A stretch of 64,000 bases of DNA, taken from Paludisphaera mucosa (GTDB lineage: Bacteria; Planctomycetota; Planctomycetia; Isosphaerales; Isosphaeraceae). Position numbers and translations under genes: made by a program. Under the pieces are notes generated by a model that saw only the letters and a list, made by a program, of their open reading frames with translations, did no database searches and was not told where the DNA came from. Where the stretch lies: the NCBI RefSeq assembly GCF_029589435.1, contig NZ_JARRAG010000001.1, positions 1,230,808-1,294,807 of the forward strand. Reading direction: 5' to 3'. Positions 1 to 64,000 of this stretch are shown here, piece after piece (the first letter of the stretch is position 1; each line of letters starts with the position of its first letter).

Positions 1-1
1 G

Positions 2-787
2 ATGGAGTCCCGTTCTCTGGAGCTTTCGAGCCAGCTCGCCCTGCTGAATCGCGGCCTCGCCCAGCCCATCGTCGAACCGCCCAACGCCGGCTTCGAACAG
101 GAGCCCGTCACGCCGGTCTCGACGACGGCCGGCGATCCCCAGGCGTCGGCTCCGGGGGGCTGGAGGCTCGATCCCGCCGGTCGCGGCGCGACCGTGGCTC
201 TGGACCAGAAGAACCCCCACGCCGGCCAGCGTTGCCTCAAGCTGGAGTCTCTCCAGGGCCCGGCCTCGCTGATCAGCGGCGACTTCGCTCCGGGAGCCGG
301 CGCGACGTTGCTCGTCCAGGCGTTCCTCCGGGCGGACAAGGATCAGGCCCCCGTCCGGGTCTGGATCGAGGGCGAGCAGGAGGGCCGACCGTTCGCCCGT
401 CGTTCCGACGCCGTCGTCGCGACGGAATGGCGGGCTCTCGTCGTACGGGCTTCGGACCTGCCCCCGGGCGGCCTCGACTCCGTCCGGCTCCGATTCGAGT
501 CGACGGTCCCGGGCAGGCTTTGGATCGACGACGTCCGGGTCCGCGGCGAGATCGCGCCCAAGGCCGTACGGCTCAACGCCCAGCGGACCCTCCTGGCGGC
601 GCTCCAGGCTTATCGCGAGCAGCGTTACGCGGAGTTCGCCAGGCTGGCCGATTCGCACTGGACCAGGCATCCGGGCGTCCTGGCCCTGGTCCGGAGCGAC
701 CGGACGGCCCCCGCATCCGAGTCGCGTCCGGCGGCCGCCCAGGCCGCCGAGGCTTCTGCCCTACCACCGGACCGCACCCTGCGGTAA
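2..787 (+). CDS. C-terminal part of a carbohydrate-binding-like (jelly-roll) protein, 5' truncated
   Basis: The reading frame is open to the window edge, so this is the C-terminal 261 residues of a longer protein whose start lies upstream. Residues about 25-185 look like a galactose-binding-type beta-sandwich. An Asn-Ala-Gly-Phe-Glu motif opens it, a Gly-Gly-Trp and a Cys-Leu-Lys-Leu strand follow, and it closes with Leu-Trp-Ile-Asp-Asp-Val, the usual last strand of CBM-like folds. After it comes an alpha-helical stretch (residues 190-230) and a low-complexity Ala/Pro tail. I infer a secreted or surface protein, but the N-terminus that would show a signal peptide is missing. Its function cannot be assigned from this fragment. 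Confidence 0.6.
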   Translation: MESRSLELSSQLALLNRGLAQPIVEPPNAGFEQEPVTPVSTTAGDPQASAPGGWRLDPAGRGATVALDQKNPHAGQRCLKLESLQGPASLISGDFAPGAGATLLVQAFLRADKDQAPVRVWIEGEQEGRPFARRSDAVVATEWRALVVRASDLPPGGLDSVRLRFESTVPGRLWIDDVRVRGEIAPKAVRLNAQRTLLAALQAYREQRYAEFARLADSHWTRHPGVLALVRSDRTAPASESRPAAAQAAEASALPPDRTLR

Positions 788-919
788 GATCGTCGCGCCC
801 GGTGGAAGACCGGGGCCGCCCCGCTTCCTGAGCGGACGCCGGGGCGTGGGCCGAGCCCGCCCGGGCGTCGCCAGCGACGCACGACGCGGGCCGCGATGGG
901 GTAGAAGGAGGAGACGCCG

Positions 920-1690
920 GTGTTCGTAGCCTGTAGCACGCTCTGCTTCGCGAACGAGCCCCTGGAGTCCGCTCTGCGACACATCGCCGAGCTGGAATTC
1001 GACAAGTTCGAGCTCGCCGTCGTCGAGAGCGGTCAACACCTGCGGCCGTCCGAGGTCGGCGAGGATCCCGAGGGCGCCATCCTGCGACTCAAGCGGGGGC
1101 CGGCCCTCATCCCCTCGACGCTCTACCTCGACTTCGGGCCGGTCGACTGGGCCGACCCCGTCCAGAAGAAGCGGTTCGACAACCACTGCCGGTTCGCCAA
1201 GCTCCTGAACGTCGCCGTGCTCACGCTCACGGCGTCGCCGGCGGGGACGACCGTCGAGCAGGAGATGGCGCGGGTGACGAGCCTCTCGGCGACCGCCATG
1301 CGCGAAGGCCTTGTGCTCGCCCTGCTCACCCATCGCGACGCCATCACCGGCGACCCCGCCGCGGCGCTTCGGCTCTGCAAGTCGGTGCCGGGCCTCGGCC
1401 TGACGCTCGATCCCAGCCATTTCGTCAACGGGCCGGCCAAGGAGTCGGAAGTCGATCTGCTCTACCCGTACGTCCAGAACATCCACCTCCGCGACACGGG
1501 CAAGAACGCGAACGAATTCCAGGTCCGCATCGGCCAGGGGCAGATCGAATACGCGCGGATCGTGAACCAACTCCTCCGGGTCGGCTACAATCGGGCGTTG
1601 ACCGTGGCGATCCTCGACCTCCCCGACAACGCCTTCGACCGCGAGGTCGAGGTCCGCAAGCTGAAGCTGCTGCTCGAAACGCTCCTCTGA
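920..1690 (+). CDS. Sugar phosphate isomerase/epimerase family (xylose-isomerase-like TIM barrel)
   Basis: A 256-residue protein of the AP-endonuclease-2/xylose-isomerase-like TIM-barrel family. These are cytosolic, metal-dependent enzymes acting on sugars, inositols or related hydroxy-ketones. Family signs are an opening beta-strand with Ser-Thr-Leu-Cys-Phe, a Leu-Thr-Leu-Asp-Pro-Ser-His strand near residue 160 that supplies metal ligands, and Ile-His-Leu-Arg-Asp near residue 190. The start is GTG, chosen because an AGGAGG-type ribosome site lies 8-14 bases upstream and the first strand begins at once. It is 11 bases upstream of a kinase-like gene and clearly co-transcribed with it and the enolase-like gene. 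The substrate is unknown. Confidence 0.75.
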   Translation: MFVACSTLCFANEPLESALRHIAELEFDKFELAVVESGQHLRPSEVGEDPEGAILRLKRGPALIPSTLYLDFGPVDWADPVQKKRFDNHCRFAKLLNVAVLTLTASPAGTTVEQEMARVTSLSATAMREGLVLALLTHRDAITGDPAAALRLCKSVPGLGLTLDPSHFVNGPAKESEVDLLYPYVQNIHLRDTGKNANEFQVRIGQGQIEYARIVNQLLRVGYNRALTVAILDLPDNAFDREVEVRKLKLLLETLL

Positions 1691-1701
1691 GTCGCCCCCA
1701 C

Positions 1702-2727
1702 ATGCAAGAGCTGACGTCCGAGAACGCGGCCGACTATCTTCGCGACTCTAGGAGGATCGACCCCGCGAAGGCCGTCACGGTGCGAGAGCTGAGCGGCGGC
1801 GTTTCCAACGTCGTCCTCCGCGTCGATGCGGCCGGCCGCCACCCGTTCGTCGTCAAGCAATGCCGCGAGCGACTGAGGGTCGCGGTCGAATGGCTAGCAC
1901 GGTTGGATCGCATCTGGGTCGAGCATGCGACGCTGAAGGTGCTCTCGCAACTCCTCCCGGCCGGCGTCGTCCCCGAGGTCCTGTTCGAGGATCGCGACGA
2001 GTTCCTGTTCGCGATGACCTGCGCGGCCGACGATTCGGAGACCTGGAAGGTTCAGCTCATGCGCGGCGACGCCGACCCGCGGGTGGCGGCGCGGCTCGGG
2101 ACGTATCTCGCGACGATCCACGCCGACGCGCCGGGGCATCCTGCGCGGGCGGCTTTGCTCGCCGACACGAGCCTCTTCGATGAGCTTCGCGTCGATCCCT
2201 ATTACCGCACCACGGCCCGCGCCCATCCCGAGCTGGCGGCCCGGTTCGACGGGCTCATCGCCGCGATGAACCTTCCTTTTGAGCGACGCGCCTTGGTCCT
2301 GGGCGACTTCAGCCCCAAAAACATCCTCGTTCACTCCGGCGGCCTGGTCCTGCTGGATTTCGAGTGCGCGCACCTGGGCGACCCGGCGTTCGACCTGGGT
2401 TTCTTCCTCAGCCACCTCGCCCTCAAGCGAATCCACGGCGTCGTCGGCGACGAGGCTTATCGCGGTCTTGTCGACGCCTTCCTCGGGGCCTACTTCGCAG
2501 GGCTGGGCGATCGGCTTGGACCGCAGGCGGCGTTGACGTCGCGAGGCGTCGCGCACACCGCGGCTTGCCTTCTCGCCCGGGTCGACGGCAAGAGCCCGGT
2601 CGAGTATCTCGACGCGGCCGGCCGCGCGGTCGCTCGCCGTTCGGCCTTGGCCCTGTTCGCCCAGCCCGCCGCCGACTGGGACGCGATGCATCGGATTTTG
2701 GACGCCGCCGTCCATTCCCGGGCATGA
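1702..2727 (+). CDS. Phosphotransferase, aminoglycoside/choline/methylthioribose kinase fold
   Basis: A 341-residue member of the APH-like small-molecule kinase family, which transfers the ATP gamma-phosphate to a hydroxyl of a small substrate in the cytosol. The N-lobe carries Glu-Leu-Ser-Gly-Gly-Val-Ser-Asn (nucleotide loop, about residue 30) and the Val-Val-Lys-Gln lysine (about 52). The C-lobe has the catalytic Gly-Asp-Phe-Ser-Pro-Lys-Asn loop near residue 200, and the metal-binding Leu-Leu-Asp-Phe-Glu with the following Gly-Asp-Pro-Ala-Phe-Asp-Leu near 220-232. The loop has Gly-Asp without the preceding His of many relatives. It sits between an isomerase and an enolase homologue, so a sugar-type substrate is inferred. 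An antibiotic-resistance role is unlikely in this setting. Confidence 0.75.
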   Translation: MQELTSENAADYLRDSRRIDPAKAVTVRELSGGVSNVVLRVDAAGRHPFVVKQCRERLRVAVEWLARLDRIWVEHATLKVLSQLLPAGVVPEVLFEDRDEFLFAMTCAADDSETWKVQLMRGDADPRVAARLGTYLATIHADAPGHPARAALLADTSLFDELRVDPYYRTTARAHPELAARFDGLIAAMNLPFERRALVLGDFSPKNILVHSGGLVLLDFECAHLGDPAFDLGFFLSHLALKRIHGVVGDEAYRGLVDAFLGAYFAGLGDRLGPQAALTSRGVAHTAACLLARVDGKSPVEYLDAAGRAVARRSALALFAQPAADWDAMHRILDAAVHSRA

Positions 2728-2756
2728 GCCCATCCTGTTTCTCGAGGTGATCCGCG

Positions 2757-4079
2757 ATGCCGATTCTGCAGGCGTTGAAGGCGCGACAGGTCCTGGATTC
2801 GCGAGGCCGACCGACGGTGGAAGTCGACGCCATCGTGGCCGGCGGCGCGATCGGCCGCGCGATCGTCCCCTCGGGCGCGAGCACCGGACGGCACGAGGCT
2901 CTCGAACGGCGCGACGGAGATCCCGCACGCTACGCCGGCCTTGGCGTGTTGAAGGCCGTCGCCGGCATCCATTCGACGATCGCCCCGGCCATCCAGGGGA
3001 TGGACGTCGACGACCAAGGGGCGATCGACGCCGCGCTCATCGCTCTCGACGGCACGTCGAACAAGGGACGGTTGGGGGCGAACGCCCTGCTCGGGGTCTC
3101 CATGGCCGTTGCCCACGCTTCGGCGGCCGCGCGGGAAGAAGAATTGTTTATCCATATCAATCGTCTCTGGAGGGCTCGCGCCGAGGGCCTCGGCGAGGAC
3201 GTCCCGAAGGCGCCGACGCTCCCCCTACCGATGGTCAACATGATCTCGGGCGGCCTGCACGCCGGCCGCAACCTCGACATTCAGGACATCCTTTTCATCC
3301 CGATCGGGGCCGAAAGCTACAGCCACGCGCTCGAGACGATCGTCGCGATGTATCGAGCGGTGGGCGCTGAGCTAGCCCGTCTCGGGCTCGAATCGGTGCT
3401 CGTCGGCGACGAGGGGGGCTATGGTCCCAAGCTCAAGGACGACGAACAGGCGTTCCAGATCGTCGTCGACGCGATGCTCGCCTGCGGGCTGACGCCAGGG
3501 GAGGACGCCGCGATCGCGCTCGACGTGGCGTCGACCCACTTCTTCGACGCGGCCTCGCGCAGCTATCGGCTCACCGGGGTCGAGCGCCCGCTCGATTCGG
3601 ACGCCATGGTCGAGATGCTGGCGCGGTGGACAGACCGTTATCCGATCGTTTCCATCGAAGACGGCCTGGCCGAGGATGACTGGGAAGGCTGGCAGGCGCT
3701 CACGAAAAGGCTCGGGGCGTCCGCCCAGCTCATCGGCGACGACCTCTTCGTGACCCAGACGGCGCGCCTGGCCCGCGGCATCGAGATCGGCGCGGCGAAT
3801 GCCGTCCTCATCAAGGTGAACCAGGTCGGGACGCTCAGCGAGACGCTGGACGCACTCGCAATGGCCCGTCGATCGGGCTTCCGGCCCGTCGTCTCGGCTC
3901 GTTCCGGCGAGACCGAGGATGCGACGATCGCCGACCTGGCCGTCGGCACGGCGGCGGGTCAGATCAAGATCGGATCCGTGGCCCGCTCGGAGCGACTCGC
4001 CAAGTACAACCGGCTGCTGCGGATCGAAGAAGCTCTCGGGCCGAACGCGGCCTTCGCAGGCCGGGGCGTGCTCCCCTGA
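2757..4079 (+). CDS. Enolase family protein with altered catalytic motifs
   Basis: A 440-residue protein that aligns along its whole length with enolase (2-phosphoglycerate to phosphoenolpyruvate, glycolysis). Visible hallmarks are Leu-Asp-Ser-Arg-Gly near residue 14, Ser-Gly-Ala-Ser-Thr-Gly near 40, the loop His at 168, Gly-Asp-Glu-Gly-Gly near 221, metal ligands in Ile-Glu-Asp-Gly and Gly-Asp-Asp-Leu, Lys353 in Lys-Val-Asn-Gln, and Lys404. Two near-invariant residues differ. The His of the Ser-His-Arg-Ser-Gly-Glu motif is Ala381, and the Glu of Gln-Glu-Phe is Asp177. ATG follows a GAGGTGA-type ribosome site. It is 29 bases after the kinase gene. It may be the housekeeping enolase, but the changes and the neighbours suggest a specialised paralogue. 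Confidence 0.8.
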   Translation: MPILQALKARQVLDSRGRPTVEVDAIVAGGAIGRAIVPSGASTGRHEALERRDGDPARYAGLGVLKAVAGIHSTIAPAIQGMDVDDQGAIDAALIALDGTSNKGRLGANALLGVSMAVAHASAAAREEELFIHINRLWRARAEGLGEDVPKAPTLPLPMVNMISGGLHAGRNLDIQDILFIPIGAESYSHALETIVAMYRAVGAELARLGLESVLVGDEGGYGPKLKDDEQAFQIVVDAMLACGLTPGEDAAIALDVASTHFFDAASRSYRLTGVERPLDSDAMVEMLARWTDRYPIVSIEDGLAEDDWEGWQALTKRLGASAQLIGDDLFVTQTARLARGIEIGAANAVLIKVNQVGTLSETLDALAMARRSGFRPVVSARSGETEDATIADLAVGTAAGQIKIGSVARSERLAKYNRLLRIEEALGPNAAFAGRGVLP

Positions 4080-4119
4080 GAAGCCACCCCGGCCGTTGCG
4101 CCCTTTTCAGCTCCGCTCA

Positions 4120-5748
4120 TCAGGCGATCACGGGCAGCTGCGAGAAGAACTCGTTCCCCTTGTCGTCGACCAGGATGAACGCGGGGAAGTCTACGACGTC
4201 GATCTGGTAGACCGCTTCCATCCCCAACTCGGGGTACTCCAGCAGCTCGACCTTCTTGATGCTGTCGTGGGCGAGCAGGGCGGCGGGGCCGCCGATCGAC
4301 CCGAGGTAGAAGCCGCCGTGCTTCTTGCAGGCGTCGGTGACGGCCTGCGAGCGGTTCCCCTTGGCGATCATGATCATCGACCCGCCCTGCGACTGGAAAA
4401 GGTCGACGTAACTGTCCATCCGGCCGGCCGTGGTCGGCCCGAACGATCCCGAGGGCATTCCCGGCGGCGTCTTGGCCGGACCGGCGTAGTAGACTGGATG
4501 CGCCTTGAGGTACTCGGGCATCCCCTCGCCGCGGTCGAGCCGTTCCTTGATCTTGGCGTGTGCGATGTCGCGGGCGACGATCATCCGACCGTTCAGCTTA
4601 AGGGGGGTCGACACGGGATAATTCGACAGCTCCGCCAGGACTTCCTTCATCGGCCGGTCCAGGTCGACCCGGACGCCGTGCTCGACGCCGAGGCCCGACC
4701 TGTAGCGGGCGGGGATGTATTGCGCGGGGTCTCGTTCCAGGACCTCGAGCCAGACGCCGTCGCGGTCGATGCGGCCCTTGATGTTGCGGTCGGCCGAGCA
4801 CGAGACGCCCAGGCCGACGGGACATGAGGCCCCGTGGCGGGGGAGGCGGATCACCCGGGCGTCGAGCGCGAAGTACTTCCCGCCGAACTGCGCCCCGATC
4901 CCGCTCTTTCGGGCGATCTCCATCACCTTCGCTTCCATCTCCGGGTCGCGGAAGGCCTGGCCGAGCTTGTTCCCCTCGGTCGGCAGGCCGTCGAGGTACT
5001 TCGCGCTGGCGAGCTTGACGGTCTTCATCGTGGCCTCGGCCGAGGTCCCGCCGATGACCACGGCGAGGTGATAGGGCGGGCAGGCGGCGGTGCCCAGCGA
5101 GCGGAGCTTCTCCTTCAGGAACGTCTCCAGGCTCGCCGGGTTCAGAAGGGCCTTGGTTTCCTGGTAGAGATACGACTTGTTGGCCGATCCACCCCCCTTG
5201 GCGACGAACAGGAAGTCATACGTCGAACCGTTCGTGGCGTAGACGTCGATCTGCGCGGGCAGATTCGTGCCCGAGTTGACCTCGTCGAACATCGTCAATG
5301 GGACGGTCTGCGAGTAGCGAAGGTTCTCTTTGAGGTAGGTCTCGTAGATCCCACGCGAGAGGGCTTCTTCATCCTTTCCACACCCCGTCCAGACGCGCTG
5401 GCCTTTCTTGGCGACGACCGTCGCCGTGCCCGTGTCCTGGCACATGGGGAGCTGGAAGCCGGCGGCCACGGCGGCGTTGCGGAGCAGGGCGATGGCCACG
5501 CCTCGGTCGTTCGGCGACGCTTCGGAATCGTCGAGGATGGCCGCGACGGCCTTGAGGTGGGCGGGGCGGTACAGGAACGAGAGGTCGCGGAGGGCTTCCC
5601 GGGCGAGCAGCGTCAGGGCTTCGGGCCGGATCTTGAGGATCTCCTCGCCTTCGAAGATCGCGGTCGAGACCAAGTCTTTGCCGAGGCTGCGATACTCGGT
5701 CGTGTCGGGGCGGAGCGGGAAAGGCGTTTGGTAGGCGAATTCGGGCAT
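4120..5748 (-). CDS. Fumarate hydratase, class I (iron-sulfur)
   Basis: A 542-residue single-chain class I fumarase, which hydrates fumarate to L-malate in the TCA cycle using an oxygen-sensitive 4Fe-4S cluster. The N-terminal alpha domain contains the Pro-Met-Cys-Gln-Asp-Thr-Gly cluster motif near residue 100, and the [10 protein letters not shown] region near 310 supplies the remaining cysteines. The C-terminal beta domain carries Gly-Pro-Thr-Thr-Ala-Gly-Arg-Met-Asp, the substrate loop. Length matches FumA/FumB-type enzymes. GGAGGAAC lies seven bases before the ATG. It converges on the enolase-like gene with a 40-base gap and is the last gene of a minus-strand series. Confidence 0.92.
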
Positions 5749-5896
5749 CGTCGGTTCCTCCAGCAGACCCCGATTGCAGCCGCGCGGTGCGAGACTGCCC
5801 GCGTCGTGCGATCGAGGCGCTGACGAACCTTAATTTTATGCGTTCCCGCCCGGCCGGGACAGGATCGACCGACGGGCGGTCTCCCGATCCCCGATC

Positions 5897-6562
5897 TCAG
5901 CGCTTCAGATCGAGCGACGACCAGAGGCTGGGATTCTCGCCGAGCGGGAAGTCGCGGCCGATGCCGAGGAACTGATCCTCGCGTTCTCCGTCGGAAATCT
6001 GATAGGCGAAACCCAGGCGGGGGCTGGTCTCGGGATCGAAGCCGTGCAGGGCCGCCTCCGGCAAGAACAGCTCGAACCGCCAGCCGTTCTTGAGTAGCTC
6101 GGCCCGTTGCCGGAGCAAGGAAGGCGAAGCGAGCGGAGCGTCGGCCGTGGCGCGGGCGATGGGTCGCTGCTCGACTTCGGATCGGAGCGTCTTCTTGTCG
6201 CGAGCCAGCGTCAAGCGGGCCTGGAAGCGGTGGCAATGTCGGGTGGCGCGGCTGACGTTGCGAGTGTCGCGGGTGTCGATCCAGAACACCATCGTGGCGA
6301 AGCCCTCGGGGCGGTCAGGGACCTTCGCATTCGGGCCGAAGCCGTCGGCGTGGACGGCGATCCCGAGCCCTCGGGTGTTCCAGCCGACCCGCACCGACGC
6401 CCAGGACTTCCGGCCGTCGAGGGCCGCGAGATCGGGAATCACGCACGTGTTGGGAAGATCGAGAATCCGCTCGGCGTCACCCTCGCGCGGGATGCTCTCG
6501 ACTTTCGGCGACGAGGCGGTGACCCGGAACCAGAAGGCCTGGGGCAGCAGGATGGTCGACAC
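5897..6562 (-). CDS. Hypothetical protein with a CBM9/DOMON-like beta-sandwich
   Basis: A 221-residue protein without a signal peptide. The start is GTG at 6562, because homologous-looking sequence (Ser-Thr-Ile-Leu-Leu-Pro-Gln) begins there and the frame upstream lies over the neighbouring gene. The pattern resembles family 9 carbohydrate-binding-like domains. It has a Trp-Ala-Ser-Val-Arg-Val-Gly-Trp strand, a Trp-Ile-Asp-Thr-Arg-Asp strand followed by an Arg-x-x-His-Cys-His turn, and a late Trp-Arg-Phe-Glu-Leu-Phe-Leu-Pro strand with Leu-Gly-Phe-Ala-Tyr-Gln-Ile. Family 9-like domains occur in planctomycete proteins that bind glycans or haem, but no ligand can be read here. It lies 35 bases downstream of a small membrane protein on the same strand. 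Confidence 0.6.
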   Translation of the reverse strand: MSTILLPQAFWFRVTASSPKVESIPREGDAERILDLPNTCVIPDLAALDGRKSWASVRVGWNTRGLGIAVHADGFGPNAKVPDRPEGFATMVFWIDTRDTRNVSRATRHCHRFQARLTLARDKKTLRSEVEQRPIARATADAPLASPSLLRQRAELLKNGWRFELFLPEAALHGFDPETSPRLGFAYQISDGEREDQFLGIGRDFPLGENPSLWSSLDLKR

Positions 6563-6597
6563 GGGAAGGCTCCGATCTCGGTGTCCCGACGGCGGGG

Positions 6598-6921
6598 TCA
6601 GTCGAGGGTCTGATCGACGAACGGCTTTCGCGTGGCGGTCGATGCGGCGATCGCGGAGAAGATCATCCAGACGCCCAGCCCGACGAAGAGGACCGGCGCG
6701 CTGAAGCTGAGCATCGCCCACAAACCCAGGAGGATCATCGCGATCCCTGCGCGGCCGGCGTTGCGTCGCTCTGGGTCGTAGTACGCTTGAACCAGCGCCA
6801 CCGCGCCGCCGACGAACAGGATTCCCGGCCAGATTCGCCGCGCGGCCAGGAGGAAGCCGAGGCCCACGAGCCAGATGCCGATCGTCAGGTGGCGGTTGCG
6901 TTGTGAGTCGTAGGCGTTCAT
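6598..6921 (-). CDS. Small integral membrane protein, hypothetical
   Basis: A 107-residue protein with four short hydrophobic stretches, at about residues 12-26, 28-46, 57-71 and 73-91. The middle loop Tyr-Asp-Pro-Glu-Arg-Arg is charged and the C-terminal tail is polar. I recognise no catalytic motif. It lies between lumazine synthase (72 bases upstream) and the CBM9-like gene on the same strand and may be part of that transcription unit. Its function is unknown. Confidence 0.6.
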   Translation of the reverse strand: MNAYDSQRNRHLTIGIWLVGLGFLLAARRIWPGILFVGGAVALVQAYYDPERRNAGRAGIAMILLGLWAMLSFSAPVLFVGLGVWMIFSAIAASTATRKPFVDQTLD

Positions 6922-6993
6922 GGTCCCCCCGATTTCCGTCTCGACACCGCTCGACGACGAGCCATCCGCGAGGTCTTCGTCCTGCGAGACCGA

Positions 6994-7464
6994 TTATTGG
7001 GTCCCGATCTTCGCGAGCAGGTTGACCATCTCGATCGCCGCCATGGCCGCTTCGCCCCCCTTGTTGCCGGCTTTGAGCCCCGCGCGATTCAGGGCCTGCT
7101 CGACGGTCTCCGTCGTGAGGACGCCGAAGATCACAGGAACGCCCGTCGCCAGGCCGGCCTGGAGGACGCCGCCGGCGGCTTGGCCGGCGACATGGTCGTA
7201 GTGGCCCGTCTCGCCCCGAATCACGCAGCCCAGGCAGACGATGGCGGCGTGTCGGCCGGCCTCGGCCAGCTTGCGGGCGACGAGCGGAACCTCGAAGGAG
7301 CCGGGGACCCAGTAGACGTCAAGGCGGTCGTCGGCGACGCCGTGACGGACGAAGACGTCCCGGCTGCCGGCCAACAGCGGCTCCGTCACGAGCGCATTGA
7401 AACGGGAGACGACGATCGCGAACCGGCCCGGGGGGGGGGAGAAATCGCCTTCGTAGATCGGCAT
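6994..7464 (-). CDS. ribH: 6,7-dimethyl-8-ribityllumazine synthase
   Basis: A 156-residue lumazine synthase, the penultimate enzyme of riboflavin synthesis. It condenses 5-amino-6-ribitylaminouracil with 3,4-dihydroxy-2-butanone 4-phosphate and usually assembles as pentamers or icosahedral shells. Signature elements are Val-Ser-Arg-Phe-Asn near residue 20, Trp-Val-Pro-Gly-Ser-Phe-Glu-Val-Pro near 52, Cys-Leu-Gly-Cys-Val-Ile-Arg-Gly-Glu-Thr-Gly-His-Tyr-Asp near 80-93 (with the catalytic His), and a C-terminal Asn-Lys-Gly-Gly-Glu-Ala-Ala. Length is normal for the family. It is downstream of rho, separated by a clear terminator, so it probably has its own promoter in the short gap. Confidence 0.93.
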   Translation of the reverse strand: MPIYEGDFSPPPGRFAIVVSRFNALVTEPLLAGSRDVFVRHGVADDRLDVYWVPGSFEVPLVARKLAEAGRHAAIVCLGCVIRGETGHYDHVAGQAAGGVLQAGLATGVPVIFGVLTTETVEQALNRAGLKAGNKGGEAAMAAIEMVNLLAKIGTQ

Positions 7465-7503
7465 GGTCGTTCGGGGGGTTGGATGGAGGCGGAGTGGAGA
7501 CGG

Positions 7504-7541
7504 AAAAGGTCCGGCCGAGCCTGAAGAGGCTCGGCCGGACC
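7504..7541 (-). terminator. Intrinsic terminator downstream of rho
   Basis: A perfect 14-base-pair GC-rich hairpin (arms 7508-7521 and 7528-7541, six-base loop) is followed on the minus strand by TTTT. It lies 40 bases after the rho stop codon and upstream of ribH. Confidence 0.85.
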
Positions 7542-7580
7542 CGTTTCCGAGGGAATGAGCCCGGCCGGAGGCCGCCCGGA

Positions 7581-9512
<1,932 letters not shown>

Positions 9513-9789
9513 GATGTACCGTTCTCCTGTTCAGACTAGACGAGTGATTCGGCCGTGCCGGGGAAGCGAGGGGATGACACGGGGCGAGGCGACTTCGACC
9601 GTCCGCCGGGTGGGCGATCGAAGATGAGCCTCGCGTTGGGAGGGGATCGTCGGAGCTGAGGCGTGATGACGAGGGGCATGACCGAGGAGCAGCCTTTGAA
9701 AAGCGTCGAACCGAGATTTGAAAGGACGAGGTGGGGCCGTCGATCCCCGCCGAGAATCGCCGCGAGGGCCGAGCCCGCCGGGTTTTCGT

Positions 9790-10515
9790 TCATGGGAGCG
9801 GGCCCGGAGAAGGCCGTCGGTCGGCCGTCGGCGGGACCGCGGAATCGAGCCAGGCGACAAGCCGGTCGACCTGCGACTCGAGATCCGAAACATCTCCATC
9901 ATTGATCAACACGCGATCGGCGCGAGCCATCTTGCGATCGACGGGCCACTGAGCCGCCTCGCGACGCTCCAGTTCCTCGGCCGACCAACCTCGCGAGCGA
10001 CGGACGCGTTCCAGGCGGATGGCCTGCGAGGCGTCGATGTAGACGACGAGGTCGCACGCCCGGTCCCAGCCCGACTCCAGCAGGACTGCGGCGTCGAGGA
10101 TGACGAATCGGGCGTCGTCGCGACGCTCGGCGTCGGCCGTGAGCCTTTCGAACTCGTCGACCATCAGGGGGTGGACGATCGACTCCAGGTCGCGTCGAGC
10201 GGCCTCGTCGGCGAACACGATGCGGCCCAGGGCCCGACGGTCGACACCGCCGTCCACGTCGAGAATGCCGTCCCCGAAGCGTTCCGCAAGGCGCCTGACG
10301 ACCTCGGGACGCCGAAGGGTCGCGTGCCCCACGGAGTCGGCGTCGATCACGAAGGCCCCGCGGGCCGCCAGGGCCGCCGCCGCGGCGCTCTTGCCGCCGC
10401 CGACGCCCCCGATCAGGCCGACGACGGGGATCGCGCCGTGCTTCCATCGCTTCGCTCGCGCGATCGGCTCGCCGATAGTCGTGGACGACTCGGGCATGAC
10501 GGATTTGCTGCTCAC
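9790..10515 (-). CDS. coaE: Dephospho-CoA kinase
   Basis: The last enzyme of coenzyme A synthesis, phosphorylating the 3'-hydroxyl of dephospho-CoA with ATP. The P-loop Gly-Gly-Val-Gly-Gly-Gly-Lys-Ser lies at about residues 36-43. It is followed by Asp-Ala-Asp-Ser-Val-Gly-His, the CoA-site acid, and later by Leu-Glu-Ser-Gly-Trp, Val-Tyr-Ile-Asp-Ala and Arg-Ser-Arg-Gly-Trp in the lid. The open frame begins at GTG 10515, but ATG 10497 six codons in is equally possible, since neither has a strong ribosome site. At 241 residues it is somewhat longer than typical (about 200), because of the unconserved N-terminal 30 residues. It lies upstream of rho on the same strand. Confidence 0.9.
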   Translation of the reverse strand: MSSKSVMPESSTTIGEPIARAKRWKHGAIPVVGLIGGVGGGKSAAAAALAARGAFVIDADSVGHATLRRPEVVRRLAERFGDGILDVDGGVDRRALGRIVFADEAARRDLESIVHPLMVDEFERLTADAERRDDARFVILDAAVLLESGWDRACDLVVYIDASQAIRLERVRRSRGWSAEELERREAAQWPVDRKMARADRVLINDGDVSDLESQVDRLVAWLDSAVPPTADRRPSPGPLP

Positions 10516-10927
10516 GTCGGGGGAAAGGGAATGAGGGCGTGGTCACGGCCCTCGACGGCGGGGGCGTTCGCCAAGGCGTGTGAAAGGTCATCCTATGTCT
10601 GAACGCCGGGACGATCAGGTTCGACCGGCGTCGGGTCGGACGATCCGACTCATCCCGGGCTCGCGATCGACGCGTGCGGCTCCGGAAGAGCGGGCGGGCG
10701 ATGGAAGATCTCGTGGCCGTCATCTCGCTCGCGGGCGTGTCACGGGGGCGCGGGCCGCGGGAGGGAGATGATGGGGGTGATGGGAAAGCACCGGTTGCCG
10801 GCAGCTGGCCTTACACGATTTATCCACTAACTTATACGCCTTCCACCGCCACGCTGCAATGGCGATTCGCTGAAATCCAGCCCTGCGTCCGCCGGCGGGT
10901 CGTCGGCGCGGCGCGTCCGGCGCAGTC
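10516..10927. other. Intergenic, no gene seen
   Basis: This 412-base gap lies between the start of coaE and the end of polA, both on the minus strand. It contains no plausible ORF. An AT-richer patch at about 10811-10860 is the likeliest place for the coaE promoter, but I cannot pick -35/-10 boxes with confidence. Confidence 0.5.
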
Positions 10928-13639
10928 TCAAAAATCGGGAGTCTCGACGTCCAGCCAGTTCGCCCCCACCGCCAGGTCGACGCGCAGCGGGACCGAGAGC
11001 GCCAGGGCGCCGGTCATCTCATCGCGGACCAGCGCGGCCAGGGCGGGCAGCTCGTCGACGGGGCTCTCGAACAGCAATTCGTCGTGGATCTGGAGGATCA
11101 TGCGAGCCTTGAGCTTCGCCTCGCGGAGCCGGCGGTCGACGAGGATCATGGCCCGCTTGATGAGGTCGGCCGCCGACCCCTGGATGACGGTGTTCACCGC
11201 CAACCGTTCCGCGAGGTTGCGGTTCCGGCCGGTCGTCGCCTTGATCCCCGCGATCGGCCGCCGCCGCCCCAGGATGGTCTCGACCCTCCCCGCCGTCTGG
11301 GCCGATTCGAGCGTCCGTGTGATGAACTGGTCGACCCCCTGGTACTCCTGGAAGTAGGCGTCGATGTACCGCGCGGCTTCGGCCTGCTTGATCCCCAAGC
11401 GACCGGCGAGCCCGAAGGGGCTTAACCCGTAAATGACGCCGAAATTCACCGTCTTGGCGACCCGACGCATCGTGTCGTCGACCTGGTCTTCGGACACGCC
11501 GTAGATCTTGGCCGCGACCGAACGGTGGATGTCGTGGTCGGCCGCGAAAGCCCTCTGAAGCGTCGGGTCGCCCGAGAAGTGGGCGAGGACCCGAAGCTCG
11601 ATCTGGGAGTAGTCCGCCGTCAGGAGCTTCTTGTCCGGGCCTTCTGCGACGAAGGCCTGGCGGATCTGCCGCCCCTCTTCCGTCCGGACCGGGATGTTCT
11701 GGAGATTGGGATCGCTCGAACTGAGCCTCCCGGTCGCGGCGACCCCCTGATTGAACGAGGCGTGGATCCGGCCGTCTTCGGGGTGCACGAGCAAGGGGAG
11801 GGCGTCGAGATAGGTCCCCTTGAGCTTCGTGAGCTGTCGATGCTGGACGAGCAGGGCGGGGAGCGGATGCTTGCTCGCGAGTTCCTCCAGCACCTCGGTC
11901 GCCGTGCTCAGCTCGCCGCCGGGGGTTTTCTGAAGCTTGGGGAGCTTGAGTTCTTCGAAGAGGATCTGGCGAAGTTGGGGCACCGAGTTGATGTTGAAGG
12001 GACGGCCCGCGAGGTGATGGATCTCTTCTTCCATCCTGGCGAGCCGGACGGCGAACTCTCCCGAGAGCTGCTCCAGCCGGGGCACGTCGACCTTCACCCC
12101 GATTTCCTCCATCGCGGCCAGGATCGAGATCAGGGGACGCTCCAGGTCCGAATACAGCTCCCAGAGGCCCTCCTCGCGGACCCGGGGGGCGAGGATCTCG
12201 TAGATGCGCCAGGTCGCGTCGGCGTCCTCGCCGGCGTACTCGGCGATCCGCGGGACGTCGATCTGGTCCATGCGGAGCTGGTTCTTGCCTTTGCCGATCA
12301 GCGCCGAAATCGGAATCATCGTGTGGCCGAGCAGCCGGTCCGAAAGCTGGTCCAGGCTGTGATTGCGTTCGCCGCTCTCCAGTAGATAGCTGAGGATCAT
12401 CGTATCGGTGATCGGCCCCTCGATCGCGACCCCGGCCCGGTTGAAGGCGAGCATGTCGTACTTGAGGTTCTGGCCGATCTTCTCGACCTTCGGGTCGGCT
12501 AGGATCGGCCTCAGGCCGTCGAGCACGAGTTGCGGGTCGAGGATGCGGAAGCCGATCGGGGCCCTCAGCGGGATGTAATAACCCTCCCCGGACTTCCAGG
12601 AGACGGCGATCCCGACCAGGCTCGAAAGGAGCGGATTGAGCGAGGTCGTCTCGGTGTCGATGCAGAACCGCTCCTGTTTCCGCAACTCTTCCAAGAAATC
12701 TCGGAACGCTTCGGGGGTGTCCACCGTCGAATACTGTGCGACCCATTCGGCCCGGGGCGTCTCGGGAGTTTCGGGCCCCGTGGACTCGCTCAGCTCGGCG
12801 ATGAAGCGGTGAAAGCCCGAGTCGATGCAAATCGTACGCAGGGCGGCGACGTTCGGCGGCGACGCCTTCAACGCCTCCCAGTCCAGTTCCAGCTCCAGGT
12901 CGTCGCGAAGCGCGACGAGGGTCCGGGCCCGGCGTGCCAGATCGGCGTGCTCGCGGATGGCCTGCTGCTTCTTGGGGCCTTTCACCTGGTCGGGATTGGC
13001 CAGCAGGGTGTCGAGGTCGCCGAACTGTTTCAGGTACCCCGACGCCAGCACGGGCCCGATCCCGGGAATCCCGGGGACGTTGTCCACCGTGTCGCCGGTC
13101 AGCGACAAGAAATCGACCACCTGCGAGGGGCGGATCCCCCAATCCTTCTCGAGGGCCTCCTCATCCATGATGGTGTTCTTGCGAAGGTTGAGGATCTTGA
13201 CGTGATCGCTGATGAGCTGGCGGGCGTCCTTGTCGGAGGTGCAGATGAAGACGTCGAGCCCCCGCTCCTCGCCGCGGCGGGCGAGAGTGGCGATGACGTC
13301 GTCGGCCTCCATTCCCGGCATGACCAGGACCGGGACGTTGAACCCCTCGAAGATGCTGCGGATGACGGCGATCTGGGGGACCAGGTTGTCGGGCATCGCG
13401 GCGCGATTCGCCTTGTAATCGGCGAAGATGTCCGACCGAAAGACGGGGCCCGCGCCGTCGAAGGCGGCGGCGAGGTAGTCGGGCTTGCGGTCGCGGGCGA
13501 GGTTGAGCAGGTCGCGAAAGATCCCGAACGAAGCGTTGGTCGGCCCTCCCGACGGGCTGGTCATCTCGGGGATCGCGTGGAAGACCTGGAAAATCAGGGA
13601 GTACGCGTCCAGAATGTAGAACGTCGGGCGGTTCGCCAT
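10928..13639 (-). CDS. polA: DNA polymerase I
   Basis: A 903-residue family A polymerase for Okazaki-fragment processing and repair. Residues 1 to about 290 are the 5'-3' flap nuclease, with an N-terminal Leu-Asp-Ala-Tyr-Ser and Gly-Met-Glu-Ala-Asp-Asp. Next comes a 3'-5' exonuclease whose acidic motifs are all present: Asp-Thr-Glu-Thr-Thr near 328, Gly-Gln-Asn-Leu-Lys-Tyr-Asp, and Tyr-Ala-Gly-Glu-Asp-Ala-Asp. Proofreading should therefore be active. The polymerase domain shows motif A Asp-Tyr-Ser-Gln-Ile-Glu-Leu-Arg near 675, motif B Arg-x-x-Lys-Thr-Val-Asn-Phe-Gly-x-x-Tyr-Gly, and motif C His-Asp-Glu-Leu near 848. ATG 13639 begins the conserved nuclease; the open frame further upstream is not coding. 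Confidence 0.95.
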   Translation of the reverse strand: MANRPTFYILDAYSLIFQVFHAIPEMTSPSGGPTNASFGIFRDLLNLARDRKPDYLAAAFDGAGPVFRSDIFADYKANRAAMPDNLVPQIAVIRSIFEGFNVPVLVMPGMEADDVIATLARRGEERGLDVFICTSDKDARQLISDHVKILNLRKNTIMDEEALEKDWGIRPSQVVDFLSLTGDTVDNVPGIPGIGPVLASGYLKQFGDLDTLLANPDQVKGPKKQQAIREHADLARRARTLVALRDDLELELDWEALKASPPNVAALRTICIDSGFHRFIAELSESTGPETPETPRAEWVAQYSTVDTPEAFRDFLEELRKQERFCIDTETTSLNPLLSSLVGIAVSWKSGEGYYIPLRAPIGFRILDPQLVLDGLRPILADPKVEKIGQNLKYDMLAFNRAGVAIEGPITDTMILSYLLESGERNHSLDQLSDRLLGHTMIPISALIGKGKNQLRMDQIDVPRIAEYAGEDADATWRIYEILAPRVREEGLWELYSDLERPLISILAAMEEIGVKVDVPRLEQLSGEFAVRLARMEEEIHHLAGRPFNINSVPQLRQILFEELKLPKLQKTPGGELSTATEVLEELASKHPLPALLVQHRQLTKLKGTYLDALPLLVHPEDGRIHASFNQGVAATGRLSSSDPNLQNIPVRTEEGRQIRQAFVAEGPDKKLLTADYSQIELRVLAHFSGDPTLQRAFAADHDIHRSVAAKIYGVSEDQVDDTMRRVAKTVNFGVIYGLSPFGLAGRLGIKQAEAARYIDAYFQEYQGVDQFITRTLESAQTAGRVETILGRRRPIAGIKATTGRNRNLAERLAVNTVIQGSAADLIKRAMILVDRRLREAKLKARMILQIHDELLFESPVDELPALAALVRDEMTGALALSVPLRVDLAVGANWLDVETPDF

Positions 13640-13918
13640 CGTAGTCTTCCCAGGGGTGGTCGGGATGCGTCCCGGGCGTCCGCGCCGCCGATCCCGTCCG
13701 TCATGTTTCGGCCCGTCGCGCGGGATTCTGGAGTGGTCCGCCTTCTCCCCGCCCGGACCTCGCCGTCGATTCACCCGGAAATATCGTTCCGGCTGGGTCG
13801 CCCGCGCAAGATTTCCCGACGCAAGTTTCGTGTTCTCCCATCCCATGTGACATAGTATCTGCAACCGGCCGACCGCATGCGCTGTCGCCTTCGCTCCGCT
13901 CCGAGGGAGTTTTGATTC

Positions 13919-15499
13919 ATGGCCGCCTCCAACGAATCCCAAGGTCTCAAGATCGCCGTCGCGGTCTTCGTGACGCTCACGGTGATCCTGGCCGTGACGT
14001 CCTATTTCCTCTACTCGTCCTACGCGCGGTCCGAAGGCCTGCTCCAGTCGGAGACGGACAAGGCCGGCAAGGCCAAGCGCGAGGCCGACGAGGCTCTCAC
14101 CCAGTATGACGATTTCCGCAAGACGATCGGCGCCCGCGCCACGGAATTCGACCCCGCCAAGACCGAGATCGCGACCCACCTGAAGAAGGTCGAAGACCGC
14201 CTGATGGGCATCGCCAACATCGTCAACGCCTCGGTCGCCAAGGCCCAGGCCGCCGGCGCCCAGGGCCCCGAGCTGGAAGACGCCAAGCAGAAGGTCCAAC
14301 TCGCGATCGATTCCTACCGGAAAGAGCCCAACAAGAACTACATCTCGGCCCTCGACCGCCTGATCGAGCTGCTCGAGAATCTCTCCCTCGTCGATTCCGA
14401 GCTGGCCGCCAACGAGGCCTCGCTCCGGAACAACCTCGAATCGGCGACGAGCGTGGCCGCGCAGCAGATCGACGTCCAGACCAAGTCGGCCCAGAGCACC
14501 AGGGCGGACCTGGAGGCCGAACACGCCAAGCACGACCAAGATCGACAGATCCTCCTCAGCAAGGTCGATCAGCTCACCACGGACCTTGACCAGGCCCGGA
14601 CCGACAACGCCAACCTGACGACGCAGATCCGCCAGCTGAAGGAGGAGGACGGCCGCAAGATCGAACAGCTCACGTCCATCCTTAGAGAGCAGCGCGACCA
14701 GCTCGATCGCAAGGAAAACGTCCTCGACCACCCGGACGGACACATTACGTTCGTCGACTTCGATCGCAACGAGGTCCACGTCGACCTCACCCGCCGCCAG
14801 GGCGCGCGGCCGCAGATGAACATGACGATCTTCGACGCCAACTCTCCGGGCATCCCCACCGAGAAGCCCAAGGGGAACATCTCGCTGACCCAGGTCGGCG
14901 ACCAGTTCAGCATCGGCAAGATCACGCGGACCGCGAGCCCCATCGAGCCTCTGCGGGTCGGCGACATCGTCTATTCGCCCACCTGGTCGCCCAACGAGCC
15001 GATGAAGTTCGCCCTCATCGGCCCGATCGACGTAAACCGGGACGGTCGCGACGACCGCGACGACCTCAAGCGGATGATCGAGGCCGCCGGCGGCAGCATC
15101 GAGTACGACCTGCCCCCGCCCAACGCCGGCAAGGAGAGCGGCAAGCTCTCCGCCCGCATCCAGTGGTACATCACGGACGACCAGAAGGAACGCCCCGCGC
15201 TCCGCGAGAACTACGTCGCCAAGTCGGATACCTCGATCGCCCAGCAGGCCGTGTTCGAGCAGCGGTTCGGCGAGATGGTCAAGGAAGCGCGTCAGAACGG
15301 CATCCGGCCGATCACTCTCGGTCGCCTGCTGGCCTACCTCGGCTATGACATGAACGTCCCGGTCGTGGGTCGCAGCGAGGCCGTGAACCAGCGCGCCCTC
15401 AACCGGCTCACCGAACCCAAGTCGCGGAACGACGCCCAGAAGGCCGCGCCGCCGGCGACCACCACGCCGCCCGCGGAAGCGACGCCTGACAAGCCCTGA
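13919..15499 (+). CDS. Membrane-anchored coiled-coil protein with an EF-hand-like loop, hypothetical
   Basis: A 526-residue protein. A single transmembrane helix at about residues 11-33 is followed by a long alpha-helical, coiled-coil-prone region (about 38-270) rich in Lys, Glu, Gln and Ala. A beta-rich segment (about 275-350) contains two Val-Gly-Asp turns. Near residue 365 there is a calcium-loop-like run with Asp, Asn, Asp, Gly, Asp and Asp at loop positions 1, 3, 5, 6, 9 and 12, as in EF-hand or dockerin loops. The C-terminal 35 residues are Ala/Pro/Thr-rich. I infer an inner-membrane anchor with a periplasmic rod. It resembles conserved planctomycete hypothetical proteins, and no function is recognised. 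It diverges from polA and ends at a strong hairpin. Confidence 0.75.
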   Translation: MAASNESQGLKIAVAVFVTLTVILAVTSYFLYSSYARSEGLLQSETDKAGKAKREADEALTQYDDFRKTIGARATEFDPAKTEIATHLKKVEDRLMGIANIVNASVAKAQAAGAQGPELEDAKQKVQLAIDSYRKEPNKNYISALDRLIELLENLSLVDSELAANEASLRNNLESATSVAAQQIDVQTKSAQSTRADLEAEHAKHDQDRQILLSKVDQLTTDLDQARTDNANLTTQIRQLKEEDGRKIEQLTSILREQRDQLDRKENVLDHPDGHITFVDFDRNEVHVDLTRRQGARPQMNMTIFDANSPGIPTEKPKGNISLTQVGDQFSIGKITRTASPIEPLRVGDIVYSPTWSPNEPMKFALIGPIDVNRDGRDDRDDLKRMIEAAGGSIEYDLPPPNAGKESGKLSARIQWYITDDQKERPALRENYVAKSDTSIAQQAVFEQRFGEMVKEARQNGIRPITLGRLLAYLGYDMNVPVVGRSEAVNQRALNRLTEPKSRNDAQKAAPPATTTPPAEATPDKP

Positions 15500-15524
15500 T
15501 CCAGCGTCTCGACCTGTATCTCAA

Positions 15525-15560
15525 AAGGCCCCTCGCGAACCCTCGGTCGCGAGGGGCCTT
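15525..15560. terminator. Bidirectional-type terminator between convergent genes
   Basis: A perfect 14-base-pair hairpin (AAGGCCCCTCGCGA, eight-base loop, complementary arm) sits in the 67-base gap between the convergent coiled-coil gene and the GbsR gene. It has A-rich sequence on one side and CTCGTTT on the other. Confidence 0.8.
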
Positions 15561-15566
15561 CTCGTT

Positions 15567-16142
15567 TCAACCGGCCGCGGAGTCTTCGTCGTCGACGAGC
15601 AGGCGGCTGACTTCCGCCACGTCGCGGCTGTCCATGGCCATCAGTCGCGTCGAGAGGCCGTCCAGGGCCCCCAAGAAACGCCTCAGCGTCTCCACTCGCT
15701 CCCGTAGCTCGCCGAGCCGCGGTTCGAATTCCGAGGCCCTCGCAAGGTCGTCGAGGACCTGGAGTGTCGGATCCAATTCCCTCCGCTTCCTCTCGGTCAT
15801 GATCCGCTGGAAAAGGGTCCACACGTCGGTCTCGGCGCGATAGAGTTCTCTGCGCTCGCCCGATCGATGCACCTTGCGGACGACGCCCCACCCCAGCAGC
15901 TCCCGCAGATTCATGCTCACATTGCCTCGGGACACGTCGAGCCGCGCCCGGAGGTCCTCGGCGGTCCAGTCGCCGCCGGTGATGTAGAGCAGGGCGAACA
16001 ACTCCCCCATGGTGGAGTTGATCCCCCACGCCCGGGCCATCATGCCCCAGTGCTCGACGAAGCGTCGGATCAGGACGTCCGCACCCGATTCCGGCCCCCC
16101 CGGCGGACCGTCGGCCGAGCGTTCCAGGGTCGGCGAATCCAT
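15567..16142 (-). CDS. GbsR/MarR-family transcriptional regulator
   Basis: A 191-residue winged-helix regulator of the GbsR family, which in other bacteria controls compatible-solute genes. The core begins Phe-Val-Glu-His-Trp-Gly-Met-Met-Ala-Arg-Ala-Trp-Gly-Ile-Asn near residue 28. The recognition-helix region Leu-Asp-Val-Ser-Arg-Gly-Asn-Val-Ser-Met-Asn-Leu-Arg-Glu-Leu follows, then Trp-Gly-Val-Val-Arg-Lys-Val in the wing, and a C-terminal dimerisation helix. ATG 16142 was chosen because GGGGGAGG stands just before it; the open frame runs 25 codons further. A related copy lies at 46656-47258. The 476-base upstream region carries a candidate operator. Confidence 0.85.
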   Translation of the reverse strand: MDSPTLERSADGPPGGPESGADVLIRRFVEHWGMMARAWGINSTMGELFALLYITGGDWTAEDLRARLDVSRGNVSMNLRELLGWGVVRKVHRSGERRELYRAETDVWTLFQRIMTERKRRELDPTLQVLDDLARASEFEPRLGELRERVETLRRFLGALDGLSTRLMAMDSRDVAEVSRLLVDDEDSAAG

Positions 16143-16237
16143 GTAACCTCCCCCGAGATACGAGCGTCGCCGCGCGGCCCGCCACCGCATCTTCGGACAG
16201 CCTTCAACTCCGCCCACGATACGCCATGATTGGAGGA

Positions 16238-16307
16238 TCCGAAAGTCGGTTATGCGTGGCGGGCGTCCCGACGCGGGGTCATTCGGAAGTGTCCGAATTT
16301 GTTCGGC
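16238..16307. promoter_or_regulatory. Candidate operator: phased TTCGGA/TCCGAA half-sites
   Basis: TTCGGA (16282), TCCGAA (16292) and TTCGGC (16302) are alternating inverted half-sites spaced exactly ten bases apart, one helical turn. Another TCCGAA lies at 16238. They sit 96-165 bases upstream of the GbsR start in an otherwise gene-free region (16143-16618). Autoregulation by GbsR is an inference; the RHH gene downstream is the other candidate user. Confidence 0.35.
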
Positions 16308-16618
16308 TGATGGCGTCTTTCATGGATGGACGCCTGCCTCCGTCGACGGGTCGTACGACTCCGATCGATCCTACACCCGCCCTCGCCGGAATCGCAAACC
16401 TTATTCCCAGGACGACCTTGCATCCAGGACGGGAAGCCCCACAATAGAGGTCGACGAAACGTCCTCTCCGGGTAAAAATCCTGTAAGACGGTGCGTGCTC
16501 CCGGGTACAATGCTCATGCATGCCCGCGACCGATCCGGCGACGCCGGGGTCGTGGGTGGCTGGCGCCCGTCGACGCTACGCGCCTTCGCGTCCCTTTCCC
16601 CTCCGAGGAGTCGATCCG

Positions 16619-16777
16619 ATGCCAGAGACCGTCGTCCACTTCCAGATCCGGATGCCACCCGTCCTTCACGAGCAGCTCGCGAGCTGGGCCAAGGAAGACA
16701 AGGCCTCGCTCAACGCGTTGATCGTCGGCATCCTGGAAAAGGCGATCGAGCATCACGCCAAGACGCCGTCCGCCTGA
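16619..16777 (+). CDS. Arc-type ribbon-helix-helix DNA-binding protein
   Basis: A 52-residue protein that fits the ribbon-helix-helix fold of the Arc/MetJ/antitoxin class. It has a beta-strand Val-Val-His-Phe-Gln-Ile-Arg-Met-Pro, helix A Leu-His-Glu-Gln-Leu-Ala-Ser-Trp-Ala-Lys-Glu, the Ser-Leu-Asn-Ala-Leu-Ile turn, and helix B Val-Gly-Ile-Leu-Glu-Lys-Ala-Ile-Glu. Such proteins bind DNA as dimers through the strand. ATG 16619 follows GAGGAG; an upstream in-frame ATG would add 33 unconserved residues. No toxin gene adjoins it. The next feature is tRNA-Asn, so a toxin-antitoxin role is not supported here. Confidence 0.7.
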   Translation: MPETVVHFQIRMPPVLHEQLASWAKEDKASLNALIVGILEKAIEHHAKTPSA

Positions 16778-16863
16778 ACCGAGCCTCGACCCCCCGGGGC
16801 CGAAGACGCAGCGAAGTATGCTCATTTACACACGAGATTTCCTCGGAATTCTCGAGATTGCCC

Positions 16864-16892
16864 TTGAGTCGAGCCGTTCCAGCCGGTACTCT
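16864..16892 (+). promoter_or_regulatory. Possible sigma-70-type promoter of tRNA-Asn
   Basis: TTGAGT (16864-16869), a 17-base spacer and TACTCT (16887-16892) are correctly placed for a start about 8 bases later, just ahead of the mature tRNA 5' end at 16904. The -10 match is weak. Confidence 0.35.
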
Positions 16893-16903
16893 CCAGGGCG
16901 TAT

Positions 16904-16976
16904 TCCCCGATAGCTCAATCGGTAGAGCGAGCGGCTGTTAACCGCTAGGTTCAAGGTTCGAGTCCTTGTCGGGGAG
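16904..16976 (+). tRNA. tRNA-Asn (anticodon GTT)
   Basis: A full cloverleaf of 73 bases. The acceptor arm TCCCCGA pairs with TCGGGGA. The D-loop contains AGCTCAATCGGTAGAGC. The anticodon stem AGCGG/CCGCT encloses loop CTGTTAA with GTT at 16937-16939. The T-arm has GGTTCGAGTCC. The discriminator base is G and the CCA end is not encoded. Confidence 0.97.
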
Positions 16977-17010
16977 CTGAGGCGACCGACCGTCTCGGCT
17001 CCATCCCGCG

Positions 17011-17040
17011 AACGCCCCGGATTCCCGGGGCGTTTTCTTT
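17011..17040 (+). terminator. Intrinsic terminator of tRNA-Asn
   Basis: A ten-base-pair hairpin AACGCCCCGG / CCGGGGCGTT with the tetraloop ATTC runs straight into TTTTCTTT on the plus strand, 35 bases after the tRNA. Confidence 0.9.
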
Positions 17041-17055
17041 GCGCTCGCCCGGTTT

Positions 17056-19209
17056 TCAGCCCAGCGAGGCCAAGATGATCATCGAGCGGCCTCGTACGGT
17101 GTAGGCCGACATGACCGCGACGTCGGGTCCCGCGTCGAGGTCGACGACGTCGTCGGGCGAGGCGAGCGCCGTGTCGACCACGCGCCGCCAGCGGCGACCG
17201 GAAGGTGAGGACGGAATCCTGAACTCGAGGTCTTGGTCGTCGGAGTTCAGCGCGACGTAGAAGTCGCGGTCGACGTACCCGGGTCGGTCGCAGCGGCGGC
17301 CGTCGAGGGCGAAGGCGAGGGCCCGACTCGTCGCCGAGAAGTCGGGCCGCACGGGTTGGACGCCGTGCCAGAGAATGTCGGGGCTGCCCGCCGCCGTCGT
17401 CCCGACGAAGAAGGTGCGGCGACGGAAGACCGGATGCGCCTTGCGGAGGGCGATCAGCTTCCGAACGAAGCGGTGGAAGTCGCGATGAGACGCTGCGAAG
17501 GTCCAGTCGACCCAGCTCACCTCGTTGTCCTGGCACCAGGCGTTGTTGTTCCCCTGCTGGGTCCTCAGGATCTCGTCGCCCCCCAGGATCATGGGGACGC
17601 CTTGCGAGATCAGCAGGGTGGCCATCAGGTTGCGGACCTGACGCATCCGGAGGGCGACGATGCGGGGGTCGTCGGTCGGACCTTCCACGCCGCAGTTCCA
17701 GCTGAAATTGGCGTCGTTGCCGTCGCGGTTCCCCTCGCCGTTGGCCTCGTTGTGCTTATGGTCGTAAGAGACGAGGTCGTGAAGGGTGAAGCCGTCGTGG
17801 CACGAGATGAAGTTGATCGAGTGCAGAGGGCCTCGGCCGGCGTAGAGGTCCTCGCTGCCGCAGATACGGGTCGCCAGCTCGGCCGTCAGGCCCGGTTCGC
17901 CTCGCCAGAAGCGCCGGACGTCGTCGCGGTAGCGGCCGTTCCAGTCGGACCAGCGTCCGCCGCCGGGGAACGTCCCGACCTGATAGAGCCCACCCGCATC
18001 CCAGGGCTCGGCGATGAGCTTGGTGCCGTAGAGCAGCGAGTCCTCGGATATGCGATTGATGGCGGGCGGATTGACCAGCACGTTGCCCCGCCGATCTCGT
18101 CCCAGCACCGAGGCCAGGTCGAAACGGAAGCCGTCGACGCCGGCCTCGGCGACCCAGTTCCGGAGGCAGGAGAGGAGGAAATTGCGGACGACCGGATGGT
18201 CGGTGTTGAGGCTGTTCCCGCAGCCCGAGAAGTTCAGATAGCGCCCCTTCTCGTCGAGGATGTAATACAGGGCGTTGTCGAAGCCCCGGAAACTGTAGGT
18301 CGGCCCGTCGTCGCCCGATTCGGCCGTGTGGTTGAAGACGATGTCGAGGATCACTTCGATCCCGCGCTCGTGGAAGGCGTCGACCATCGCGCCGAACTCG
18401 TCCCACGGCTCGGCCCGCCCCGAATTGACGGCGTACGTCGCCTTCGGTGCGGAGAAGGCGATGGTGTTGTATCCCCAGAGGTTGAGCAGTCGCTCGCCGG
18501 TCAGCGGGTTGACGTACGCGCAGTCGGTCTCGTCGAACTCGTCGACGGGGAGCAACTCGACGGCCGTCACCCCCAGGTCGTGGAGGTACTCGATCTTCTC
18601 CGCCAGGCCGGCGAACGTGCCGGGGTGGAGGACGCCGGAGCTTTCGTGGACGGTATAGCTGCGGACGTGAAGTTCGTAGATGATCGTCTCTTCGAGCGGG
18701 GTGTTCGGGCCCACGACCGGCATGTGCTCGGTCATCGCCTCGTTCACGAGGCTGCGTCGAGGATTCGGCGAACGCTCCCCCCACGGGCCCCGGGCCGACA
18801 CGGCGCGGGCGTACGGGTCGAGCAGGATCACGCCGGGATCGAACCGCAGCCCATTCTCGCGCGGCCCGTCGACGCGGTAGCCGTAGCAGAACTCTTCAGG
18901 CAGGCCGTCGATGCGGACGTGCCAGTGATCCCCCGTGCGGTTGAGCCGGGGATCGAGCGCGATCTCGGTTTCGAACCCGATGGTCTGGGGATCTCCCAGC
19001 ACGAGCCACGCGGCCGTGGCGTGGCGGCAGACGACCGCGAAGTTGACGCCGCCCAGCTCGGCGACGGCTCCCAGGGGCAGGGGGCGTCCCCGTTTCACCG
19101 TCAGGACGCAGTCCCGAAACACGTATTCCGCTTCATCGGTTTGGACCGAGGGTTCGCTGGGAATCGCCGTGATCCTGTGATGGGGGCAGGGACTTCGACG
19201 GGGGGCCAT
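17056..19209 (-). CDS. glgX: Glycogen debranching enzyme, GlgX type
   Basis: A 717-residue GH13 isoamylase-type debranching enzyme that cuts alpha-1,6 branches of limit dextrin during glycogen breakdown. Residues about 30-130 are the N-terminal beta-sandwich (CBM48-like), with Pro-Leu-Gly-Ala-Val and Gly-Val-Asn-Phe-Ala-Val. The barrel carries Asp-Ile-Val-Phe-Asn-His-Thr, the nucleophile motif Gly-Phe-Arg-Phe-Asp-Leu-Ala near 362, the acid Ile-Ala-Glu-Pro-Trp-Asp, and Ser-Cys-His-Asp-Gly-Phe with Asn-Glu-Ala-Asn-Gly-Glu. ATG 19209 is preferred; ATG 19248 would add 13 residues. The N-terminus is about 40 residues longer than the usual start of the sandwich. It is preceded by a very small gene on the same strand. 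Confidence 0.92.
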   Translation of the reverse strand: MAPRRSPCPHHRITAIPSEPSVQTDEAEYVFRDCVLTVKRGRPLPLGAVAELGGVNFAVVCRHATAAWLVLGDPQTIGFETEIALDPRLNRTGDHWHVRIDGLPEEFCYGYRVDGPRENGLRFDPGVILLDPYARAVSARGPWGERSPNPRRSLVNEAMTEHMPVVGPNTPLEETIIYELHVRSYTVHESSGVLHPGTFAGLAEKIEYLHDLGVTAVELLPVDEFDETDCAYVNPLTGERLLNLWGYNTIAFSAPKATYAVNSGRAEPWDEFGAMVDAFHERGIEVILDIVFNHTAESGDDGPTYSFRGFDNALYYILDEKGRYLNFSGCGNSLNTDHPVVRNFLLSCLRNWVAEAGVDGFRFDLASVLGRDRRGNVLVNPPAINRISEDSLLYGTKLIAEPWDAGGLYQVGTFPGGGRWSDWNGRYRDDVRRFWRGEPGLTAELATRICGSEDLYAGRGPLHSINFISCHDGFTLHDLVSYDHKHNEANGEGNRDGNDANFSWNCGVEGPTDDPRIVALRMRQVRNLMATLLISQGVPMILGGDEILRTQQGNNNAWCQDNEVSWVDWTFAASHRDFHRFVRKLIALRKAHPVFRRRTFFVGTTAAGSPDILWHGVQPVRPDFSATSRALAFALDGRRCDRPGYVDRDFYVALNSDDQDLEFRIPSSPSGRRWRRVVDTALASPDDVVDLDAGPDVAVMSAYTVRGRSMIILASLG

Positions 19210-19354
19210 CCCCACCCAAAAAAAAGCCGAACCACCCCTTCCGACCATGTGTCGGAGAGATCGTTCGGCGGAGCGGAGCCTGTCGAGAGAAGCTGAGGGT
19301 CTAACCCGCGTCGAGGCGGCGGAGGCCCGCTGAGGGCCTCGACGCCGCGGCGAT

Positions 19355-19549
19355 TCAACGCTCGTTCGCGGTGCGGTCGGCGGCCCGACCGTTGCGGGAG
19401 GAGTTGGCGTAGGCGGCGGTCAGGGCCCCCAGCAACGCGGCGCGACGGCCGGCGCGGGCGGACTTGCCCCCCCGGCGGACCCGGGCGACGGCGCCCGCCC
19501 ACTCGAAACCCGTCTGTGCGGCCGGCTTCTTACAATTCTCGTCGCTCAT
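19355..19549 (-). CDS. Small Arg/Ala-rich hypothetical protein
   Basis: A 64-residue ORF with a GGGAG ribosome site nine bases before its ATG. It is basic (many Arg, two Lys near the start) with an Ala/Leu-rich helix in the middle (about residues 33-50), and could be a small nucleic-acid-binding or membrane-peripheral protein. I recognise no family. A ten-base-pair hairpin (19308-19317 with 19336-19345) lies just downstream, without a clear T-tract. It is 145 bases upstream of glgX on the same strand. Confidence 0.4.
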   Translation of the reverse strand: MSDENCKKPAAQTGFEWAGAVARVRRGGKSARAGRRAALLGALTAAYANSSRNGRAADRTANER

Positions 19550-20017
19550 CGAAAGACACTCCCGAAAGCAGATACGCCGACCGGAACTTCCGGACGACGC
19601 TCCACCACTCCCTTGGACCGCGAAGAATCCCGATCCTTCGCGGCATCGCCATACCTGGCAGGACGCCCTAGCGGTGCATCGTCCGCCGGTCATCGGTCGC
19701 AAGCAAGCCCGTGGAGGGGACAAGGCCCCCGCGATGGCGTCGCTCCAGGCTGGCTGGATCGCACGAATCCAGGCGTTCTAGCCCGGCGCTCGCGAACCCT
19801 AACACAATCGGACGCATCCGGCTATTTCTTCAGCCGGCGATTTCGCGACGAGCCGCAACGGCCCTCCGACGTCGACCCCCGAAGGCAGATAGGCCCGAAC
19901 GTCCCCGTCGTCCCAGAAATCTATCAGTCGCCCACACGTCCGTCCAGCAAAAACGGCCGCCGCGGGCGATTTCGTATCGGTTTTGTCAAGGCAATCGAAC
20001 CAACACTTCTCGATCAT
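19550..20017. other. Intergenic, no gene seen
   Basis: This 468-base stretch lies between the CPBP protease gene and the small 64-codon gene, both minus strand. It holds no convincing ORF, RNA gene or repeat. It probably contains the terminator of the former and the promoter of the latter, neither of which I can place. Confidence 0.5.
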
Positions 20018-21193
20018 TTAGATCAGGAATTGCCCTGCCAATTTCCAGATCCCGCAGATGACGCCTTCGGGCAGGGGCAAGGCGTCGATTTCGCCCGGCG
20101 GCTTGAGCGATCCGCTCAACTGTTGGGCGATCATCATCATCGTGCTGCAGCCGTTGAAGAGCCCGTGGACGACCATGGCTGTCAGAAGGCTCCCGGTCTT
20201 CTGATAAACCGCCCCGAGCACGATCGAGAAGAAGAAGAGCGGGATCGGCGTGGGCCATTGCTGGATGTGGAGGGCCGCGAACGGCAGCGAGGCCGCGACG
20301 ACTGCAGGCCAGCACACCTGGTTTGCGGCGGTCTCGGCGGAGGCGACGGAGGGATCAAGCGACTCGGTCGCTTGATCGGGAAATGCTTCCCTCGTCGTTT
20401 CGAACGAGGGCGGAGGAGTGAGATTCGCCGGTCGAGGCCGCGCGCCTGCGGCGCGGCGATTCGCCGCCGTCAGCCATCCCTGGAGGATTCCGCGGAAGAA
20501 CGTTTCTTCGACCAAGGGCGCCAACACGACGGTGGACAGGATCGCGAATAGGGCCATGGTTGCGTCGAAATGGTCCGTCAGCATCTTCTGAACGGGGTGA
20601 GGCTCGGACTCGTAGACTCGCAAGGCGAGAAACTGGATCAAATAGATAGCCGGGGTGGCCACGAGCGCGGCGACGACGCCGGTCCCGATCTGAGACGTCC
20701 AGCGCTTCGTCGTCAGCCCCAGGACGACGACCGTCGAACCCGAGACCTTGCGGAAGGTCCAGGGGAGGAGGGCCAGGAACACGAGGTTGATCGCGGCGTT
20801 CAGGATCAGCGTGTCGCGGGCTACGCGCGCGATACGCCGCGCCTTGGTTTCCGCCTCGGCGGCCTTCTGCGCCGGAGAACCTTGATCCTTCCCTGACAAA
20901 CCGAGAACGTCCTCCCTGTCGGAGAGCTGTTCGATCTTGATCCCGAGTAGGGCGCGGCCGACGTCGACGGTGATGCTGCTCGAGCCGACGTACAGGCACA
21001 TCACGAACAGGATGGTCCCGACGCCCCAAGTCGCGGGGGCGAGGCGAAAGAATGCTTCCTTCGGAAAGAGGCGCTTGCCGCGCACGGCTCGCACGAGCAT
21101 CCAGATCCAGGCGGCGACCATCCCGAAAGCCAGGGCTTCGATCAGCAGCGAGACGGCGTGAAGCAGAAACTCCTGGACCTGGACGGACGTCAT
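20018..21193 (-). CDS. CPBP family intramembrane glutamic metalloprotease-like protein
   Basis: A 391-residue multi-pass membrane protein of the CPBP (CAAX protease and bacteriocin-processing) family. Hydrophobic helices lie at about 10-35, 52-72, 130-150, 158-192 and 215-235, with more toward the C-terminus. The family motifs are all present: Glu-Glu-Thr-Phe-Phe-Arg-Gly near residue 230, Phe-Ala-Ala-Leu-His near 307, and His-Gly-Leu-Phe-Asn near 345. A loop of about 60 residues rich in Ala/Pro/Thr separates the first two motifs and is longer than usual. GCGAGG precedes the ATG. In bacteria such proteins cleave membrane substrates or confer bacteriocin immunity; no partner is visible nearby. 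Confidence 0.8.
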   Translation of the reverse strand: MTSVQVQEFLLHAVSLLIEALAFGMVAAWIWMLVRAVRGKRLFPKEAFFRLAPATWGVGTILFVMCLYVGSSSITVDVGRALLGIKIEQLSDREDVLGLSGKDQGSPAQKAAEAETKARRIARVARDTLILNAAINLVFLALLPWTFRKVSGSTVVVLGLTTKRWTSQIGTGVVAALVATPAIYLIQFLALRVYESEPHPVQKMLTDHFDATMALFAILSTVVLAPLVEETFFRGILQGWLTAANRRAAGARPRPANLTPPPSFETTREAFPDQATESLDPSVASAETAANQVCWPAVVAASLPFAALHIQQWPTPIPLFFFSIVLGAVYQKTGSLLTAMVVHGLFNGCSTMMMIAQQLSGSLKPPGEIDALPLPEGVICGIWKLAGQFLI

Positions 21194-21372
21194 GGGACCT
21201 CGCAGCTAGGGGCGACCACGTCGTGCTCGATTCCGATCGATCGATCGTAGCAGCCCCCCCCGCCGCCGGCCACCTTGAGAAGTGGGGGGCCGGTCTCTAG
21301 AATCGGCGGATCGCCCGCCTCGCCGGGCCGACGGCCGCCCGCGCGGCGAACTCTCAGGAGCCGGACGAAACG

Positions 21373-22590
21373 ATGCTGGACGTGCAAGGCCAACTGGAAA
21401 TCCTTCGCCGCGGGGTCGAACAGATCGTCCCCGAGGGCGAGTTCCTCAAAAAGCTCGAACGCTCGGTCCGCGAGAATCGCCCCCTGCGCGTCAAGTACGG
21501 CATCGATCCCACGGGCATCGACGTCCACCTCGGCCACACGGTCCCGCTCCGCAAGCTGCGCCAGTTCCAGGACCTCGGGCACACCGCCGTCATCATCATC
21601 GGCAACTACACCGCGCTCGTCGGCGATCCTTCGGGTCGCGACGAGACCCGCTCGACGCTGACGAAGGAGCAGGTCGCCGAGAACGCCCGCGACTACCTCA
21701 AGCAGGTCGGCCGGATCATCGACCTGGAGAAGGCCGAGGTCCACCAGAACGGCGACTGGTTCGGCAAGTGGGAGTTCCTCGACGTCCTCGACCTGATGCG
21801 GCGCATGACCCTCGGCCAGATCTCGGCCCGCGAGGACTTCGCCAAGCGGATCGCCGCCGAGAAGCCCGTCTATCTCCACGAATGCCTCTATCCCCTGATG
21901 CAGGGTTGGGATTCGGTGGAGATCAACGCCGACGTCGAGCTGGGGGGCACTGAGCAGCTCTTCAGCCTGATGGTCGCACGCCAACTCCAGCCCGTCCGGG
22001 GCCAGGACCCGCAGGTCGCCATGACGATGCCGATCCTGGTGGGCACCGACGGCGTGCGAAGGATGGGCAAGAGCCTGGGGAATTACATCGGCGTGGCCGA
22101 TTCGGCTGAAAACCAGTTCGGCAAGGTGATGAGCATCCCCGACGAGCCGATGGCCCAATATTTCACCCTGCTGACCGACATCCCCGCGGCCCGCATCGAG
22201 GAATGGCTGGCGCCCGGGAGCAACCCGAGGGACGCCAAGGAGGCGCTCGGCAAGTACGTCGTCGCGCAGTACCACGGCCAGGTGGCCGCCGACCAGGCGG
22301 CCGCGGCGTTCCGGCGGCGCTCGTCGGGCGAAGATCCCGACGAGATCCCGATCGCCTACCTCTCGGCCGACAAGCTCGACGCCGAAGGCCGCATCGCAGC
22401 CCCGAGCTTGATCAAGGAATTGGGACTCGAGTCGAGCACGTCCAACGCCCGTCGCGTGATCGAAGGGGGGGGCTTCAACGTCGGCCCCCACCGCGAGCCG
22501 GTGAGCGACCCGCGGGCCATGATCTACGTCAGCGACGGGCTCGTCGTCCGCGTCGGCAAGCGGAAGATCGCCGAGATCCGCCTCGTCTGA
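21373..22590 (+). CDS. tyrS: Tyrosyl-tRNA synthetase
   Basis: A 405-residue class I aminoacyl-tRNA synthetase charging tRNA-Tyr. The HIGH-type motif is His52-Leu-Gly-His55, preceded by Tyr-Gly-Ile-Asp-Pro-Thr-Gly. The KMSKS loop reads Arg230-Met-Gly-Lys-Ser234, followed by Leu-Gly-Asn-Tyr-Ile. The Glu-Leu-Gly-Gly-Thr-Glu-Gln strand binds tyrosine and ATP. Residues about 340-405 form the C-terminal S4 RNA-binding domain (Ser-Asn-Ala-Arg-Arg-Val-Ile-Glu-Gly-Gly-Gly). Length fits the short TyrZ-like bacterial group. It diverges from the CPBP gene across a 179-base gap that should hold both promoters. Confidence 0.93.
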   Translation: MLDVQGQLEILRRGVEQIVPEGEFLKKLERSVRENRPLRVKYGIDPTGIDVHLGHTVPLRKLRQFQDLGHTAVIIIGNYTALVGDPSGRDETRSTLTKEQVAENARDYLKQVGRIIDLEKAEVHQNGDWFGKWEFLDVLDLMRRMTLGQISAREDFAKRIAAEKPVYLHECLYPLMQGWDSVEINADVELGGTEQLFSLMVARQLQPVRGQDPQVAMTMPILVGTDGVRRMGKSLGNYIGVADSAENQFGKVMSIPDEPMAQYFTLLTDIPAARIEEWLAPGSNPRDAKEALGKYVVAQYHGQVAADQAAAAFRRRSSGEDPDEIPIAYLSADKLDAEGRIAAPSLIKELGLESSTSNARRVIEGGGFNVGPHREPVSDPRAMIYVSDGLVVRVGKRKIAEIRLV

Positions 22591-22633
22591 CGCCGACGAC
22601 GCCTCGAACGGACTCCAGCAACAGGTGGACGGC

Positions 22634-23710
22634 ATGGCCGAACATGGGATCGGGATTATCGGTTGCGGGATGATCGCGGAATATCACACCCGTGCGATCA
22701 ACGAGATCGACGGGGCCCGCGTCGTCGCCGCTTACAGCCGCACGCGCATGAATGCCGAGAAAGTCGCCGGGCTCGCCGGCCACGACTGCCGAATCTACGA
22801 CGACCTGGGCGCCATGCTCCGGCAGCCAGATCTCGATGTCGTCTGCGTCTGCACCCCCAGCGGGGCCCACATGGAGCCCGCCGTGCAGGCGGCGAGGGCG
22901 GGCAAACACGTCATCGTCGAGAAGCCGCTCGAGGTCGACCTGGCCCGATGCGACGTGATCATCAAGAGTTGCGACGACGCGGGCGTCCGTCTTTGCGCGA
23001 TCTTCCCTTCGCGCTTCTCGCCGGCCAACCGCCGGCTCAAGGAGGCCGTCGACGCGGGCCGATTCGGCCGGCTGACCCTGGGCGACTCGCATGTCAAATG
23101 GTGGCGCACCCAGGAATATTACGATTCCGGCGGCTGGCGCGGCACCTGGCGGCTCGACGGCGGCGGCGCCCTGATGAATCAGGCGATCCACAACGTGGAC
23201 CTGCTCTCGTGGTTGATGGGCGACGTCGACTCGGTCGTGGCCCACACCGCGATGCTGACCCATCTCCGGATCGAAGTCGAAGATACGGCCGTCGCCAGCG
23301 TCCGCTTCCGCAACGGGGCCCTGGGCACGATCCAGGCGGCCACGAGCGCCTATCCCGGGCTGTCCAAGCGGATCGAGATCCACGGCGACCGCGGCTCGGC
23401 CCGCGTCGAGCAGGACGACCTCACGTTGTGGGACTTCCAGGAGAAGATCCCCAGCGACAACATCATCCTCGCGGCGATCGCCGGCCGCTCTGGCGTGAAC
23501 TCGGGCGCGAGCGACCCGCGGGGGATCGCGCACGTCGGCCACCGCGACCAGATCGCCGACTTCCTCGCGGCGATCGACGAGGATCGGCCGCCGTTCGTCG
23601 ACGGTCGCGAGGGCCGGAGGTCGGTCGAGATCATCCGGGCGATCTACCGCTCGGCCCGCGAGGGGAAGGCCGTCCCGCTCCCGCTCGTCGATGATCCGTC
23701 CGCCTCCTGA
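22634..23710 (+). CDS. Gfo/Idh/MocA family NAD(P)-dependent oxidoreductase
   Basis: A 358-residue cytosolic oxidoreductase of the glucose-fructose/inositol dehydrogenase family. Its Rossmann domain starts Gly-Ile-Gly-Ile-Ile-Gly-Cys-Gly-Met-Ile-Ala. The conserved Glu-Lys-Pro-Leu-Glu motif, whose Lys contacts nicotinamide and sugar, lies near residue 97. The C-terminal alpha/beta domain carries Gly-Gly-Gly-Ala-Leu-Met-Asn-Gln-Ala-Ile-His-Asn-Val-Asp, with the catalytic Asp and His, near 178-190. ATG 22634 is preferred over GTG 22625 because ACAGGTGG stands at the right distance. Unlike the copies at 39768 and 42615 it has no Tat signal. The substrate is unknown. Confidence 0.88.
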   Translation: MAEHGIGIIGCGMIAEYHTRAINEIDGARVVAAYSRTRMNAEKVAGLAGHDCRIYDDLGAMLRQPDLDVVCVCTPSGAHMEPAVQAARAGKHVIVEKPLEVDLARCDVIIKSCDDAGVRLCAIFPSRFSPANRRLKEAVDAGRFGRLTLGDSHVKWWRTQEYYDSGGWRGTWRLDGGGALMNQAIHNVDLLSWLMGDVDSVVAHTAMLTHLRIEVEDTAVASVRFRNGALGTIQAATSAYPGLSKRIEIHGDRGSARVEQDDLTLWDFQEKIPSDNIILAAIAGRSGVNSGASDPRGIAHVGHRDQIADFLAAIDEDRPPFVDGREGRRSVEIIRAIYRSAREGKAVPLPLVDDPSAS

Positions 23711-23795
23711 CCGGCCTCGGCGAGCCTTGACGGGCTAGGGGTTCCCGGAGATACTCCGCGGAGACCTCGCGCCGCTGGTCAAGGAGCGACCGCAC

Positions 23796-24761
23796 ATGGC
23801 CCGGAAGAAGATCAAACGCCCCTGGTTGGACTACCTCGTCTACGTCGTCGTCCGGATCCTGGTCTTCACGGTCCAGTCGATGTCCATCGCCCAGTCCTAC
23901 GCCCTGGCGCGGGGCCTGGCCTGGCTGATGTACAGCGTCGACAGGCGGCATCGCGAGGTGGGCCTGGAAAACCTCCGCCAGGCCTACGGCGACGGCATGA
24001 CCGAGGCCGAGCGCGACGCCGTGGTTCGGGGCGTCTACCGCCACTTCTGCATGATGCTGATGGAGATCTTCCACACGCCGAAGCGGATCCGGCTCGACAA
24101 CTATCGCCAGTTCATCAAGCTCGCCGGCCACGGGCCGATCCTCGACCGGATGCTCGACGGCGAGCCCATGATCCTGCTGACCGGCCATTACGGCAACTGG
24201 GAGATCGCCGGCTACCTTTTCGGCTTGTTCGGCTTCCCGACGTGGTCGGTGGCGCGGACGCTCGACAATCCCTACCTCGAACGCTACCTCCGCTCGTTCC
24301 GGGAGAGCACCGGGCAGCAGATGATCCCCAAGGCGGGCGGCTACGACCAGATCGTGGAGGTCCTGGAGACGAACCGGACCCTGTCCATGCTGGCCGACCA
24401 GGACGCCGGCCCGCGCGGGCTGTTCGTCGACTTCTTCGGCCGCCCGGCGTCGACCCACAAGGCCATCGCCCTGCTGGCGATCGAGCACAACGCGCCGGTG
24501 GTCGTAGGTGTGGCTCGGCGGGTCGGACCGGGGTTCCGTTACGAGATGCGGTGCTCCCAGATCATCGAGCCGGGAGAGTTCACCGGCGGGGCCGACGACG
24601 CCCGGCTCCTCACCCAGCGCTACACAAGCGCGCTCGAAGAGCTGATCCGGCAGGACCCGACGCAATACCTCTGGCTCCACCGCCGCTGGAAGCACCAGCC
24701 CGCCCCGCGCAAGAAGGCCTCGCGACCGGAAACGGCCCGGACCGAGGTCGCCGCCGGCTGA
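23796..24761 (+). CDS. Lysophospholipid acyltransferase, LpxL/HtrB-like
   Basis: A 321-residue inner-membrane acyltransferase of the lipid A lauroyl/myristoyl transferase family, which adds secondary acyl chains to lipid A or related lipids. The N-terminal region (about 9-50) is hydrophobic and amphipathic. The catalytic HxxxxE motif is His131-Tyr-Gly-Asn-Trp-Glu136. It is followed by Asp-Gln-Asp-Ala-Gly-Pro-Arg-Gly and Phe-Phe-Gly-Arg-Pro-Ala-Ser near 205-225, and by Tyr-Leu-Trp-Leu-His-Arg-Arg-Trp-Lys near 300. The basic C-terminal tail is typical. This supports a Gram-negative-type outer membrane. It lies 85 bases after the Gfo/Idh gene. Confidence 0.85.
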   Translation: MARKKIKRPWLDYLVYVVVRILVFTVQSMSIAQSYALARGLAWLMYSVDRRHREVGLENLRQAYGDGMTEAERDAVVRGVYRHFCMMLMEIFHTPKRIRLDNYRQFIKLAGHGPILDRMLDGEPMILLTGHYGNWEIAGYLFGLFGFPTWSVARTLDNPYLERYLRSFRESTGQQMIPKAGGYDQIVEVLETNRTLSMLADQDAGPRGLFVDFFGRPASTHKAIALLAIEHNAPVVVGVARRVGPGFRYEMRCSQIIEPGEFTGGADDARLLTQRYTSALEELIRQDPTQYLWLHRRWKHQPAPRKKASRPETARTEVAAG

Positions 24762-24770
24762 GCCTCGCCC

Positions 24771-26282
24771 TCACTTCTCGAACATCTGCTCGACCGGGAC
24801 GATCCGAACCTTGACGTCGCGGAGCGGGAAGACCTCGATCTCCCTGTCCTGGGCGAGCACGTCGGCGGACGTCCCCTGGGTGTCGTAGACGATCGGCGAG
24901 GGCTTGGCGGCGATCAGCAGTCCGCGCAATTCCTCGGCGTTGCCGGCGACGATCGCGACCTTCAGGCCGCTCGGCTTCAAATGCTTGCGCACCGCCGCGT
25001 TGACCTGATCGACGGTGAGCCGCGGCAACCGATCGGCCAGCTCGGCCACGAGGTTCTTGCGATCGTATAAGCGCCCCTCGATCTCGTAGCCGAGCCGCCG
25101 CGAGAGCGTCTGCACCCAGAGCTTGCTGTAATTCAGCAAGAATGAACGGGTCGCCTCGAACTCCTCGGCGGTCATCCCTTTCTCGACGAGTCGGTCCAGT
25201 TCCCAGAGCGCCGCGCGGAGGGCGAAGACGGCCTTGTCGGTCGGGACGGGTCGGACCCAGATCGAGAAATACTGCTGGGACCGATGGTTGTTGGGGATCG
25301 GGAACGTCGACTGGCCTTCCTGTATGAAGTCCTCGATGTACGAATAGTCGCCGTAATTGAGCCCTCGTTGACCGCGAAGGTCTTGCATGAGCCGGCCGTT
25401 GAACGTCCGATGCTCGCCCAGGAAGGAATTCGCCACGGCCAGCGCATAGAAGTCGTCGTCGGATCGGGTGAGCGTTATCGGGAACCCGATCGAGATCGCC
25501 GTCGCATCCGCCGGCTTGGCGACGATGGTTACGTCCAGCCCCGCGTTCGGGGCGACCGGCGGCGGCGCGACCGACTTGACTTCCGAGACTCGAGCCAACG
25601 GCGTGAGGCCGGCCTCGACCAGCCCGACTGTCCCCGGATCGGCGGCGCCCGCCAGGCCCAGCCAGAGGGCCTCTCGGGTGTAGTGGCGACGGTGAAAATC
25701 CTTCACGTCATCGAGCGTGATCGCCTTGAGCCCCGCCACGAGGCCGGTGTCGGGACGTCCGTAGGGATGACCCTCGTAGAGGCTGGTCTGAAGCGTCCAC
25801 TTGCCGAGCGCCTCGTCGTTATTGCCGCGCAAGGTCTTGGTCAGGTGGTCGAGCGCCTCGTCCCGAAGACGCTCGAAGTCCTCGGTCGCGAACCGGGGCG
25901 AGGCGATCATCTCCGTCGCCAGCGGGATGAAGACTCCGAGGTTGTCGCGATGGACGGAGCCCGAAAAGACGGAGACTTCCTTCAGGCAATTACCGTCGAG
26001 GGCGGCGGCGATCGGGAAGAAGCGGTCGAGCACCTGCTCGTATTTCAGGGTCTTCGTGCCGCCCTGCGCGACCATGGCCGCAGTGAGCGCCGCGAGCCCT
26101 TCCTTGCCCTTGGGATCGTCCTGGGAGCCGACTCGGAACACCAGCCGTAGTGAAACGAGCGGCCCGCTCGTGGGCACGAGCACGACCTGGGCGTCGGGGG
26201 ACTCAGCGGCGCACGTCGTCGCGACGAGGACCATTGCGAGCAGAGCCGCAGCGGCCGGGCGGCGGGGGAGTGCCGTGGTCAT
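24771..26282 (-). CDS. M16 family peptidase-like subunit, non-catalytic
   Basis: A 503-residue exported M16 (insulinase/processing-peptidase) homologue with a signal peptide over about residues 1-26. The position of the zinc motif reads Phe-Arg-Val-Gly-Ser-Gln-Asp-Asp, and no HxxEH is present, so this chain lacks its own zinc site. The Arg/Tyr-containing region near residues 310-330, which contacts substrate in the partner subunit, is present (Gly-Leu-Asn-Tyr-Gly-Asp-Tyr). Its ATG overlaps the stop of the catalytic partner by four bases (ATGA), so the two chains are translated together and probably pair as alpha/beta subunits in the periplasm. Confidence 0.85.
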   Translation of the reverse strand: MTTALPRRPAAAALLAMVLVATTCAAESPDAQVVLVPTSGPLVSLRLVFRVGSQDDPKGKEGLAALTAAMVAQGGTKTLKYEQVLDRFFPIAAALDGNCLKEVSVFSGSVHRDNLGVFIPLATEMIASPRFATEDFERLRDEALDHLTKTLRGNNDEALGKWTLQTSLYEGHPYGRPDTGLVAGLKAITLDDVKDFHRRHYTREALWLGLAGAADPGTVGLVEAGLTPLARVSEVKSVAPPPVAPNAGLDVTIVAKPADATAISIGFPITLTRSDDDFYALAVANSFLGEHRTFNGRLMQDLRGQRGLNYGDYSYIEDFIQEGQSTFPIPNNHRSQQYFSIWVRPVPTDKAVFALRAALWELDRLVEKGMTAEEFEATRSFLLNYSKLWVQTLSRRLGYEIEGRLYDRKNLVAELADRLPRLTVDQVNAAVRKHLKPSGLKVAIVAGNAEELRGLLIAAKPSPIVYDTQGTSADVLAQDREIEVFPLRDVKVRIVPVEQMFEK

Positions 26283-27625
26283 TTCGTCTCCTTCGTTTCC
26301 AGAGTGACGGCCGTCTCGTGAGTCGCCGCGAAGTACCTCGCCGCGACGCGTTGGAGGTCGGCGGGCGTCAGCCTGTCGTAGGCGGCGTAGAGTTCGTTGA
26401 CCGCCTCGGGCCTCCCGGTCATGGCAATGGATTCGCCGACGGCCCGTGCCACGGCGTCGGCGCTGTCGAGCTCGGCGGCGAAGGCGTAGCGGAGGTGCGA
26501 CTGGATGGACTTGAGTCGATCCTCGGCGATCGGCATTACGGCGGCGTCCGCCAGGGCCTTGCGGATCCGCTCGCCGATCTCAGGCATGAACTCGACCTTG
26601 CGGCCGCGGGCGAGGACCGTGAACAGGTGGGGGTCGCGGTGAGGATCGGCGAACGCGCTCAGGGTTTCGGCCTTCTGCTCATCGAGCACCAGGGCGCGAT
26701 AAAGCGGGCTCGTCTCGCCGAAGACCGCTTCTTGCAGGGCCCGCAGGGCGGGGACGTCGGGATCGGCCGGATCGGCGGCCGGGGCGTGATAGGCGAGGGC
26801 CAGGGTTGGCAAGGTGGGCAAGGGCCAGGTCAGGGCCGCCTTCCGGGGCTCCGCCTGCGCCGGCTCCTTGGGGATGTCCACGGTTTTCCCGCCCCGGGCC
26901 CAGGTCCCGTAGTGCGACTTCGCCAGTCCCAGGAGGGCGTCGTGGTCGACCTGACCGGCCACCACGATCGTGCAATTCTCGGGGCGGTACCAGCGATCGA
27001 AGAACACCTTGCTGTAAGCGTACTGGTTGGGCATGTCCTTGACGTCGGCCAGGAAACCGATCGTCGTGTGCTTGTATGTGTGCGTCGTGAAGGCCGTGTC
27101 GGCGATGGCCTCCTCCAGCTTCAGGAACGGCGAGGACGCGCTCTTGTTGTACTCTCCCAGGACGGCCCGGGCCTCCTTCTGGAAGGCCGGCTCGTCGTAT
27201 TTCAGGTTCCGGAACCGGTCCGCCTCGATCTCGACGGCCTTCGCCAGGGCCGACGCCGGGATCGTCATGTGGTAGCACGTCCAGTCGTCCGTCGTGAAGG
27301 CGTTGGAGTCGGCCCCGAGCGCCTTCAAGGCGTCGTTGTACGCCTCCTGCGAATACTTCTCGGTCCCCCGGAACATCATATGTTCGAAGAAATGCGCGAA
27401 ACCGGACAGGCCCTTCTCGACCTCGTTCCGCGATCCGGTGCGGACGACCGTGTAGTACGCGATGATGCCGGGGGAGTCGAAGGGGACGGTGACGATCCCC
27501 AGGCCGTTGTCGAGCGTCGACTTGCGGATCGGATACGGGAGGATCGGTGGACGATCGGCGTCGTCCGCTGCCGCCGCGGGGAGGCACCCGGCAGCCGCGA
27601 TCAGGCAGAGGAAGCGGCGTTTCAT
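26279..27625 (-). CDS. M16 family zinc metallopeptidase, catalytic subunit
   Basis: A 448-residue exported zinc peptidase with a short signal peptide (Lys-Arg-Arg then a hydrophobic run ending Ala-Ala-Ala-Asp). The inverted zinc motif His78-Phe-Phe-Glu81-His82 is intact. The distal Glu is supplied by a Glu-Ile-Glu-Ala-Asp-Arg helix, and the Asn-Ala-Phe-Thr-Thr-Asp-Asp-Trp-Thr loop typical of the family is present. ATG 27625 is chosen because it opens the signal peptide; the frame continues 11 codons further upstream. It is the first gene of an M16 pair and lies 49 bases after the metallo-beta-lactamase-fold gene. It probably degrades peptides in the periplasm. Confidence 0.9.
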   Translation of the reverse strand: MKRRFLCLIAAAGCLPAAAADDADRPPILPYPIRKSTLDNGLGIVTVPFDSPGIIAYYTVVRTGSRNEVEKGLSGFAHFFEHMMFRGTEKYSQEAYNDALKALGADSNAFTTDDWTCYHMTIPASALAKAVEIEADRFRNLKYDEPAFQKEARAVLGEYNKSASSPFLKLEEAIADTAFTTHTYKHTTIGFLADVKDMPNQYAYSKVFFDRWYRPENCTIVVAGQVDHDALLGLAKSHYGTWARGGKTVDIPKEPAQAEPRKAALTWPLPTLPTLALAYHAPAADPADPDVPALRALQEAVFGETSPLYRALVLDEQKAETLSAFADPHRDPHLFTVLARGRKVEFMPEIGERIRKALADAAVMPIAEDRLKSIQSHLRYAFAAELDSADAVARAVGESIAMTGRPEAVNELYAAYDRLTPADLQRVAARYFAATHETAVTLETKETK

Positions 27626-27674
27626 CAAGGGACCAACTCCTGCGAAGGGCGGCCGCACGAGGGCGGACGGCGGG

Positions 27675-28769
27675 TCAACGTGAATCGAAAGTGCGCTCGG
27701 GGCCGTCGGCTCCGAGGCGGACCTGGAAGGTCTTCCCGTCAGGGGCGACGGCGACCCGAATGTAACGACCCCCGGCTGGATCCGTGTTGGCGATCAAGGC
27801 GGCGTCCGTGTTGTCCGCGTCGCCTGTTTGGGCGTTGCGGTGGAGTTGGTAGGCCGCGCGGATCGAGGGCAGGGCCTTGATGCGGCGGACCGTCTCGGCC
27901 GATCCCCCCTTTCGGGGCCCGTTGTCCATGATCGCCACGGTCGGCGCGATCGTGCTCAGGAGGGTCGGGTGGTTCGAGATATCCATCCCGTGGTGGGTGA
28001 CCTGGAAGAGGTCCACCTGGCCCACGAGGTCGACGGGGCAAGCGAGTTGCTTCTCGACGTTCCAGGTCAGGTCGCCGCAATCGAGGAAGTCGAACGCGCC
28101 GAGGCGGAATTTCAGGACGACGCTCTTGGCGTTGTCGGAGCCGTCGGTGGGATGGTCGGCGGGGGCCGAACTGCACTCGATGTTGGCGGCTGAGCCGGCG
28201 GGTGCCGGGATCACCTTGCCCGACGCCGCAAGGACGATCGCCGATACGCCGCCGCGGAGGGGAAGGGCGTCGCCCGCCTTGAGGGCCTGCCGCTTACCCT
28301 TCGAAGCCGCCCGATAGGCGATCCCGAGGGCGTCTTCGGGCTTGGGGCCGTCCGGGAAATCCTGGCCGACCGTACCGTCCTCGGGAAGCCCGCGATCCCA
28401 GAATCGGCCGATCGGCACCCGCTTCGCCAGTCCGGCCACCCCGCCGAAATGGTCGATGTGCCAGTGCGTCGTGACGAGGTGATCGATCTGGCTCGATCCG
28501 GAGTCCTTGAGGGCCTGCAGGATGCGCTCAGGATCGCGGTCCGCTTGCCCCGGCCAGCCGGAGTCGATGAGGACCGTTTCTCGCTCGGGCGTCACCACCA
28601 GGGTCGCCGCACCGCCCAGGACGTCGACGAAATAGATCTGCAATCCCGCCGCGGGAGCTGCACCCCCGGCCTGGGCCACGGCTCGCCCTGACCCAAGATA
28701 CGAGCCGGTCAGGCCGGCGATGAGGAATACACCCAACTTCCAATCGCCGCGTCGACGTCGCGTGGTCAT
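27675..28769 (-). CDS. Exported metallo-beta-lactamase-fold hydrolase (ComEC-tail-like)
   Basis: A 364-residue secreted protein with a signal peptide after an Arg-rich start (cleavage near residue 30, after Val-Ala-Gln-Ala). It is an MBL-fold hydrolase. The metal motif is His102-Trp-His104-Ile-Asp106-His107, followed by Phe-Gly-Gly; later ligands lie in Asp-Cys-Gly-Asp-Leu-Thr and Val-Thr-His-His-Gly-Met-Asp. The arrangement resembles the extracellular domain of ComEC/Rec2 and related phosphodiesterases. GAGGGAGGG precedes the ATG. It lies upstream of the M16 peptidase pair on the same strand and may be co-transcribed with it. The substrate is not evident. Confidence 0.82.
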   Translation of the reverse strand: MTTRRRRGDWKLGVFLIAGLTGSYLGSGRAVAQAGGAAPAAGLQIYFVDVLGGAATLVVTPERETVLIDSGWPGQADRDPERILQALKDSGSSQIDHLVTTHWHIDHFGGVAGLAKRVPIGRFWDRGLPEDGTVGQDFPDGPKPEDALGIAYRAASKGKRQALKAGDALPLRGGVSAIVLAASGKVIPAPAGSAANIECSSAPADHPTDGSDNAKSVVLKFRLGAFDFLDCGDLTWNVEKQLACPVDLVGQVDLFQVTHHGMDISNHPTLLSTIAPTVAIMDNGPRKGGSAETVRRIKALPSIRAAYQLHRNAQTGDADNTDAALIANTDPAGGRYIRVAVAPDGKTFQVRLGADGPERTFDSR

Positions 28770-28935
28770 CGTCGTCCCTCCCTCGAACTCTTCCGAAAGC
28801 CGCGAAATCGCGACCTCTGGTCGACCGTCGATCGTGGTCAGGTCGGGATGCGAACGCAAGCGTCCAGGCGGCGGAAACCTCCGCTCGAATCGAGTGTTTT
28901 CGCCAGCACGCATGCTGAGAAGCCACGCAGGAGTC

Positions 28936-29448
28936 ATGACGCCGTTGACGCAAAAAGTCCTCATGGCGTTGATCTGCGTCACGGCCGTCGGGTATTAACC
29001 TCAGGCCGCGACCTTCAAGGGCAGCGTCACCTTGAAAATTTGCAAACCGTATAAACGAAACGCGGAGCATCACTTAGAGTGGGCCGTCACCGACCGAACG
29101 ACGGAATGGGATCTCCTCGATGGGCACGACGATTTATGGTGGATCCGGGCCGTCGTGCACGACATGGAGGATTCGGTCGCAAAGCCTGTCGTCGAAGTTA
29201 CGCTTCCGCGGTTTCTTTGTTTGGCGGGACGCGGAACACGAACAAGGGTCGGGATCGCCCCGACCGATATGCGACGGGTCATCACGAGAGCCGGCTTTAC
29301 TCATGGCGCGGGAGTGGATCGGGATCATGAAAGGCATCACAATCCTGACGATTACGAAGGATTCGGACTGGCTCATCCGTATGCGGCCTGCGTTGCACGC
29401 CGCGGGTCGCGGACGCCTCGTCGTGGCCGAGTCGATCGCGGAAGCTGA
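28936..29448 (+). pseudogene. Possible small secreted-protein ORF interrupted by an in-frame TAA
   Basis: An ATG with AGGAG four bases upstream starts a typical signal-peptide-like run of 20 residues (Lys, then Val-Leu-Met-Ala-Leu-Ile-Cys-Val). It ends at TAA 28996-28998. The same frame continues with Pro-Gln-Ala-Ala, resembling a cleavage site, and stays open to 29448. The region (28770-29326) is less GC-rich than its neighbours. It could be a nonsense-broken gene or plain noncoding sequence. The last third overlaps the receiver gene in another frame and is probably not coding. Confidence 0.2.
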
Positions 29449-29812
29449 ACGGCTGCTGGCCTACGCGAAGCCCCGCCTGATCGTCGTCGACTGGAAGCGG
29501 TCGCAGTGCTCTTCCGACGACGTCGCGCCCCTTCTGTGGAAGAACTCGACGCAGGCGCGGCCCGCCTCGGTGATGATCCTCGCGCAGGATTATCAGGTCG
29601 AGGAGGCCACGGTCCTATATCAACTGGGCGTCGACGAGTACGTCAGCGACTCGGACCACCATGACGTCCTGGGCTCCGTGCTTAGCGCCCATTCCCCGGA
29701 GTCGTCTGCGATCGCCGGACATCATTGGAGATCGTCGACGACGACGTCGCCAGCCCTGACCGATGCGGGTGATGCGAGGTCGTCGTTCGAGCCGATCGGG
29801 ACGGCGCGCTGA
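29327..29812 (+). CDS. Degenerate response-regulator receiver-like protein
   Basis: A 161-residue protein whose first 125 residues follow the CheY-like receiver pattern. There is a beta-strand Ile-Thr-Ile-Leu-Thr-Ile-Thr with acidic Asp-Ser-Asp, and the phospho-acceptor candidate Asp55 in Leu-Ile-Val-Val-Asp-Trp. Then comes Ala-Ser-Val-Met-Ile-Leu-Ala-Gln where Thr/Ser-Ala is expected, and Gly-Val-Asp-Glu-Tyr-Val-Ser-Asp where the invariant Lys-Pro is expected. The missing Lys and Thr suggest non-canonical signalling. The C-terminal 35 residues are Ser/Thr-rich and unstructured. There is no output domain and no adjacent kinase. ATG 29327 opens the first strand; longer starts are possible. Confidence 0.6.
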   Translation: MKGITILTITKDSDWLIRMRPALHAAGRGRLVVAESIAEAERLLAYAKPRLIVVDWKRSQCSSDDVAPLLWKNSTQARPASVMILAQDYQVEEATVLYQLGVDEYVSDSDHHDVLGSVLSAHSPESSAIAGHHWRSSTTTSPALTDAGDARSSFEPIGTAR

Positions 29813-29895
29813 GCGTCGGAGGCCGCCGAGCCAACACTTGAACCCCCCTGGGGGCGGGTCGCGGAACCGGCGGCGATGGGGAGAGGCCTTCGCGG

Positions 29896-32800
29896 TCAGG
29901 GAGCGCCGGCGGCGGGGCTGCCGGCCGGCTTCGGGGCCGCGTCGACGGAGGTCGAGGGGCGATCGAGCCCCAACGGAGCCCGACCCGATTTCACGTCGTC
30001 CAGGCGCCGGCCGTATTTCTCGTAAAGCTCGGTATGGCGGCTCTCCGGGGCGACCGGCTTGCCGTCGATGAACAGCAGCAAGACTTCGGTCGTCGGCTGG
30101 AGGATGTGGCCGGCCGTGACGACGATGTTGGCCCGCTTGCCCGGTTCGAGCGATCCGAGTTGCTCGGCGAGCCCCAAGATCTGGGCCGGGTAGAGAGTCA
30201 CCGCCTTGAGAGCCTCGTCTTCCGGGAGGCCGAAGGCGGAGGCCGTGGCCGCTTCGTAAGGAAGCAGTCGGCTGTTGCGCGGGGAAGACGCCCCGGGGGC
30301 CGACCGGATGGCGAACGCGATGCCGGCCGCGTGGAGCTTCGCCGGATTGGCGTAGGGAGCGTCGTACGGGTCGTACTCCCGGGCTGGGAAGTTCATCGTC
30401 CCAGCCACCAGCACGGGGAGGCCGGACTTCTTGATCGCGTCCGCGACCTTCCAGGCGTCGGCCGCGCCGGAGATCGCCGCCTTGAGCTTGAGATCCTTGG
30501 CGAGGGCCAGGGCGTCGAGGATCTCCGTGCGCTCGTCGGCGTGCAGCACGACGAGTTTCTCACCCTTGGCGTACGGCGCGAGGGCTGCCAGTCGGGGGTC
30601 GACCTTGGGCGCCGGCAGGTTCTTGGCGCGAGCCTCGACGGTCACCTCGTCATACCGCCTGGCCTTGAGGAATTGCTGCTTGAGGGCTTCGAGCTGCTCC
30701 TTGCGGCGGGCGTTGGGATCCGGGTTCTCGGGGAGGCCGGCTCCCGGTCCGCCGGGCCGGGACTGGGGCTGGGAACCGAGCGGGCGGTGGACGAACCGGG
30801 GGATGTTCACGGACAACGCCGCGGGGTCGACGAAGGCCAGCTCGCGCGGCACCCAGCCGTGGAAGTTGACCAGGGCCGATTGCCCCGAGATCGCGCCGCC
30901 GGATGGTTCGACGAGGCCCGCGAGCACGCCGTTGGCGCGCGTGACCGGGATGTGCTCGCTGTCGGCCCGGATCGCGGTCGCCGCGTGCAGCTCGGGCTGG
31001 AAGCGGCCGGAGTCGGCGAAGTCGAGGGTCTCGTTCAGGCTGGCGATCTCGGCGAGGCCGACGGTCGTGCCGGCGTCGATCAGGCCCGGCCAGACGTCGA
31101 GCCCCTTGACCTCGATGGCCTGGGCCTCGGCCGGCACGGGCGTTCCCGCGGGACCCACTGCGGCGATCTTGCCGCCGACGACCACTAGAACGCCGTTCTC
31201 GATCGCCGGCCCGCTCACCGGGTGGATCGTCGCGCCGAGGAGTGCGTAATCCTGCTTGGGCTGGGCGGTGAAGGTCAGGTCGCGGTTTCTGGCGGCTTCG
31301 CCCGGTTGCGGCATCTTCGTATGATCGCCGGGACGCGTCGCGGACTTTCCGTCGACGAGCGGTCGGCGCTGGAAGTAGACCTCGCCGTCGATCAGGGTCA
31401 TCTCGCAACGCGACAGGGCGTCGAAGGGATGGCCGTTGAACAACGCGACGTCGCCGTCCTTGCCGACCTCGAGCGAGCCGAGTCGGTCCTCACGCCCGAG
31501 TTCGAGGGCGGGGTTGATCGTCACGAAGGCCAGGGCTTGCTCCTCGGTCGCGCCGCCGTACTTCACCATCTTCGCCGCCTCGTGGTAGAGGTGACGGATC
31601 AGCTCCTCGCTGTCGCTCTTGATGCTCACGGCGACGCCCGCGCGGGTCATCAGCATGGCGTTGAAGGGGATCGCGTCGAAGGCCTCGATCTTGTAGGCCC
31701 ACCAGTCGGAGAAAGTCGAGGCGTGGGCGCCGTGGGCGGCGATCTCGGGCCCGACCTTGTAGCCTTCCAGAACGTGCTGCAGGGATTGGACCCGGACGCC
31801 GTAGCGCTCGGCCGTCCGCAGCAGCATGAGGATCTCGTCGGCCCGATAGCAGTGGCTGTTCACCTTGATCGAACCGTCGAGGATGCGTTCCAGGGCCTCG
31901 AGTCGGAAGTCCCGACGCGGGGCCGGGCCGGCCTTGTCGCCGGTGGCCGCGACCTTGTCGTTGTACGTCTTCCAGGCCTTCTTGTAGGCGAGCGCCTCCT
32001 CGAAGGCCCCGCTGATCACGGCCTCGACGCCCATCCGCGTGTTCGGGAACCGGCCCGTCGAACGGGTGACGTTCTCGCCGAGGGCGAACTTCACGCCCTG
32101 CGGGCCCTCGCGGATGATCAGGTCGCGGCCGGGGAGGCCGTACTTCAGCTTGATGACGGCGTCCTGGCCGCCGATGGTGTTGGCCGAGCCGTGGAGAACG
32201 CGGGCCGTGGTCGTGCCGCCGGCGAGCGCCCGATAGATCGAGACGTCGTCGCCGGTGACGACGTCCTTGACGCCGACGTCCGGTACGACGGACAGGCTGA
32301 ATTCGTTGACGCTCCCCTGGACGGCGATGTGGGAGTGGGTGTCGATCGCCCCGGGGGCCGCGACCATCCCCTCGGCGTCGATCACCGGCACGCCCTCGGC
32401 CGCCGTGACGTCGGGTCCAATCGACTTGATCTTGCCCTTCTCGATGAGGATCGACCCCTTCGGGATCGTCCCCTTGGTCCCGGTGAGGATCACGACGTTC
32501 TTGATCAGGACGTCGCCGCCGGTCTTGATCTGCGGCTTCCGGTCGGCGTCCAGCTCGGTCGCGACGTCCACGAAGGGAGCGGGGGGCACTTCCTTCGCCT
32601 TCTCCTCCTTGGGCTTCTCGTCGGGCTTGGGTTTGTCGTCCTTCTTGTCGTCAGGCTTGGCCTTCTCCTCTTGGTTGGCATCAGGGGCGGGCTTGTCGTC
32701 CTTCGGCTCGTCATCTTTCTTCTCGTCGTCCCTCTTCTCCTCGGTCTTGGCCTCTTCGGGCTCTCCTTCGGGGCGGGGCCGTCCGCCCCGCGCGCCGGGA

Positions 32801-34326
32801 CCGCGACGTCCGCCGGGGCGACCTTCGGCGGGCTGGTCGTCGGGCTTCATCTCATACTTGCGGCCGTCGACGAAGGCGTATTTGACCTTGGCCTTCTCGT
32901 CCTGGAACGGGGCGGAGTAGACGACGACGTGGGCGAGCTTACCGGGCTCCAGGGTGCCCAGCCGACGCTCCAGGCCGATGAGCCTGGCCGCGCCCAGGGT
33001 CAGTCCCTCGACGGCCTGCTCAGGAGTGAGTCCCTGGGCGATCAGGGCACGAAGCCTGGCCGGGACGTTCTCGATCTTGTCGATCCCTTCGGTCCCCAGC
33101 GCGAACGGGATGCCCTGTTTGGCGAGCAAGGCGGCCGTGGAGACCCGGGCTTTCCACCGTTCGAGATACTCGGCGTGGACCCGGAGCGGATCGTCGCGCT
33201 GGGCGTCGATCCGCTTGCGGTACTCCTCCTCGGTCGGGACCTTGGGCTCTTCCGGGAAGTCTAGTCGCAGGACGACGGCGACGTTCTCGGCCTTCAGACG
33301 GTCGACGACCTTGGAGGCCTCCCGGCCGCCCACGATGACGGCGGACGTGCCGAACTCCTTGGAGAGGTCGAGCGCCCGGTGAATTTCGTCGCGGGTCTCG
33401 GCCTGCCACCAGACCGGCAACTCCTTCGACCGAGCCTGGGCCAGGACGTCGAGAGCCGGGTCGTCCGCGACGGGTGCGCCGCCGTGGGCCTTCTCGTACG
33501 CCAGCAGCATCTGATGATGCTCGGCGTCGCTCATCGCTTGCCGCAGGTGGGCGACGGCTCCCATCAAGACCCGGGGATAGGGATTCTCGGCGGCCCCTTC
33601 GCGGGCTCCGAATCCGCGGCCGCCCCGGCCGCCGGGCGTGCCGGGCGTCGGCGGGCCCGCGCCGGCGGTCGGCTCCTGGGGCGGGGCGACCTGGATGTGG
33701 AGGGCGACGGGCGACCTGAGCAGGGCGTCGCGCCGGGGGAGGCCGCTGAGGCTCACCACGGCGCTGCGGCCCGTAGCGATCGCCCCGGACGGCGCGGTGA
33801 GCATGGCGGTGAAGCCCACGCGGCGACGGGGATCGGCGAGGCCGTCGTTCAGGTCGAGCGCGTCGGCGACCTGGAATTCCGGGGTCAGGCCCTTGCGGTT
33901 GTCGGCCGGCGTCGCGGCGAGCGTGGTCTCGGAAAGGTCGACCGGCCGGCCTCGACCGGTGGCCGAACGCTCGACGCCTGCCTTCTGCCCGGCCGACGTG
34001 AAGAGGTCGAGGAAGCCCGGATAGACCACCAGCCCCTTGCCGTCGATGACCTCGGCGTCGAACGGGACGGCGACCTCCGCCGCGGGGCCGGCCGCCTCGA
34101 TCAGGCCGCCGCGCACGACCAGCACGCCGTCGTCCACGACCTTGCCGGGGGCGATGAACAGCTTGGCGCCTTTCACGGCGTAGGCGTTCGGGAATGCCAG
34201 GTCGTTGTCGTCCGCGGCCCGCATCGAGACCGGCGCCGCGAGCATGGCGGCGGCCAGCAGGGCCCGGAGGACGGTGATGTTCGACGGCGGAAGAGACCGC
34301 TGGGGCCTGGCGGACGGGCTGCTCAT
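29896..34326 (-). CDS. Exported triple amidohydrolase fusion
   Basis: A 1476-residue exported protein with three amidohydrolase-superfamily modules. A signal peptide (about residues 1-38) precedes module 1 (about 45-490). Next comes a Lys/Asp/Glu-rich linker (about 492-582), module 2 (about 590-1000) and module 3 (about 1005-1440). Only module 2 has the metal-binding HxH motif (His664-Ser-His666) after Pro-Gly-Ala-Ile-Asp-Thr, with further His residues and a Lys-Ser-Asp-Ser that can supply the distal Asp. At the same place modules 1 and 3 read Pro-Gly-Phe-Leu-Asp-Leu-Phe-Thr and Pro-Gly-Leu-Ile-Asp-Ala-Gly-Thr. All three end with the Gly-Ser/Thr-Leu-Glu-Pro/Val-Gly-Lys strand of imidazolonepropionase-like enzymes. 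ATG 34326 starts the signal peptide. Confidence 0.85.
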   Translation of the reverse strand: MSSPSARPQRSLPPSNITVLRALLAAAMLAAPVSMRAADDNDLAFPNAYAVKGAKLFIAPGKVVDDGVLVVRGGLIEAAGPAAEVAVPFDAEVIDGKGLVVYPGFLDLFTSAGQKAGVERSATGRGRPVDLSETTLAATPADNRKGLTPEFQVADALDLNDGLADPRRRVGFTAMLTAPSGAIATGRSAVVSLSGLPRRDALLRSPVALHIQVAPPQEPTAGAGPPTPGTPGGRGGRGFGAREGAAENPYPRVLMGAVAHLRQAMSDAEHHQMLLAYEKAHGGAPVADDPALDVLAQARSKELPVWWQAETRDEIHRALDLSKEFGTSAVIVGGREASKVVDRLKAENVAVVLRLDFPEEPKVPTEEEYRKRIDAQRDDPLRVHAEYLERWKARVSTAALLAKQGIPFALGTEGIDKIENVPARLRALIAQGLTPEQAVEGLTLGAARLIGLERRLGTLEPGKLAHVVVYSAPFQDEKAKVKYAFVDGRKYEMKPDDQPAEGRPGGRRGPGARGGRPRPEGEPEEAKTEEKRDDEKKDDEPKDDKPAPDANQEEKAKPDDKKDDKPKPDEKPKEEKAKEVPPAPFVDVATELDADRKPQIKTGGDVLIKNVVILTGTKGTIPKGSILIEKGKIKSIGPDVTAAEGVPVIDAEGMVAAPGAIDTHSHIAVQGSVNEFSLSVVPDVGVKDVVTGDDVSIYRALAGGTTTARVLHGSANTIGGQDAVIKLKYGLPGRDLIIREGPQGVKFALGENVTRSTGRFPNTRMGVEAVISGAFEEALAYKKAWKTYNDKVAATGDKAGPAPRRDFRLEALERILDGSIKVNSHCYRADEILMLLRTAERYGVRVQSLQHVLEGYKVGPEIAAHGAHASTFSDWWAYKIEAFDAIPFNAMLMTRAGVAVSIKSDSEELIRHLYHEAAKMVKYGGATEEQALAFVTINPALELGREDRLGSLEVGKDGDVALFNGHPFDALSRCEMTLIDGEVYFQRRPLVDGKSATRPGDHTKMPQPGEAARNRDLTFTAQPKQDYALLGATIHPVSGPAIENGVLVVVGGKIAAVGPAGTPVPAEAQAIEVKGLDVWPGLIDAGTTVGLAEIASLNETLDFADSGRFQPELHAATAIRADSEHIPVTRANGVLAGLVEPSGGAISGQSALVNFHGWVPRELAFVDPAALSVNIPRFVHRPLGSQPQSRPGGPGAGLPENPDPNARRKEQLEALKQQFLKARRYDEVTVEARAKNLPAPKVDPRLAALAPYAKGEKLVVLHADERTEILDALALAKDLKLKAAISGAADAWKVADAIKKSGLPVLVAGTMNFPAREYDPYDAPYANPAKLHAAGIAFAIRSAPGASSPRNSRLLPYEAATASAFGLPEDEALKAVTLYPAQILGLAEQLGSLEPGKRANIVVTAGHILQPTTEVLLLFIDGKPVAPESRHTELYEKYGRRLDDVKSGRAPLGLDRPSTSVDAAPKPAGSPAAGAP

Positions 34327-34563
34327 CGAGATCCTCGTCGAGTGACCGGGGAGCGACGTTTCCGTAGATCGAGATATCTTAGTCGACCGCGTCCGCCCGA
34401 CGCCAACGTTTCCGGTCCGAGAGACAGCCCGAGACTCGGGGGCAGTGAGTTGTTCGATAGGCGTCGGCGCGGCAGACTGAGTTCCGGATCGCATCACCGC
34501 GAGGACACGCGTCGGGGCCGCGTCCCGACGCCGTCGAGCCCTAATCCAGGAGCATCCGCCGCC

Positions 34564-36675
34564 ATGAGACGTTCGATCGGATTTCTCGCCGTCGTCCTCG
34601 TCGGGGCGTCGTCCCTCCCGCCGGCCCGGGCGCAAACCCCGGCCGAATGGGCGCAGTCGGCGGCGTATGTCGCCTCGCTCCAGAACAAGGACGGCGGATT
34701 CGGGCCCGCGCCCGGACAGCCTTCGTCCCTGGGCTCGACAAGCGGCGCGGTGCGCACCCTCCGCTATCTCGGCGGGTCGATTCCCGACGTCCTGACCTGC
34801 ATCAAATACGTGAAGTCTTGCCAGGCCGACGGCGGGTTCGCCCCCACGCCCGGCGGCAAGGCGGATTCGCTGACGACCTCGACCGGCCTGATGGCCGCCG
34901 CCGAATTGAAGATCGTCGATCGGGCCATGGTCGACGGCGCGGTGGCTTTCTTCCACGAGAACGCCAAGGAAGACGAGCAGGTCCGCATGGCGGTCGCCGG
35001 CATGGAGGCCGTCGACGGTCGATCGCCCGACCTTCAGCGCTGGGTCGAGCAGATCTCGAAGCTCGGCAAGCCCGACGGCACGTTCGCCGAAGGACCCGGC
35101 CAGGCCTTCGCCGCAGGGACCGTAGCCGCCACGGTCCTCCGTTCGGGCGGGAGCCTCCTCAATCGCGAGGCGGCCGTCACGGCGATCAAGGCGGGCCAGC
35201 ACGCCGACGGCGGCTGGTCCCGGGACGGCGGCCCGTCCGACCTCGGCAGCTCGTATCGCGTCATGAGGGCCCTCTTCCTTCTGAAGGAGAAGCCCGACCT
35301 CGACCGCCTGCGGGCCTTCATCGCCCGCTGCCGGAAATCGGACGGCACCTTTTCGAACACGCCCGACGGTCAAGGCAACGCAGGCGGGATCTACTCGGCC
35401 TCGATCATGACCTACTGGTCGCGGAAGCTCGACGGCGAGCCGGCGCTCGTCGAGACGGCCGGTTTCGTCCCACTGTTCAACGGCCGCGACCTCACGGGCT
35501 GGGAAGGTGATACCTCCGTATGGTCGGTCCACGACGGCATGATCGTCGGGAAGTCGCAGAAGCTCGATCACAACGTCTTCCTGGCGACTAAGGAGCCCTA
35601 CCGCGATTTCGTGCTTTCGCTGACCTTCCGCGTCGTCGATGGCAAGGGCAACAGCGGGGTGCAGTTGCGGAGCGTCCGCGTCCCCGGGACCGAGATGTCG
35701 GGGTATCAGGCCGACATCGGCGAAGGCTACTGGGCCAGCCTCTATGACGAATCGCGCCGCAATAAGACGCTCGTACCGGGCTCGGCCGAGGCCCTCGCCA
35801 AGCTCAACAAGTCCGACTGGAACCATTACATGATCCGCGCCTTCGGCGACCGGATCACCATCTATCTCAACGGCGTGACGGCCGTCGATTACAAGGAAAC
35901 CGACCCGGCGATCGCCCGCGACGGCCTCATCGCCTTGCAGGTCCATGCGGGCGATGCGATGGAGGTCCAGTTCAAGGACGTGATGATCCAGCGCGTGCCG
36001 TCGCCCGACGCCTCCGTCGACCCCAAGGCCGCCGGCTTCCACCTCCGCAGCGTCACTACCGACCAGGGCGAGTACAAATACACGATCTACGTCCCCGAAG
36101 GCTATGACGAATCCAAGACTTATCCGGCCATCCTCTTCCTGCACGGGGCCGGCGAGCGGGGCGACGACGGCGTGATCTCGTCCCAGGTGGGACTTGGCCC
36201 CGCGATCGTCCAACGAGGCGGGATCCCGGCCATCGTGGTGTTCCCCCAGGCTCGCAAGACCTGGCAGGCCGACTCCGACGACGCCAAGGCTGCGCTCAAA
36301 GCCCTGGACGAGGTCTCGAAGGCGTACCGCGTCGATCCCAAGCGCGTCGTCCTGACGGGACTCTCGATGGGCGGGATGGGGACGTGGAACATCGCCGCGC
36401 AGCATCCCGAGAAGTTCGCCGCGATCGCCCCCATCTGCGGACCCGGGCGGCCCGAGGACGTCACCCATTTCCTATCGCTGCCGATCCGCGGCTTCGTGGG
36501 CGACGCCGACTCGCCTCGCCTCCACCTCGGGATGCGTACGCTGATCGAGGCCCTACAGAGCGCGGGCGCCCATCCCGAGTACACCGAATATCGGGCGGTG
36601 GGACATAACAGCTGGGACCGGGCTTACAACGACCCGGAGACGATCGACTGGATGCTCTCCCAGAAGCGTCCCTGA
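34564..36675 (+). CDS. Exported fusion: prenyltransferase-like repeats, DUF1080 and alpha/beta hydrolase
   Basis: A 703-residue exported protein with signal peptide 1-23 (cleaved after Ala-Arg-Ala). Residues about 28-295 are squalene-oxidase/prenyltransferase-type helical repeats, recognisable by recurring Asp-Gly-Gly-Phe/Trp motifs (Lys-Asp-Gly-Gly-Phe, Ala-Asp-Gly-Gly-Phe, Ala-Asp-Gly-Gly-Trp). Residues about 300-480 are a 3-keto-disaccharide-hydrolase-type (DUF1080) jelly roll, beginning Leu-Phe-Asn-Gly-Arg-Asp-Leu-Thr-Gly-Trp. Residues about 490-703 are an esterase domain with Phe-Leu-His-Gly-Ala-Gly-Glu-Arg-Gly, nucleophile elbow Gly-Leu-Ser-Met-Gly-Gly and a late Gly-His-Asn-Ser-Trp. 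I infer periplasmic glycan-ester or glycoside processing. It diverges from the triple amidohydrolase gene across 237 bases. Confidence 0.85.
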   Translation: MRRSIGFLAVVLVGASSLPPARAQTPAEWAQSAAYVASLQNKDGGFGPAPGQPSSLGSTSGAVRTLRYLGGSIPDVLTCIKYVKSCQADGGFAPTPGGKADSLTTSTGLMAAAELKIVDRAMVDGAVAFFHENAKEDEQVRMAVAGMEAVDGRSPDLQRWVEQISKLGKPDGTFAEGPGQAFAAGTVAATVLRSGGSLLNREAAVTAIKAGQHADGGWSRDGGPSDLGSSYRVMRALFLLKEKPDLDRLRAFIARCRKSDGTFSNTPDGQGNAGGIYSASIMTYWSRKLDGEPALVETAGFVPLFNGRDLTGWEGDTSVWSVHDGMIVGKSQKLDHNVFLATKEPYRDFVLSLTFRVVDGKGNSGVQLRSVRVPGTEMSGYQADIGEGYWASLYDESRRNKTLVPGSAEALAKLNKSDWNHYMIRAFGDRITIYLNGVTAVDYKETDPAIARDGLIALQVHAGDAMEVQFKDVMIQRVPSPDASVDPKAAGFHLRSVTTDQGEYKYTIYVPEGYDESKTYPAILFLHGAGERGDDGVISSQVGLGPAIVQRGGIPAIVVFPQARKTWQADSDDAKAALKALDEVSKAYRVDPKRVVLTGLSMGGMGTWNIAAQHPEKFAAIAPICGPGRPEDVTHFLSLPIRGFVGDADSPRLHLGMRTLIEALQSAGAHPEYTEYRAVGHNSWDRAYNDPETIDWMLSQKRP

Positions 36676-36708
36676 GCGCAAATCGACCTCTCACGGCGGG
36701 CCGCGACG

Positions 36709-37290
36709 TCAGGGATTGACCTCGCGGCCCGACCAGCGACCGCGTGGATCGGCCTCGTACTTCCAGCGGTGCTGGGGGTCGCCCTGAAGCTCCAGGTGGT
36801 CGACCTCCGTCGCGGTCAGGATCATCAGGCAGAACGTCTCGACGGGATGCGAGGCGTCCGGCGGGACCGAGGGGAAGGGGGAGTCGTGGTCGCGCGGCTC
36901 TCCCGGGGCGGGCCAGGTGAAGCTCAGCCGGGTCGCGTCGCTAAGTCCGCCCCACACGTCGCCCCGGGCCTCGCGGAGGCCCGCGTCCGGGGTGCAGTCG
37001 TCGACCAGGCTCAGCAGGCCGGCGAGTCGAAACTGCTCACGCGTCTCGGGAAAATACCAGCAGATCTCCCCGTACGGATTGTTCTCGATCTCGCCGCGTT
37101 TGGAAGACCGGACGTCGGTCGTGAAGACCAGCCGGCGGGCGTCGTCGAGGAAGCCCCGGAAGACGACCGTCCGGATTGATGGCCGGCTGTCGGGGCGGAC
37201 CGTCGCCAGTTGCACCAGGCGCATCTGGTAATGATGCCGGTTGCGGTGCAGGGCCAGGTCGAGCGAGGGTCTCCAGAGTTCGGCGGGCAT
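36709..37290 (-). CDS. Pyridoxamine 5'-phosphate oxidase-like flavoprotein
   Basis: A 193-residue FMN-binding split-barrel protein similar to the Npun_F5749-type pyridoxamine-phosphate-oxidase-like family. Visible elements are Leu-Ala-Thr-Val-Arg-Pro-Asp-Ser-Arg-Pro-Ser-Ile-Arg-Thr-Val-Val-Phe-Arg-Gly (substrate/flavin strand), Phe-Thr-Thr-Asp-Val-Arg-Ser-Ser-Lys (FMN phosphate binding) and a late His-Leu-Glu-Leu-Gln-Gly. The C-terminal Arg-Trp-Lys-Tyr-Glu matches the family end. ATG 37290 is taken since the conserved start Pro-Ala-Glu-Leu-Trp-Arg-Pro follows; the longer open frame runs over the gene upstream. The exact reaction is unknown; these proteins range from PNP oxidases to flavin reductases. 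Confidence 0.78.
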   Translation of the reverse strand: MPAELWRPSLDLALHRNRHHYQMRLVQLATVRPDSRPSIRTVVFRGFLDDARRLVFTTDVRSSKRGEIENNPYGEICWYFPETREQFRLAGLLSLVDDCTPDAGLREARGDVWGGLSDATRLSFTWPAPGEPRDHDSPFPSVPPDASHPVETFCLMILTATEVDHLELQGDPQHRWKYEADPRGRWSGREVNP

Positions 37291-37343
37291 GAGTCCACCC
37301 CGCGTTCCCGGGGAATCGGTCGGGTCGCGCCCGTCCTGGGCCA

Positions 37344-37739
37344 TCACACCGGGGACCACCCCTCGGCCAAATTGGCGTTCGCGGCCGAGCCGGTGGCCGC
37401 CTTCAGGGCGTCCTGCACGACGGTCTCCAGGACGTTGATGTATTCCAGGAACCGCCGCCGGCCGCCTTCCGTCACCCGGCAAAGCGTTTGCGGCCGCTTC
37501 TTGTGGAAGCCCTTCCAGATCTCGACGAAGCCGGCCTCGTGGAGGATCTGGAGGTGCCGGCTGAGGTTGCCGTCGGTGAGCTGGCAGAGGTCCTTCAGGT
37601 CGCCGAAGACCAGGCCCCGCGAGTGCGTCACCAGCGACGTCATGATGCCCAGCCGCGCCTTCTCGTGGAAGATCCGCTCCAGCCCGTCGTAGGCGAAGCG
37701 GCCCGTCGGCTCGGCGGATTTGGGATCAGGCTGCGTCAT
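37344..37739 (-). CDS. Winged-helix transcriptional regulator (ArsR/MarR-like)
   Basis: A 131-residue single-domain regulator. The DNA-binding core runs from about residue 25 to 105: a first helix, Phe-Gly-Asp-Leu-Lys-Asp-Leu, the recognition helix Thr-Asp-Gly-Asn-Leu-Ser-Arg-His-Leu-Gln-Ile-Leu, and a basic wing Trp-Lys-Gly-Phe-His-Lys-Lys-Arg-Pro with Arg-Val-Thr-Glu-Gly-Gly-Arg. No metal-binding cysteines are seen. Its start overlaps the end of the membrane-protein gene by 14 bases. Such paired genes commonly regulate themselves, so its target is probably this small operon. Confidence 0.8.
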   Translation of the reverse strand: MTQPDPKSAEPTGRFAYDGLERIFHEKARLGIMTSLVTHSRGLVFGDLKDLCQLTDGNLSRHLQILHEAGFVEIWKGFHKKRPQTLCRVTEGGRRRFLEYINVLETVVQDALKAATGSAANANLAEGWSPV

Positions 37740-38340
37740 CGTCGCGCTCCAGGGTGCGGTAGAGCAGTGCGGCGGCCAGGAACTGTCCGACCCCGAAGGG
37801 GACCCCCATCGCCAGCGGGCTGAGCGCCCACTCGCCCTGGGCCGTCGCCAGCGTGGTCAACCCCGTGACCGCGTAGAACACGGCGACCGCCGACATCGGC
37901 CTGGGGAGCAGCCGCGACGTGGCGAAGATCCCCAGGCTGTAGAAGACCTGCCAGAGTCCTGGCAAAATCCAGACCAACGCCGGCGCCGACCGCGCGATCA
38001 CCAACGTCGTCAGGCCGCCCGCGGCCAGGCAGGGGAAGAACTGCTCCATCGCCAGCGCCGTCTGCTCACGCGTGAGCGAGGAGCCGGCGTTTCGGGCCCG
38101 GATGACCATCTCCATCACCGCCGAGGCGCCGCTCACCACCGCCGAGCCGATCCACAACGTCAAATAGGCCGGGCACTGCTGCATCGGGTCGGCGATCGCC
38201 AACGCCTGCACGGTGGCCGCCGTCAGCGCCACCGCGCCCGAAAACGCCGCGGGCACCGCCCGGTAGCCGCGGAACACCTCGGACCGCGCCATCTGGGTGC
38301 GGATCTCGGTGATCTGGACCAAGGCTTCCTTGAGTTCCAT
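37726..38340 (-). CDS. Multi-pass membrane protein, hypothetical
   Basis: A 204-residue protein with an N-terminal amphipathic helix (Met-Glu-Leu-Lys-Glu-Ala-Leu-Val-Gln-Ile) and about five hydrophobic helices, at about 31-48, 59-80, 106-124, 126-146 and 170-195. No catalytic motif is apparent. ATG 38340 begins the conserved helix; the longer frame is not supported. It overlaps and precedes a winged-helix regulator. Pairs of a small DUF-type membrane protein and a helix-turn-helix protein occur widely in bacteria, but the role is not known. Confidence 0.72.
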   Translation of the reverse strand: MELKEALVQITEIRTQMARSEVFRGYRAVPAAFSGAVALTAATVQALAIADPMQQCPAYLTLWIGSAVVSGASAVMEMVIRARNAGSSLTREQTALAMEQFFPCLAAGGLTTLVIARSAPALVWILPGLWQVFYSLGIFATSRLLPRPMSAVAVFYAVTGLTTLATAQGEWALSPLAMGVPFGVGQFLAAALLYRTLERDDDAA

Positions 38341-38449
38341 GCGGCCCCTTCGCGGCTCGACGCTGTTGGGAGTCTCGATTTCGATCCGCCGTCGCAATCG
38401 CTGCGACTTTGCAGAGTAAAGCCTTGGCCGTGCCGCGCCAAGGCGTGGC

Positions 38450-38495
38450 GAAGAAATCGCGGCGCGTCACCGGTGCTCGGGAGACGCGCCGCGAT
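38450..38495 (-). terminator. Terminator of the VCBS-protein gene
   Basis: A 13-base-pair perfect hairpin (arms 38456-38468 and 38483-38495) lies just beyond the stop at 38515 and continues into TTTCTTC on the minus strand. A second eight-base-pair hairpin follows at 38421-38444 with TTTACTC behind it. Confidence 0.65.
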
Positions 38496-38514
38496 GGGTC
38501 GACTCACCCTGAGA

Positions 38515-39726
38515 TCACTTGCCGGAGCCGAGGTTCTCGAAGAGGTAGAGCCCGCTCTTGCCGGGACAGACGAGGTCGACGTCGCCGTCGCGGTCGATGT
38601 CGATCGCCGTGACCTGGAGGCCGGTGCCTGCGGTGCCCGCGGGGAAGTCGCGGAGCGCCAGGCGGTCGGCGCCCTTCTCGGGAGCGTTCTTCGCCGGCTG
38701 GCCCTGGAAGACGACGTGCTTGTTCCACTTCGAGGACTTGGGATCGAACTTGTACCAGGCGACCAGCGAGCCGTCGGTCGCGCCCGGCTCGATCTCGTGG
38801 GCGTAGACCCGCTTGCCCGAGATCAGCTCGTCGGCCTTGCCGTCGCCGTCGACGTCGGCCCAAAGCTGAGTGTGGACGGAGGCGACGGTCTCGTCGATCG
38901 GGGCCTTCGTCCAGACGGATTTGCCGTCGACGCCCTTGGACTGCTTCGCCCAATACAGCCCGAAGTCGTGGCCCATGCCGTAGACCAAATCGGACAGGCC
39001 GTCGCCGTCGACGTCCTTGGCGGTGATCTGAATGCCGGTCGTGCCGAGTTCCCAGTCGGGGTGCCAGGCCCACGTTTCGCGGGAGGCGTCGGCGGGGGCC
39101 TCGAACCAGCCCTTGGGGGTGAGCAGGTCGACCCGGCCGTCGCCGTTGACGTCGCCCGAGCCGACGCCGTGCCCGGCGGCCGCCGTGCCGAAGTCGTGCT
39201 TCTTGAACTCGACGCCCTTGCCGTCGGCCTTCTTGGCGACCTCATACCAGACCACGACGTTGGTCGAATTCGGCAGGATGTCGGGGACGCCGTCGCCCGA
39301 GAGGTCGACCGCCGCGGCGGCCTCGCTGGTGCCCGGCGTGTCGATGGGGTGGTGGGCCCACTTGCCGCCCCCCTTGCCGGGATTTTCGAGCCACGCGACG
39401 TCCTTGCCGAAGTACGAAGCCGTCACCACGTCGATGTCGCCGTCGCCGTCGGCGTCGATCGGCAGGGTGGCGAAGTCGTTGTAGTACGTCCCCACGCGAT
39501 CCACGGGGCGGACCGGGTGCGGCTTCCAATCCGGGGCCTGGTACCACGTGTCGCCCGAGACGACGTCGAGCTTGCCGTCGCCGTCGACGTCGAGGACGCC
39601 GGCCGCCTCGAACTCGCTCTTGCCGTTGATCGTGTGCTGCTTCCACTTGGGCTCGCCGGCCGAGGCCGACGACGCCAGCCACGACGCCCCCGCGGCGAAG
39701 GCGGCGGCGATCATCATCCGTTTCAT
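38515..39726 (-). CDS. Secreted FG-GAP/VCBS repeat protein
   Basis: A 403-residue exported protein with a signal peptide ending Ala-Ser-Ala near residue 23. It is a beta-propeller of FG-GAP/VCBS-type repeats with calcium loops of the form Asp-x-Asp-Gly-Asp-Gly-x-x-Asp, seen at least six times (for example near residues 40, 90, 145, 190, 230 and 280). Between loops are Trp-Tyr and Trp-Leu-Glu-Asn strands, as in integrin-like bacterial proteins that display or bind carbohydrates and proteins outside the cell. It is 41 bases downstream of a Tat-exported Gfo/Idh oxidoreductase and ends at a clear terminator. The binding partner is unknown. Confidence 0.85.
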   Translation of the reverse strand: MKRMMIAAAFAAGASWLASSASAGEPKWKQHTINGKSEFEAAGVLDVDGDGKLDVVSGDTWYQAPDWKPHPVRPVDRVGTYYNDFATLPIDADGDGDIDVVTASYFGKDVAWLENPGKGGGKWAHHPIDTPGTSEAAAAVDLSGDGVPDILPNSTNVVVWYEVAKKADGKGVEFKKHDFGTAAAGHGVGSGDVNGDGRVDLLTPKGWFEAPADASRETWAWHPDWELGTTGIQITAKDVDGDGLSDLVYGMGHDFGLYWAKQSKGVDGKSVWTKAPIDETVASVHTQLWADVDGDGKADELISGKRVYAHEIEPGATDGSLVAWYKFDPKSSKWNKHVVFQGQPAKNAPEKGADRLALRDFPAGTAGTGLQVTAIDIDRDGDVDLVCPGKSGLYLFENLGSGK

Positions 39727-39767
39727 GGCATTCTCCGAGAGTGGGACGAGAAGCGAGGAGGGTGCTG

Positions 39768-41084
39768 TCAGACGGTGGGCAGGACCCACGGCTTGCGATA
39801 TTCCTTGGTGAGGAACTGGTTGGCCTCGACGTGGTTCGTGATCCGCTCGGCGGCGGCATCCCACACCAGCTTCTCGCCGGTCCAGAGCGAGATGTTCCCC
39901 AGCTCTCCGACGGACGTGAGCCGGTGGCCGTACTCGAAATTGCACGAGCAAGTCGCCCGGGAACGGATGGCGTCGAGCCATTCGCGATGGTGGCCCACCG
40001 AGCGCGGCAGGGACCTGGGCGCTTCGGCGATCGTCTTCCCCTTCACCGGGAAGATCTGATGCTCTTTGTAGTTGGCGACCAGTGTGGCCTCGGTCCCCTG
40101 GAACATGACGCCCTGCGGCTTGCCGTCGAAGCCGTGGTCGCTGGCGTCGGTCTGGCTCCAGGAGAGGAGGAACTTGTCGTCGCCCTTCTCGTACTCATAA
40201 GCGACTTCGAGGGTATCCGGCGTCTCGGCCGAGTCGTCCGACGCGAACCGGCCGCCGGTCGCCGAGATCGTCCGGGGCGCGTCGACCTCCATCGCCCAGT
40301 GGACGAGGTCGATCAGGTGGCAGCAGAAGTCGGTGAGGATGCCGCCGCCGTAGTCCCAGTACCATCGCCAGTTGAAGGTGAAGCGGTTGATGTTGAACGG
40401 CCGCTCGGGGGCGGGGCCGAGCCAGTAGTCGTAATCGCAGCCGGCCGGCGGCGAGGCGTCGGCGGGGCGGCCCAGGTTCTCGCGCGAGGCGGCCATCCAG
40501 GCCCGCGTCTTGGTGATCTTCCCAAGCACGCCCGAGCGGACGATCTCGACGACGCGATGGTAGTTCTCGCCGGCGTGGATCAGGTTCCCCATCTGGGTGA
40601 CGCGCTTGTACTTGGCGGCGGCGTTCGCCACAGCGCGGCCCTCGGCCACGCGATGGGTCAGCGGCTTCTCGCAGTAGACGTCCTTCTCGGCCTGGCAGGC
40701 CATGATCGTCGGGATCGCGTGCCAGTGGTCGGGCGTGGCGATCACCACGGCGTCCACGTCCTTGCGGTCGAGCACCTTGCGGAAGTCGCCGTAGACGTCG
40801 GGCTTGCCGCCGGCGGCCTCCCGAGCGCGACGAGCGTGCGGCTCGTACACGTCGCAGACCGCCGCGACGCGGACGTCCGGGAACTCTTTGAAGATGTTCA
40901 GCAGGCCCGATCCCATGCCCCCGACCCCGATGAAGCCCAGCACGATCGCCTCGTTGGGCGAACCGCTGGCTTTCGGTACGGCCGGCGCGTCCTGGCCGGC
41001 GCGGGTGCGTGGGGCGAGGCCCGTCGCCGCGGCCCCGAAGGCCGAATAGGCCAGCAACTCTCGCCTCGTCCATCGTTCGGTCAT
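39768..41084 (-). CDS. Gfo/Idh/MocA oxidoreductase with Tat signal
   Basis: A 438-residue dehydrogenase-like protein. A Tat-type signal (Thr-Arg-Arg-Glu-Leu-Leu-Ala, then a hydrophobic Ala/Gly stretch) covers about residues 6-30. The Rossmann domain starts Gly-Phe-Ile-Gly-Val-Gly-Gly-Met-Gly. Glu-Lys-Pro-Leu-Thr-His lies near residue 145. The catalytic region contains Asp-Tyr-Gly-Gly-Gly-Ile-Leu-Thr-Asp-Phe-Cys-Cys-His-Leu-Ile-Asp near 260, in the place used by Asp and His in this family. A GGAGGG site supports ATG 41084. Folded export with bound NAD(P) is typical of the Tat route. It lies upstream of the VCBS-repeat gene and may form a unit with it. Confidence 0.88.
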   Translation of the reverse strand: MTERWTRRELLAYSAFGAAATGLAPRTRAGQDAPAVPKASGSPNEAIVLGFIGVGGMGSGLLNIFKEFPDVRVAAVCDVYEPHARRAREAAGGKPDVYGDFRKVLDRKDVDAVVIATPDHWHAIPTIMACQAEKDVYCEKPLTHRVAEGRAVANAAAKYKRVTQMGNLIHAGENYHRVVEIVRSGVLGKITKTRAWMAASRENLGRPADASPPAGCDYDYWLGPAPERPFNINRFTFNWRWYWDYGGGILTDFCCHLIDLVHWAMEVDAPRTISATGGRFASDDSAETPDTLEVAYEYEKGDDKFLLSWSQTDASDHGFDGKPQGVMFQGTEATLVANYKEHQIFPVKGKTIAEAPRSLPRSVGHHREWLDAIRSRATCSCNFEYGHRLTSVGELGNISLWTGEKLVWDAAAERITNHVEANQFLTKEYRKPWVLPTV

Positions 41085-41416
41085 CACATACCCTCCGAGA
41101 TCGGCGGGAGTCGGTCGTTCCCCGTCCCGCAAAAGACCCCCAAGCTTCGTACCAGACCCCCGCGGGTTTCTCAAGGACCAACCCCGGGCCGCGCGAGCGA
41201 ACTGAGGCCGCGATTTGCCGCGAGAACGATGCTCGAATGGCCGCGCGAAGAGGCCGGCTCCCGAGCGTCCGAGAGGATGGCGAAGACGCGCCGTCCGAGG
41301 CCCGTCGTGAAGACTTGGGGCCTGAAATACCGGGGAGCTTACTCGCCGCGCCCACACGGGCCGCCGTAGGATTCAAGGCTGTGTTCGAGAACTCCCGAAT
41401 TCCGAAGGAGAACCAG
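41085..41416. other. Divergent intergenic region, no gene seen
   Basis: This 332-base gap separates the Tat-type Gfo/Idh gene (minus) and the thioredoxin-like gene (plus) and should hold both promoters. I find no convincing boxes, RNA or repeat. Open frames crossing it look like extensions of flanking frames. Confidence 0.5.
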
Positions 41417-42505
41417 ATGAAGCCCAGTCTTGCGAGCACGATGCGGGTCGTCGTCGCCATGTTCGTCGTCATGGTCGCGTCGCCGGCGGTCGTGCGGGCC
41501 GAGGATCGACCGGCCGACGCGATCCTGAAGGACCTCGACGCGATCGCCAAGCCGACCTTCGATCGCGAGAAGGCCAAGGACCGCGCCGCGGTGCTGGAGT
41601 ACAGCACGGCCCTTCGAAAATTCGCTTCGGATCGCTCCAGGCTGATTCTCGAGCTGTTTCAAGGCCATCCCGATCACCCCCGGCTCGCCTCGCTGATGCT
41701 GGAGCGCTGGCGCAGCCCCTATCTCATGATCGAGAATAAGCCCGAGGACTTGATGAAGGAGGCCGACCACGTCCTGGCCGGCGGTGCCGACGGAGATTTG
41801 AAGGCGGGGGCGATGTACCTCAAGGTCGTCGCGTCGATGGGGCTGCACCGCGGTGATCCGAAGGCCGTCGAGCCGCTCGTCGAGGACTTCCTGAGGACCG
41901 CCCCGACGGATCCGCGAGGACCCACGCTCCTTTATGCGATCGCTCGCACGATGGGAGACGCATCGCATAAGCGGGTGATCGAGGATCGAATCCTCAAGGA
42001 CTTTCCCACCTCGAACTCGGCCGGGTCGATCCGAGGCCTTCGCAAGCAGCAGGAGGCGGTCGGCAAGCCGTTCGAGCTGAAATTCGCCGACGCGGTGACG
42101 GGGAGCGACGTGTCGATCGCCGGCCTCAAGGGCAAGGTCGTCGTCCTCGACTTCTGGGCCACCTGGTGCGGCCCCTGCGTCGCGGAGTTGCCGCGCATGA
42201 AGGAGCTTTACGCGAAATACCACGAAAAGGGCGTCGAGTTCATCGGCGTCAGCCTCGACCGGTCCGAGGCCGACGGCGGGCTCAAGGCGCTCAAGGAGTT
42301 CGTCGCCAAGAACGAGATCTCCTGGCCGCAGTACTATCAGGGCAACTACTGGCAGAGCGAATTCAGCTCGTCATGGGGCATCCACTCGATCCCCTCGCTG
42401 TTCGTCGTCGACAAGGAGGGCAAGCTCGCCTCCGTCGAGGCTCGCGGCAAGCTCGACGAGCTGATCCCGCAGCTGCTCGCCAAAGGCGACGCCCCCACGC
42501 ACTGA
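41417..42505 (+). CDS. Exported TlpA/ResA-like thiol-disulfide oxidoreductase
   Basis: A 362-residue exported protein. A signal peptide ends near residue 29 (Ala-Val-Val-Arg-Ala). It is followed by a helical N-terminal domain (about 35-205) of the type found in planctomycete TlpA-like proteins, with several charged helices. The C-terminal thioredoxin fold (about 215-360) has Cys251-Gly-Pro-Cys254 in Ala-Thr-Trp-Cys-Gly-Pro-Cys and a cis-Pro segment Ile-His-Ser-Ile-Pro-Ser-Leu. It probably reduces or exchanges disulfides outside the cytoplasm. AAGGAG lies nine bases before ATG 41417. It ends at a strong hairpin facing a convergent gene. Confidence 0.88.
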   Translation: MKPSLASTMRVVVAMFVVMVASPAVVRAEDRPADAILKDLDAIAKPTFDREKAKDRAAVLEYSTALRKFASDRSRLILELFQGHPDHPRLASLMLERWRSPYLMIENKPEDLMKEADHVLAGGADGDLKAGAMYLKVVASMGLHRGDPKAVEPLVEDFLRTAPTDPRGPTLLYAIARTMGDASHKRVIEDRILKDFPTSNSAGSIRGLRKQQEAVGKPFELKFADAVTGSDVSIAGLKGKVVVLDFWATWCGPCVAELPRMKELYAKYHEKGVEFIGVSLDRSEADGGLKALKEFVAKNEISWPQYYQGNYWQSEFSSSWGIHSIPSLFVVDKEGKLASVEARGKLDELIPQLLAKGDAPTH

Positions 42506-42537
42506 ACGGGTGCCGGAGATGCAAGACGCGAAATAGG

Positions 42538-42577
42538 AAAGCCCCGGGCGGCGACATGTGTCGCCGCCCGGGGCTTC
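42538..42577. terminator. Strong bidirectional hairpin between convergent genes
   Basis: A perfect 16-base-pair inverted repeat (42541-42556 and 42559-42574) has only TG between the arms, so the inner pairs probably open as a four- to six-base loop. GAAA precedes it and TTCTT follows. It lies between the thioredoxin-like gene and the convergent Gfo/Idh gene. Confidence 0.85.
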
Positions 42578-42614
42578 TTGGGTTCTTTGCAACCTGTTTG
42601 GCAGGCCCTCGCGA

Positions 42615-43994
42615 TCAACCGAACTCGCGGTCGCGGACGATGCCCGGCTGCGGGATCGGGTACTTGCCGTTGGGCAGGGTCTGGAGCGGGGCGGCCCCGT
42701 TCATCGTCAGCTTCTCGAGGTCGGGGGCGAACTCGTGGCTGCAGTTGAGCATGTCGTCGAAGGTGATGACTTCGCCGGTGTGGGCGGCCATCCGGCCCAT
42801 CGAGGTGACCAGGCTGGCCTCGACGCCGCGCTTCACCTCGTTGTAGGGGTGATCGGTGCGGATGGCCTCGACGAGGTGATCCCACTCGAGCTGGTACGGG
42901 CTGGGCTCGGGCTGGGGGAAAGACCAGACGAGGTCCTTCTTCGAGCCGAGCTTCTGGCCGTTGTAGATGCGGCACTTGGCCGGCGAGTGCGCGGCGGTCG
43001 AGATGACGGCCGAGTTCTTCGAGCCGTGGGCGTAGCTGGCGAACTCCGACTTGCAGCCGTCGATGTTCCGGCCTTCGAGGAAGAACTTGCTGCCGTCGTC
43101 GAACGTGTACTCGACCGAGTACGTGTCGAAGTTCTGATCGATGCAGTCGCCGCGGTAGGTGCGGGCGCCGCTCGCCTCGGCCTTCACCGGCCAGGCGTCC
43201 TTCATCCAGCAGCACTCGTCGATGTTGTGGATGAGGAAGTCGCTGTAACAGCCGCCGCTCGCCCACAGGAAGCCGTGGAACTTGCGGATCTGGTACATCA
43301 GCTCGCTGATGTCGCTCGGCTTGGGCGGCACGTAGGCCGAGCCGACGGGGCCGGTCTGGCGGTAGGCGCGCATCGTGATGATGTCGCCGATCTCCCCTCC
43401 CTTGATGCGGTCGAACAGCTCGCCGCGGGCCTTGCAGTGGCGGCACATCAGGCCGACGCCGACCTTCAGGTTCTTGGCGGCGGCCTTCTCTCCCAGCTCG
43501 AGCATACGCTTGGAGGTCGGGCCGTCGACGGTGACCGGCTTCTCCATGAAAACGTTGATGCCCTTCTCGATCGCGTACGAGAAGTGCACCCAGCGGAAGG
43601 CCGGCGGGGTGGCGAAGATCGCGACGTCGCCGGGCTTGAGGCAGTCGATGGCCTTCTTATAGCCGTCGAAGCCGATGAACTTGCGCTCGGCCGGGACCTC
43701 GACCTGCTTCGACTCGGCGAAGATCTTCTCGAGCTGCGAGTAGCTGTCGTTCAGCTTGTCTTCGAAGACGTCGGCCATCGCCACGAGCTTGATCGGCCCG
43801 CTCTTGGTCGACAGGGCGTTCTCGGCCGCGCCGGTGCCGCGTCCGCCGCAGCCCACGAGCGCCACCTGGATCGTGTTGTCCTCGCCCGCGTGGACGAGGG
43901 GGGCGGCCGATTGCGCGAAGGCCGCGGCCGTCGCGACCGCGCCGCCGGTCTTCAGGAAGTCACGACGCGAGGCGCCATTCTGAGGGTCGGTCAT
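42615..43994 (-). CDS. Gfo/Idh/MocA oxidoreductase with Tat signal
   Basis: A 459-residue protein. The Tat signal is Ser-Arg-Arg-Asp-Phe-Leu-Lys followed by an Ala-rich hydrophobic run (about residues 9-36). The Rossmann start is Val-Ala-Leu-Val-Gly-Cys-Gly-Gly-Arg-Gly, with Met-Glu-Lys-Pro-Val-Thr near 150. The later Ser-Gly-Gly-Cys-Tyr-Ser-Asp-Phe-Leu-Ile-His-Asn-Ile-Asp-Glu near 253 matches the family's active-site helix. It differs clearly from the copy at 39768 and is not a recent duplicate. ATG 43994 directly opens the Tat signal. The substrate is unknown; in this phylum such proteins are commonly linked to degradation of unusual sugars. Confidence 0.88.
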   Translation of the reverse strand: MTDPQNGASRRDFLKTGGAVATAAAFAQSAAPLVHAGEDNTIQVALVGCGGRGTGAAENALSTKSGPIKLVAMADVFEDKLNDSYSQLEKIFAESKQVEVPAERKFIGFDGYKKAIDCLKPGDVAIFATPPAFRWVHFSYAIEKGINVFMEKPVTVDGPTSKRMLELGEKAAAKNLKVGVGLMCRHCKARGELFDRIKGGEIGDIITMRAYRQTGPVGSAYVPPKPSDISELMYQIRKFHGFLWASGGCYSDFLIHNIDECCWMKDAWPVKAEASGARTYRGDCIDQNFDTYSVEYTFDDGSKFFLEGRNIDGCKSEFASYAHGSKNSAVISTAAHSPAKCRIYNGQKLGSKKDLVWSFPQPEPSPYQLEWDHLVEAIRTDHPYNEVKRGVEASLVTSMGRMAAHTGEVITFDDMLNCSHEFAPDLEKLTMNGAAPLQTLPNGKYPIPQPGIVRDREFG

Positions 43995-44427
43995 GTGCTC
44001 GCTCCAGCGAATGCAAGTGGCGGTTGGGAGAACGTCCGAGGTCGACAACCGATGCACCACGCCCACGCCCGGGACGATGCAGGGCGCGAGGCCCGCCGTC
44101 CGAGGTTTCGCACGACAAGGGAGGGATGATTCAAGCCGCGATCCGGAATTCCAGCGAGGGGGGGCGAGGACGAAGCGGGGGGTCGCACGGTGTTCGCGGG
44201 CTCGAAAGCGTGGTCGAGTCCCCGTGCAAGTTCGCTGCGGCCTGGACCCTTCGACACGGTTGGATCATACCCCTTCCCCCGGCCGGCCTCCAAACGAAAT
44301 CGGTGATTTTCGGGGGACGGTCCGCCGCCGCGGTCGAGGGCGGCGCTTGCGTTGGATTTTGTTATCGTGGCGCGGACAGGGCTCCGCTCGCGACGCCGAA
44401 TCGGCGAGCCCGTCCCGGAGGGACCCC
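43995..44427. other. Divergent intergenic region, no gene seen
   Basis: This 433-base gap lies between the Tat-type Gfo/Idh gene (minus) and the aldehyde dehydrogenase gene (plus). It includes a less GC-rich patch near 44290-44380 that could hold the plus-strand promoter. I see no RNA gene, repeat or supported ORF. Confidence 0.5.
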
Positions 44428-45930
44428 ATGGCGACCGCACTCGATGAGTCGTTGATCACCCGAAATCCCGCGACCGGCGCCGAAATCGGTCGGGTCGCGG
44501 CGACCTCGCCGGACGCCGTCGCCGCCGTCGTCGAGCGGTCCACAAGAGCGCAGGCATCCTGGGCCGAGGCCCCCTGGCGCGAGCGGAGGGCGCTCGTGGA
44601 TCGCTGGCGGCGGATCCTCAGCCGCGACGCCCGGGAGTGGGCGGAACTCATCCGGGACGAGATCGGCAAGCCCGCCGTCGAGGCGATGGCCGGCGACGTC
44701 ATCCCCACGCTCGACGCCCTGCGGTGGACGGTCAAGAACGGCGGCGCCGCGCTGGCCGACGAACGCCTGGGCCCCTCGTGGCAGCGCTTCCTGCTGACGC
44801 CGACCGGACGCCTGCGCTGGAGGCCGCTGGGCGTCGTGGGCATGATCGGCACCTGGAACTACCCGTTGTTCCTCAACGCCGGGCCGATGGCCCAGGCGCT
44901 CGCGGCCGGATGCGGGGTCGTCTGGAAGCCTTCCGAGCTTGCGATCGCATCGGCCGCCAGGCTCCAGGCGAGCCTGCTCGAGGCCGGCACGCCGGAGGGC
45001 CTCGTCGGGATCGTCCAGGGGGGCGGCGACGTCGGCCGGGCCTTGCTCGAATCGCCGATCGCCAAGATGGTCTTCACGGGCGGCGTCGAGACGGGCCGCA
45101 GAGCCCTCGAGACCGTCGCGGCCCGGGGCGTCTCGGCCGTGATCGAGCTGTCCGGCTTCGACCCCGCCGTCGTGCTCCCCGGGGCCGACGTCGAGAGCAC
45201 GGCGCGGAGCCTGCTCTGGGCCGCCTTCGTCGGCTGCGGCCAGACGTGCGTCGCCGTCAAACGGATCCTCGTGGTCGGCGATCCCGCCCCCCTGGCGCGT
45301 GCGCTCGCCGAGGCGACCGGTCGACTTCGGGTCGGTGATCCCGCGCGTCCCGGTATCGACGTCGGCCCGATGATCCACGATCAGGCCCGCTCGCGGCTCG
45401 ATCGGACCATCCGCGCGACCGTCGAGGCGGGCGCCGAGATCCTCGCCGGCGGCCGGCCGATCGAGGGTCCGGGTTGCTTCTACGCGCCGACGCTGCTGAT
45501 GGCGCGCTCGCCCGAGCCGGAGCGCGTCCTGGAAGGGGCGTTCGGCCCGGTCTTGCTGATCCGAGGCTTCGCCGACGTCGATCGGGCGGTGGAGGCCGCG
45601 AACGCCAGCCGCATGGCCCTGGCGGCGAGCGTCTGGGGGGCGGACCGCAAGGCCGCGCGGGCGGTCGCCGAGCGGATCGTCGCCGGCATGGTCTGCGTCA
45701 ACGAGGCGGTGACCCCCACGGCTTCGGCGGCCGCCCCGTTCGGCGGCTTCAAGGCCAGTGGTTTCGGCCGCACCCACGGTCTGCTCGGGCTTCGCGAGTT
45801 CGTCGCCCCCCAAGTCGTTTTCGAGCGTCGAGCGGGTGGGTTCCGCCCGCAGCTCTTCCCATACAAGCCGTCGGGAGTGGTCGACGGCTACCTGGAATTT
45901 TACCGACGCCTGTTCCACCCTCGCGCCTAG
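44428..45930 (+). CDS. Aldehyde dehydrogenase family protein
   Basis: A 500-residue NAD(P)-dependent aldehyde dehydrogenase. The cofactor region shows Gly-Thr-Trp-Asn-Tyr-Pro and Val-Trp-Lys-Pro-Ser-Glu near residues 145-175, and Phe-Thr-Gly-Gly-Val-Glu-Thr-Gly near 215. The general base is Glu240 in Ile-Glu-Leu-Ser-Gly-Phe, and the nucleophile is Cys274 in Cys-Gly-Gln-Thr-Cys-Val. The Glu-x-Ser-Gly-Phe motif departs from the usual Glu-Leu-Gly-Gly-Lys. The residue after the Gly is Phe, not Lys, which may point to an unusual substrate. The C-terminal Pro-Phe-Gly-Gly-Phe-Lys-Ala-Ser-Gly-Phe-Gly-Arg is standard. It ends 24 bases before msrB on the same strand. Confidence 0.88.
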   Translation: MATALDESLITRNPATGAEIGRVAATSPDAVAAVVERSTRAQASWAEAPWRERRALVDRWRRILSRDAREWAELIRDEIGKPAVEAMAGDVIPTLDALRWTVKNGGAALADERLGPSWQRFLLTPTGRLRWRPLGVVGMIGTWNYPLFLNAGPMAQALAAGCGVVWKPSELAIASAARLQASLLEAGTPEGLVGIVQGGGDVGRALLESPIAKMVFTGGVETGRRALETVAARGVSAVIELSGFDPAVVLPGADVESTARSLLWAAFVGCGQTCVAVKRILVVGDPAPLARALAEATGRLRVGDPARPGIDVGPMIHDQARSRLDRTIRATVEAGAEILAGGRPIEGPGCFYAPTLLMARSPEPERVLEGAFGPVLLIRGFADVDRAVEAANASRMALAASVWGADRKAARAVAERIVAGMVCVNEAVTPTASAAAPFGGFKASGFGRTHGLLGLREFVAPQVVFERRAGGFRPQLFPYKPSGVVDGYLEFYRRLFHPRA

Positions 45931-45954
45931 AATGAGCACGGGAGAACTCTTGCC

Positions 45955-46542
45955 ATGCGTACGCGAACGATTCTCACGGCGACGATCGGACTGATGGCCC
46001 TGCTCGCGATCGCGGCGACTTTTCGGCCCGCACGCGTGTCCCCGGCCGGCCAGCCGATCCTGGAGAAACCGAAGATCATGCCGACCGAAAACCAAGCCCC
46101 GGCGGCCGAGGTCCCCCAGACCGAGGAGGAGTGGCGAAAGAAGCTCACTCCCGAGCAGTATCACGTGGTGCGCGAGAAGGGCACGGAGCGGGCCTTCACG
46201 GGCAAGTACTGGAACCACAAGGAAGACGGCGTCTACCGCTGCGTCGGCTGCGGCGAACCCCTTTTCGACTCGGCGGCGAAGTTCGACTCCGGATGCGGCT
46301 GGCCGAGCTTCTACCAGCCCGTCGACGACGGCAAGGAAGTCAAGGAAGAGGTCGACGACAGCCTGTTCATGCGCCGCACCGAAGTCCTCTGCCGAAAGTG
46401 CAACGCCCACCTGGGCCACGTCTTCGACGACGGTCCCAACCCGACCGGTCTTCGCTACTGTATCAATTCGGCGTCGATCGACTTCGAGAAGCGCGGGGCG
46501 AAATCGGGCGATTCCGGCCCGGCCGACCCGAAAAAGCCGTAA
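45955..46542 (+). CDS. msrB: Peptide-methionine (R)-S-oxide reductase, exported
   Basis: A 195-residue methionine-R-sulfoxide reductase with an N-terminal signal or anchor (about residues 5-24), so it probably works outside the cytoplasm. The MsrB fold runs from about residue 55 to 180: Cys-Val-Gly-Cys near 96-99 and Cys-Arg-Lys-Cys near 145-148 bind the structural zinc, and Trp-Pro-Ser-Phe and His-Leu-Gly-His-Val-Phe-Asp-Asp-Gly are present. The catalytic Cys169 is in Arg-Tyr-Cys-Ile-Asn-Ser. Repair of oxidised proteins is the known role. The C-terminal tail is charged and short. It is followed by a 113-base low-GC gap and a GbsR-type regulator. Confidence 0.92.
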
Positions 46543-46580
46543 GACCGCGTCGTCGCATGGGAGGTTTCTCTTTCTTCGAC

Positions 46581-46609
46581 TTGTTCAGTCGTTTCACAGG
46601 CGGTACATT
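46581..46609 (+). promoter_or_regulatory. Possible promoter of the second GbsR gene
   Basis: TTGTTC (46581-46586), a 17-base spacer and TACATT (46604-46609) lie in a distinctly AT-richer patch. A small inverted repeat TTTC-AGTA-GAAA directly follows it. If real, transcription would start near 46616. Confidence 0.35.
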
Positions 46610-46655
46610 TTCAGTAGAAACTGTCCAACCTGACGAAGCGGTGACAATCGTGGAA

Positions 46656-47258
46656 ATGACACCTGCCGCGCAGAAATTCGTGCTCCACTGGGGCGAGATG
46701 GGCCAGGCGTGGGGGATCAACCGCACGATGGCCCAGGTCCACGCCCTCCTGTTCATCGCACCTTCGGCTCTCGACGCGGAGGAGATCAGCACGCTCCTCG
46801 ACGTCAGTCGGTCGAACGTCTCCACGAGTCTCCGCGAGCTGATCACCTGGGGCGTGGTGCGCCGGGTGCACATCATCGGCGATCGCCGCGACCGCTTCGA
46901 AGCGCTCAAGGACGTGATGGACACGTTCCGGGTCATCATGGCCGAGCGCCGTCGTCGCGAGATGGACCCGACGATCAGCCTCCTCGAACACTGCATCGAG
47001 GAGGCCAAGGTCGGCGGCGAGGCCGAGGCCTACACCCGCGAGCAACTCGAGAAGATGCTGGCGTTCACGCGGATGGTGACCGACTGGTACGGCCAGATCG
47101 AGAACCTCCCTACACCCGCCATGCTCCGCCTGTTCAAGGGCGGGACGTTGATCGCCAAGCTCTTCTCGCGTCGCGGCAAGGCCGGCAAGGTCGGCTTCGA
47201 CGCCTCCGATTCGGCCGGTGAGGCCGACGAGTTCGCGGAGGAGGCGTCCGAGCAATAA
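46656..47258 (+). CDS. GbsR/MarR-family transcriptional regulator
   Basis: A 200-residue winged-helix regulator homologous to the one at 15567-16142. The core is Phe-Val-Leu-His-Trp-Gly-Glu-Met-Gly-Gln-Ala-Trp-Gly-Ile-Asn-Arg-Thr-Met. The recognition region Leu-Asp-Val-Ser-Arg-Ser-Asn-Val-Ser-Thr-Ser-Leu-Arg-Glu-Leu and wing Trp-Gly-Val-Val-Arg-Arg-Val follow, then a longer C-terminal tail that ends acidic. The frame is open to an ATG at 46557. The first 33 codons of that longer version have low GC at third positions, unlike any neighbour, and look like promoter sequence. I therefore take ATG 46656 (or GTG 46650). It lies downstream of msrB and converges on the envelope operon. Confidence 0.8.
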   Translation: MTPAAQKFVLHWGEMGQAWGINRTMAQVHALLFIAPSALDAEEISTLLDVSRSNVSTSLRELITWGVVRRVHIIGDRRDRFEALKDVMDTFRVIMAERRRREMDPTISLLEHCIEEAKVGGEAEAYTREQLEKMLAFTRMVTDWYGQIENLPTPAMLRLFKGGTLIAKLFSRRGKAGKVGFDASDSAGEADEFAEEASEQ

Positions 47259-47272
47259 CTTCGAGCCCAGGC

Positions 47273-48835
47273 TCAGGGCGTATCCGCCCTGGGCGCGCCG
47301 GGCTTGTCGGCGTCTCGCACCGGCGCCTTCTGCTGGGCCTCGACCTTCGGCTCGGCGGACTTCTCCGCCCCGGGAGGCGGCAAGGGCGGGGCCTCCAACT
47401 TCTTCTTGGTGGCCGCCTTGGCGTCGGCCTGTTCCTTCTTCTTGTTGCTGAGCGCCTCGGCGAATGCCAGCGAGGCGTCCTCGCCAAGATAGCCGTCGAT
47501 CAGGCCCTGGAGTTCGTCGAACTGGGCCTGGAGATGCCGCGTCAGGACCGTCGTCTTGGTGGACTCGTAAGAGAGTTTCGTGGCCTCCTCCTTGAGCTTC
47601 TTGAGGGCGTCGCCGAACGATGCAGGGGCCGGCAGCCGCTCGTACTGTTTGAGTAGCTCCTGGAGCCCGGACCAGTCCTCCCCCTCCAGACGCGACTGCA
47701 TCAGGCGTTCGAGCCTGCCCCGCATGGCGACCTGGTCGACGATCCCGTCGCGGAGGGCGTCGAGCTGAACCTGGTATCTCGAGGCCAGCGGCAGCGGGTC
47801 GACGGCGATCTCGCGTTCCTCGACGCTCTCGCCCGGCATGATCGGGAACTCGGCGAGCGGTTCGGAATCGCCGGCCAGCAGGCGTAGCTTGACGACCGAG
47901 CGGGTCGGGCCGGGCTCGACGAGGATCCGGCCCGAGCGGTCCGTCATGCCGACGTTGCGGACTGGCCCGTCGGGTGCGGGCCGCTCGGTGAGCGTGTAGC
48001 CGGCCGCCGGGGCCTTGGTCGTCTTGTCGACGAACCGTAGGTGGAGCGCCGAATCGCCCGCCTTGATCCCGAGCGCCGCCAGCGTGTTGGGCCGGGAGAT
48101 CCGCTGCGACAGGGGGTCGCGGAACGCGCTCAGGATCGCGCACCGCGCGATCGAGCCTTCGATGGATTCGGCCGCAAGGTAAGTGAAGGCGATCCGGGTG
48201 ATGCGAACGGTTTCCTCCTTCGTCGTGACGAGTCGGATGGGGATGAACGTCGTCCCCTTGGCGACCACGGCCCCGAGTTCGCTGGCCGCCGTGATGGCCG
48301 CGCCCTGAACCTTCAGCAGGGCCCGGCCGCCTTCCTGGCCGACGATGAGCGCCGACGGGCTGAAGAGGTCGATCGTGAAGAGGAAGAAGGTGCGCGGCGC
48401 GTCCATCGGCGAGAGGGCCTGGCGGCGCTGGAGCGGCCCCAGCCAGCGGGTAGCCGCGTCGTACTCCCTCCCCGAGAAGACGAGTGCGTCGTCGTCCCGG
48501 TCGACGTCGACCCAGATGAGCCAGGCCTTGTCGAACGAGGGGTCGAAACCGGCGAGGTCCTCGGCCTTCAGGCGTTCCAGCCCTTCCCCGACCAGCGGGC
48601 TCGGCGTCTCGGCGAGCTGAACCGACCACGCGGGGCCCACGAACCGCCGGACCATCTCCGACCATCGCGCGACCAGTTCGTCGCGCCGGCCCGCATCGAG
48701 TCGCGCGGCGGAAGCCGAGGCGAGGTGGATCGCGATCCTGTAGGGCCGATTTTCGAGCGGCGGCGGGGTCTCCTGAGTTCGTCCGACTCCGGACGTCGCG
48801 AGCAGAAGCGCCAGGAAGGCTACTCGCTCGACCAC
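47273..48835 (-). CDS. Exported protein with C-terminal coiled coil, hypothetical (last gene of envelope operon)
   Basis: A 520-residue protein. GTG 48835 opens a signal peptide (Val-Ala-Phe-Leu-Ala-Leu-Leu-Leu-Ala-Thr) and overlaps the preceding gene by 16 bases, so translation is coupled. Residues about 25-200 form an alpha/beta-like region with Ala-Trp-Leu-Ile-Trp-Val-Asp-Val-Asp. A beta-rich segment with Gly-Tyr-Thr-Leu-Thr-Glu and Asp-Arg-Ser-Gly-Arg-Ile (about 275-350) resembles an Ig- or carboxypeptidase-regulatory-like fold. Residues about 375-465 are helical and coiled-coil prone, and the last 55 are Lys/Ala/Pro-rich. I recognise no family. It is probably periplasmic, and its position suggests it works with the FHA and SBP-type proteins upstream. 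Confidence 0.7.
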   Translation of the reverse strand: MVERVAFLALLLATSGVGRTQETPPPLENRPYRIAIHLASASAARLDAGRRDELVARWSEMVRRFVGPAWSVQLAETPSPLVGEGLERLKAEDLAGFDPSFDKAWLIWVDVDRDDDALVFSGREYDAATRWLGPLQRRQALSPMDAPRTFFLFTIDLFSPSALIVGQEGGRALLKVQGAAITAASELGAVVAKGTTFIPIRLVTTKEETVRITRIAFTYLAAESIEGSIARCAILSAFRDPLSQRISRPNTLAALGIKAGDSALHLRFVDKTTKAPAAGYTLTERPAPDGPVRNVGMTDRSGRILVEPGPTRSVVKLRLLAGDSEPLAEFPIMPGESVEEREIAVDPLPLASRYQVQLDALRDGIVDQVAMRGRLERLMQSRLEGEDWSGLQELLKQYERLPAPASFGDALKKLKEEATKLSYESTKTTVLTRHLQAQFDELQGLIDGYLGEDASLAFAEALSNKKKEQADAKAATKKKLEAPPLPPPGAEKSAEPKVEAQQKAPVRDADKPGAPRADTP

Positions 48836-51342
48836 GGGTCTTTGGCGATCCACGGCGCGATCTCCCAGTTTTCCAGGCCTTGATAGAGGCGGTCGGCCGA
48901 CTCGGCGGGACCTTTCAGTCGCGACCGCCAGGCGTAGTGGTCGCCGAGCTGCCAGAGCGGGATGACCGGCAGCTCGTCGCGAAGCTCTCGATCGATCTGC
49001 GTGGCCAGCCCCCGCGCCGTGGGCCATTCGGCCGCCTGTTCGAGCTGTAGCAGGAGCTGCAGGATCCGCGGGCTGGCGGCCGAGGCCAGGGCGTTCGCCG
49101 ACGGGGGCGCGTCATAGCCCGGGCAGATCATCAGCCCGGCGTCGAGGACGGGCTCGTCGCATCGCAGGACGCGGTAGGCCATCTCGAACTTCCGCCCGGC
49201 CCGCAGCTCGGACTCCAGTCGGGATTGCGGGACCTCGACGGGGACGACCTCGATGCGGGCCAGGCGAAACGCCTCCACGAGCCGGGGGACGACGGCCTCG
49301 ACCTCGGCGACCGCGGGATATTCGAGCTTGAGCTTGATCGCGTCGGCCTTGATCTCGCCCTTGGCGAGCGAGGCGAGCGCCACGGCCAGGACGGGGTTGT
49401 ATTCCAGCGGCTTGACCCCAGCCGCGTCGGCGTTGCCGCCCCGAGGGAAGACGCCGTCCGCGGGGAAGTCGGGATCGGCGGGCGGGCGTTTGAGGATGGT
49501 CTCTTCGAGCAAGAGTTTCCGATCCACGGCGTACGAGATCGCGCGCCGGAGCGTCCGATTGCGGAGGGCCGGCGATCGGCCGTCGAGCGCCAGCACGTGC
49601 ACGGCGGGCTGCGCGAACTTGCCCACCCCGACGCCCGACGTCGCGGCCAGTTTGGCCGCCTGATCGGGAGGAACGTGGCCGAGAAGGCTGACGTCGCCTC
49701 GCAGGAACGCGGCCAGCGCCGCGGCCGGGCGATCGTAACGGACCTCGCGAATCCGACGAACCTTGCCCCCCGCCGCGCCGCCCGAGGCGTCGGCCGCGGC
49801 CCGCAGGTCGGTCGATTGGGGCGACGAGTCGAAGCACACGAAAGGCCCCGACCCCACGAGCCGACGTTCCTTGGCCGAGACGACGACCCGCCCGTCGATC
49901 CCGGCATGGGCCGCCGCCACCGGGCCGTCCAGCCAGAAGGCCGCGTTGAGCAGCGGCCGCTTCAGCTTCAGCTCGACCTGATGCTCGTCGATCGGCTGGA
50001 CCTTGTCGAGGAGGTCGGCCCAGCGCGCCTGATATTTGGAGGCGTTGCGTGGGTCGCAGCGGTCGATGAGCGTGCGGGCGACGTCGATCGCGGAGACGTT
50101 TCGTGAGCCGTCCGACCAGGGCACGTTCGGCCGCACGCGGATCACGAGGCGGCGGCCGAGGTCGGTCGACTCCAGGGCCTCGGCCAGCTGGCCGGGACGC
50201 TCGCCGCGACGGGACTCGTCCGAATCGTCGGCGAGGATCGGCCGGAAGAGCAGGGGGGCGACCCGGTCGTCGGCCGGGGATCGGTCCCACGGACCGACCG
50301 GCGATGCAACGTCGACGACGGCCACGTCGAGGGTCGGCTCCGCCCCGAACGCCCTGGCGTACTCGGCGTCGAGGCCCGCCTGGGTCGGCCAGATCCTCAG
50401 GGCCTCGACCAGGGCGTCGAGCCGCTCGGCGTTCGTGCCGTCGCCGACCCGCGCGGCGCGGGCTTTCGCCATCTCCTGAAACTTGGCGCGTAGGTCCTTC
50501 GCCTGGCGGACGTCGGCCGCCACTTCATCCAGCTCGTGGAGCAGGCGACGGCCCTCGGGATACAGCCCGAGCCCGATCGCGTTCTCGATCCGTCCGGAGT
50601 AGGCGGCGGCGAACTGGTCGACGAGCCCGGGGTAGTCGGGCTTCCGCGCGTGCAGCTCGCGCAGGAGGCGCAGGCCCCGGGTGACGTCGCCGTCGCCGAG
50701 CGCCTGCTTCCCCTCGGCGAGCAGCAGCGCATGGACGCGATCGGCGAGGCCGGGCCATTTGGGATCGCGTTGCTGGACCCGGAGGAAGTGCTCGAAAGCC
50801 CGCGTGTAGTCGCGGGCGAGCTGCAGCCGCTCGCCTTCGGCCAGCAGGATGTCCTCGAAGTACTCGACCTTCTTGAGATGCCCGCGCTTGATCTTGAAGT
50901 CTCGGGCGTCGCCGCGGCCCGTCGCGGCTTCCTCGGCCAGATGCACGGTGATCTGCGAATCGGGGCTGTTCGGAGCTTCCTTCTTGGCGTCGGCCGCCTC
51001 GAACTTGCTGGGCTCGCCCGGCAGGCCGATGTTGCCTTCGAGGGGAATTTTGGGGCCCGTCCCGCGGCCGCGCGCCGGGGACGATTTGGGGATCTCCAGG
51101 GGCGGCAGCGGCCGCGGGCTGACCGGCTCGACGAGGATGACCGAATCGTCGAGCAACGTGAGTCGGTCGAACGGGAAGGATCGTAGGAGCTCCCCTGGCG
51201 CCACCACGCCGGCCGGCCGCGCGCCGTCCTGGGCGGGTGACGCCGTTATCACGGCGACGAGCAGGATGAGGCTCGTCGACGTTGCGAGGGCCGAACGTCG
51301 CGTGCGATGGCGGGATCGGAGGCGTTCGCCGTTCGGCGTCAT
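48820..51342 (-). CDS. TPR protein fused to an extracellular solute-binding (family 5) domain
   Basis: An 840-residue protein. An N-terminal hydrophobic segment (about residues 20-40) after a basic start is a signal or anchor. Residues about 45-150 are Pro-rich and acidic, residues about 160-290 carry tetratricopeptide-like helix pairs (Ala-Arg-Asp-Tyr-Thr-Arg-Ala-Phe-Glu-His-Phe), and residues about 330-835 resemble the peptide/nickel ABC substrate-binding family (SBP_bac_5). That region has Asp-Gly-Ser-Arg-Asn-Val-Ser-Ala-Ile-Asp-Val, Ala-Ile-Ser-Tyr-Ala-Val-Asp-Arg-Lys and a final Leu-Trp-Gln-Leu. No permease or ATPase gene is nearby, so a transport role is unlikely. Its ATG overlaps the FHA gene stop (ATGA). 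Confidence 0.8.
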   Translation of the reverse strand: MTPNGERLRSRHRTRRSALATSTSLILLVAVITASPAQDGARPAGVVAPGELLRSFPFDRLTLLDDSVILVEPVSPRPLPPLEIPKSSPARGRGTGPKIPLEGNIGLPGEPSKFEAADAKKEAPNSPDSQITVHLAEEAATGRGDARDFKIKRGHLKKVEYFEDILLAEGERLQLARDYTRAFEHFLRVQQRDPKWPGLADRVHALLLAEGKQALGDGDVTRGLRLLRELHARKPDYPGLVDQFAAAYSGRIENAIGLGLYPEGRRLLHELDEVAADVRQAKDLRAKFQEMAKARAARVGDGTNAERLDALVEALRIWPTQAGLDAEYARAFGAEPTLDVAVVDVASPVGPWDRSPADDRVAPLLFRPILADDSDESRRGERPGQLAEALESTDLGRRLVIRVRPNVPWSDGSRNVSAIDVARTLIDRCDPRNASKYQARWADLLDKVQPIDEHQVELKLKRPLLNAAFWLDGPVAAAHAGIDGRVVVSAKERRLVGSGPFVCFDSSPQSTDLRAAADASGGAAGGKVRRIREVRYDRPAAALAAFLRGDVSLLGHVPPDQAAKLAATSGVGVGKFAQPAVHVLALDGRSPALRNRTLRRAISYAVDRKLLLEETILKRPPADPDFPADGVFPRGGNADAAGVKPLEYNPVLAVALASLAKGEIKADAIKLKLEYPAVAEVEAVVPRLVEAFRLARIEVVPVEVPQSRLESELRAGRKFEMAYRVLRCDEPVLDAGLMICPGYDAPPSANALASAASPRILQLLLQLEQAAEWPTARGLATQIDRELRDELPVIPLWQLGDHYAWRSRLKGPAESADRLYQGLENWEIAPWIAKDPWSSE

Positions 51343-54300
51343 GGCCTGGTCTCCGAGGTGCGTTCGAGGCGGAGCGGTTGGAGGACTCCCCGGCCCGAGG
51401 GGACCAAGACGTCGGGCCCGACGGCGATCAGCCCGCCCACCGGTTGGACGCCGAGGTCGATGGCCGCGACCTCGCGTCCGTCGGCGATCGCCAGTCCGCG
51501 GGCCCGGCCGGCGCGGTCGACGACCCACAGGACGTCGTCGCGGATGAGCGGTGCGCCCACCGCCGGAACCCCCAGCGAGGTCGACCAGGCCCGACGGCCG
51601 TCCCGCTCCAGCAAGAGCACGCCGCCGGCGGCGTCGAAGGCGACGACGCGGCCGTCGACGGCGTGGGGGGGGCCCAGGAGCGGGGCGTCGAGTTTCCACG
51701 AGCCGATGGGGCTGAGGTCGCGGCCGGCCAGCGCGCGAATCGAGCCGTCGGCGGTCGCCACGATCACGGCCGTGCCGGTGCAGGCTGGGTCGGCGAGGAG
51801 GTGCTGATCCAGGGACGTTTCAGCCTCTGCGACGATCCTCCGCACGGGGGCCGCCTGGACGACGAGGCGTCGGATCCGACCCGCGTCGTCCGCCAGCACG
51901 GCCGACTCGGCGTCGAGGGCGGCGGGCGCCAGCCACCGTCCGCCGCGCTCGCGCTCGAACTCGGGGACCAGCGGCTCGGCGGCCGACTTCCCCGTCAACG
52001 GGTCGATCAGGTAGGCGCGTCCATCTTCGCCGGGGATCAGGAGCCCGCCCGACCAGGGGAGAGGCGTCGTCGCGAGGCTCGAGGGTAGCTCCGTGGCGTT
52101 CCAGCCTCCGACCTCCTTCGGATCCTCCGCCCAGATTTCGGTCCCTCGCGCTTCGGGGACGATCACCGATATAGTCTTCCCGTCCTGCGTCACGGTCCGC
52201 AGCCGCCCGTCGGGCGCGCGGGGGTCGCCGGGCTTGAGGAGGAGCGCCGAGACGAATCCCCCGCCTTCGAGGTCGGAGCGTGCGATGCGGATGCGGCGAC
52301 CGGCCCGATCGACCCCTTCGAGGCCCTGGCCGTCCGATGAGGCGATGAGCGGCGTCGGCCAGGCGGCGCCGACGACCGTGGCCCAATCGGGCTTGCCGCT
52401 CGACGGGTCGATCCCGCGCAGATCCACGCCGCCGCCAGGCGATTGGGTCGAGACGATGATCCGCCGTCCCGCCGACTGCACGGGCGCGGCGGCGACGCCG
52501 AGGTCGCCCAGCAGGAAGCGGCTGGTCAGCTTGCCCCCCTCGGAGTCGAGATCGTAGCGGCCGCTGCGGCCGGCGGCCACCCAGACCTCGCGCCCCGACG
52601 TGGCGAGCCCGAAGGCCGGGCCCGAGGCCGTCGCGTCGGGGCTCGATTTCGCCAGCGACCTTAGGGGGTCGGCGCTGGCGTAATCGCCGGCGGCGAAGAC
52701 CTCCATGCCACCGCGATCGCCGATCGCCCAGATCGACGAGCCCGAGGAGGGGGGGGCGTCCCAGGTCCAGCCCGGAAGATCGATCGACTGCACGGCCCGC
52801 GGCTTCGCCCCTTCCTCGTCGAGCACCAGGATGCGCCAGCGGCCGTCGCGGATGCGGTCGTTCTCGGCCACGATGAGGAATCGGCCCAACCGCGCGGGGG
52901 GGCAGGGGATCGCGCCCTCGCTGTGGCCCAGGTACTGGACGTCGACGCAGGCGAGCGGATCGCGGGCGATGGTGAAGAGGCAGTCTTTCCGGCCCATGAC
53001 GTACAGGAAGCGGCCCGACTCGTCGCCGACGGGGCTGCGCGTGACGGGGAACGCAAGGTCGACGGCCGCCTCCACCTCGCCCGTCGCCAGGCCGATCACG
53101 AGCAGCCGGCCCGCGGGAAGCGTCTGGTAGACCTGCTCGCCGAGGACCAGCGGCGGGGCGTCGACGGCCTCGCCCAACTCCTGCCTCCAGATCAGGCGGC
53201 CGGTGCGGGCGTCGCGACGCGTCAGCTCGTTGCGGCGGGCGTCGACCGCCAGGACGCTCGGGTCGCCGGGGACCGGAGTCGGCGTGAAGGGCGAGGCGAG
53301 CCCCACCGAGGTCCGCCAGAGGGGCGCGCCCGAGCGACCGTCGATCGCGTAGGCCGACCCGTCCGCGACCGCGAAGACGACCCCGTCGGCGGCGGTCGGA
53401 GCCCCGGGGGCGTCGGTTCTGGACCGCAGGACGAACGTGGTCGGCGGCCCGAGCGGGTCGGGCCGTTCCGTCGTCTCGGCGGGCCGACGGGACGGATCGA
53501 TTCTGGCCGCCTGACGCATCAGGTCGTTGGCCCGCACCATCCGCTCGACGAGCTGCGGATCCTTCGACAGGTCGCCGTAGGTCTGCAAGAGCGCGTCGCG
53601 CGCCTTGTAGACCCGCGAGGCCGACTTCTCCTCGATCGCCTTATCCATCGCCGCCAACGTCTTCAGCCTCGTCTCGGCCTTGCGGATCGCGGCCCGCGCC
53701 TCGTTGAGCACGCCGGGCAGGCGCGACTTCGTGAGGAAGGCCGGCGCCGAGTCCCCGGCGATCCGCGCGTGCAGCGGGATGGCGGACTCCGCCTCGGCGA
53801 GCGCCTTGGCGTTGACGTCGCGCTTGGCGCGGTCGGCCAGGCCCTCGCCGATGCGGATCGTGAGGTCGGCCAGCTCCGATTTCTCGTCGCGGAACTCGGG
53901 CAGGTCGCCCACGGTCTCGACCATCTCGCGGGCCGCATCGAGGGCGCTCGACCAAGTCGCGCCGGAGACCGCGATGTACTGCCGGACGTTTGCGAGCGCC
54001 CGCAGCGTCCTCGCCTTGCCGACGCGAGGGTCGGCCGGGTTTTTGGCCACGAATGCGTCGAAGTCGCGGATCGCGGTCGCTTTGTCGCCGTCTTCCATCA
54101 GCTCGATGGCGTGGTTGTACGTCCGCGAGGCGATCGTGCGGGCGATGATCGCATTCAGCCAGAAGCCCATCCCGACGAGCACGCCCAGCAAGGCGACGAG
54201 GGCCAGGACGGTCGGCGAGGCCGCGACGACCTCGCGGCCCGGTGCGTCCTCCGCCTCTCGCGCGCCCCGCCAGCGGGCGAACAACCGGGCGATGGGCCCC

Positions 54301-54860
54301 GGCCCCTTCGGTTCGCGGCCTCGACCCCGGACCTCGCCGCGCTTCGACGTAGCGACCTCGGGCTCCTCGTCGGGCGGGATCTCGATGACGTCGTCGAGGA
54401 AGTCGTCCTGATCGAAGACCGAGGGTCGTCGTTCAGGCGTTGTCACGACGACGGGGGCCTCGATGGAGGACATCGGCACCGCGCCCTGGAAGACCTTCGT
54501 GGCCTCTTCCTCCTTCGCGGGCCTTCGGCGTTTTTTCTCGGACCGCGACGGCGCCTCCGCTTTCGGGGCGTCGAGCGTCAGGACGAAGAGTCGGCAGGGG
54601 CCGATGGTCAGCTCGTCGCCCTGATGCAGGGTGGCGGAGACGATCTTCCGGCCGTTGACCTCGAGGAACTCGGCGTCGGGCGAGGCGTCGACCTTGAAGC
54701 GGCGCCCGCGCCAGCGGATCCGGCCGTGGACCGGGAGGATCCCCCCGCCCTGCAGGACGATGTCGCACGAGGCGGCGGAGCCTAGCAGGACGGGGTGCTC
54801 CCGATCCAGCTCGACGAGGCGGACCTTGCCGGGTCCTTCGTGGATTTCAAGAGTGGCCAT
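51339..54860 (-). CDS. FHA domain - transmembrane - beta-propeller (PQQ-like) protein
   Basis: A 1173-residue single-pass membrane protein. An N-terminal FHA domain (about residues 1-95) has Leu-Gly-Ser-Ala-Ala-Ser-Cys-Asp-Ile-Val, His-Gly-Arg-Ile and Leu-Glu-Val-Asn-Gly. The usual Gly-Arg is Gly-Ser here, so phosphothreonine binding is uncertain. A charged linker (95-205) leads to a transmembrane helix at about 212-236. Helical repeats (about 240-415) follow, then a PQQ-type beta-propeller from about 465 to the end with Asp-Gly-Arg-Ser-Gly-Ala-Pro-Leu-Trp-Arg-type blades. The FHA lies in the cytoplasm and the propeller outside. It is 36 bases after the preceding gene and overlaps the next by four. 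Confidence 0.85.
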   Translation of the reverse strand: MATLEIHEGPGKVRLVELDREHPVLLGSAASCDIVLQGGGILPVHGRIRWRGRRFKVDASPDAEFLEVNGRKIVSATLHQGDELTIGPCRLFVLTLDAPKAEAPSRSEKKRRRPAKEEEATKVFQGAVPMSSIEAPVVVTTPERRPSVFDQDDFLDDVIEIPPDEEPEVATSKRGEVRGRGREPKGPGPIARLFARWRGAREAEDAPGREVVAASPTVLALVALLGVLVGMGFWLNAIIARTIASRTYNHAIELMEDGDKATAIRDFDAFVAKNPADPRVGKARTLRALANVRQYIAVSGATWSSALDAAREMVETVGDLPEFRDEKSELADLTIRIGEGLADRAKRDVNAKALAEAESAIPLHARIAGDSAPAFLTKSRLPGVLNEARAAIRKAETRLKTLAAMDKAIEEKSASRVYKARDALLQTYGDLSKDPQLVERMVRANDLMRQAARIDPSRRPAETTERPDPLGPPTTFVLRSRTDAPGAPTAADGVVFAVADGSAYAIDGRSGAPLWRTSVGLASPFTPTPVPGDPSVLAVDARRNELTRRDARTGRLIWRQELGEAVDAPPLVLGEQVYQTLPAGRLLVIGLATGEVEAAVDLAFPVTRSPVGDESGRFLYVMGRKDCLFTIARDPLACVDVQYLGHSEGAIPCPPARLGRFLIVAENDRIRDGRWRILVLDEEGAKPRAVQSIDLPGWTWDAPPSSGSSIWAIGDRGGMEVFAAGDYASADPLRSLAKSSPDATASGPAFGLATSGREVWVAAGRSGRYDLDSEGGKLTSRFLLGDLGVAAAPVQSAGRRIIVSTQSPGGGVDLRGIDPSSGKPDWATVVGAAWPTPLIASSDGQGLEGVDRAGRRIRIARSDLEGGGFVSALLLKPGDPRAPDGRLRTVTQDGKTISVIVPEARGTEIWAEDPKEVGGWNATELPSSLATTPLPWSGGLLIPGEDGRAYLIDPLTGKSAAEPLVPEFERERGGRWLAPAALDAESAVLADDAGRIRRLVVQAAPVRRIVAEAETSLDQHLLADPACTGTAVIVATADGSIRALAGRDLSPIGSWKLDAPLLGPPHAVDGRVVAFDAAGGVLLLERDGRRAWSTSLGVPAVGAPLIRDDVLWVVDRAGRARGLAIADGREVAAIDLGVQPVGGLIAVGPDVLVPSGRGVLQPLRLERTSETRP

Positions 54861-54896
54861 GGGGCGTCGGCCGCCTCCGGTGGGGGGCGTCTTGAG

Positions 54897-55856
54897 TCAT
54901 CGGAGCGTTTCCTGCGCGACCACCTTGAAGTCGTAGCCACCGCCCTTGGGGACGACCGCGAACCGCGACACCCGGATCTCGGCCGGCGTGCGGCCCCGGT
55001 AGCGCTGTTCCAGCTCGGCCAGCCGCTGCTCGACCTCGGGGGGGTAGAACTGGAAGACGGTCCCCTCGCCGACCTCGATCCCCGCCTTGCGGAGCAGGAC
55101 GATGTCCGAGGCCTTGCGGGCCCGCCCCTCCCATATGAAGTAGAGTCGGCCCTCGCCGCCGCTGCCGCCGTTGCGGCGGGTGGGGGTGGGGCTGGAGAAG
55201 TTGGATGCGTAGACGAGCTGGTCCTTGCCCGACACGACGGCCAGCTCGACCCCCAAAGCGTCGAGCTGGCGGGCGTATTCCTCGGGGCGCTGGCCTTCCG
55301 GGTAGATGATGCTCCAGCGGTTCTCGCGGCTGACGCCGCCGTCGCCGGGGCCGAAGCCGAGGCCCGGGCCGCCCGTGCCGACCTTGGAGGCCCGCCGCCC
55401 GGTCGCCACGGCGCCGCCGTTGGGCATCGCCGCGCCCACGTCGACCTCGGCGATCGCCTTGCCGGCCTCCAAGGCCGCGTCGAGCATCGCGCCGGGGGTG
55501 GTCTGGACCGAGGGCTGCTCGAACTCGCCGGGCGTCTCCTCGTTGTTCGAGGCCACGGCCGCGGCGTCGGCCCCGGCGACGTTCACTTTCTCCGTCGACC
55601 CCGCCGTGCCGTCGGGCGAGCCCCCGCCGCCGCCGAAGACCTCGACGATGTGCAGGGGCGAGGTCACGCGCGAGGCGAACTCCTGATTGCTGACGAAGAT
55701 CAGGGCGAGCCAGCCGACGACCAGCAGCGCCCCCATGACCACGGCCATCAGGAACGACGTGACCCGGTCGTAGCGCGACTCGCCCAGCACGCGAGGCTCG
55801 CGTCCGACTTTCGGCTTCGATTCGACGGCTTCGAGGGGAGGGGCGGAGACGCTCAT
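54897..55856 (-). CDS. Single-pass membrane protein with periplasmic domain, hypothetical
   Basis: A 319-residue protein with a cytoplasmic N-terminus of 33 residues, one transmembrane helix (about 34-56) and a long Gly/Ala-rich low-complexity linker (about 70-175). A compact C-terminal domain (about 185-315) begins Ser-Ile-Ile-Tyr-Pro-Glu-Gly and contains Leu-Gly-Val-Glu-Leu-Ala-Val, Tyr-Phe-Ile-Trp-Glu-Gly and a basic stretch. The layout is like ExbD/TonB-type energy-transducing or scaffold proteins, but I see no TonB-box, and no ExbB homologue lies nearby. ATG 55856 overlaps the stop of the cyclase-repeat gene by four bases, so it belongs to the operon. Its function is unknown. Confidence 0.75.
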   Translation of the reverse strand: MSVSAPPLEAVESKPKVGREPRVLGESRYDRVTSFLMAVVMGALLVVGWLALIFVSNQEFASRVTSPLHIVEVFGGGGGSPDGTAGSTEKVNVAGADAAAVASNNEETPGEFEQPSVQTTPGAMLDAALEAGKAIAEVDVGAAMPNGGAVATGRRASKVGTGGPGLGFGPGDGGVSRENRWSIIYPEGQRPEEYARQLDALGVELAVVSGKDQLVYASNFSSPTPTRRNGGSGGEGRLYFIWEGRARKASDIVLLRKAGIEVGEGTVFQFYPPEVEQRLAELEQRYRGRTPAEIRVSRFAVVPKGGGYDFKVVAQETLR

Positions 55857-57499
55857 GGCTTGCCTCCCGCGGGCGGGCTCGCCGTCGCCGGCGCGTCGGC
55901 CGAGGTGGAGTCGAGCGGGCGGACGGCCTCGTACCACGTCCGCCACGCTTCGGCCGCGGCGCGTTTCCGCTCGGCCGTCGCGCCCGGCTCCGGGCCGGGG
56001 CCGTCGATCTTGCGGGCGATGAGCTGGAGGCCCTGTCGCGCCGCGGCTACGACCCTCTCGTCGCCGTCTTCGAGCGCCTTGATCAGGTCGGGGGCCGCGT
56101 CGAGGTCGCCGCTGCGCCCGAGCGCCCACGACGCGACCTCGCGCAGGCCGGCGTCGCGGGACCGGAGCATCCGCCGAAATCGGTCTTTATGGGGGCGGAG
56201 CGCGACGGGGCCTTGCTTGCGGTAGCGGTCCAGGATCCCGGCGACGGCCGTGTCGGCGTCGGCGATCCGGGGGTCTTCCAGCACGTCGAGCATGCCTTCG
56301 ACGGCCCCGTTCATCGGCCGGCTGATGATCCGCCCCCCGGCGACGGTCATCGTGGTCAGGTCGCTGGGGAGGTAGCGTCCGCCCAGGAGCGTCCCCGAGC
56401 CCAGCTTGCGCGAGTCCAACCGTTGGAGGGATTTCTTGGTCGAGCGGGTCAAGAAGAGAATCGCCCAGACGGTGGTGACGTCGTCGCTGTAAGGCGGGTA
56501 GGTCCACGAGCCGTCGGGCCGTTGGCTGCCGCGGATGTACGCGGCCCCCTTCGCGAACCAGTCGATCCGGCCGATCGCCTCGCGGTCGGACAGCGAGCCG
56601 ATCCGCTCGATGCCGTAGAGGCCGTAGAACATCGACTTGCCGAAGATCTTGGTGTCGGCGGTGCTGAAGTTCGAACCGATCCAGGTCATCCCGCGGGCGA
56701 TGGACGCGTTGATCTGCGCGAGGCTGGAGGCCGGTTTGTAGTCGGCCCGCGGGCCGTTGTCCTCGACCGGCGTGAGGTAAGGGTTGAGGCCCTTCTGGAA
56801 GCTCCGATAATTCTCGAGCTGGCGGCGGCAGATCAGGAGGCTGCCGACGCCGGCGGCGGTCATCGAAATCGAGTCGGCGTCGTTCTCGTCGCGGTGGTAG
56901 TTCCAGCTCCCCGCCGAGCTCTGCACCGACATGTACCACTGCGCGGCCCGGTCCCAGACCGAGGGAGGGACGGCGACGCCGTTGTTCTCGCATTCCCAGA
57001 GCCCCAAGATTGCGTACTGGGAGATCGACGCGTCGCCGTGGGGCCGAGGGTCGTAGTCCCAGCTTCCGTTGGGCTTCTGCTTGCGCTTGAGATATTCGCC
57101 GATCGTCTCCAGCAGGCTGCCGCGCTCGGCGGTCTCGAGGTTGGACAGGGCGAGCGCGACGGCGGCGGCCTCGTAGATGTCGAAACCCGCGTTACGCTCG
57201 GCCTTGTAACCCCCGCTCACGAACCGGGAACGGATTTTGGCCAGGCAGGCGGCGAGCGCCGGATCGGTGACGGGGGTTTCGGCCTTGAGCAAACCCAGCG
57301 CGATCATGGCGGTCTCGCCGACCTGCCTGCCCGCATACGCCCGTTGCAGGTACTGGACGCCGGCGAGGACGGCCGGCTCTTGTTGCTGCGGTTGGGCCTG
57401 CTGGGGCTGGGCGCGGGCGGTCGGCGGCGCGAGGGCGGCCAGGGCCGGGATCGCGCAACAGGCGAGGGCGACGGCGGCGAGTCGTGAGGTCGTGAACAT
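55853..57499 (-). CDS. Exported squalene-cyclase-repeat protein with HEAT-like tail (first gene of envelope operon)
   Basis: A 548-residue exported protein with signal peptide 1-28 (Ala-Thr-Ala-Arg-Ala-type end) and a Gln-rich stretch just after it. Residues about 45-400 are prenyltransferase/squalene-oxidase repeats, with Asn-Gly-Ser-Trp-Asp-Tyr, Ala-Gly-Ser-Trp-Asn-Tyr and Asp-Gly-Ser-Trp-Thr-Tyr in successive helix pairs. No DxDD acid motif of true squalene-hopene cyclases is seen, so a binding or structural role is more likely. Residues about 445-500 are HEAT-like. ATG 57499 is used; GTG 57508, three codons earlier, is possible. It begins the five-gene series to 47273. Confidence 0.82.
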   Translation of the reverse strand: MFTTSRLAAVALACCAIPALAALAPPTARAQPQQAQPQQQEPAVLAGVQYLQRAYAGRQVGETAMIALGLLKAETPVTDPALAACLAKIRSRFVSGGYKAERNAGFDIYEAAAVALALSNLETAERGSLLETIGEYLKRKQKPNGSWDYDPRPHGDASISQYAILGLWECENNGVAVPPSVWDRAAQWYMSVQSSAGSWNYHRDENDADSISMTAAGVGSLLICRRQLENYRSFQKGLNPYLTPVEDNGPRADYKPASSLAQINASIARGMTWIGSNFSTADTKIFGKSMFYGLYGIERIGSLSDREAIGRIDWFAKGAAYIRGSQRPDGSWTYPPYSDDVTTVWAILFLTRSTKKSLQRLDSRKLGSGTLLGGRYLPSDLTTMTVAGGRIISRPMNGAVEGMLDVLEDPRIADADTAVAGILDRYRKQGPVALRPHKDRFRRMLRSRDAGLREVASWALGRSGDLDAAPDLIKALEDGDERVVAAARQGLQLIARKIDGPGPEPGATAERKRAAAEAWRTWYEAVRPLDSTSADAPATASPPAGGKP

Positions 57500-57905
57500 G
57501 AGCGTCACCGATGGGCCGACGGTCGATCTGGGGGGTCGGCGAGAATGGCCATCCTAAGATTCTAACGTCCGTCCCCGCGGATGACTCGCCGTCGCCGAGG
57601 TTTTTCAAAGTTTCGGCCCCGGCGACCTCCGGCGGCGCCGCTTCCGACTGGTCAAGGGGCCCGCATCCTGATACAACATTGCTGCGCGGAGGGTCCGGAA
57701 CGAAAACCGAGCGGGGGCGGGACGCCGACCCGGCCTGCATCGGTCGGGAGCGGGCGTCCGCACGGGCGAAGGCCGTCCTCTCCCCCTGGGTCGGCCGCCC
57801 GACGTACCGCGCACCACCTCTCCCTTGGCCAGCGCCCCGTTCCCACGCGCCCAGGTACGTGGGGTTGTCGACCATCGCGCACACCCGGTCCGCCGATTCC
57901 TGCCC
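57500..57905. other. Divergent intergenic region, no gene seen
   Basis: This 406-base region holds the promoters of the envelope operon (minus strand) and of the ATP-grasp cassette (plus strand). No repeat, RNA or supported ORF is visible. A low-GC patch at about 57592-57615 and one near 57668-57680 are the best places for promoters. Confidence 0.5.
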
Positions 57906-59420
57906 ATGCAAGCGACCCACTCGGATGAAAGCGCCGCGCTGTTCAGCGGCTACAAACTCGCGTCGTACGACGAGCTGTTCGGGCCGGACCGCACCCCGAG
58001 GCCGCATTACGCGCCGCTGTACGACCGCCTGATCAAGCTTGGGCCCGACGAGATCGAGCGCCGCCACAAGGTGGCCGACCTCACGATGCGCAACCAGGGC
58101 ATCACGTTCACCGTCTACGGCCGCGACCAGGGGGTGGAACGGATCATCCCGTTCGACCCGATCCCCCGCCTGGTCTCCGCCGCCGAATGGGACGGGATCG
58201 AGCGCGGCCTGAAGCAGCGCGTCCGGGCCCTCAACCTTTTCATACGCGACGTCTACCACAATCGTTCGATCCTGAAGGATCGCGTGGTCCCCGCCGAGCT
58301 GATCTTCGGGGCGTCGGGTTATCGCCGCGACTGTCTCGGCCTGCGGGTGCCCAAGGACATCTACATCCACGTCTCGGGGATCGACCTGATCCGGGACGCG
58401 GCCGGCGAATATCTGGTCCTCGAGGACAACTGCCGCACGCCGTCGGGCGTCAGCTACGTGCTCAAGAACCGCCAGGTGATGAAGCAGATCTTCCCGTTCC
58501 TGTTCACCGAGTACAACGTCCGGCCCGTCGACGACTACACCGACAAGCTGCTCTCGGTCCTTCGCTACATCGCCCCCGACGGCTGCGACGACCCCACGGT
58601 CGTCGTGCTGACGCCCGGCATGTACAACTCGGCCTATTACGAGCACAGCTTCCTCGCCCGCCAGATGGGGCTCGACCTCGTCGAGGGCCGCGACCTCGTC
58701 TACGACCGGGGCCAGATCTTCCGACGCACGACCCGGGGCCTGCAGCGCGTCGACGTGATCTATCGCCGGCTCGACGACGACTTCCTCGACCCCCTGGCCT
58801 TCCGGCCCGACAGCATCCTCGGCGTCGCCGGCCTGATGGGCGCGTATCGCGCCGGCAACGTCGGCATGGCGAATTCGCTGGGGACGGGCGTGGCCGACGA
58901 CAAGGGGATCTATCCCTTCGTCCCGGACATCATCAAGTATTATCTCGGCGAAGAGCCGATCATGAACAACGTCGAGACCTATCGGCCGCTCGTCCCGTCG
59001 CACCGGCAGCACATCCTCGAAAACCTGGAGAAGCTCGTCGTCAAGGCGGTGGACGCCTCGGGCGGATACGGGATGCTCATCGGGCCGGCGTCGACCAAGG
59101 CCCAGCGCGAAGAGTTCCGCCGCAAGATCGAGGACAACCCGCGCGGCTACATCGCCCAGCCGACCATCCAGCTCAGCCGCCATCCCACATTCATCGACGG
59201 CAGGCTCGACGGCCGCCACGTCGACCTCCGCCCCTTCGTCCTCTACGGCGAGGACGTTTTCGTCCTGCCCGGCGGCCTGACCCGCGTGGCCCTCCCGGAA
59301 GGCAGCCTGGTCGTCAACAGCTCTCAGGGCGGGGGCACGAAGGACACCTGGGTGCTCCACGGGTCCGGGGCCGACGGCCGCCGCGCCCCGGGACGGCCGA
59401 CCCCCGAGGAAAGGTCCTGA
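57906..59420 (+). CDS. Circularly permuted ATP-grasp peptide ligase-like protein
   Basis: A 504-residue protein of the circularly permuted type-2 ATP-grasp family (DUF404/407), proposed to ligate amino acids or peptides with ATP. Visible features are Gly-Ile-Thr-Phe-Thr-Val-Tyr near residue 63, Pro-Phe-Asp-Pro-Ile-Pro-Arg near 83, and the ATP-grasp-like Val-Leu-Glu-Asp-Asn-Cys-Arg-Thr-Pro-Ser-Gly-Val-Ser-Tyr near 175. Gly-Gly-Tyr-Gly-Met-Leu-Ile-Gly-Pro lies near 385, and the closing region has Ser-Ser-Gln-Gly-Gly-Gly-Thr-Lys-Asp. ATG 57906 begins the conserved part. Its stop is followed by the ATG of the alpha-E gene one base later (TGAGATG), so the two are translationally coupled. Confidence 0.92.
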   Translation: MQATHSDESAALFSGYKLASYDELFGPDRTPRPHYAPLYDRLIKLGPDEIERRHKVADLTMRNQGITFTVYGRDQGVERIIPFDPIPRLVSAAEWDGIERGLKQRVRALNLFIRDVYHNRSILKDRVVPAELIFGASGYRRDCLGLRVPKDIYIHVSGIDLIRDAAGEYLVLEDNCRTPSGVSYVLKNRQVMKQIFPFLFTEYNVRPVDDYTDKLLSVLRYIAPDGCDDPTVVVLTPGMYNSAYYEHSFLARQMGLDLVEGRDLVYDRGQIFRRTTRGLQRVDVIYRRLDDDFLDPLAFRPDSILGVAGLMGAYRAGNVGMANSLGTGVADDKGIYPFVPDIIKYYLGEEPIMNNVETYRPLVPSHRQHILENLEKLVVKAVDASGGYGMLIGPASTKAQREEFRRKIEDNPRGYIAQPTIQLSRHPTFIDGRLDGRHVDLRPFVLYGEDVFVLPGGLTRVALPEGSLVVNSSQGGGTKDTWVLHGSGADGRRAPGRPTPEERS

Positions 59421-59421
59421 G

Positions 59422-60375
59422 ATGCTCAGCCGCGTCGCCGAAAGCCTCTACTGGATGGGCCGCTACATCGAGCGCGCCGAGAACGTCGCCCGCCTGCTCG
59501 ACATCGGCCTGTTCATCGAACTCGACGCCGACCTGGGCGGCGGCGAGCGGTTCTCGCCCGTCGAGATCGCCCTGACGATCCTCGCCTGCCGCGACGCCTT
59601 CCCGCTCGACGTCGAGGCCCCCTCGCGGGACGCCGTGCTCCGCTTCCTCACCTTCGACCGCAGCAATACGCAGTCGATCCTCAGCATGATCGCCCGCGCC
59701 CGCGAGAACGCTCGCGGCACCCAGGAGGCGATCGGCGTCGACGTCTGGAGCGAGGTCAACCGGTTGTACCTCTTCCTGGGCGGCACCCGAGCCCAGCGCA
59801 AGTTCGTCCGGGGCCCATCGAGCCTGCTCAACACCATCAAGAATTCGTGCCTGCTCATCGACGGCATGATCCAGAACACCCTGCCGCGCGACGAGGTCTA
59901 CCATTTCCTGGAGCTGGGACGGCACCTCGAACGTCTCGACGTCCTGTGCCGGATCCTCCGCGCCAAGTGTCCCATCTTGACCCAGCAGGTCGAGGGGACC
60001 GAGGCCGCGATGCAACTGGTGCGCTGGACGAGCCTGCTGCGGAGCTGCTCGGCCCACGGCCCGTTCCTCCGCTCCGAGCGCGAGCGCGTCGAGCCCGAGG
60101 GGGTCATCCGCTTCCTCGTGCTCGACCCCGAGTTCCCCCGGTCGATCCGCTACAGCGCGGCCCGCTGCCAGGAGTCGCTCGAGTCGATCTCCGGCGGCGA
60201 CGACGACGCCTACGGCTGCGAGGCCGAGCGGATCCTCGGCCGCCTCGAGAGCGACCTCCGCTACCTCGACGTGGAGGAGATCTTCGACCGCGGCCTCCTC
60301 CGCTTCCTGGATTCGCTCCAGCACACCTGCCACCGCGTCAGCGACGAGATCCAGCGCTCCTTCTTCCTGATGTGA
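59422..60375 (+). CDS. Alpha-E domain protein
   Basis: A 317-residue all-helical protein of the alpha-E (DUF403) family, which almost always accompanies the circularly permuted ATP-grasp protein. The N-terminal hallmark Val-Ala-Glu-Ser-Leu-Tyr-Trp-Met-Gly-Arg-Tyr-Ile-Glu-Arg-Ala-Glu-Asn is at residues 4-20. It is followed by many Arg/Glu helices and a conserved His-Leu-Glu-Arg near 170. The biochemical role is not established; it may help bind the ATP-grasp product or its carrier. It overlaps functionally and by position with the genes on both sides (1-base and 27-base gaps). Confidence 0.92.
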   Translation: MLSRVAESLYWMGRYIERAENVARLLDIGLFIELDADLGGGERFSPVEIALTILACRDAFPLDVEAPSRDAVLRFLTFDRSNTQSILSMIARARENARGTQEAIGVDVWSEVNRLYLFLGGTRAQRKFVRGPSSLLNTIKNSCLLIDGMIQNTLPRDEVYHFLELGRHLERLDVLCRILRAKCPILTQQVEGTEAAMQLVRWTSLLRSCSAHGPFLRSERERVEPEGVIRFLVLDPEFPRSIRYSAARCQESLESISGGDDDAYGCEAERILGRLESDLRYLDVEEIFDRGLLRFLDSLQHTCHRVSDEIQRSFFLM

Positions 60376-60402
60376 ACCGAACGCCGAGGGGGCCGAACCG
60401 AT

Positions 60403-61398
60403 ATGCTGCTCCGCGTCCAGCACGAGACCAAGCTGACCTACTCGAACGACGTCTCCGAGACCGTCTTCGAGGCCCGCATGGGCCCCCCGTCCGAGGAAGA
60501 CCAGACCTGCCTCGGCTATCGCCTGCGGATCACCCCCGGCGCGCCGGTGACGGTCTACCAAGACGGCTTCGGCAATCGCGTCGACCTGTTCAACGTCTAC
60601 ACGCCCTACCGCGAGCTGCTGCTGCGGGCGACCAGCGTCGTCCGCACCCACCGGGCGGCGGGCGGGCCCAAGCTGGCCGAGATCCCCTTCGAGCCCGAGT
60701 CCGAGGAATTCCAGGCGGTCGACGCACTCGAATACCGGCTCCCCAGCAAGCTCGTGAACCACAGCCCGGAGATGACCAGCTTCCTGGAGAGCATCCCCCG
60801 GCCGAAGGGCTCGGTCCTCGACGTCGTCGAGCAGCTCATGTCGGCCACGCGGTCGCGGCTCGTCTACGAGAAGAAGGTGACGTCGTCCCGGACCCCCGTC
60901 AGCGAGGCCCTGGCGCTGGGGCGCGGCGTCTGCCAGGACTTCGCCCATCTGTTCCTGGGAGCCTGCAGGGGCTTCGACCTGCCGGCTCGTTACGTCAGCG
61001 GATACATCCACGAGCCCGGCGAGATCGCCACCCACGCCTGGTGCCAGGTGTGGGCCGGCCGCAACGGCTGGGTCGACGTCGACCCGACCCGCGGCGAGAT
61101 CGTCGGCGACGACTACGTGCGCATCGCGCTCGGCCGCGACTACGTCGACGTGCCGCCCAACCGAGGCATCTACCGCGGCCAGGCCGACGAGTCGATCAGC
61201 GTTGCGGTGAAGGTCGAGCCGATCACCCGCATGCCGACCGACTGGGGCGAGTGGTCCGAAGGCTCCGACGCCCCCTGGTCGGCCGCATCCTGGATCCAGT
61301 CGGAACGCCAGTCCCAGCGCGGGCGGATGACCCAGATGCAGTCGCAGTCGCAGGCGAACTTCCGGCAGCAGCAGGGCCAGCAGCAGCAACCGGACTGA
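60403..61398 (+). CDS. Transglutaminase-like cysteine peptidase
   Basis: A 331-residue transglutaminase-fold protein. An N-terminal beta-rich domain (about residues 1-110, with the Thr-Lys-Leu-Thr-Tyr start of the bacterial transglutaminase N domain) is followed by the catalytic domain. The triad is Cys177 (Gly-Val-Cys-Gln-Asp-Phe-Ala-His), His211 (Thr-His-Ala-Trp) and Asp227 (Val-Asp-Pro-Thr). The last 30 residues are Gln-rich. In this conserved cassette the peptidase is thought to process the peptide conjugates made by the ATP-grasp enzyme. No signal peptide is present, so it acts in the cytosol. It ends ten bases before a convergent glycosyltransferase gene. Confidence 0.92.
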   Translation: MLLRVQHETKLTYSNDVSETVFEARMGPPSEEDQTCLGYRLRITPGAPVTVYQDGFGNRVDLFNVYTPYRELLLRATSVVRTHRAAGGPKLAEIPFEPESEEFQAVDALEYRLPSKLVNHSPEMTSFLESIPRPKGSVLDVVEQLMSATRSRLVYEKKVTSSRTPVSEALALGRGVCQDFAHLFLGACRGFDLPARYVSGYIHEPGEIATHAWCQVWAGRNGWVDVDPTRGEIVGDDYVRIALGRDYVDVPPNRGIYRGQADESISVAVKVEPITRMPTDWGEWSEGSDAPWSAASWIQSERQSQRGRMTQMQSQSQANFRQQQGQQQQPD

Positions 61399-61407
61399 TC
61401 CGCCGTC

Positions 61408-62616
61408 TCAGACCTCGGCATCGTCCTGGGCGTTCGAGAGGCTCGCGTCGTAGCTGGTCCCGCGCCAGGCGACCTTGCCGGTGACGCACATCTGGATGGC
61501 GCGGATCAGGATGTAATCGGTCACCAGGTTGCCGAGCGGGAACGTGGCCACGTACCGCGAGCCGGGCACCGAGATGTCGTAGATGATCCGGAAGACCGCG
61601 TACATCAAGGCATGGTGCACGAGCGACAGCCCCAGGAGCCACCCGGAGAACGGCCCGCCGTGGCCGCTGGCCGTCAATCCGAGGGCGACCAGCAAGATCA
61701 CGTGGCCGCTCTGGCAGAAGACGATCGGGTCGAGCAGCTTGAGGATCAGCCGCCAGGGCTTTCGATCGAATGCATCGAAAAGGATCCGGCTCCAGCCTCG
61801 CACCAATTGCCCGAGCGAGGCGTACATCCGACAGGTCACCAGCCCCTTGGTGAGGGCGAGGCGGATCGGCAGGCCCAGCCCCTTCACCTTGAAGGCCATG
61901 CCGATATCCTCGACGAACCGATCGCGCACCGCCCGGTGGCCGCCGGCCGCATCATACGCCTTGCGGGTCACCAGGATCGACTGGCCGTTGGCGAATGCGA
62001 GCTTCGACGAGTCGTCGTTGACCTTGCGAGGCGGGAACGACTGCATGAGCACGATCCCGGCCAGCGGCTGAATCACCTTTTCCCAGAAGGTCTCGCAGCG
62101 CAGCTCGGGGAGCAGGCTCACCATCGCCGCGTCGTTCGCGCGGGCGTATTCGAGCATCACCTTCAGGTACGGCGGCTCGTGCTTCGTGTCGGCGTCGAGG
62201 AACCAGAGCCATTGGCCGCGCGCCATCGCGGCGTGCTTGTGCAGGACGTAGGTCTTGCCGGTCCAGCCGGGGGGGAGGGACTCGTTCTGGACGACCCGGA
62301 CGCGGTAGTCGGCCGCCTCGTGCCGCCGGGCGATCTCCAGGGTCCGGTCCTCGCTGCGGTCGTCGACGACGAGGATCTCCAGGTTCGGATAGTCCTGATC
62401 GCGGACCGCCGAGAGGCACGCGTCGAGCATCAGTTCCTCGTCCTTGGCCGGGATCACGGCCGAGACGAGCGGGGGATCGGCGACGTCCAGCCGAGGCGAG
62501 TCGGGCGTGAGGAATTCGCCGCGGCTCAGGATGATCTTGAGGGCGATCCAGCGGATCGGCCAGATGAGGATGATCCCGGCGTAGATCCAAAGGATCGTCG
62601 ATTGCAGCGGAGTCAT
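61408..62616 (-). CDS. Membrane glycosyltransferase, family 2 (HpnB/CrtQ-like)
   Basis: A 402-residue inner-membrane GT2 glycosyltransferase. One N-terminal transmembrane helix (about 8-30) precedes the GT-A domain, which shows Val-Ile-Pro-Ala-Lys-Asp-Glu-Glu, Leu-Val-Val-Asp-Asp-Arg-Ser (nucleotide) and Trp-Phe-Leu-Asp-Ala-Asp-Thr (DxD). A later Phe-Val-Glu-Asp-Ile-Gly-Met-Ala holds the catalytic acid, and three to four C-terminal transmembrane helices lie between about 285 and 370. The closest recognisable type is the hopanoid- or carotenoid-related transferase group; the acceptor is not evident. Its ATG overlaps the stop of a small membrane protein by four bases. Confidence 0.85.
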   Translation of the reverse strand: MTPLQSTILWIYAGIILIWPIRWIALKIILSRGEFLTPDSPRLDVADPPLVSAVIPAKDEELMLDACLSAVRDQDYPNLEILVVDDRSEDRTLEIARRHEAADYRVRVVQNESLPPGWTGKTYVLHKHAAMARGQWLWFLDADTKHEPPYLKVMLEYARANDAAMVSLLPELRCETFWEKVIQPLAGIVLMQSFPPRKVNDDSSKLAFANGQSILVTRKAYDAAGGHRAVRDRFVEDIGMAFKVKGLGLPIRLALTKGLVTCRMYASLGQLVRGWSRILFDAFDRKPWRLILKLLDPIVFCQSGHVILLVALGLTASGHGGPFSGWLLGLSLVHHALMYAVFRIIYDISVPGSRYVATFPLGNLVTDYILIRAIQMCVTGKVAWRGTSYDASLSNAQDDAEV

Positions 62617-63113
62617 GCCGAGCCCTCATCGACGGCCGCCATGGGCTCGTCGAATCCTTCAAGATCATCGGCCCGCGGATAGGCCAGCTTGCCCAGCACC
62701 ATCGCCGCCAGCCAGAACGGGGCGACGGCCTGCAGATTCGGGTCGAAGAGCAGGCCGTGCGCCAGTCCGAGGGGGAAGGCCGCCCAGCCGATTGCGACGG
62801 CCGCGACCCGCGAACCGAAAAAGCGAGCCCCTCGCGTCTGCGGATCCTCCAGCCGCTCGCGGCCGCCCGTGCGGCGTAGCACGAACATCGCGACGACGAA
62901 CACGGCGAACAAGGAGCCGAAGAGCACCTTCTTCATCATCAGCGGATCGACGTCGAACGTGATCCCGCCCCAACGCCGCATGGCCAGGGCCGAGCCGAGG
63001 ATGGAGAGGCCGTCGAGGACGAGAACGTTGAGCACCCAGGAACGGGTCTTCTCGAGCCATCGAGTCGAGGCGGGATCGAGAGCGTCCGGGGCCGTCTCAG
63101 GAGGAAGTGTCAT
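62613..63113 (-). CDS. Small multi-pass membrane protein, hypothetical
   Basis: A 166-residue protein with about four hydrophobic helices (about 27-45, 63-84, 102-125 and 128-146). It lies in a chain of overlapping genes: it begins 17 bases inside the preceding gene and its stop overlaps the glycosyltransferase start (ATGA). No motif is recognised. It could assist the glycosyltransferase or modify its lipid acceptor. Confidence 0.65.
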   Translation of the reverse strand: MTLPPETAPDALDPASTRWLEKTRSWVLNVLVLDGLSILGSALAMRRWGGITFDVDPLMMKKVLFGSLFAVFVVAMFVLRRTGGRERLEDPQTRGARFFGSRVAAVAIGWAAFPLGLAHGLLFDPNLQAVAPFWLAAMVLGKLAYPRADDLEGFDEPMAAVDEGSA

Positions 63114-63570
63114 GGCGTCCTTGCGGCCGCGAGGCCTGATGCTGGCGGTAGAGGCCGATGATCAACTCGACCTGCCCGATGGGTCGGCTCGTCGCGAGCG
63201 AGATCTCCTGGGGCGTCTTGCCTTCCTCGATCAGGGACCAAACCTCGCGATGCTTCTCGGCGAGTCCCGATCCGTCGTCCGCTCTCCCCTCGAAGCCCAT
63301 GTCGGGGACCGAGATCAGCGGGAGGATCCCTTCCGCCGCACCGTGGTCGGCTTCGACCTCGGGGAATCGTGGGCGGCTGGGGTCGACGGCCCACTGCTCA
63401 AGCCGCCGGAGGTCGTAGGCGATTTGGACCAGTCGCTGCTGGGTCGCTTCGTGGGCCCGAGTCAGGCCGTCGAGACGCCGGACGAGGAACAGGCACGTCG
63501 CGGCCGCGAGGACCACCAGCGCCAGCAGGCAGGTCAGGCAGGTGGCGAGCCAGAAATACGAGTCGTTCAT
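63097..63570 (-). CDS. Membrane-anchored protein with C-terminal helix-turn-helix-like segment, hypothetical
   Basis: A 157-residue protein with one N-terminal transmembrane helix (about 6-30), then a helical, coiled-coil-like region (about 33-60). The C-terminal segment is Glu-Glu-Gly-Lys-Thr-Pro-Gln-Glu-Ile-Ser-Leu-Ala-Thr followed by Ile-Gly-Gln-Val-Glu-Leu-Ile-Ile-Gly-Leu-Tyr, which looks like a small helix-turn-helix (similar to DUF2802-type tails). ATG 63570 has an AGGGAAGGA ribosome site; a TTG 12 codons earlier would overlap the stop of larC by four bases. It precedes two overlapping genes. Its function is unknown. Confidence 0.65.
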   Translation of the reverse strand: MNDSYFWLATCLTCLLALVVLAAATCLFLVRRLDGLTRAHEATQQRLVQIAYDLRRLEQWAVDPSRPRFPEVEADHGAAEGILPLISVPDMGFEGRADDGSGLAEKHREVWSLIEEGKTPQEISLATSRPIGQVELIIGLYRQHQASRPQGRHDTSS

Positions 63571-63602
63571 GTCGGCCGGTCCTTCCCTGGCGTCCGATCG
63601 GA

Positions 63603-64000
63603 TCAATGGACGTGGGGGTGTTCCGGGGCCGGAGCCGGGGCCGATTCGGCCGCCTTTCTGACGTACGCGGCGCTCGCCGAGTCGAAGACGTCGCGGAGGG
63701 CCACGCCCCGTTCCGAGGCGATCCGCGCGCAGTCGTCGTACTCGGGGCTGAAGGTCGGCGGCCGGTTTTCCAGCCAGCCGAGCTTGCCGCGCACCACGCC
63801 GAACTCGGTCTCGACCTCGACGGCCTTCCGGCTGAGCTTGTGGCGGCTCACCGGGAACCGACGGATGCCCAGGGTCGTCGTCTCGCGGAACAGGATCGCC
63901 TCCATCGCCGGAATCTGGGCCTCGTCGCAGAGGACGCTCACCATGACGCCCGGGCGGTTCTTCTTCATCTGGATCGGCGTGGTGAAGACGTCGAGCGCGC
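63603..64000 (-). CDS. larC: LarC-like nickel-pincer cofactor biosynthesis protein, C-terminal part
   Basis: The C-terminal part of a LarC (DUF111) protein, which inserts nickel into the pyridinium-thioester cofactor of lactate racemase and related enzymes in a CTP-dependent reaction. The visible segment includes Phe-Thr-Thr-Pro-Ile-Gln, then Met-Lys-Lys-Asn-Arg-Pro-Gly-Val-Met-Val-Ser-Val-Leu-Cys, followed by Arg-Glu-Thr-Thr-Thr-Leu-Gly-Ile-Arg-Arg, all typical of the family. It ends Ala-Pro-Ala-Pro-Glu-His-Pro-His-Val-His, a possible metal-binding tail. The frame runs off the window edge; its start lies beyond base 64000. It is the first visible gene of the overlapping series below it. Confidence 0.85.
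   Translation of the reverse strand, partial: ALDVFTTPIQMKKNRPGVMVSVLCDEAQIPAMEAILFRETTTLGIRRFPVSRHKLSRKAVEVETEFGVVRGKLGWLENRPPTFSPEYDDCARIASERGVALRDVFDSASAAYVRKAAESAPAPAPEHPHVH

Follow-up and report, generated by a model that had tools for sequence, protein, structure and literature searches.

Gene content of the locus

The window analysed here is a stretch of 64,000 nucleotides from Paludisphaera mucosa (contig NZ_JARRAG010000001.1, positions 1,230,808 to 1,294,807). Its minus strand carries five open reading frames in series, referred to as genes 1 to 5 and, together with their counterparts in other genomes, as G1 to G5. Positions and overlaps of 4, 4 and 16 bases, as given in an initial annotation of this DNA, were borne out by the ORF coordinates and translations. 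Gene 1 (55853..57499, stop at 55853) and gene 2 (54897..55856, start at 55856) share 4 bases (55853..55856). Genes 3 (51339..54860, stop at 51339) and 4 (48820..51342, start at 51342) likewise share 4 bases (51339..51342), and gene 4 (stop at 48820) shares 16 bases (48820..48835) with gene 5 (47273..48835), which has its GTG start at 48835. Genes 2 and 3 are set apart by a gap of 36 bases (54861..54896) between 54897 and 54860, and at the same junction many other families carry an ExbB-ExbD1-ExbD2 trio of ~2 kb. No promoter- or terminator-like sites were found on the minus strand from 46900 to 58000, a weak test in a genome so GC-rich. In other genomes, junction medians were +6 for G1-G2 (n = 17), +19 for G3-G4 (n = 30) and +37 for G4-G5 (n = 28), with script-chosen start codons and L086 and L088 excluded. 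Because short or overlapping same-strand junctions recur in other genomes, the arrangement is more than chance. The five genes look co-transcribed. Chance adjacency was ruled out by the conserved order and the class-wide presence described below.

By translation and Pfam, gene 1 encodes an exported protein (N-terminus hydrophobic at 4-28) with squalene-cyclase-like alpha/alpha repeats and C-terminal HEAT repeats. Matches behind this cyclase-repeat/HEAT identity, which had been annotated before, exist (HEAT_2 1.5e-05, SQHop_cyclase_N 1.8e-04), but all lie below the Pfam cut-offs.

Gene 2 is a candidate force transducer according to its translation, AF2 model and alignments. The model comprises a membrane helix (28-61), a disordered linker of ~110 residues (63-172) and a globular C-terminal domain (177-317), and in this prediction gene 2 has a TonB/TolA-like topology. 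Searches with Foldseek and VIA-align gave no significant PDB match for the model and no listed chain above Z 3.2, a lack that is no demonstration of a new fold. Pfam gave no TonB_C match in gene 2. With hhalign, three TonB_C domains from planctomycetes matched the G2 family at a probability of 0.14%, and G2 was rejected as a TonB member. The membrane-helix His that belongs to the SHLS motif of TolA/TonB-type transducers was present, with the Ser/Thr/Ala-x3-His spacing of TonB, in 22/26 G2 relatives from family f82. Outside f82, any membrane-helix His occurred in 2/52 G2 rows, both times near the helix start, so that motor contact there, if any, must differ.

Gene 3 combines a cytoplasmic FHA domain, a single membrane helix (209-243), a weak TPR-like stretch and a PQQ (BamB-type) beta-propeller. 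The FHA/transmembrane/beta-propeller description of the initial annotation holds, with both PQQ_2 (1.5e-23) and FHA (2.9e-06) over the Pfam cut-off; YfiO matches of G3 were weak. Among 28 named G3 N-termini outside the window's family type, FHA was present in 10, and 17 showed no FHA and no kinase at E 0.001 with the remainder of G3 kept. In L073, whose full ORF begins with it, and in L194, a whole Ser/Thr kinase domain with VAxK and HRD motifs shares one ORF with the helix and propeller part. The signalling across the inner membrane suggested in the initial annotation finds counterparts in the 10 FHA and two kinase genes but not in the 17 N-termini. Since most N-termini lack FHA or kinase while the remainder is kept, phospho-signalling looks like a changeable input and not like the core.

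Gene 4 is exported and consists of a weak TPR stretch followed by a family-5 (peptide/nickel type) solute-binding domain (SBP_bac_5, 385-667, 2.8e-29, over cut-off). Of its annotation as a TPR/solute-binding-like protein, the solute-binding part was confirmed, while the TPR match remained weak. No linked permease or ATPase for SBP_bac_5 was found in the nine other window genes scanned, eight of them within ~5 kb. Neither an ABC transporter part nor an outer-membrane receptor was recognised around the sets inspected by eye in other genomes.

Gene 5 had been described as an exported coiled coil. It is exported, but by prediction folded and multi-domain (model with pLDDT 90.0 and pTM 0.78), with FlgT/TolB-N-like (about 30-258), transthyretin/CnaB-like (about 260-346) and helical (349-481) parts. 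Foldseek matched the model to FlgT structures 3w1e (E 5.3e-08) and 8z5n (E 5.6e-08) with probability 1.00, and VIA-align to 8z5n (Z 8.6) and to Acinetobacter baumannii TolB (7mx5; Z 7.9, rmsd 3.3, 114 residues). In VIA-align, the fits to FlgT covered 201-205 residues with Z 8.6 and 7.9, values close to the tool's middling level, rmsd 9-11 and TM-scores of 0.18-0.28. A FlgT-like fold of two consecutive domains is thus present in the G5 model, and the rmsd fits domains that are set differently. The FlgT family was absent among the 24 Pfam families matched by any of 36 G5 members at E 10, no PDB sequence match linked G5 to FlgT, and nothing on a FlgT-TolB connection was found in the literature. 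The FlgT resemblance of G5 is one of fold only, a point against a Tol-like reading.

Gene order and motor genes across Planctomycetia

A conserved-neighbourhood search, including ExbB/ExbD-like neighbours, had been proposed with the initial annotation. The order proved to be kept across much of the class Planctomycetia, and the commonest form outside the window's family type was an eight-gene order, G1-G2-ExbB-ExbD1-ExbD2-G3-G4-G5. Named loci were gathered via G2, with search patterns that miss f82. In the 76 named loci that contain an ORF for G2, the next gene after it was ExbB (33), ExbD1 (3) or G3 (28); none of the eight genes was next to G2 in 9, a contig end followed in 3, and G1 lay upstream in 60/76. 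Motor genes do adjoin the set: of 49 named loci that could be read and are not of the window's family type, 36 had ExbB or ExbD next after G2. In the window's own type, defined by a G2 that is 45% or more identical to gene 2 of the window, G3 followed directly in 24/24 readable loci; loci of this type (L158-L182) were taken as Isosphaeraceae by identity, not each confirmed, and three bear odd organism titles (Kuenenia). In Isosphaeraceae the set thus has a five-gene form, a local remainder of the eight-gene set of the class. The five-gene unit of the initial annotation thus stands as to conserved gene order, but the set counts eight genes in many other families.

G2 matches were obtained in 135/148 class genomes and, as one weak match, in 1/187 genomes of other classes. 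G4 matched in 131/148 (some matches weak and in plain solute-binding proteins) and G5 in 132/148. Counted by hand over the 148 genomes, G2 and G5 were both present in 129 and both absent in 10, with one of them missing in 9. Forty loci were chosen for a G4 or G5 match, so that only the presence of the remaining genes is informative there; 11 of them (L068, L077-L082, L084-L086, L088), which include contig ends and f82 genomes, had neither the G2-trio-G3 nor the G2-G3 order. That several loci are without trio or order is an observation against a motor reading. Split sets were found (L064/L245, L246, L247), and G1-G2 stood alone in Pirellula-like loci (L223-L225, L227, L231, L233, L234). In f82, where a G2 match was found in 26/32 drawn genomes and all 26 were read (G225 at one of two places), the set is dispersed, and its parts mostly remain in the genome, as judged from G2 and G5 profile matches. 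Because the set is split or dispersed in some genomes, tight coupling is not required; the stoichiometric complex predicted earlier is plausible.

In 6/6 Isosphaeraceae (f1) genomes tested, an ortholog of the motor trio lies away from the G2 operon, in P. mucosa at about 5134600-5137200 of G000:C2. With the operon-ExbB profile, the moved trio scored 186-209 bits in the six genomes, and the other ExbB matches read scored 54-89. In an ExbB tree of 60 rows, from which four duplicates and three fragments (seven rows) had been removed beforehand, a 100/99 branch split 30 operon and 6 Isosphaeraceae sequences from 24 others. The operon-ExbB profile was run on loci made from 30 of 55 listed PF01618 matches, one of which gave no hit. 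The transmembrane Asp motif of ExbD was detected by regex in 16/21 ExbD1 and 19/21 ExbD2 sequences, and G000 ExbD2 was also positive. As further ExbB/ExbD sets coexist in the same genomes, the operon-type trio is a putative partner of G2. The motor genes of the window's family are unlinked to G2, which also speaks against a motor reading.

ExbB/ExbD/ExbD genes convergent with G2 were its neighbours in 8/26 f82 genomes. The f82 ExbB tested did not group with the operon clade, a placement that carries a long-branch warning; the trio next to G2 in f82 may therefore differ from the operon trio. The f82 trios of L156/L157 were considered as operon-motor orthologs, and the tree put their ExbB on long branches outside that clade. 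Passages of PMC2754498 report exbB/exbD of Rhodopirellula baltica (RB12053, RB12055) as salt-induced, with no mapping onto this operon. The main text of the Planctopirus essential-gene paper (PMC10632474) mentions neither ExbB, ExbD nor Tol, FHA or squalene.

Proposed function and alternatives

The set probably represents an ion-driven trans-envelope machine of Planctomycetia, a candidate with an ExbB/ExbD motor that works in a Tol-like manner and is not itself a Tol-Pal system. The ExbB/ExbD-type motor with two kinds of ExbD would pull or turn G2 via its membrane helix. The end domain of G2, at the far end of some 110 disordered residues, could then reach partners in the periplasm, for which the TolB-N-like portion of G5 and the propeller/TPR portion of G3 are the likeliest candidates. 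G3 would serve at the inner membrane as a scaffold whose cytoplasmic phospho-signalling input (FHA or kinase) can change, G4 may bind a peptide or a cell-wall-derived ligand, and G1 may act as periplasmic docking protein. The machine would likely use energy to couple the inner membrane with the cell wall and the outer membrane, a task performed by Tol-Pal elsewhere. A more far-reaching account, which we offer tentatively and regard as doubtful, is that Planctomycetia swapped Tol-Pal for their own, separately assembled ion-driven machine. G2 would then form a family of its own, with a novel fold in the end domain, and would have lost the motor-contact His outside f82, TolB-like function would be divided between the G3 propeller scaffold and the FlgT-like ring protein G5, and the motor, gated by a lineage-variable FHA or Ser/Thr kinase, would drive outer-membrane coupling in FtsZ-less division.

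The motor could instead power TonB-like uptake, that is, passage through the outer membrane of a peptide or oligomer caught in the periplasm by G4. The clear SBP_bac_5 domain and the PDB relatives of G4, family-5 and agrocinopine binding proteins, agree with this, and since TonB_C is absent from 10/14 genomes another transducer could serve. However, no ABC transporter part or outer-membrane receptor was found in the eight small flanking window genes scanned, and mostly single-copy, class-wide presence fits housekeeping better than one substrate; we consider uptake unlikely. A chiefly signalling role of the kind suggested in the initial annotation, with the cytoplasmic FHA or kinase of G3 coupled to sensing by its periplasmic propeller and by G4 and with ExbB/ExbD as mere neighbours or effector, appears quite unlikely. 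It would suit the FHA domain and membrane helix of the window's G3, the FHA domains of other families and the kinase-propeller ORFs, but 17 of the 28 G3 N-termini show neither domain at the E value given above while the rest of G3 is retained, and it would explain neither the motor trio between G2 and G3 nor why G2 looks like a transducer.

An apparatus for assembly or export of outer-membrane or surface proteins, built on the BamB-type propeller and YfiO/BamD-like TPR of G3 and on G5 as FlgT-like ring protein, is very unlikely in our judgement. The PQQ_2/BamB match and the weak YfiO matches that suggest it belong to generic PQQ_2 and TPR families, and nothing in the set was recognised as a beta-barrel, a secretin or an export ATPase. 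BamB and BamD are lipoproteins of the outer membrane, unlike G3, in which a membrane helix joins the cytoplasmic part to the periplasmic one. That FlgT forms part of the Vibrio H ring, as stated in passages of PMC7990780, is in favour of such an apparatus. Envelope genes of separate function that share a promoter as a conserved neighbourhood, and form no common machine, would account for the lineages that split the set (L245, L246, L247) and for G1-G2 alone in Pirellula-like loci. This explanation is highly improbable given that dispersed parts mostly stay in the f82 genomes and that G2 lies beside ExbB/ExbD/ExbD in 8/26 of them.

Planctomycetes are without FtsZ according to passages of PMC8871954, and they raise the question of how their outer membrane is held in place and constricted. 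A class-wide set that places an ion motor beside transducer-like, TolB-N/FlgT-like and propeller proteins, in genomes that yielded no TolB, offers a concrete candidate for the Tol function that is missing there. With it, the question could be approached by deletion in a cultured species.

Comparison with known systems

No named system with this make-up was found in the literature, in agreement with the initial annotation. TolB_N (PF04052) was detected in 0/14 planctomycete genomes, with E. coli, Caulobacter and Bacteroides controls positive; TolA (PF06519), a narrow model that among 14 controls was positive in E. coli only, was likewise detected in 0/14. OmpA (Pal type) gave no match in the five window proteins and nine flanking genes scanned, and OmpA-type domains occur elsewhere in 13/14 genomes. 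The set resembles Tol-Pal (TolQ-TolR-TolA-TolB-Pal-CpoB) in its TolQ/TolR-type motor genes, linked to G2 in many families and unlinked in the window's family. Also shared are a single-pass protein that carries a linker and an end domain, a protein with a beta-propeller, stretches of TPR type and a domain like TolB-N. Unlike Tol-Pal, the set has two different ExbD genes and a G2 end domain without a listed TolA/TonB fold match; its propeller, of the PQQ type, belongs to G3 and is thereby attached to the inner membrane, with the TolB-N-like part separately in G5; Pal is lacking, and cyclase-repeat and solute-binding proteins are extra.

With TonB-ExbB-ExbD, the set shares the motor family, the transducer topology and, in f82 relatives (22/26), the membrane His, whereas G2 has no TonB_C, the set has no TonB-dependent receptor, and two ExbD genes are present. 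FlgT, part of the Vibrio flagellar H ring in passages of PMC7990780, resembles residues about 30-258 of G5 in fold, and both occur with ion-driven stator-type motors; G5 differs by its added transthyretin-like and helical domains, and the set is without flagellar genes.

For the vWA force transducers of the PVC group, passages of PMC12204202 report a motor, an unlike tolR pair and a TPR gene, also in Planctomycetes, and a transducer of TolA/TonB topology whose non-TolA end domain has a vWA fold. The present set is similar in its motor with two unlike ExbD/tolR genes, its TPR stretches and its protein of TolA/TonB topology. It differs from the systems in those passages by its partners (cyclase-repeat, FHA/kinase-propeller, solute-binding and FlgT-like proteins) and in that no vWA match is among the G2 hits listed, which do not thereby exclude a vWA fold. 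If our reading is true, G2, with an end domain that has no listed fold match, would be an addition to the force-transducer families reported in 2025 in these passages (PMC12204202).

The five-gene locus and its surroundings

Five open reading frames were read in series on the minus strand from 57499 to 47273. Three of their junctions overlap, by 4, 4 and 16 bases, while genes 2 and 3 stand 36 bases apart; both the five genes and the three overlaps given by the initial annotation were borne out. The window lies on contig C1, and the genome measures 8.2 Mb. Domain scans returned cyclase-type and HEAT repeats in gene 1 (both below cut-off), no domain in gene 2, FHA and a PQQ propeller in gene 3, SBP_bac_5 in gene 4 and nothing convincing in gene 5. 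By hydropathy, genes 1 and 4 carry a hydrophobic stretch at the N-terminus, genes 2 and 3 have one helix each (29-61 and 209-243, respectively) and gene 5 has no stretch above threshold.

Divergent from the operon (57825-61398, plus strand), circularly permuted ATP-grasp, alpha-E and transglutaminase-like proteins are encoded (Pfam), a trio common in bacteria. At the downstream end, a SelR (MsrB-type) protein and a MarR-type regulator are convergent (45955-47258, plus strand); at locus L062 a regulator-like frame (2643-3356, judged by eye) likewise adjoins gene 5. Elsewhere in the window, one open frame of 2190 codons (29896-36468, minus strand) has an amidohydrolase domain near 1371-1697, preceded by more than 1300 residues without family match at E 0.01.

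Conserved gene set and moved motor

The gene set is conserved across much of Planctomycetia. Profile matches were obtained for gene 2 in 135/148 class genomes (124/135 among good genomes), for gene 5 in 132/148 (120/135) and for gene 4 in 131/148, some weak ones of the latter being plain solute-binding proteins. By hand count, genes 2 and 5 were both present in 129 of the 148, both absent in 10 and one was missing in 9, a co-occurrence inflated by the kinship of the genomes. Across 199 genomes drawn from the whole phylum, every one of the 12 class members had a gene-2 match, judging by the listing order, against 1 of 187 genomes outside the class, where the match was weak and lay in a different stretch; a single-sequence search with gene 5 matched 11/199.

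Gene order was read in 40 loci around gene 4 or gene 5 matches. Gene 2, ExbB, ExbD1, ExbD2 and gene 3 stood in line in 19, and the trio was followed by genes 3 and 4 without gene 2 in two. Gene 2 adjoined gene 3 without the trio in seven of eight Isosphaeraceae loci; for the eighth (L064), genes 1-2-3 lie about 19 kb away (L245). The remaining 11 had neither the gene 2-trio-gene 3 nor the gene 2-gene 3 order. Among 77 loci found through gene 2, the gene directly following was ExbB in 33, ExbD1 in 3 (where the ExbB frame was missed or lies inside), gene 3 in 28 and none of the eight in 9; three loci end after gene 2 and one is without a gene-2 frame. Gene 3 came next in 24/24 readable loci of the Isosphaeraceae type (at least 45% identity to the window's gene 2; 25 assigned by identity, one cut). 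The initial annotation had asked whether ExbB/ExbD-like genes adjoin the operon elsewhere, and outside this type motor genes do follow gene 2 directly in 36/49 readable loci.

Loci L201 (10547-17067) and L203 (7327-13764) have the variant order gene 1-gene 2-gene 3-ExbB-ExbD1-ExbD2 with a diverged ExbB (branch 1.33 in the ExbB tree), and several Pirellula-like loci kept only genes 1 and 2. At L074 (12924-15073, minus strand; genome G329) gene 2 occurs as two tandem copies upstream of an ExbB-ExbD-ExbD trio. At L247 (7265-7936, plus strand; genome G228) a stand-alone FHA-looking gene is convergent with gene 2, and the operon is split there.

Searches with PF01618 and PF02472 located an ExbB-ExbD-ExbD set elsewhere in each of six Isosphaeraceae genomes. 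The operon-ExbB profile scored 186-209 bits on these moved ExbB, 54-89 bits on the other ExbB matches read in the same genomes and 17-97 bits on those of genome G181 and two genomes of another family, f82. In the ExbB tree (IQ-TREE, 60 rows; long-branch warning on f82 rows L156 and L157), a 100/99 branch parts 30 operon and 6 Isosphaeraceae ExbB from 24 others. The moved Isosphaeraceae motor is the ortholog of the operon motor. The transmembrane Asp motif is present in 16/21 ExbD1 and 19/21 ExbD2, and is also kept in ExbD2 of the window's genome; a CxxC-CxxC stretch opens 19/21 operon copies of ExbD2. In the second ExbD, the N-terminus has been exchanged between loci (L020, 3219-4508, CxxC-CxxC, zinc-ribbon-like, versus L150, 8643-9809), and a different stretch, GYF-like by eye, is found in Isosphaeraceae and f82.

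Predicted properties of genes 2, 3 and 5

For gene 2, an AF2 model built from 52 sequences predicts a membrane helix (28-61), a disordered linker (63-172) and a compact end domain (177-317, pLDDT mostly high); mean pLDDT is 66.6, low because of the linker. The model gave no meaningful match in the PDB (Foldseek best E 0.08; VIA-align best Z 3.2), and no relation to planctomycete TonB_C was found. Distant f82 relatives have the end domain in common (five aligned), and 22/26 of them contain a His within the membrane helix. The residue four places before it, the spacing of the TonB motif, is Ser in 10, Thr in 5 and Ala in 7. An SHLS motif is described for TolA and TonB (PMC12204202). The f82 gene 2 is convergent with ExbB/ExbD/ExbD in 8/26, a ninth genome having only ExbD nearby; together, membrane His and trio neighbours link gene 2 to force transducers. 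In the other families any His occurs in the helix in 2/52 rows only (Ser at residue 34 in 46/52, Ala at 38 in 44/52), and this is the main point against a classical motor contact in the window's lineage. At two f82 loci, L267 (526-2328, minus strand) and L275 (1198-3024, minus strand), gene 5 is matched weakly (39 and 16 bits) at a distance of approximately 3-4 kb from both gene 2 and the trio.

The cytoplasmic end of gene 3 differs between lineages. Among 28 N-termini of 450 residues, all taken from loci beyond the window's family type, FHA was detected in 10, a Ser/Thr kinase in one (L194, 12910-17403, plus strand) and neither at E 0.001 in 17. Besides these 28, gene 3 of L073 (7173-11603, plus strand) also encodes a Ser/Thr kinase. 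In both homologues the kinase takes the place of FHA before the membrane helix and propeller. Each is a single stop-free frame that combines VAxK and HRD motifs with a helix near 530-560 and matches the remainder of the gene-3 profile (1137 and 843 bits). The signalling across the inner membrane that had been suggested from FHA and propeller thereby gains a basis as a variable input.

A FlgT/TolB-N-like fold is predicted for gene 5 (AF2 model from 36 sequences, mean pLDDT 90.0, pTM 0.78). Foldseek ranked FlgT first (3w1e, E 5.3e-08; LPHT ring 8z5n, 5.6e-08; probability 1.00), at TM-scores of only 0.18-0.28. VIA-align returned 8z5n (Z 8.6, rmsd 9.0), 3w1e (Z 7.9, rmsd 11.0), A. baumannii TolB 7mx5 (Z 7.9, 114 residues, rmsd 3.3) and Chlamydia CT253 (Z 7.9); its top row is a helical alignment with CorA (residues 348-467, Z 10.5), of possibly little significance since helices are involved. 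Residues 260-346 match transthyretin/CnaB-like domains. At sequence level, gene 5 matched neither FlgT nor TolB.

Proposed machine and related systems

We consider it fairly probable that the gene set encodes a motor-driven trans-envelope machine. The motor would drive gene 2, which may act on gene 5 or gene 3, with genes 1 and 4 as putative periplasmic docking and ligand-binding parts. Its task could be envelope coupling instead of Tol-Pal; a full replacement of Tol appears rather unlikely. In 14 planctomycete genomes, TolB_N was found in none (controls E. coli, Caulobacter and Bacteroides positive), and TolA likewise in none, by a narrow model that among the controls matches E. coli only. 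TonB_C was present in 4/14 (0/6 Isosphaeraceae) and OmpA-type domains in 13/14. A published survey describes Tol-Pal as largely reduced in Planctomycetes (PMC8871954).

No report of this gene set was found among papers listed by an open-access library, most subscription papers and all preprints lying outside the search. The nearest published system is that of the vWA force transducers (2025 report, PMC12204202), which also occur in Planctomycetes and adjoin a tolQ and two unlike tolR genes.
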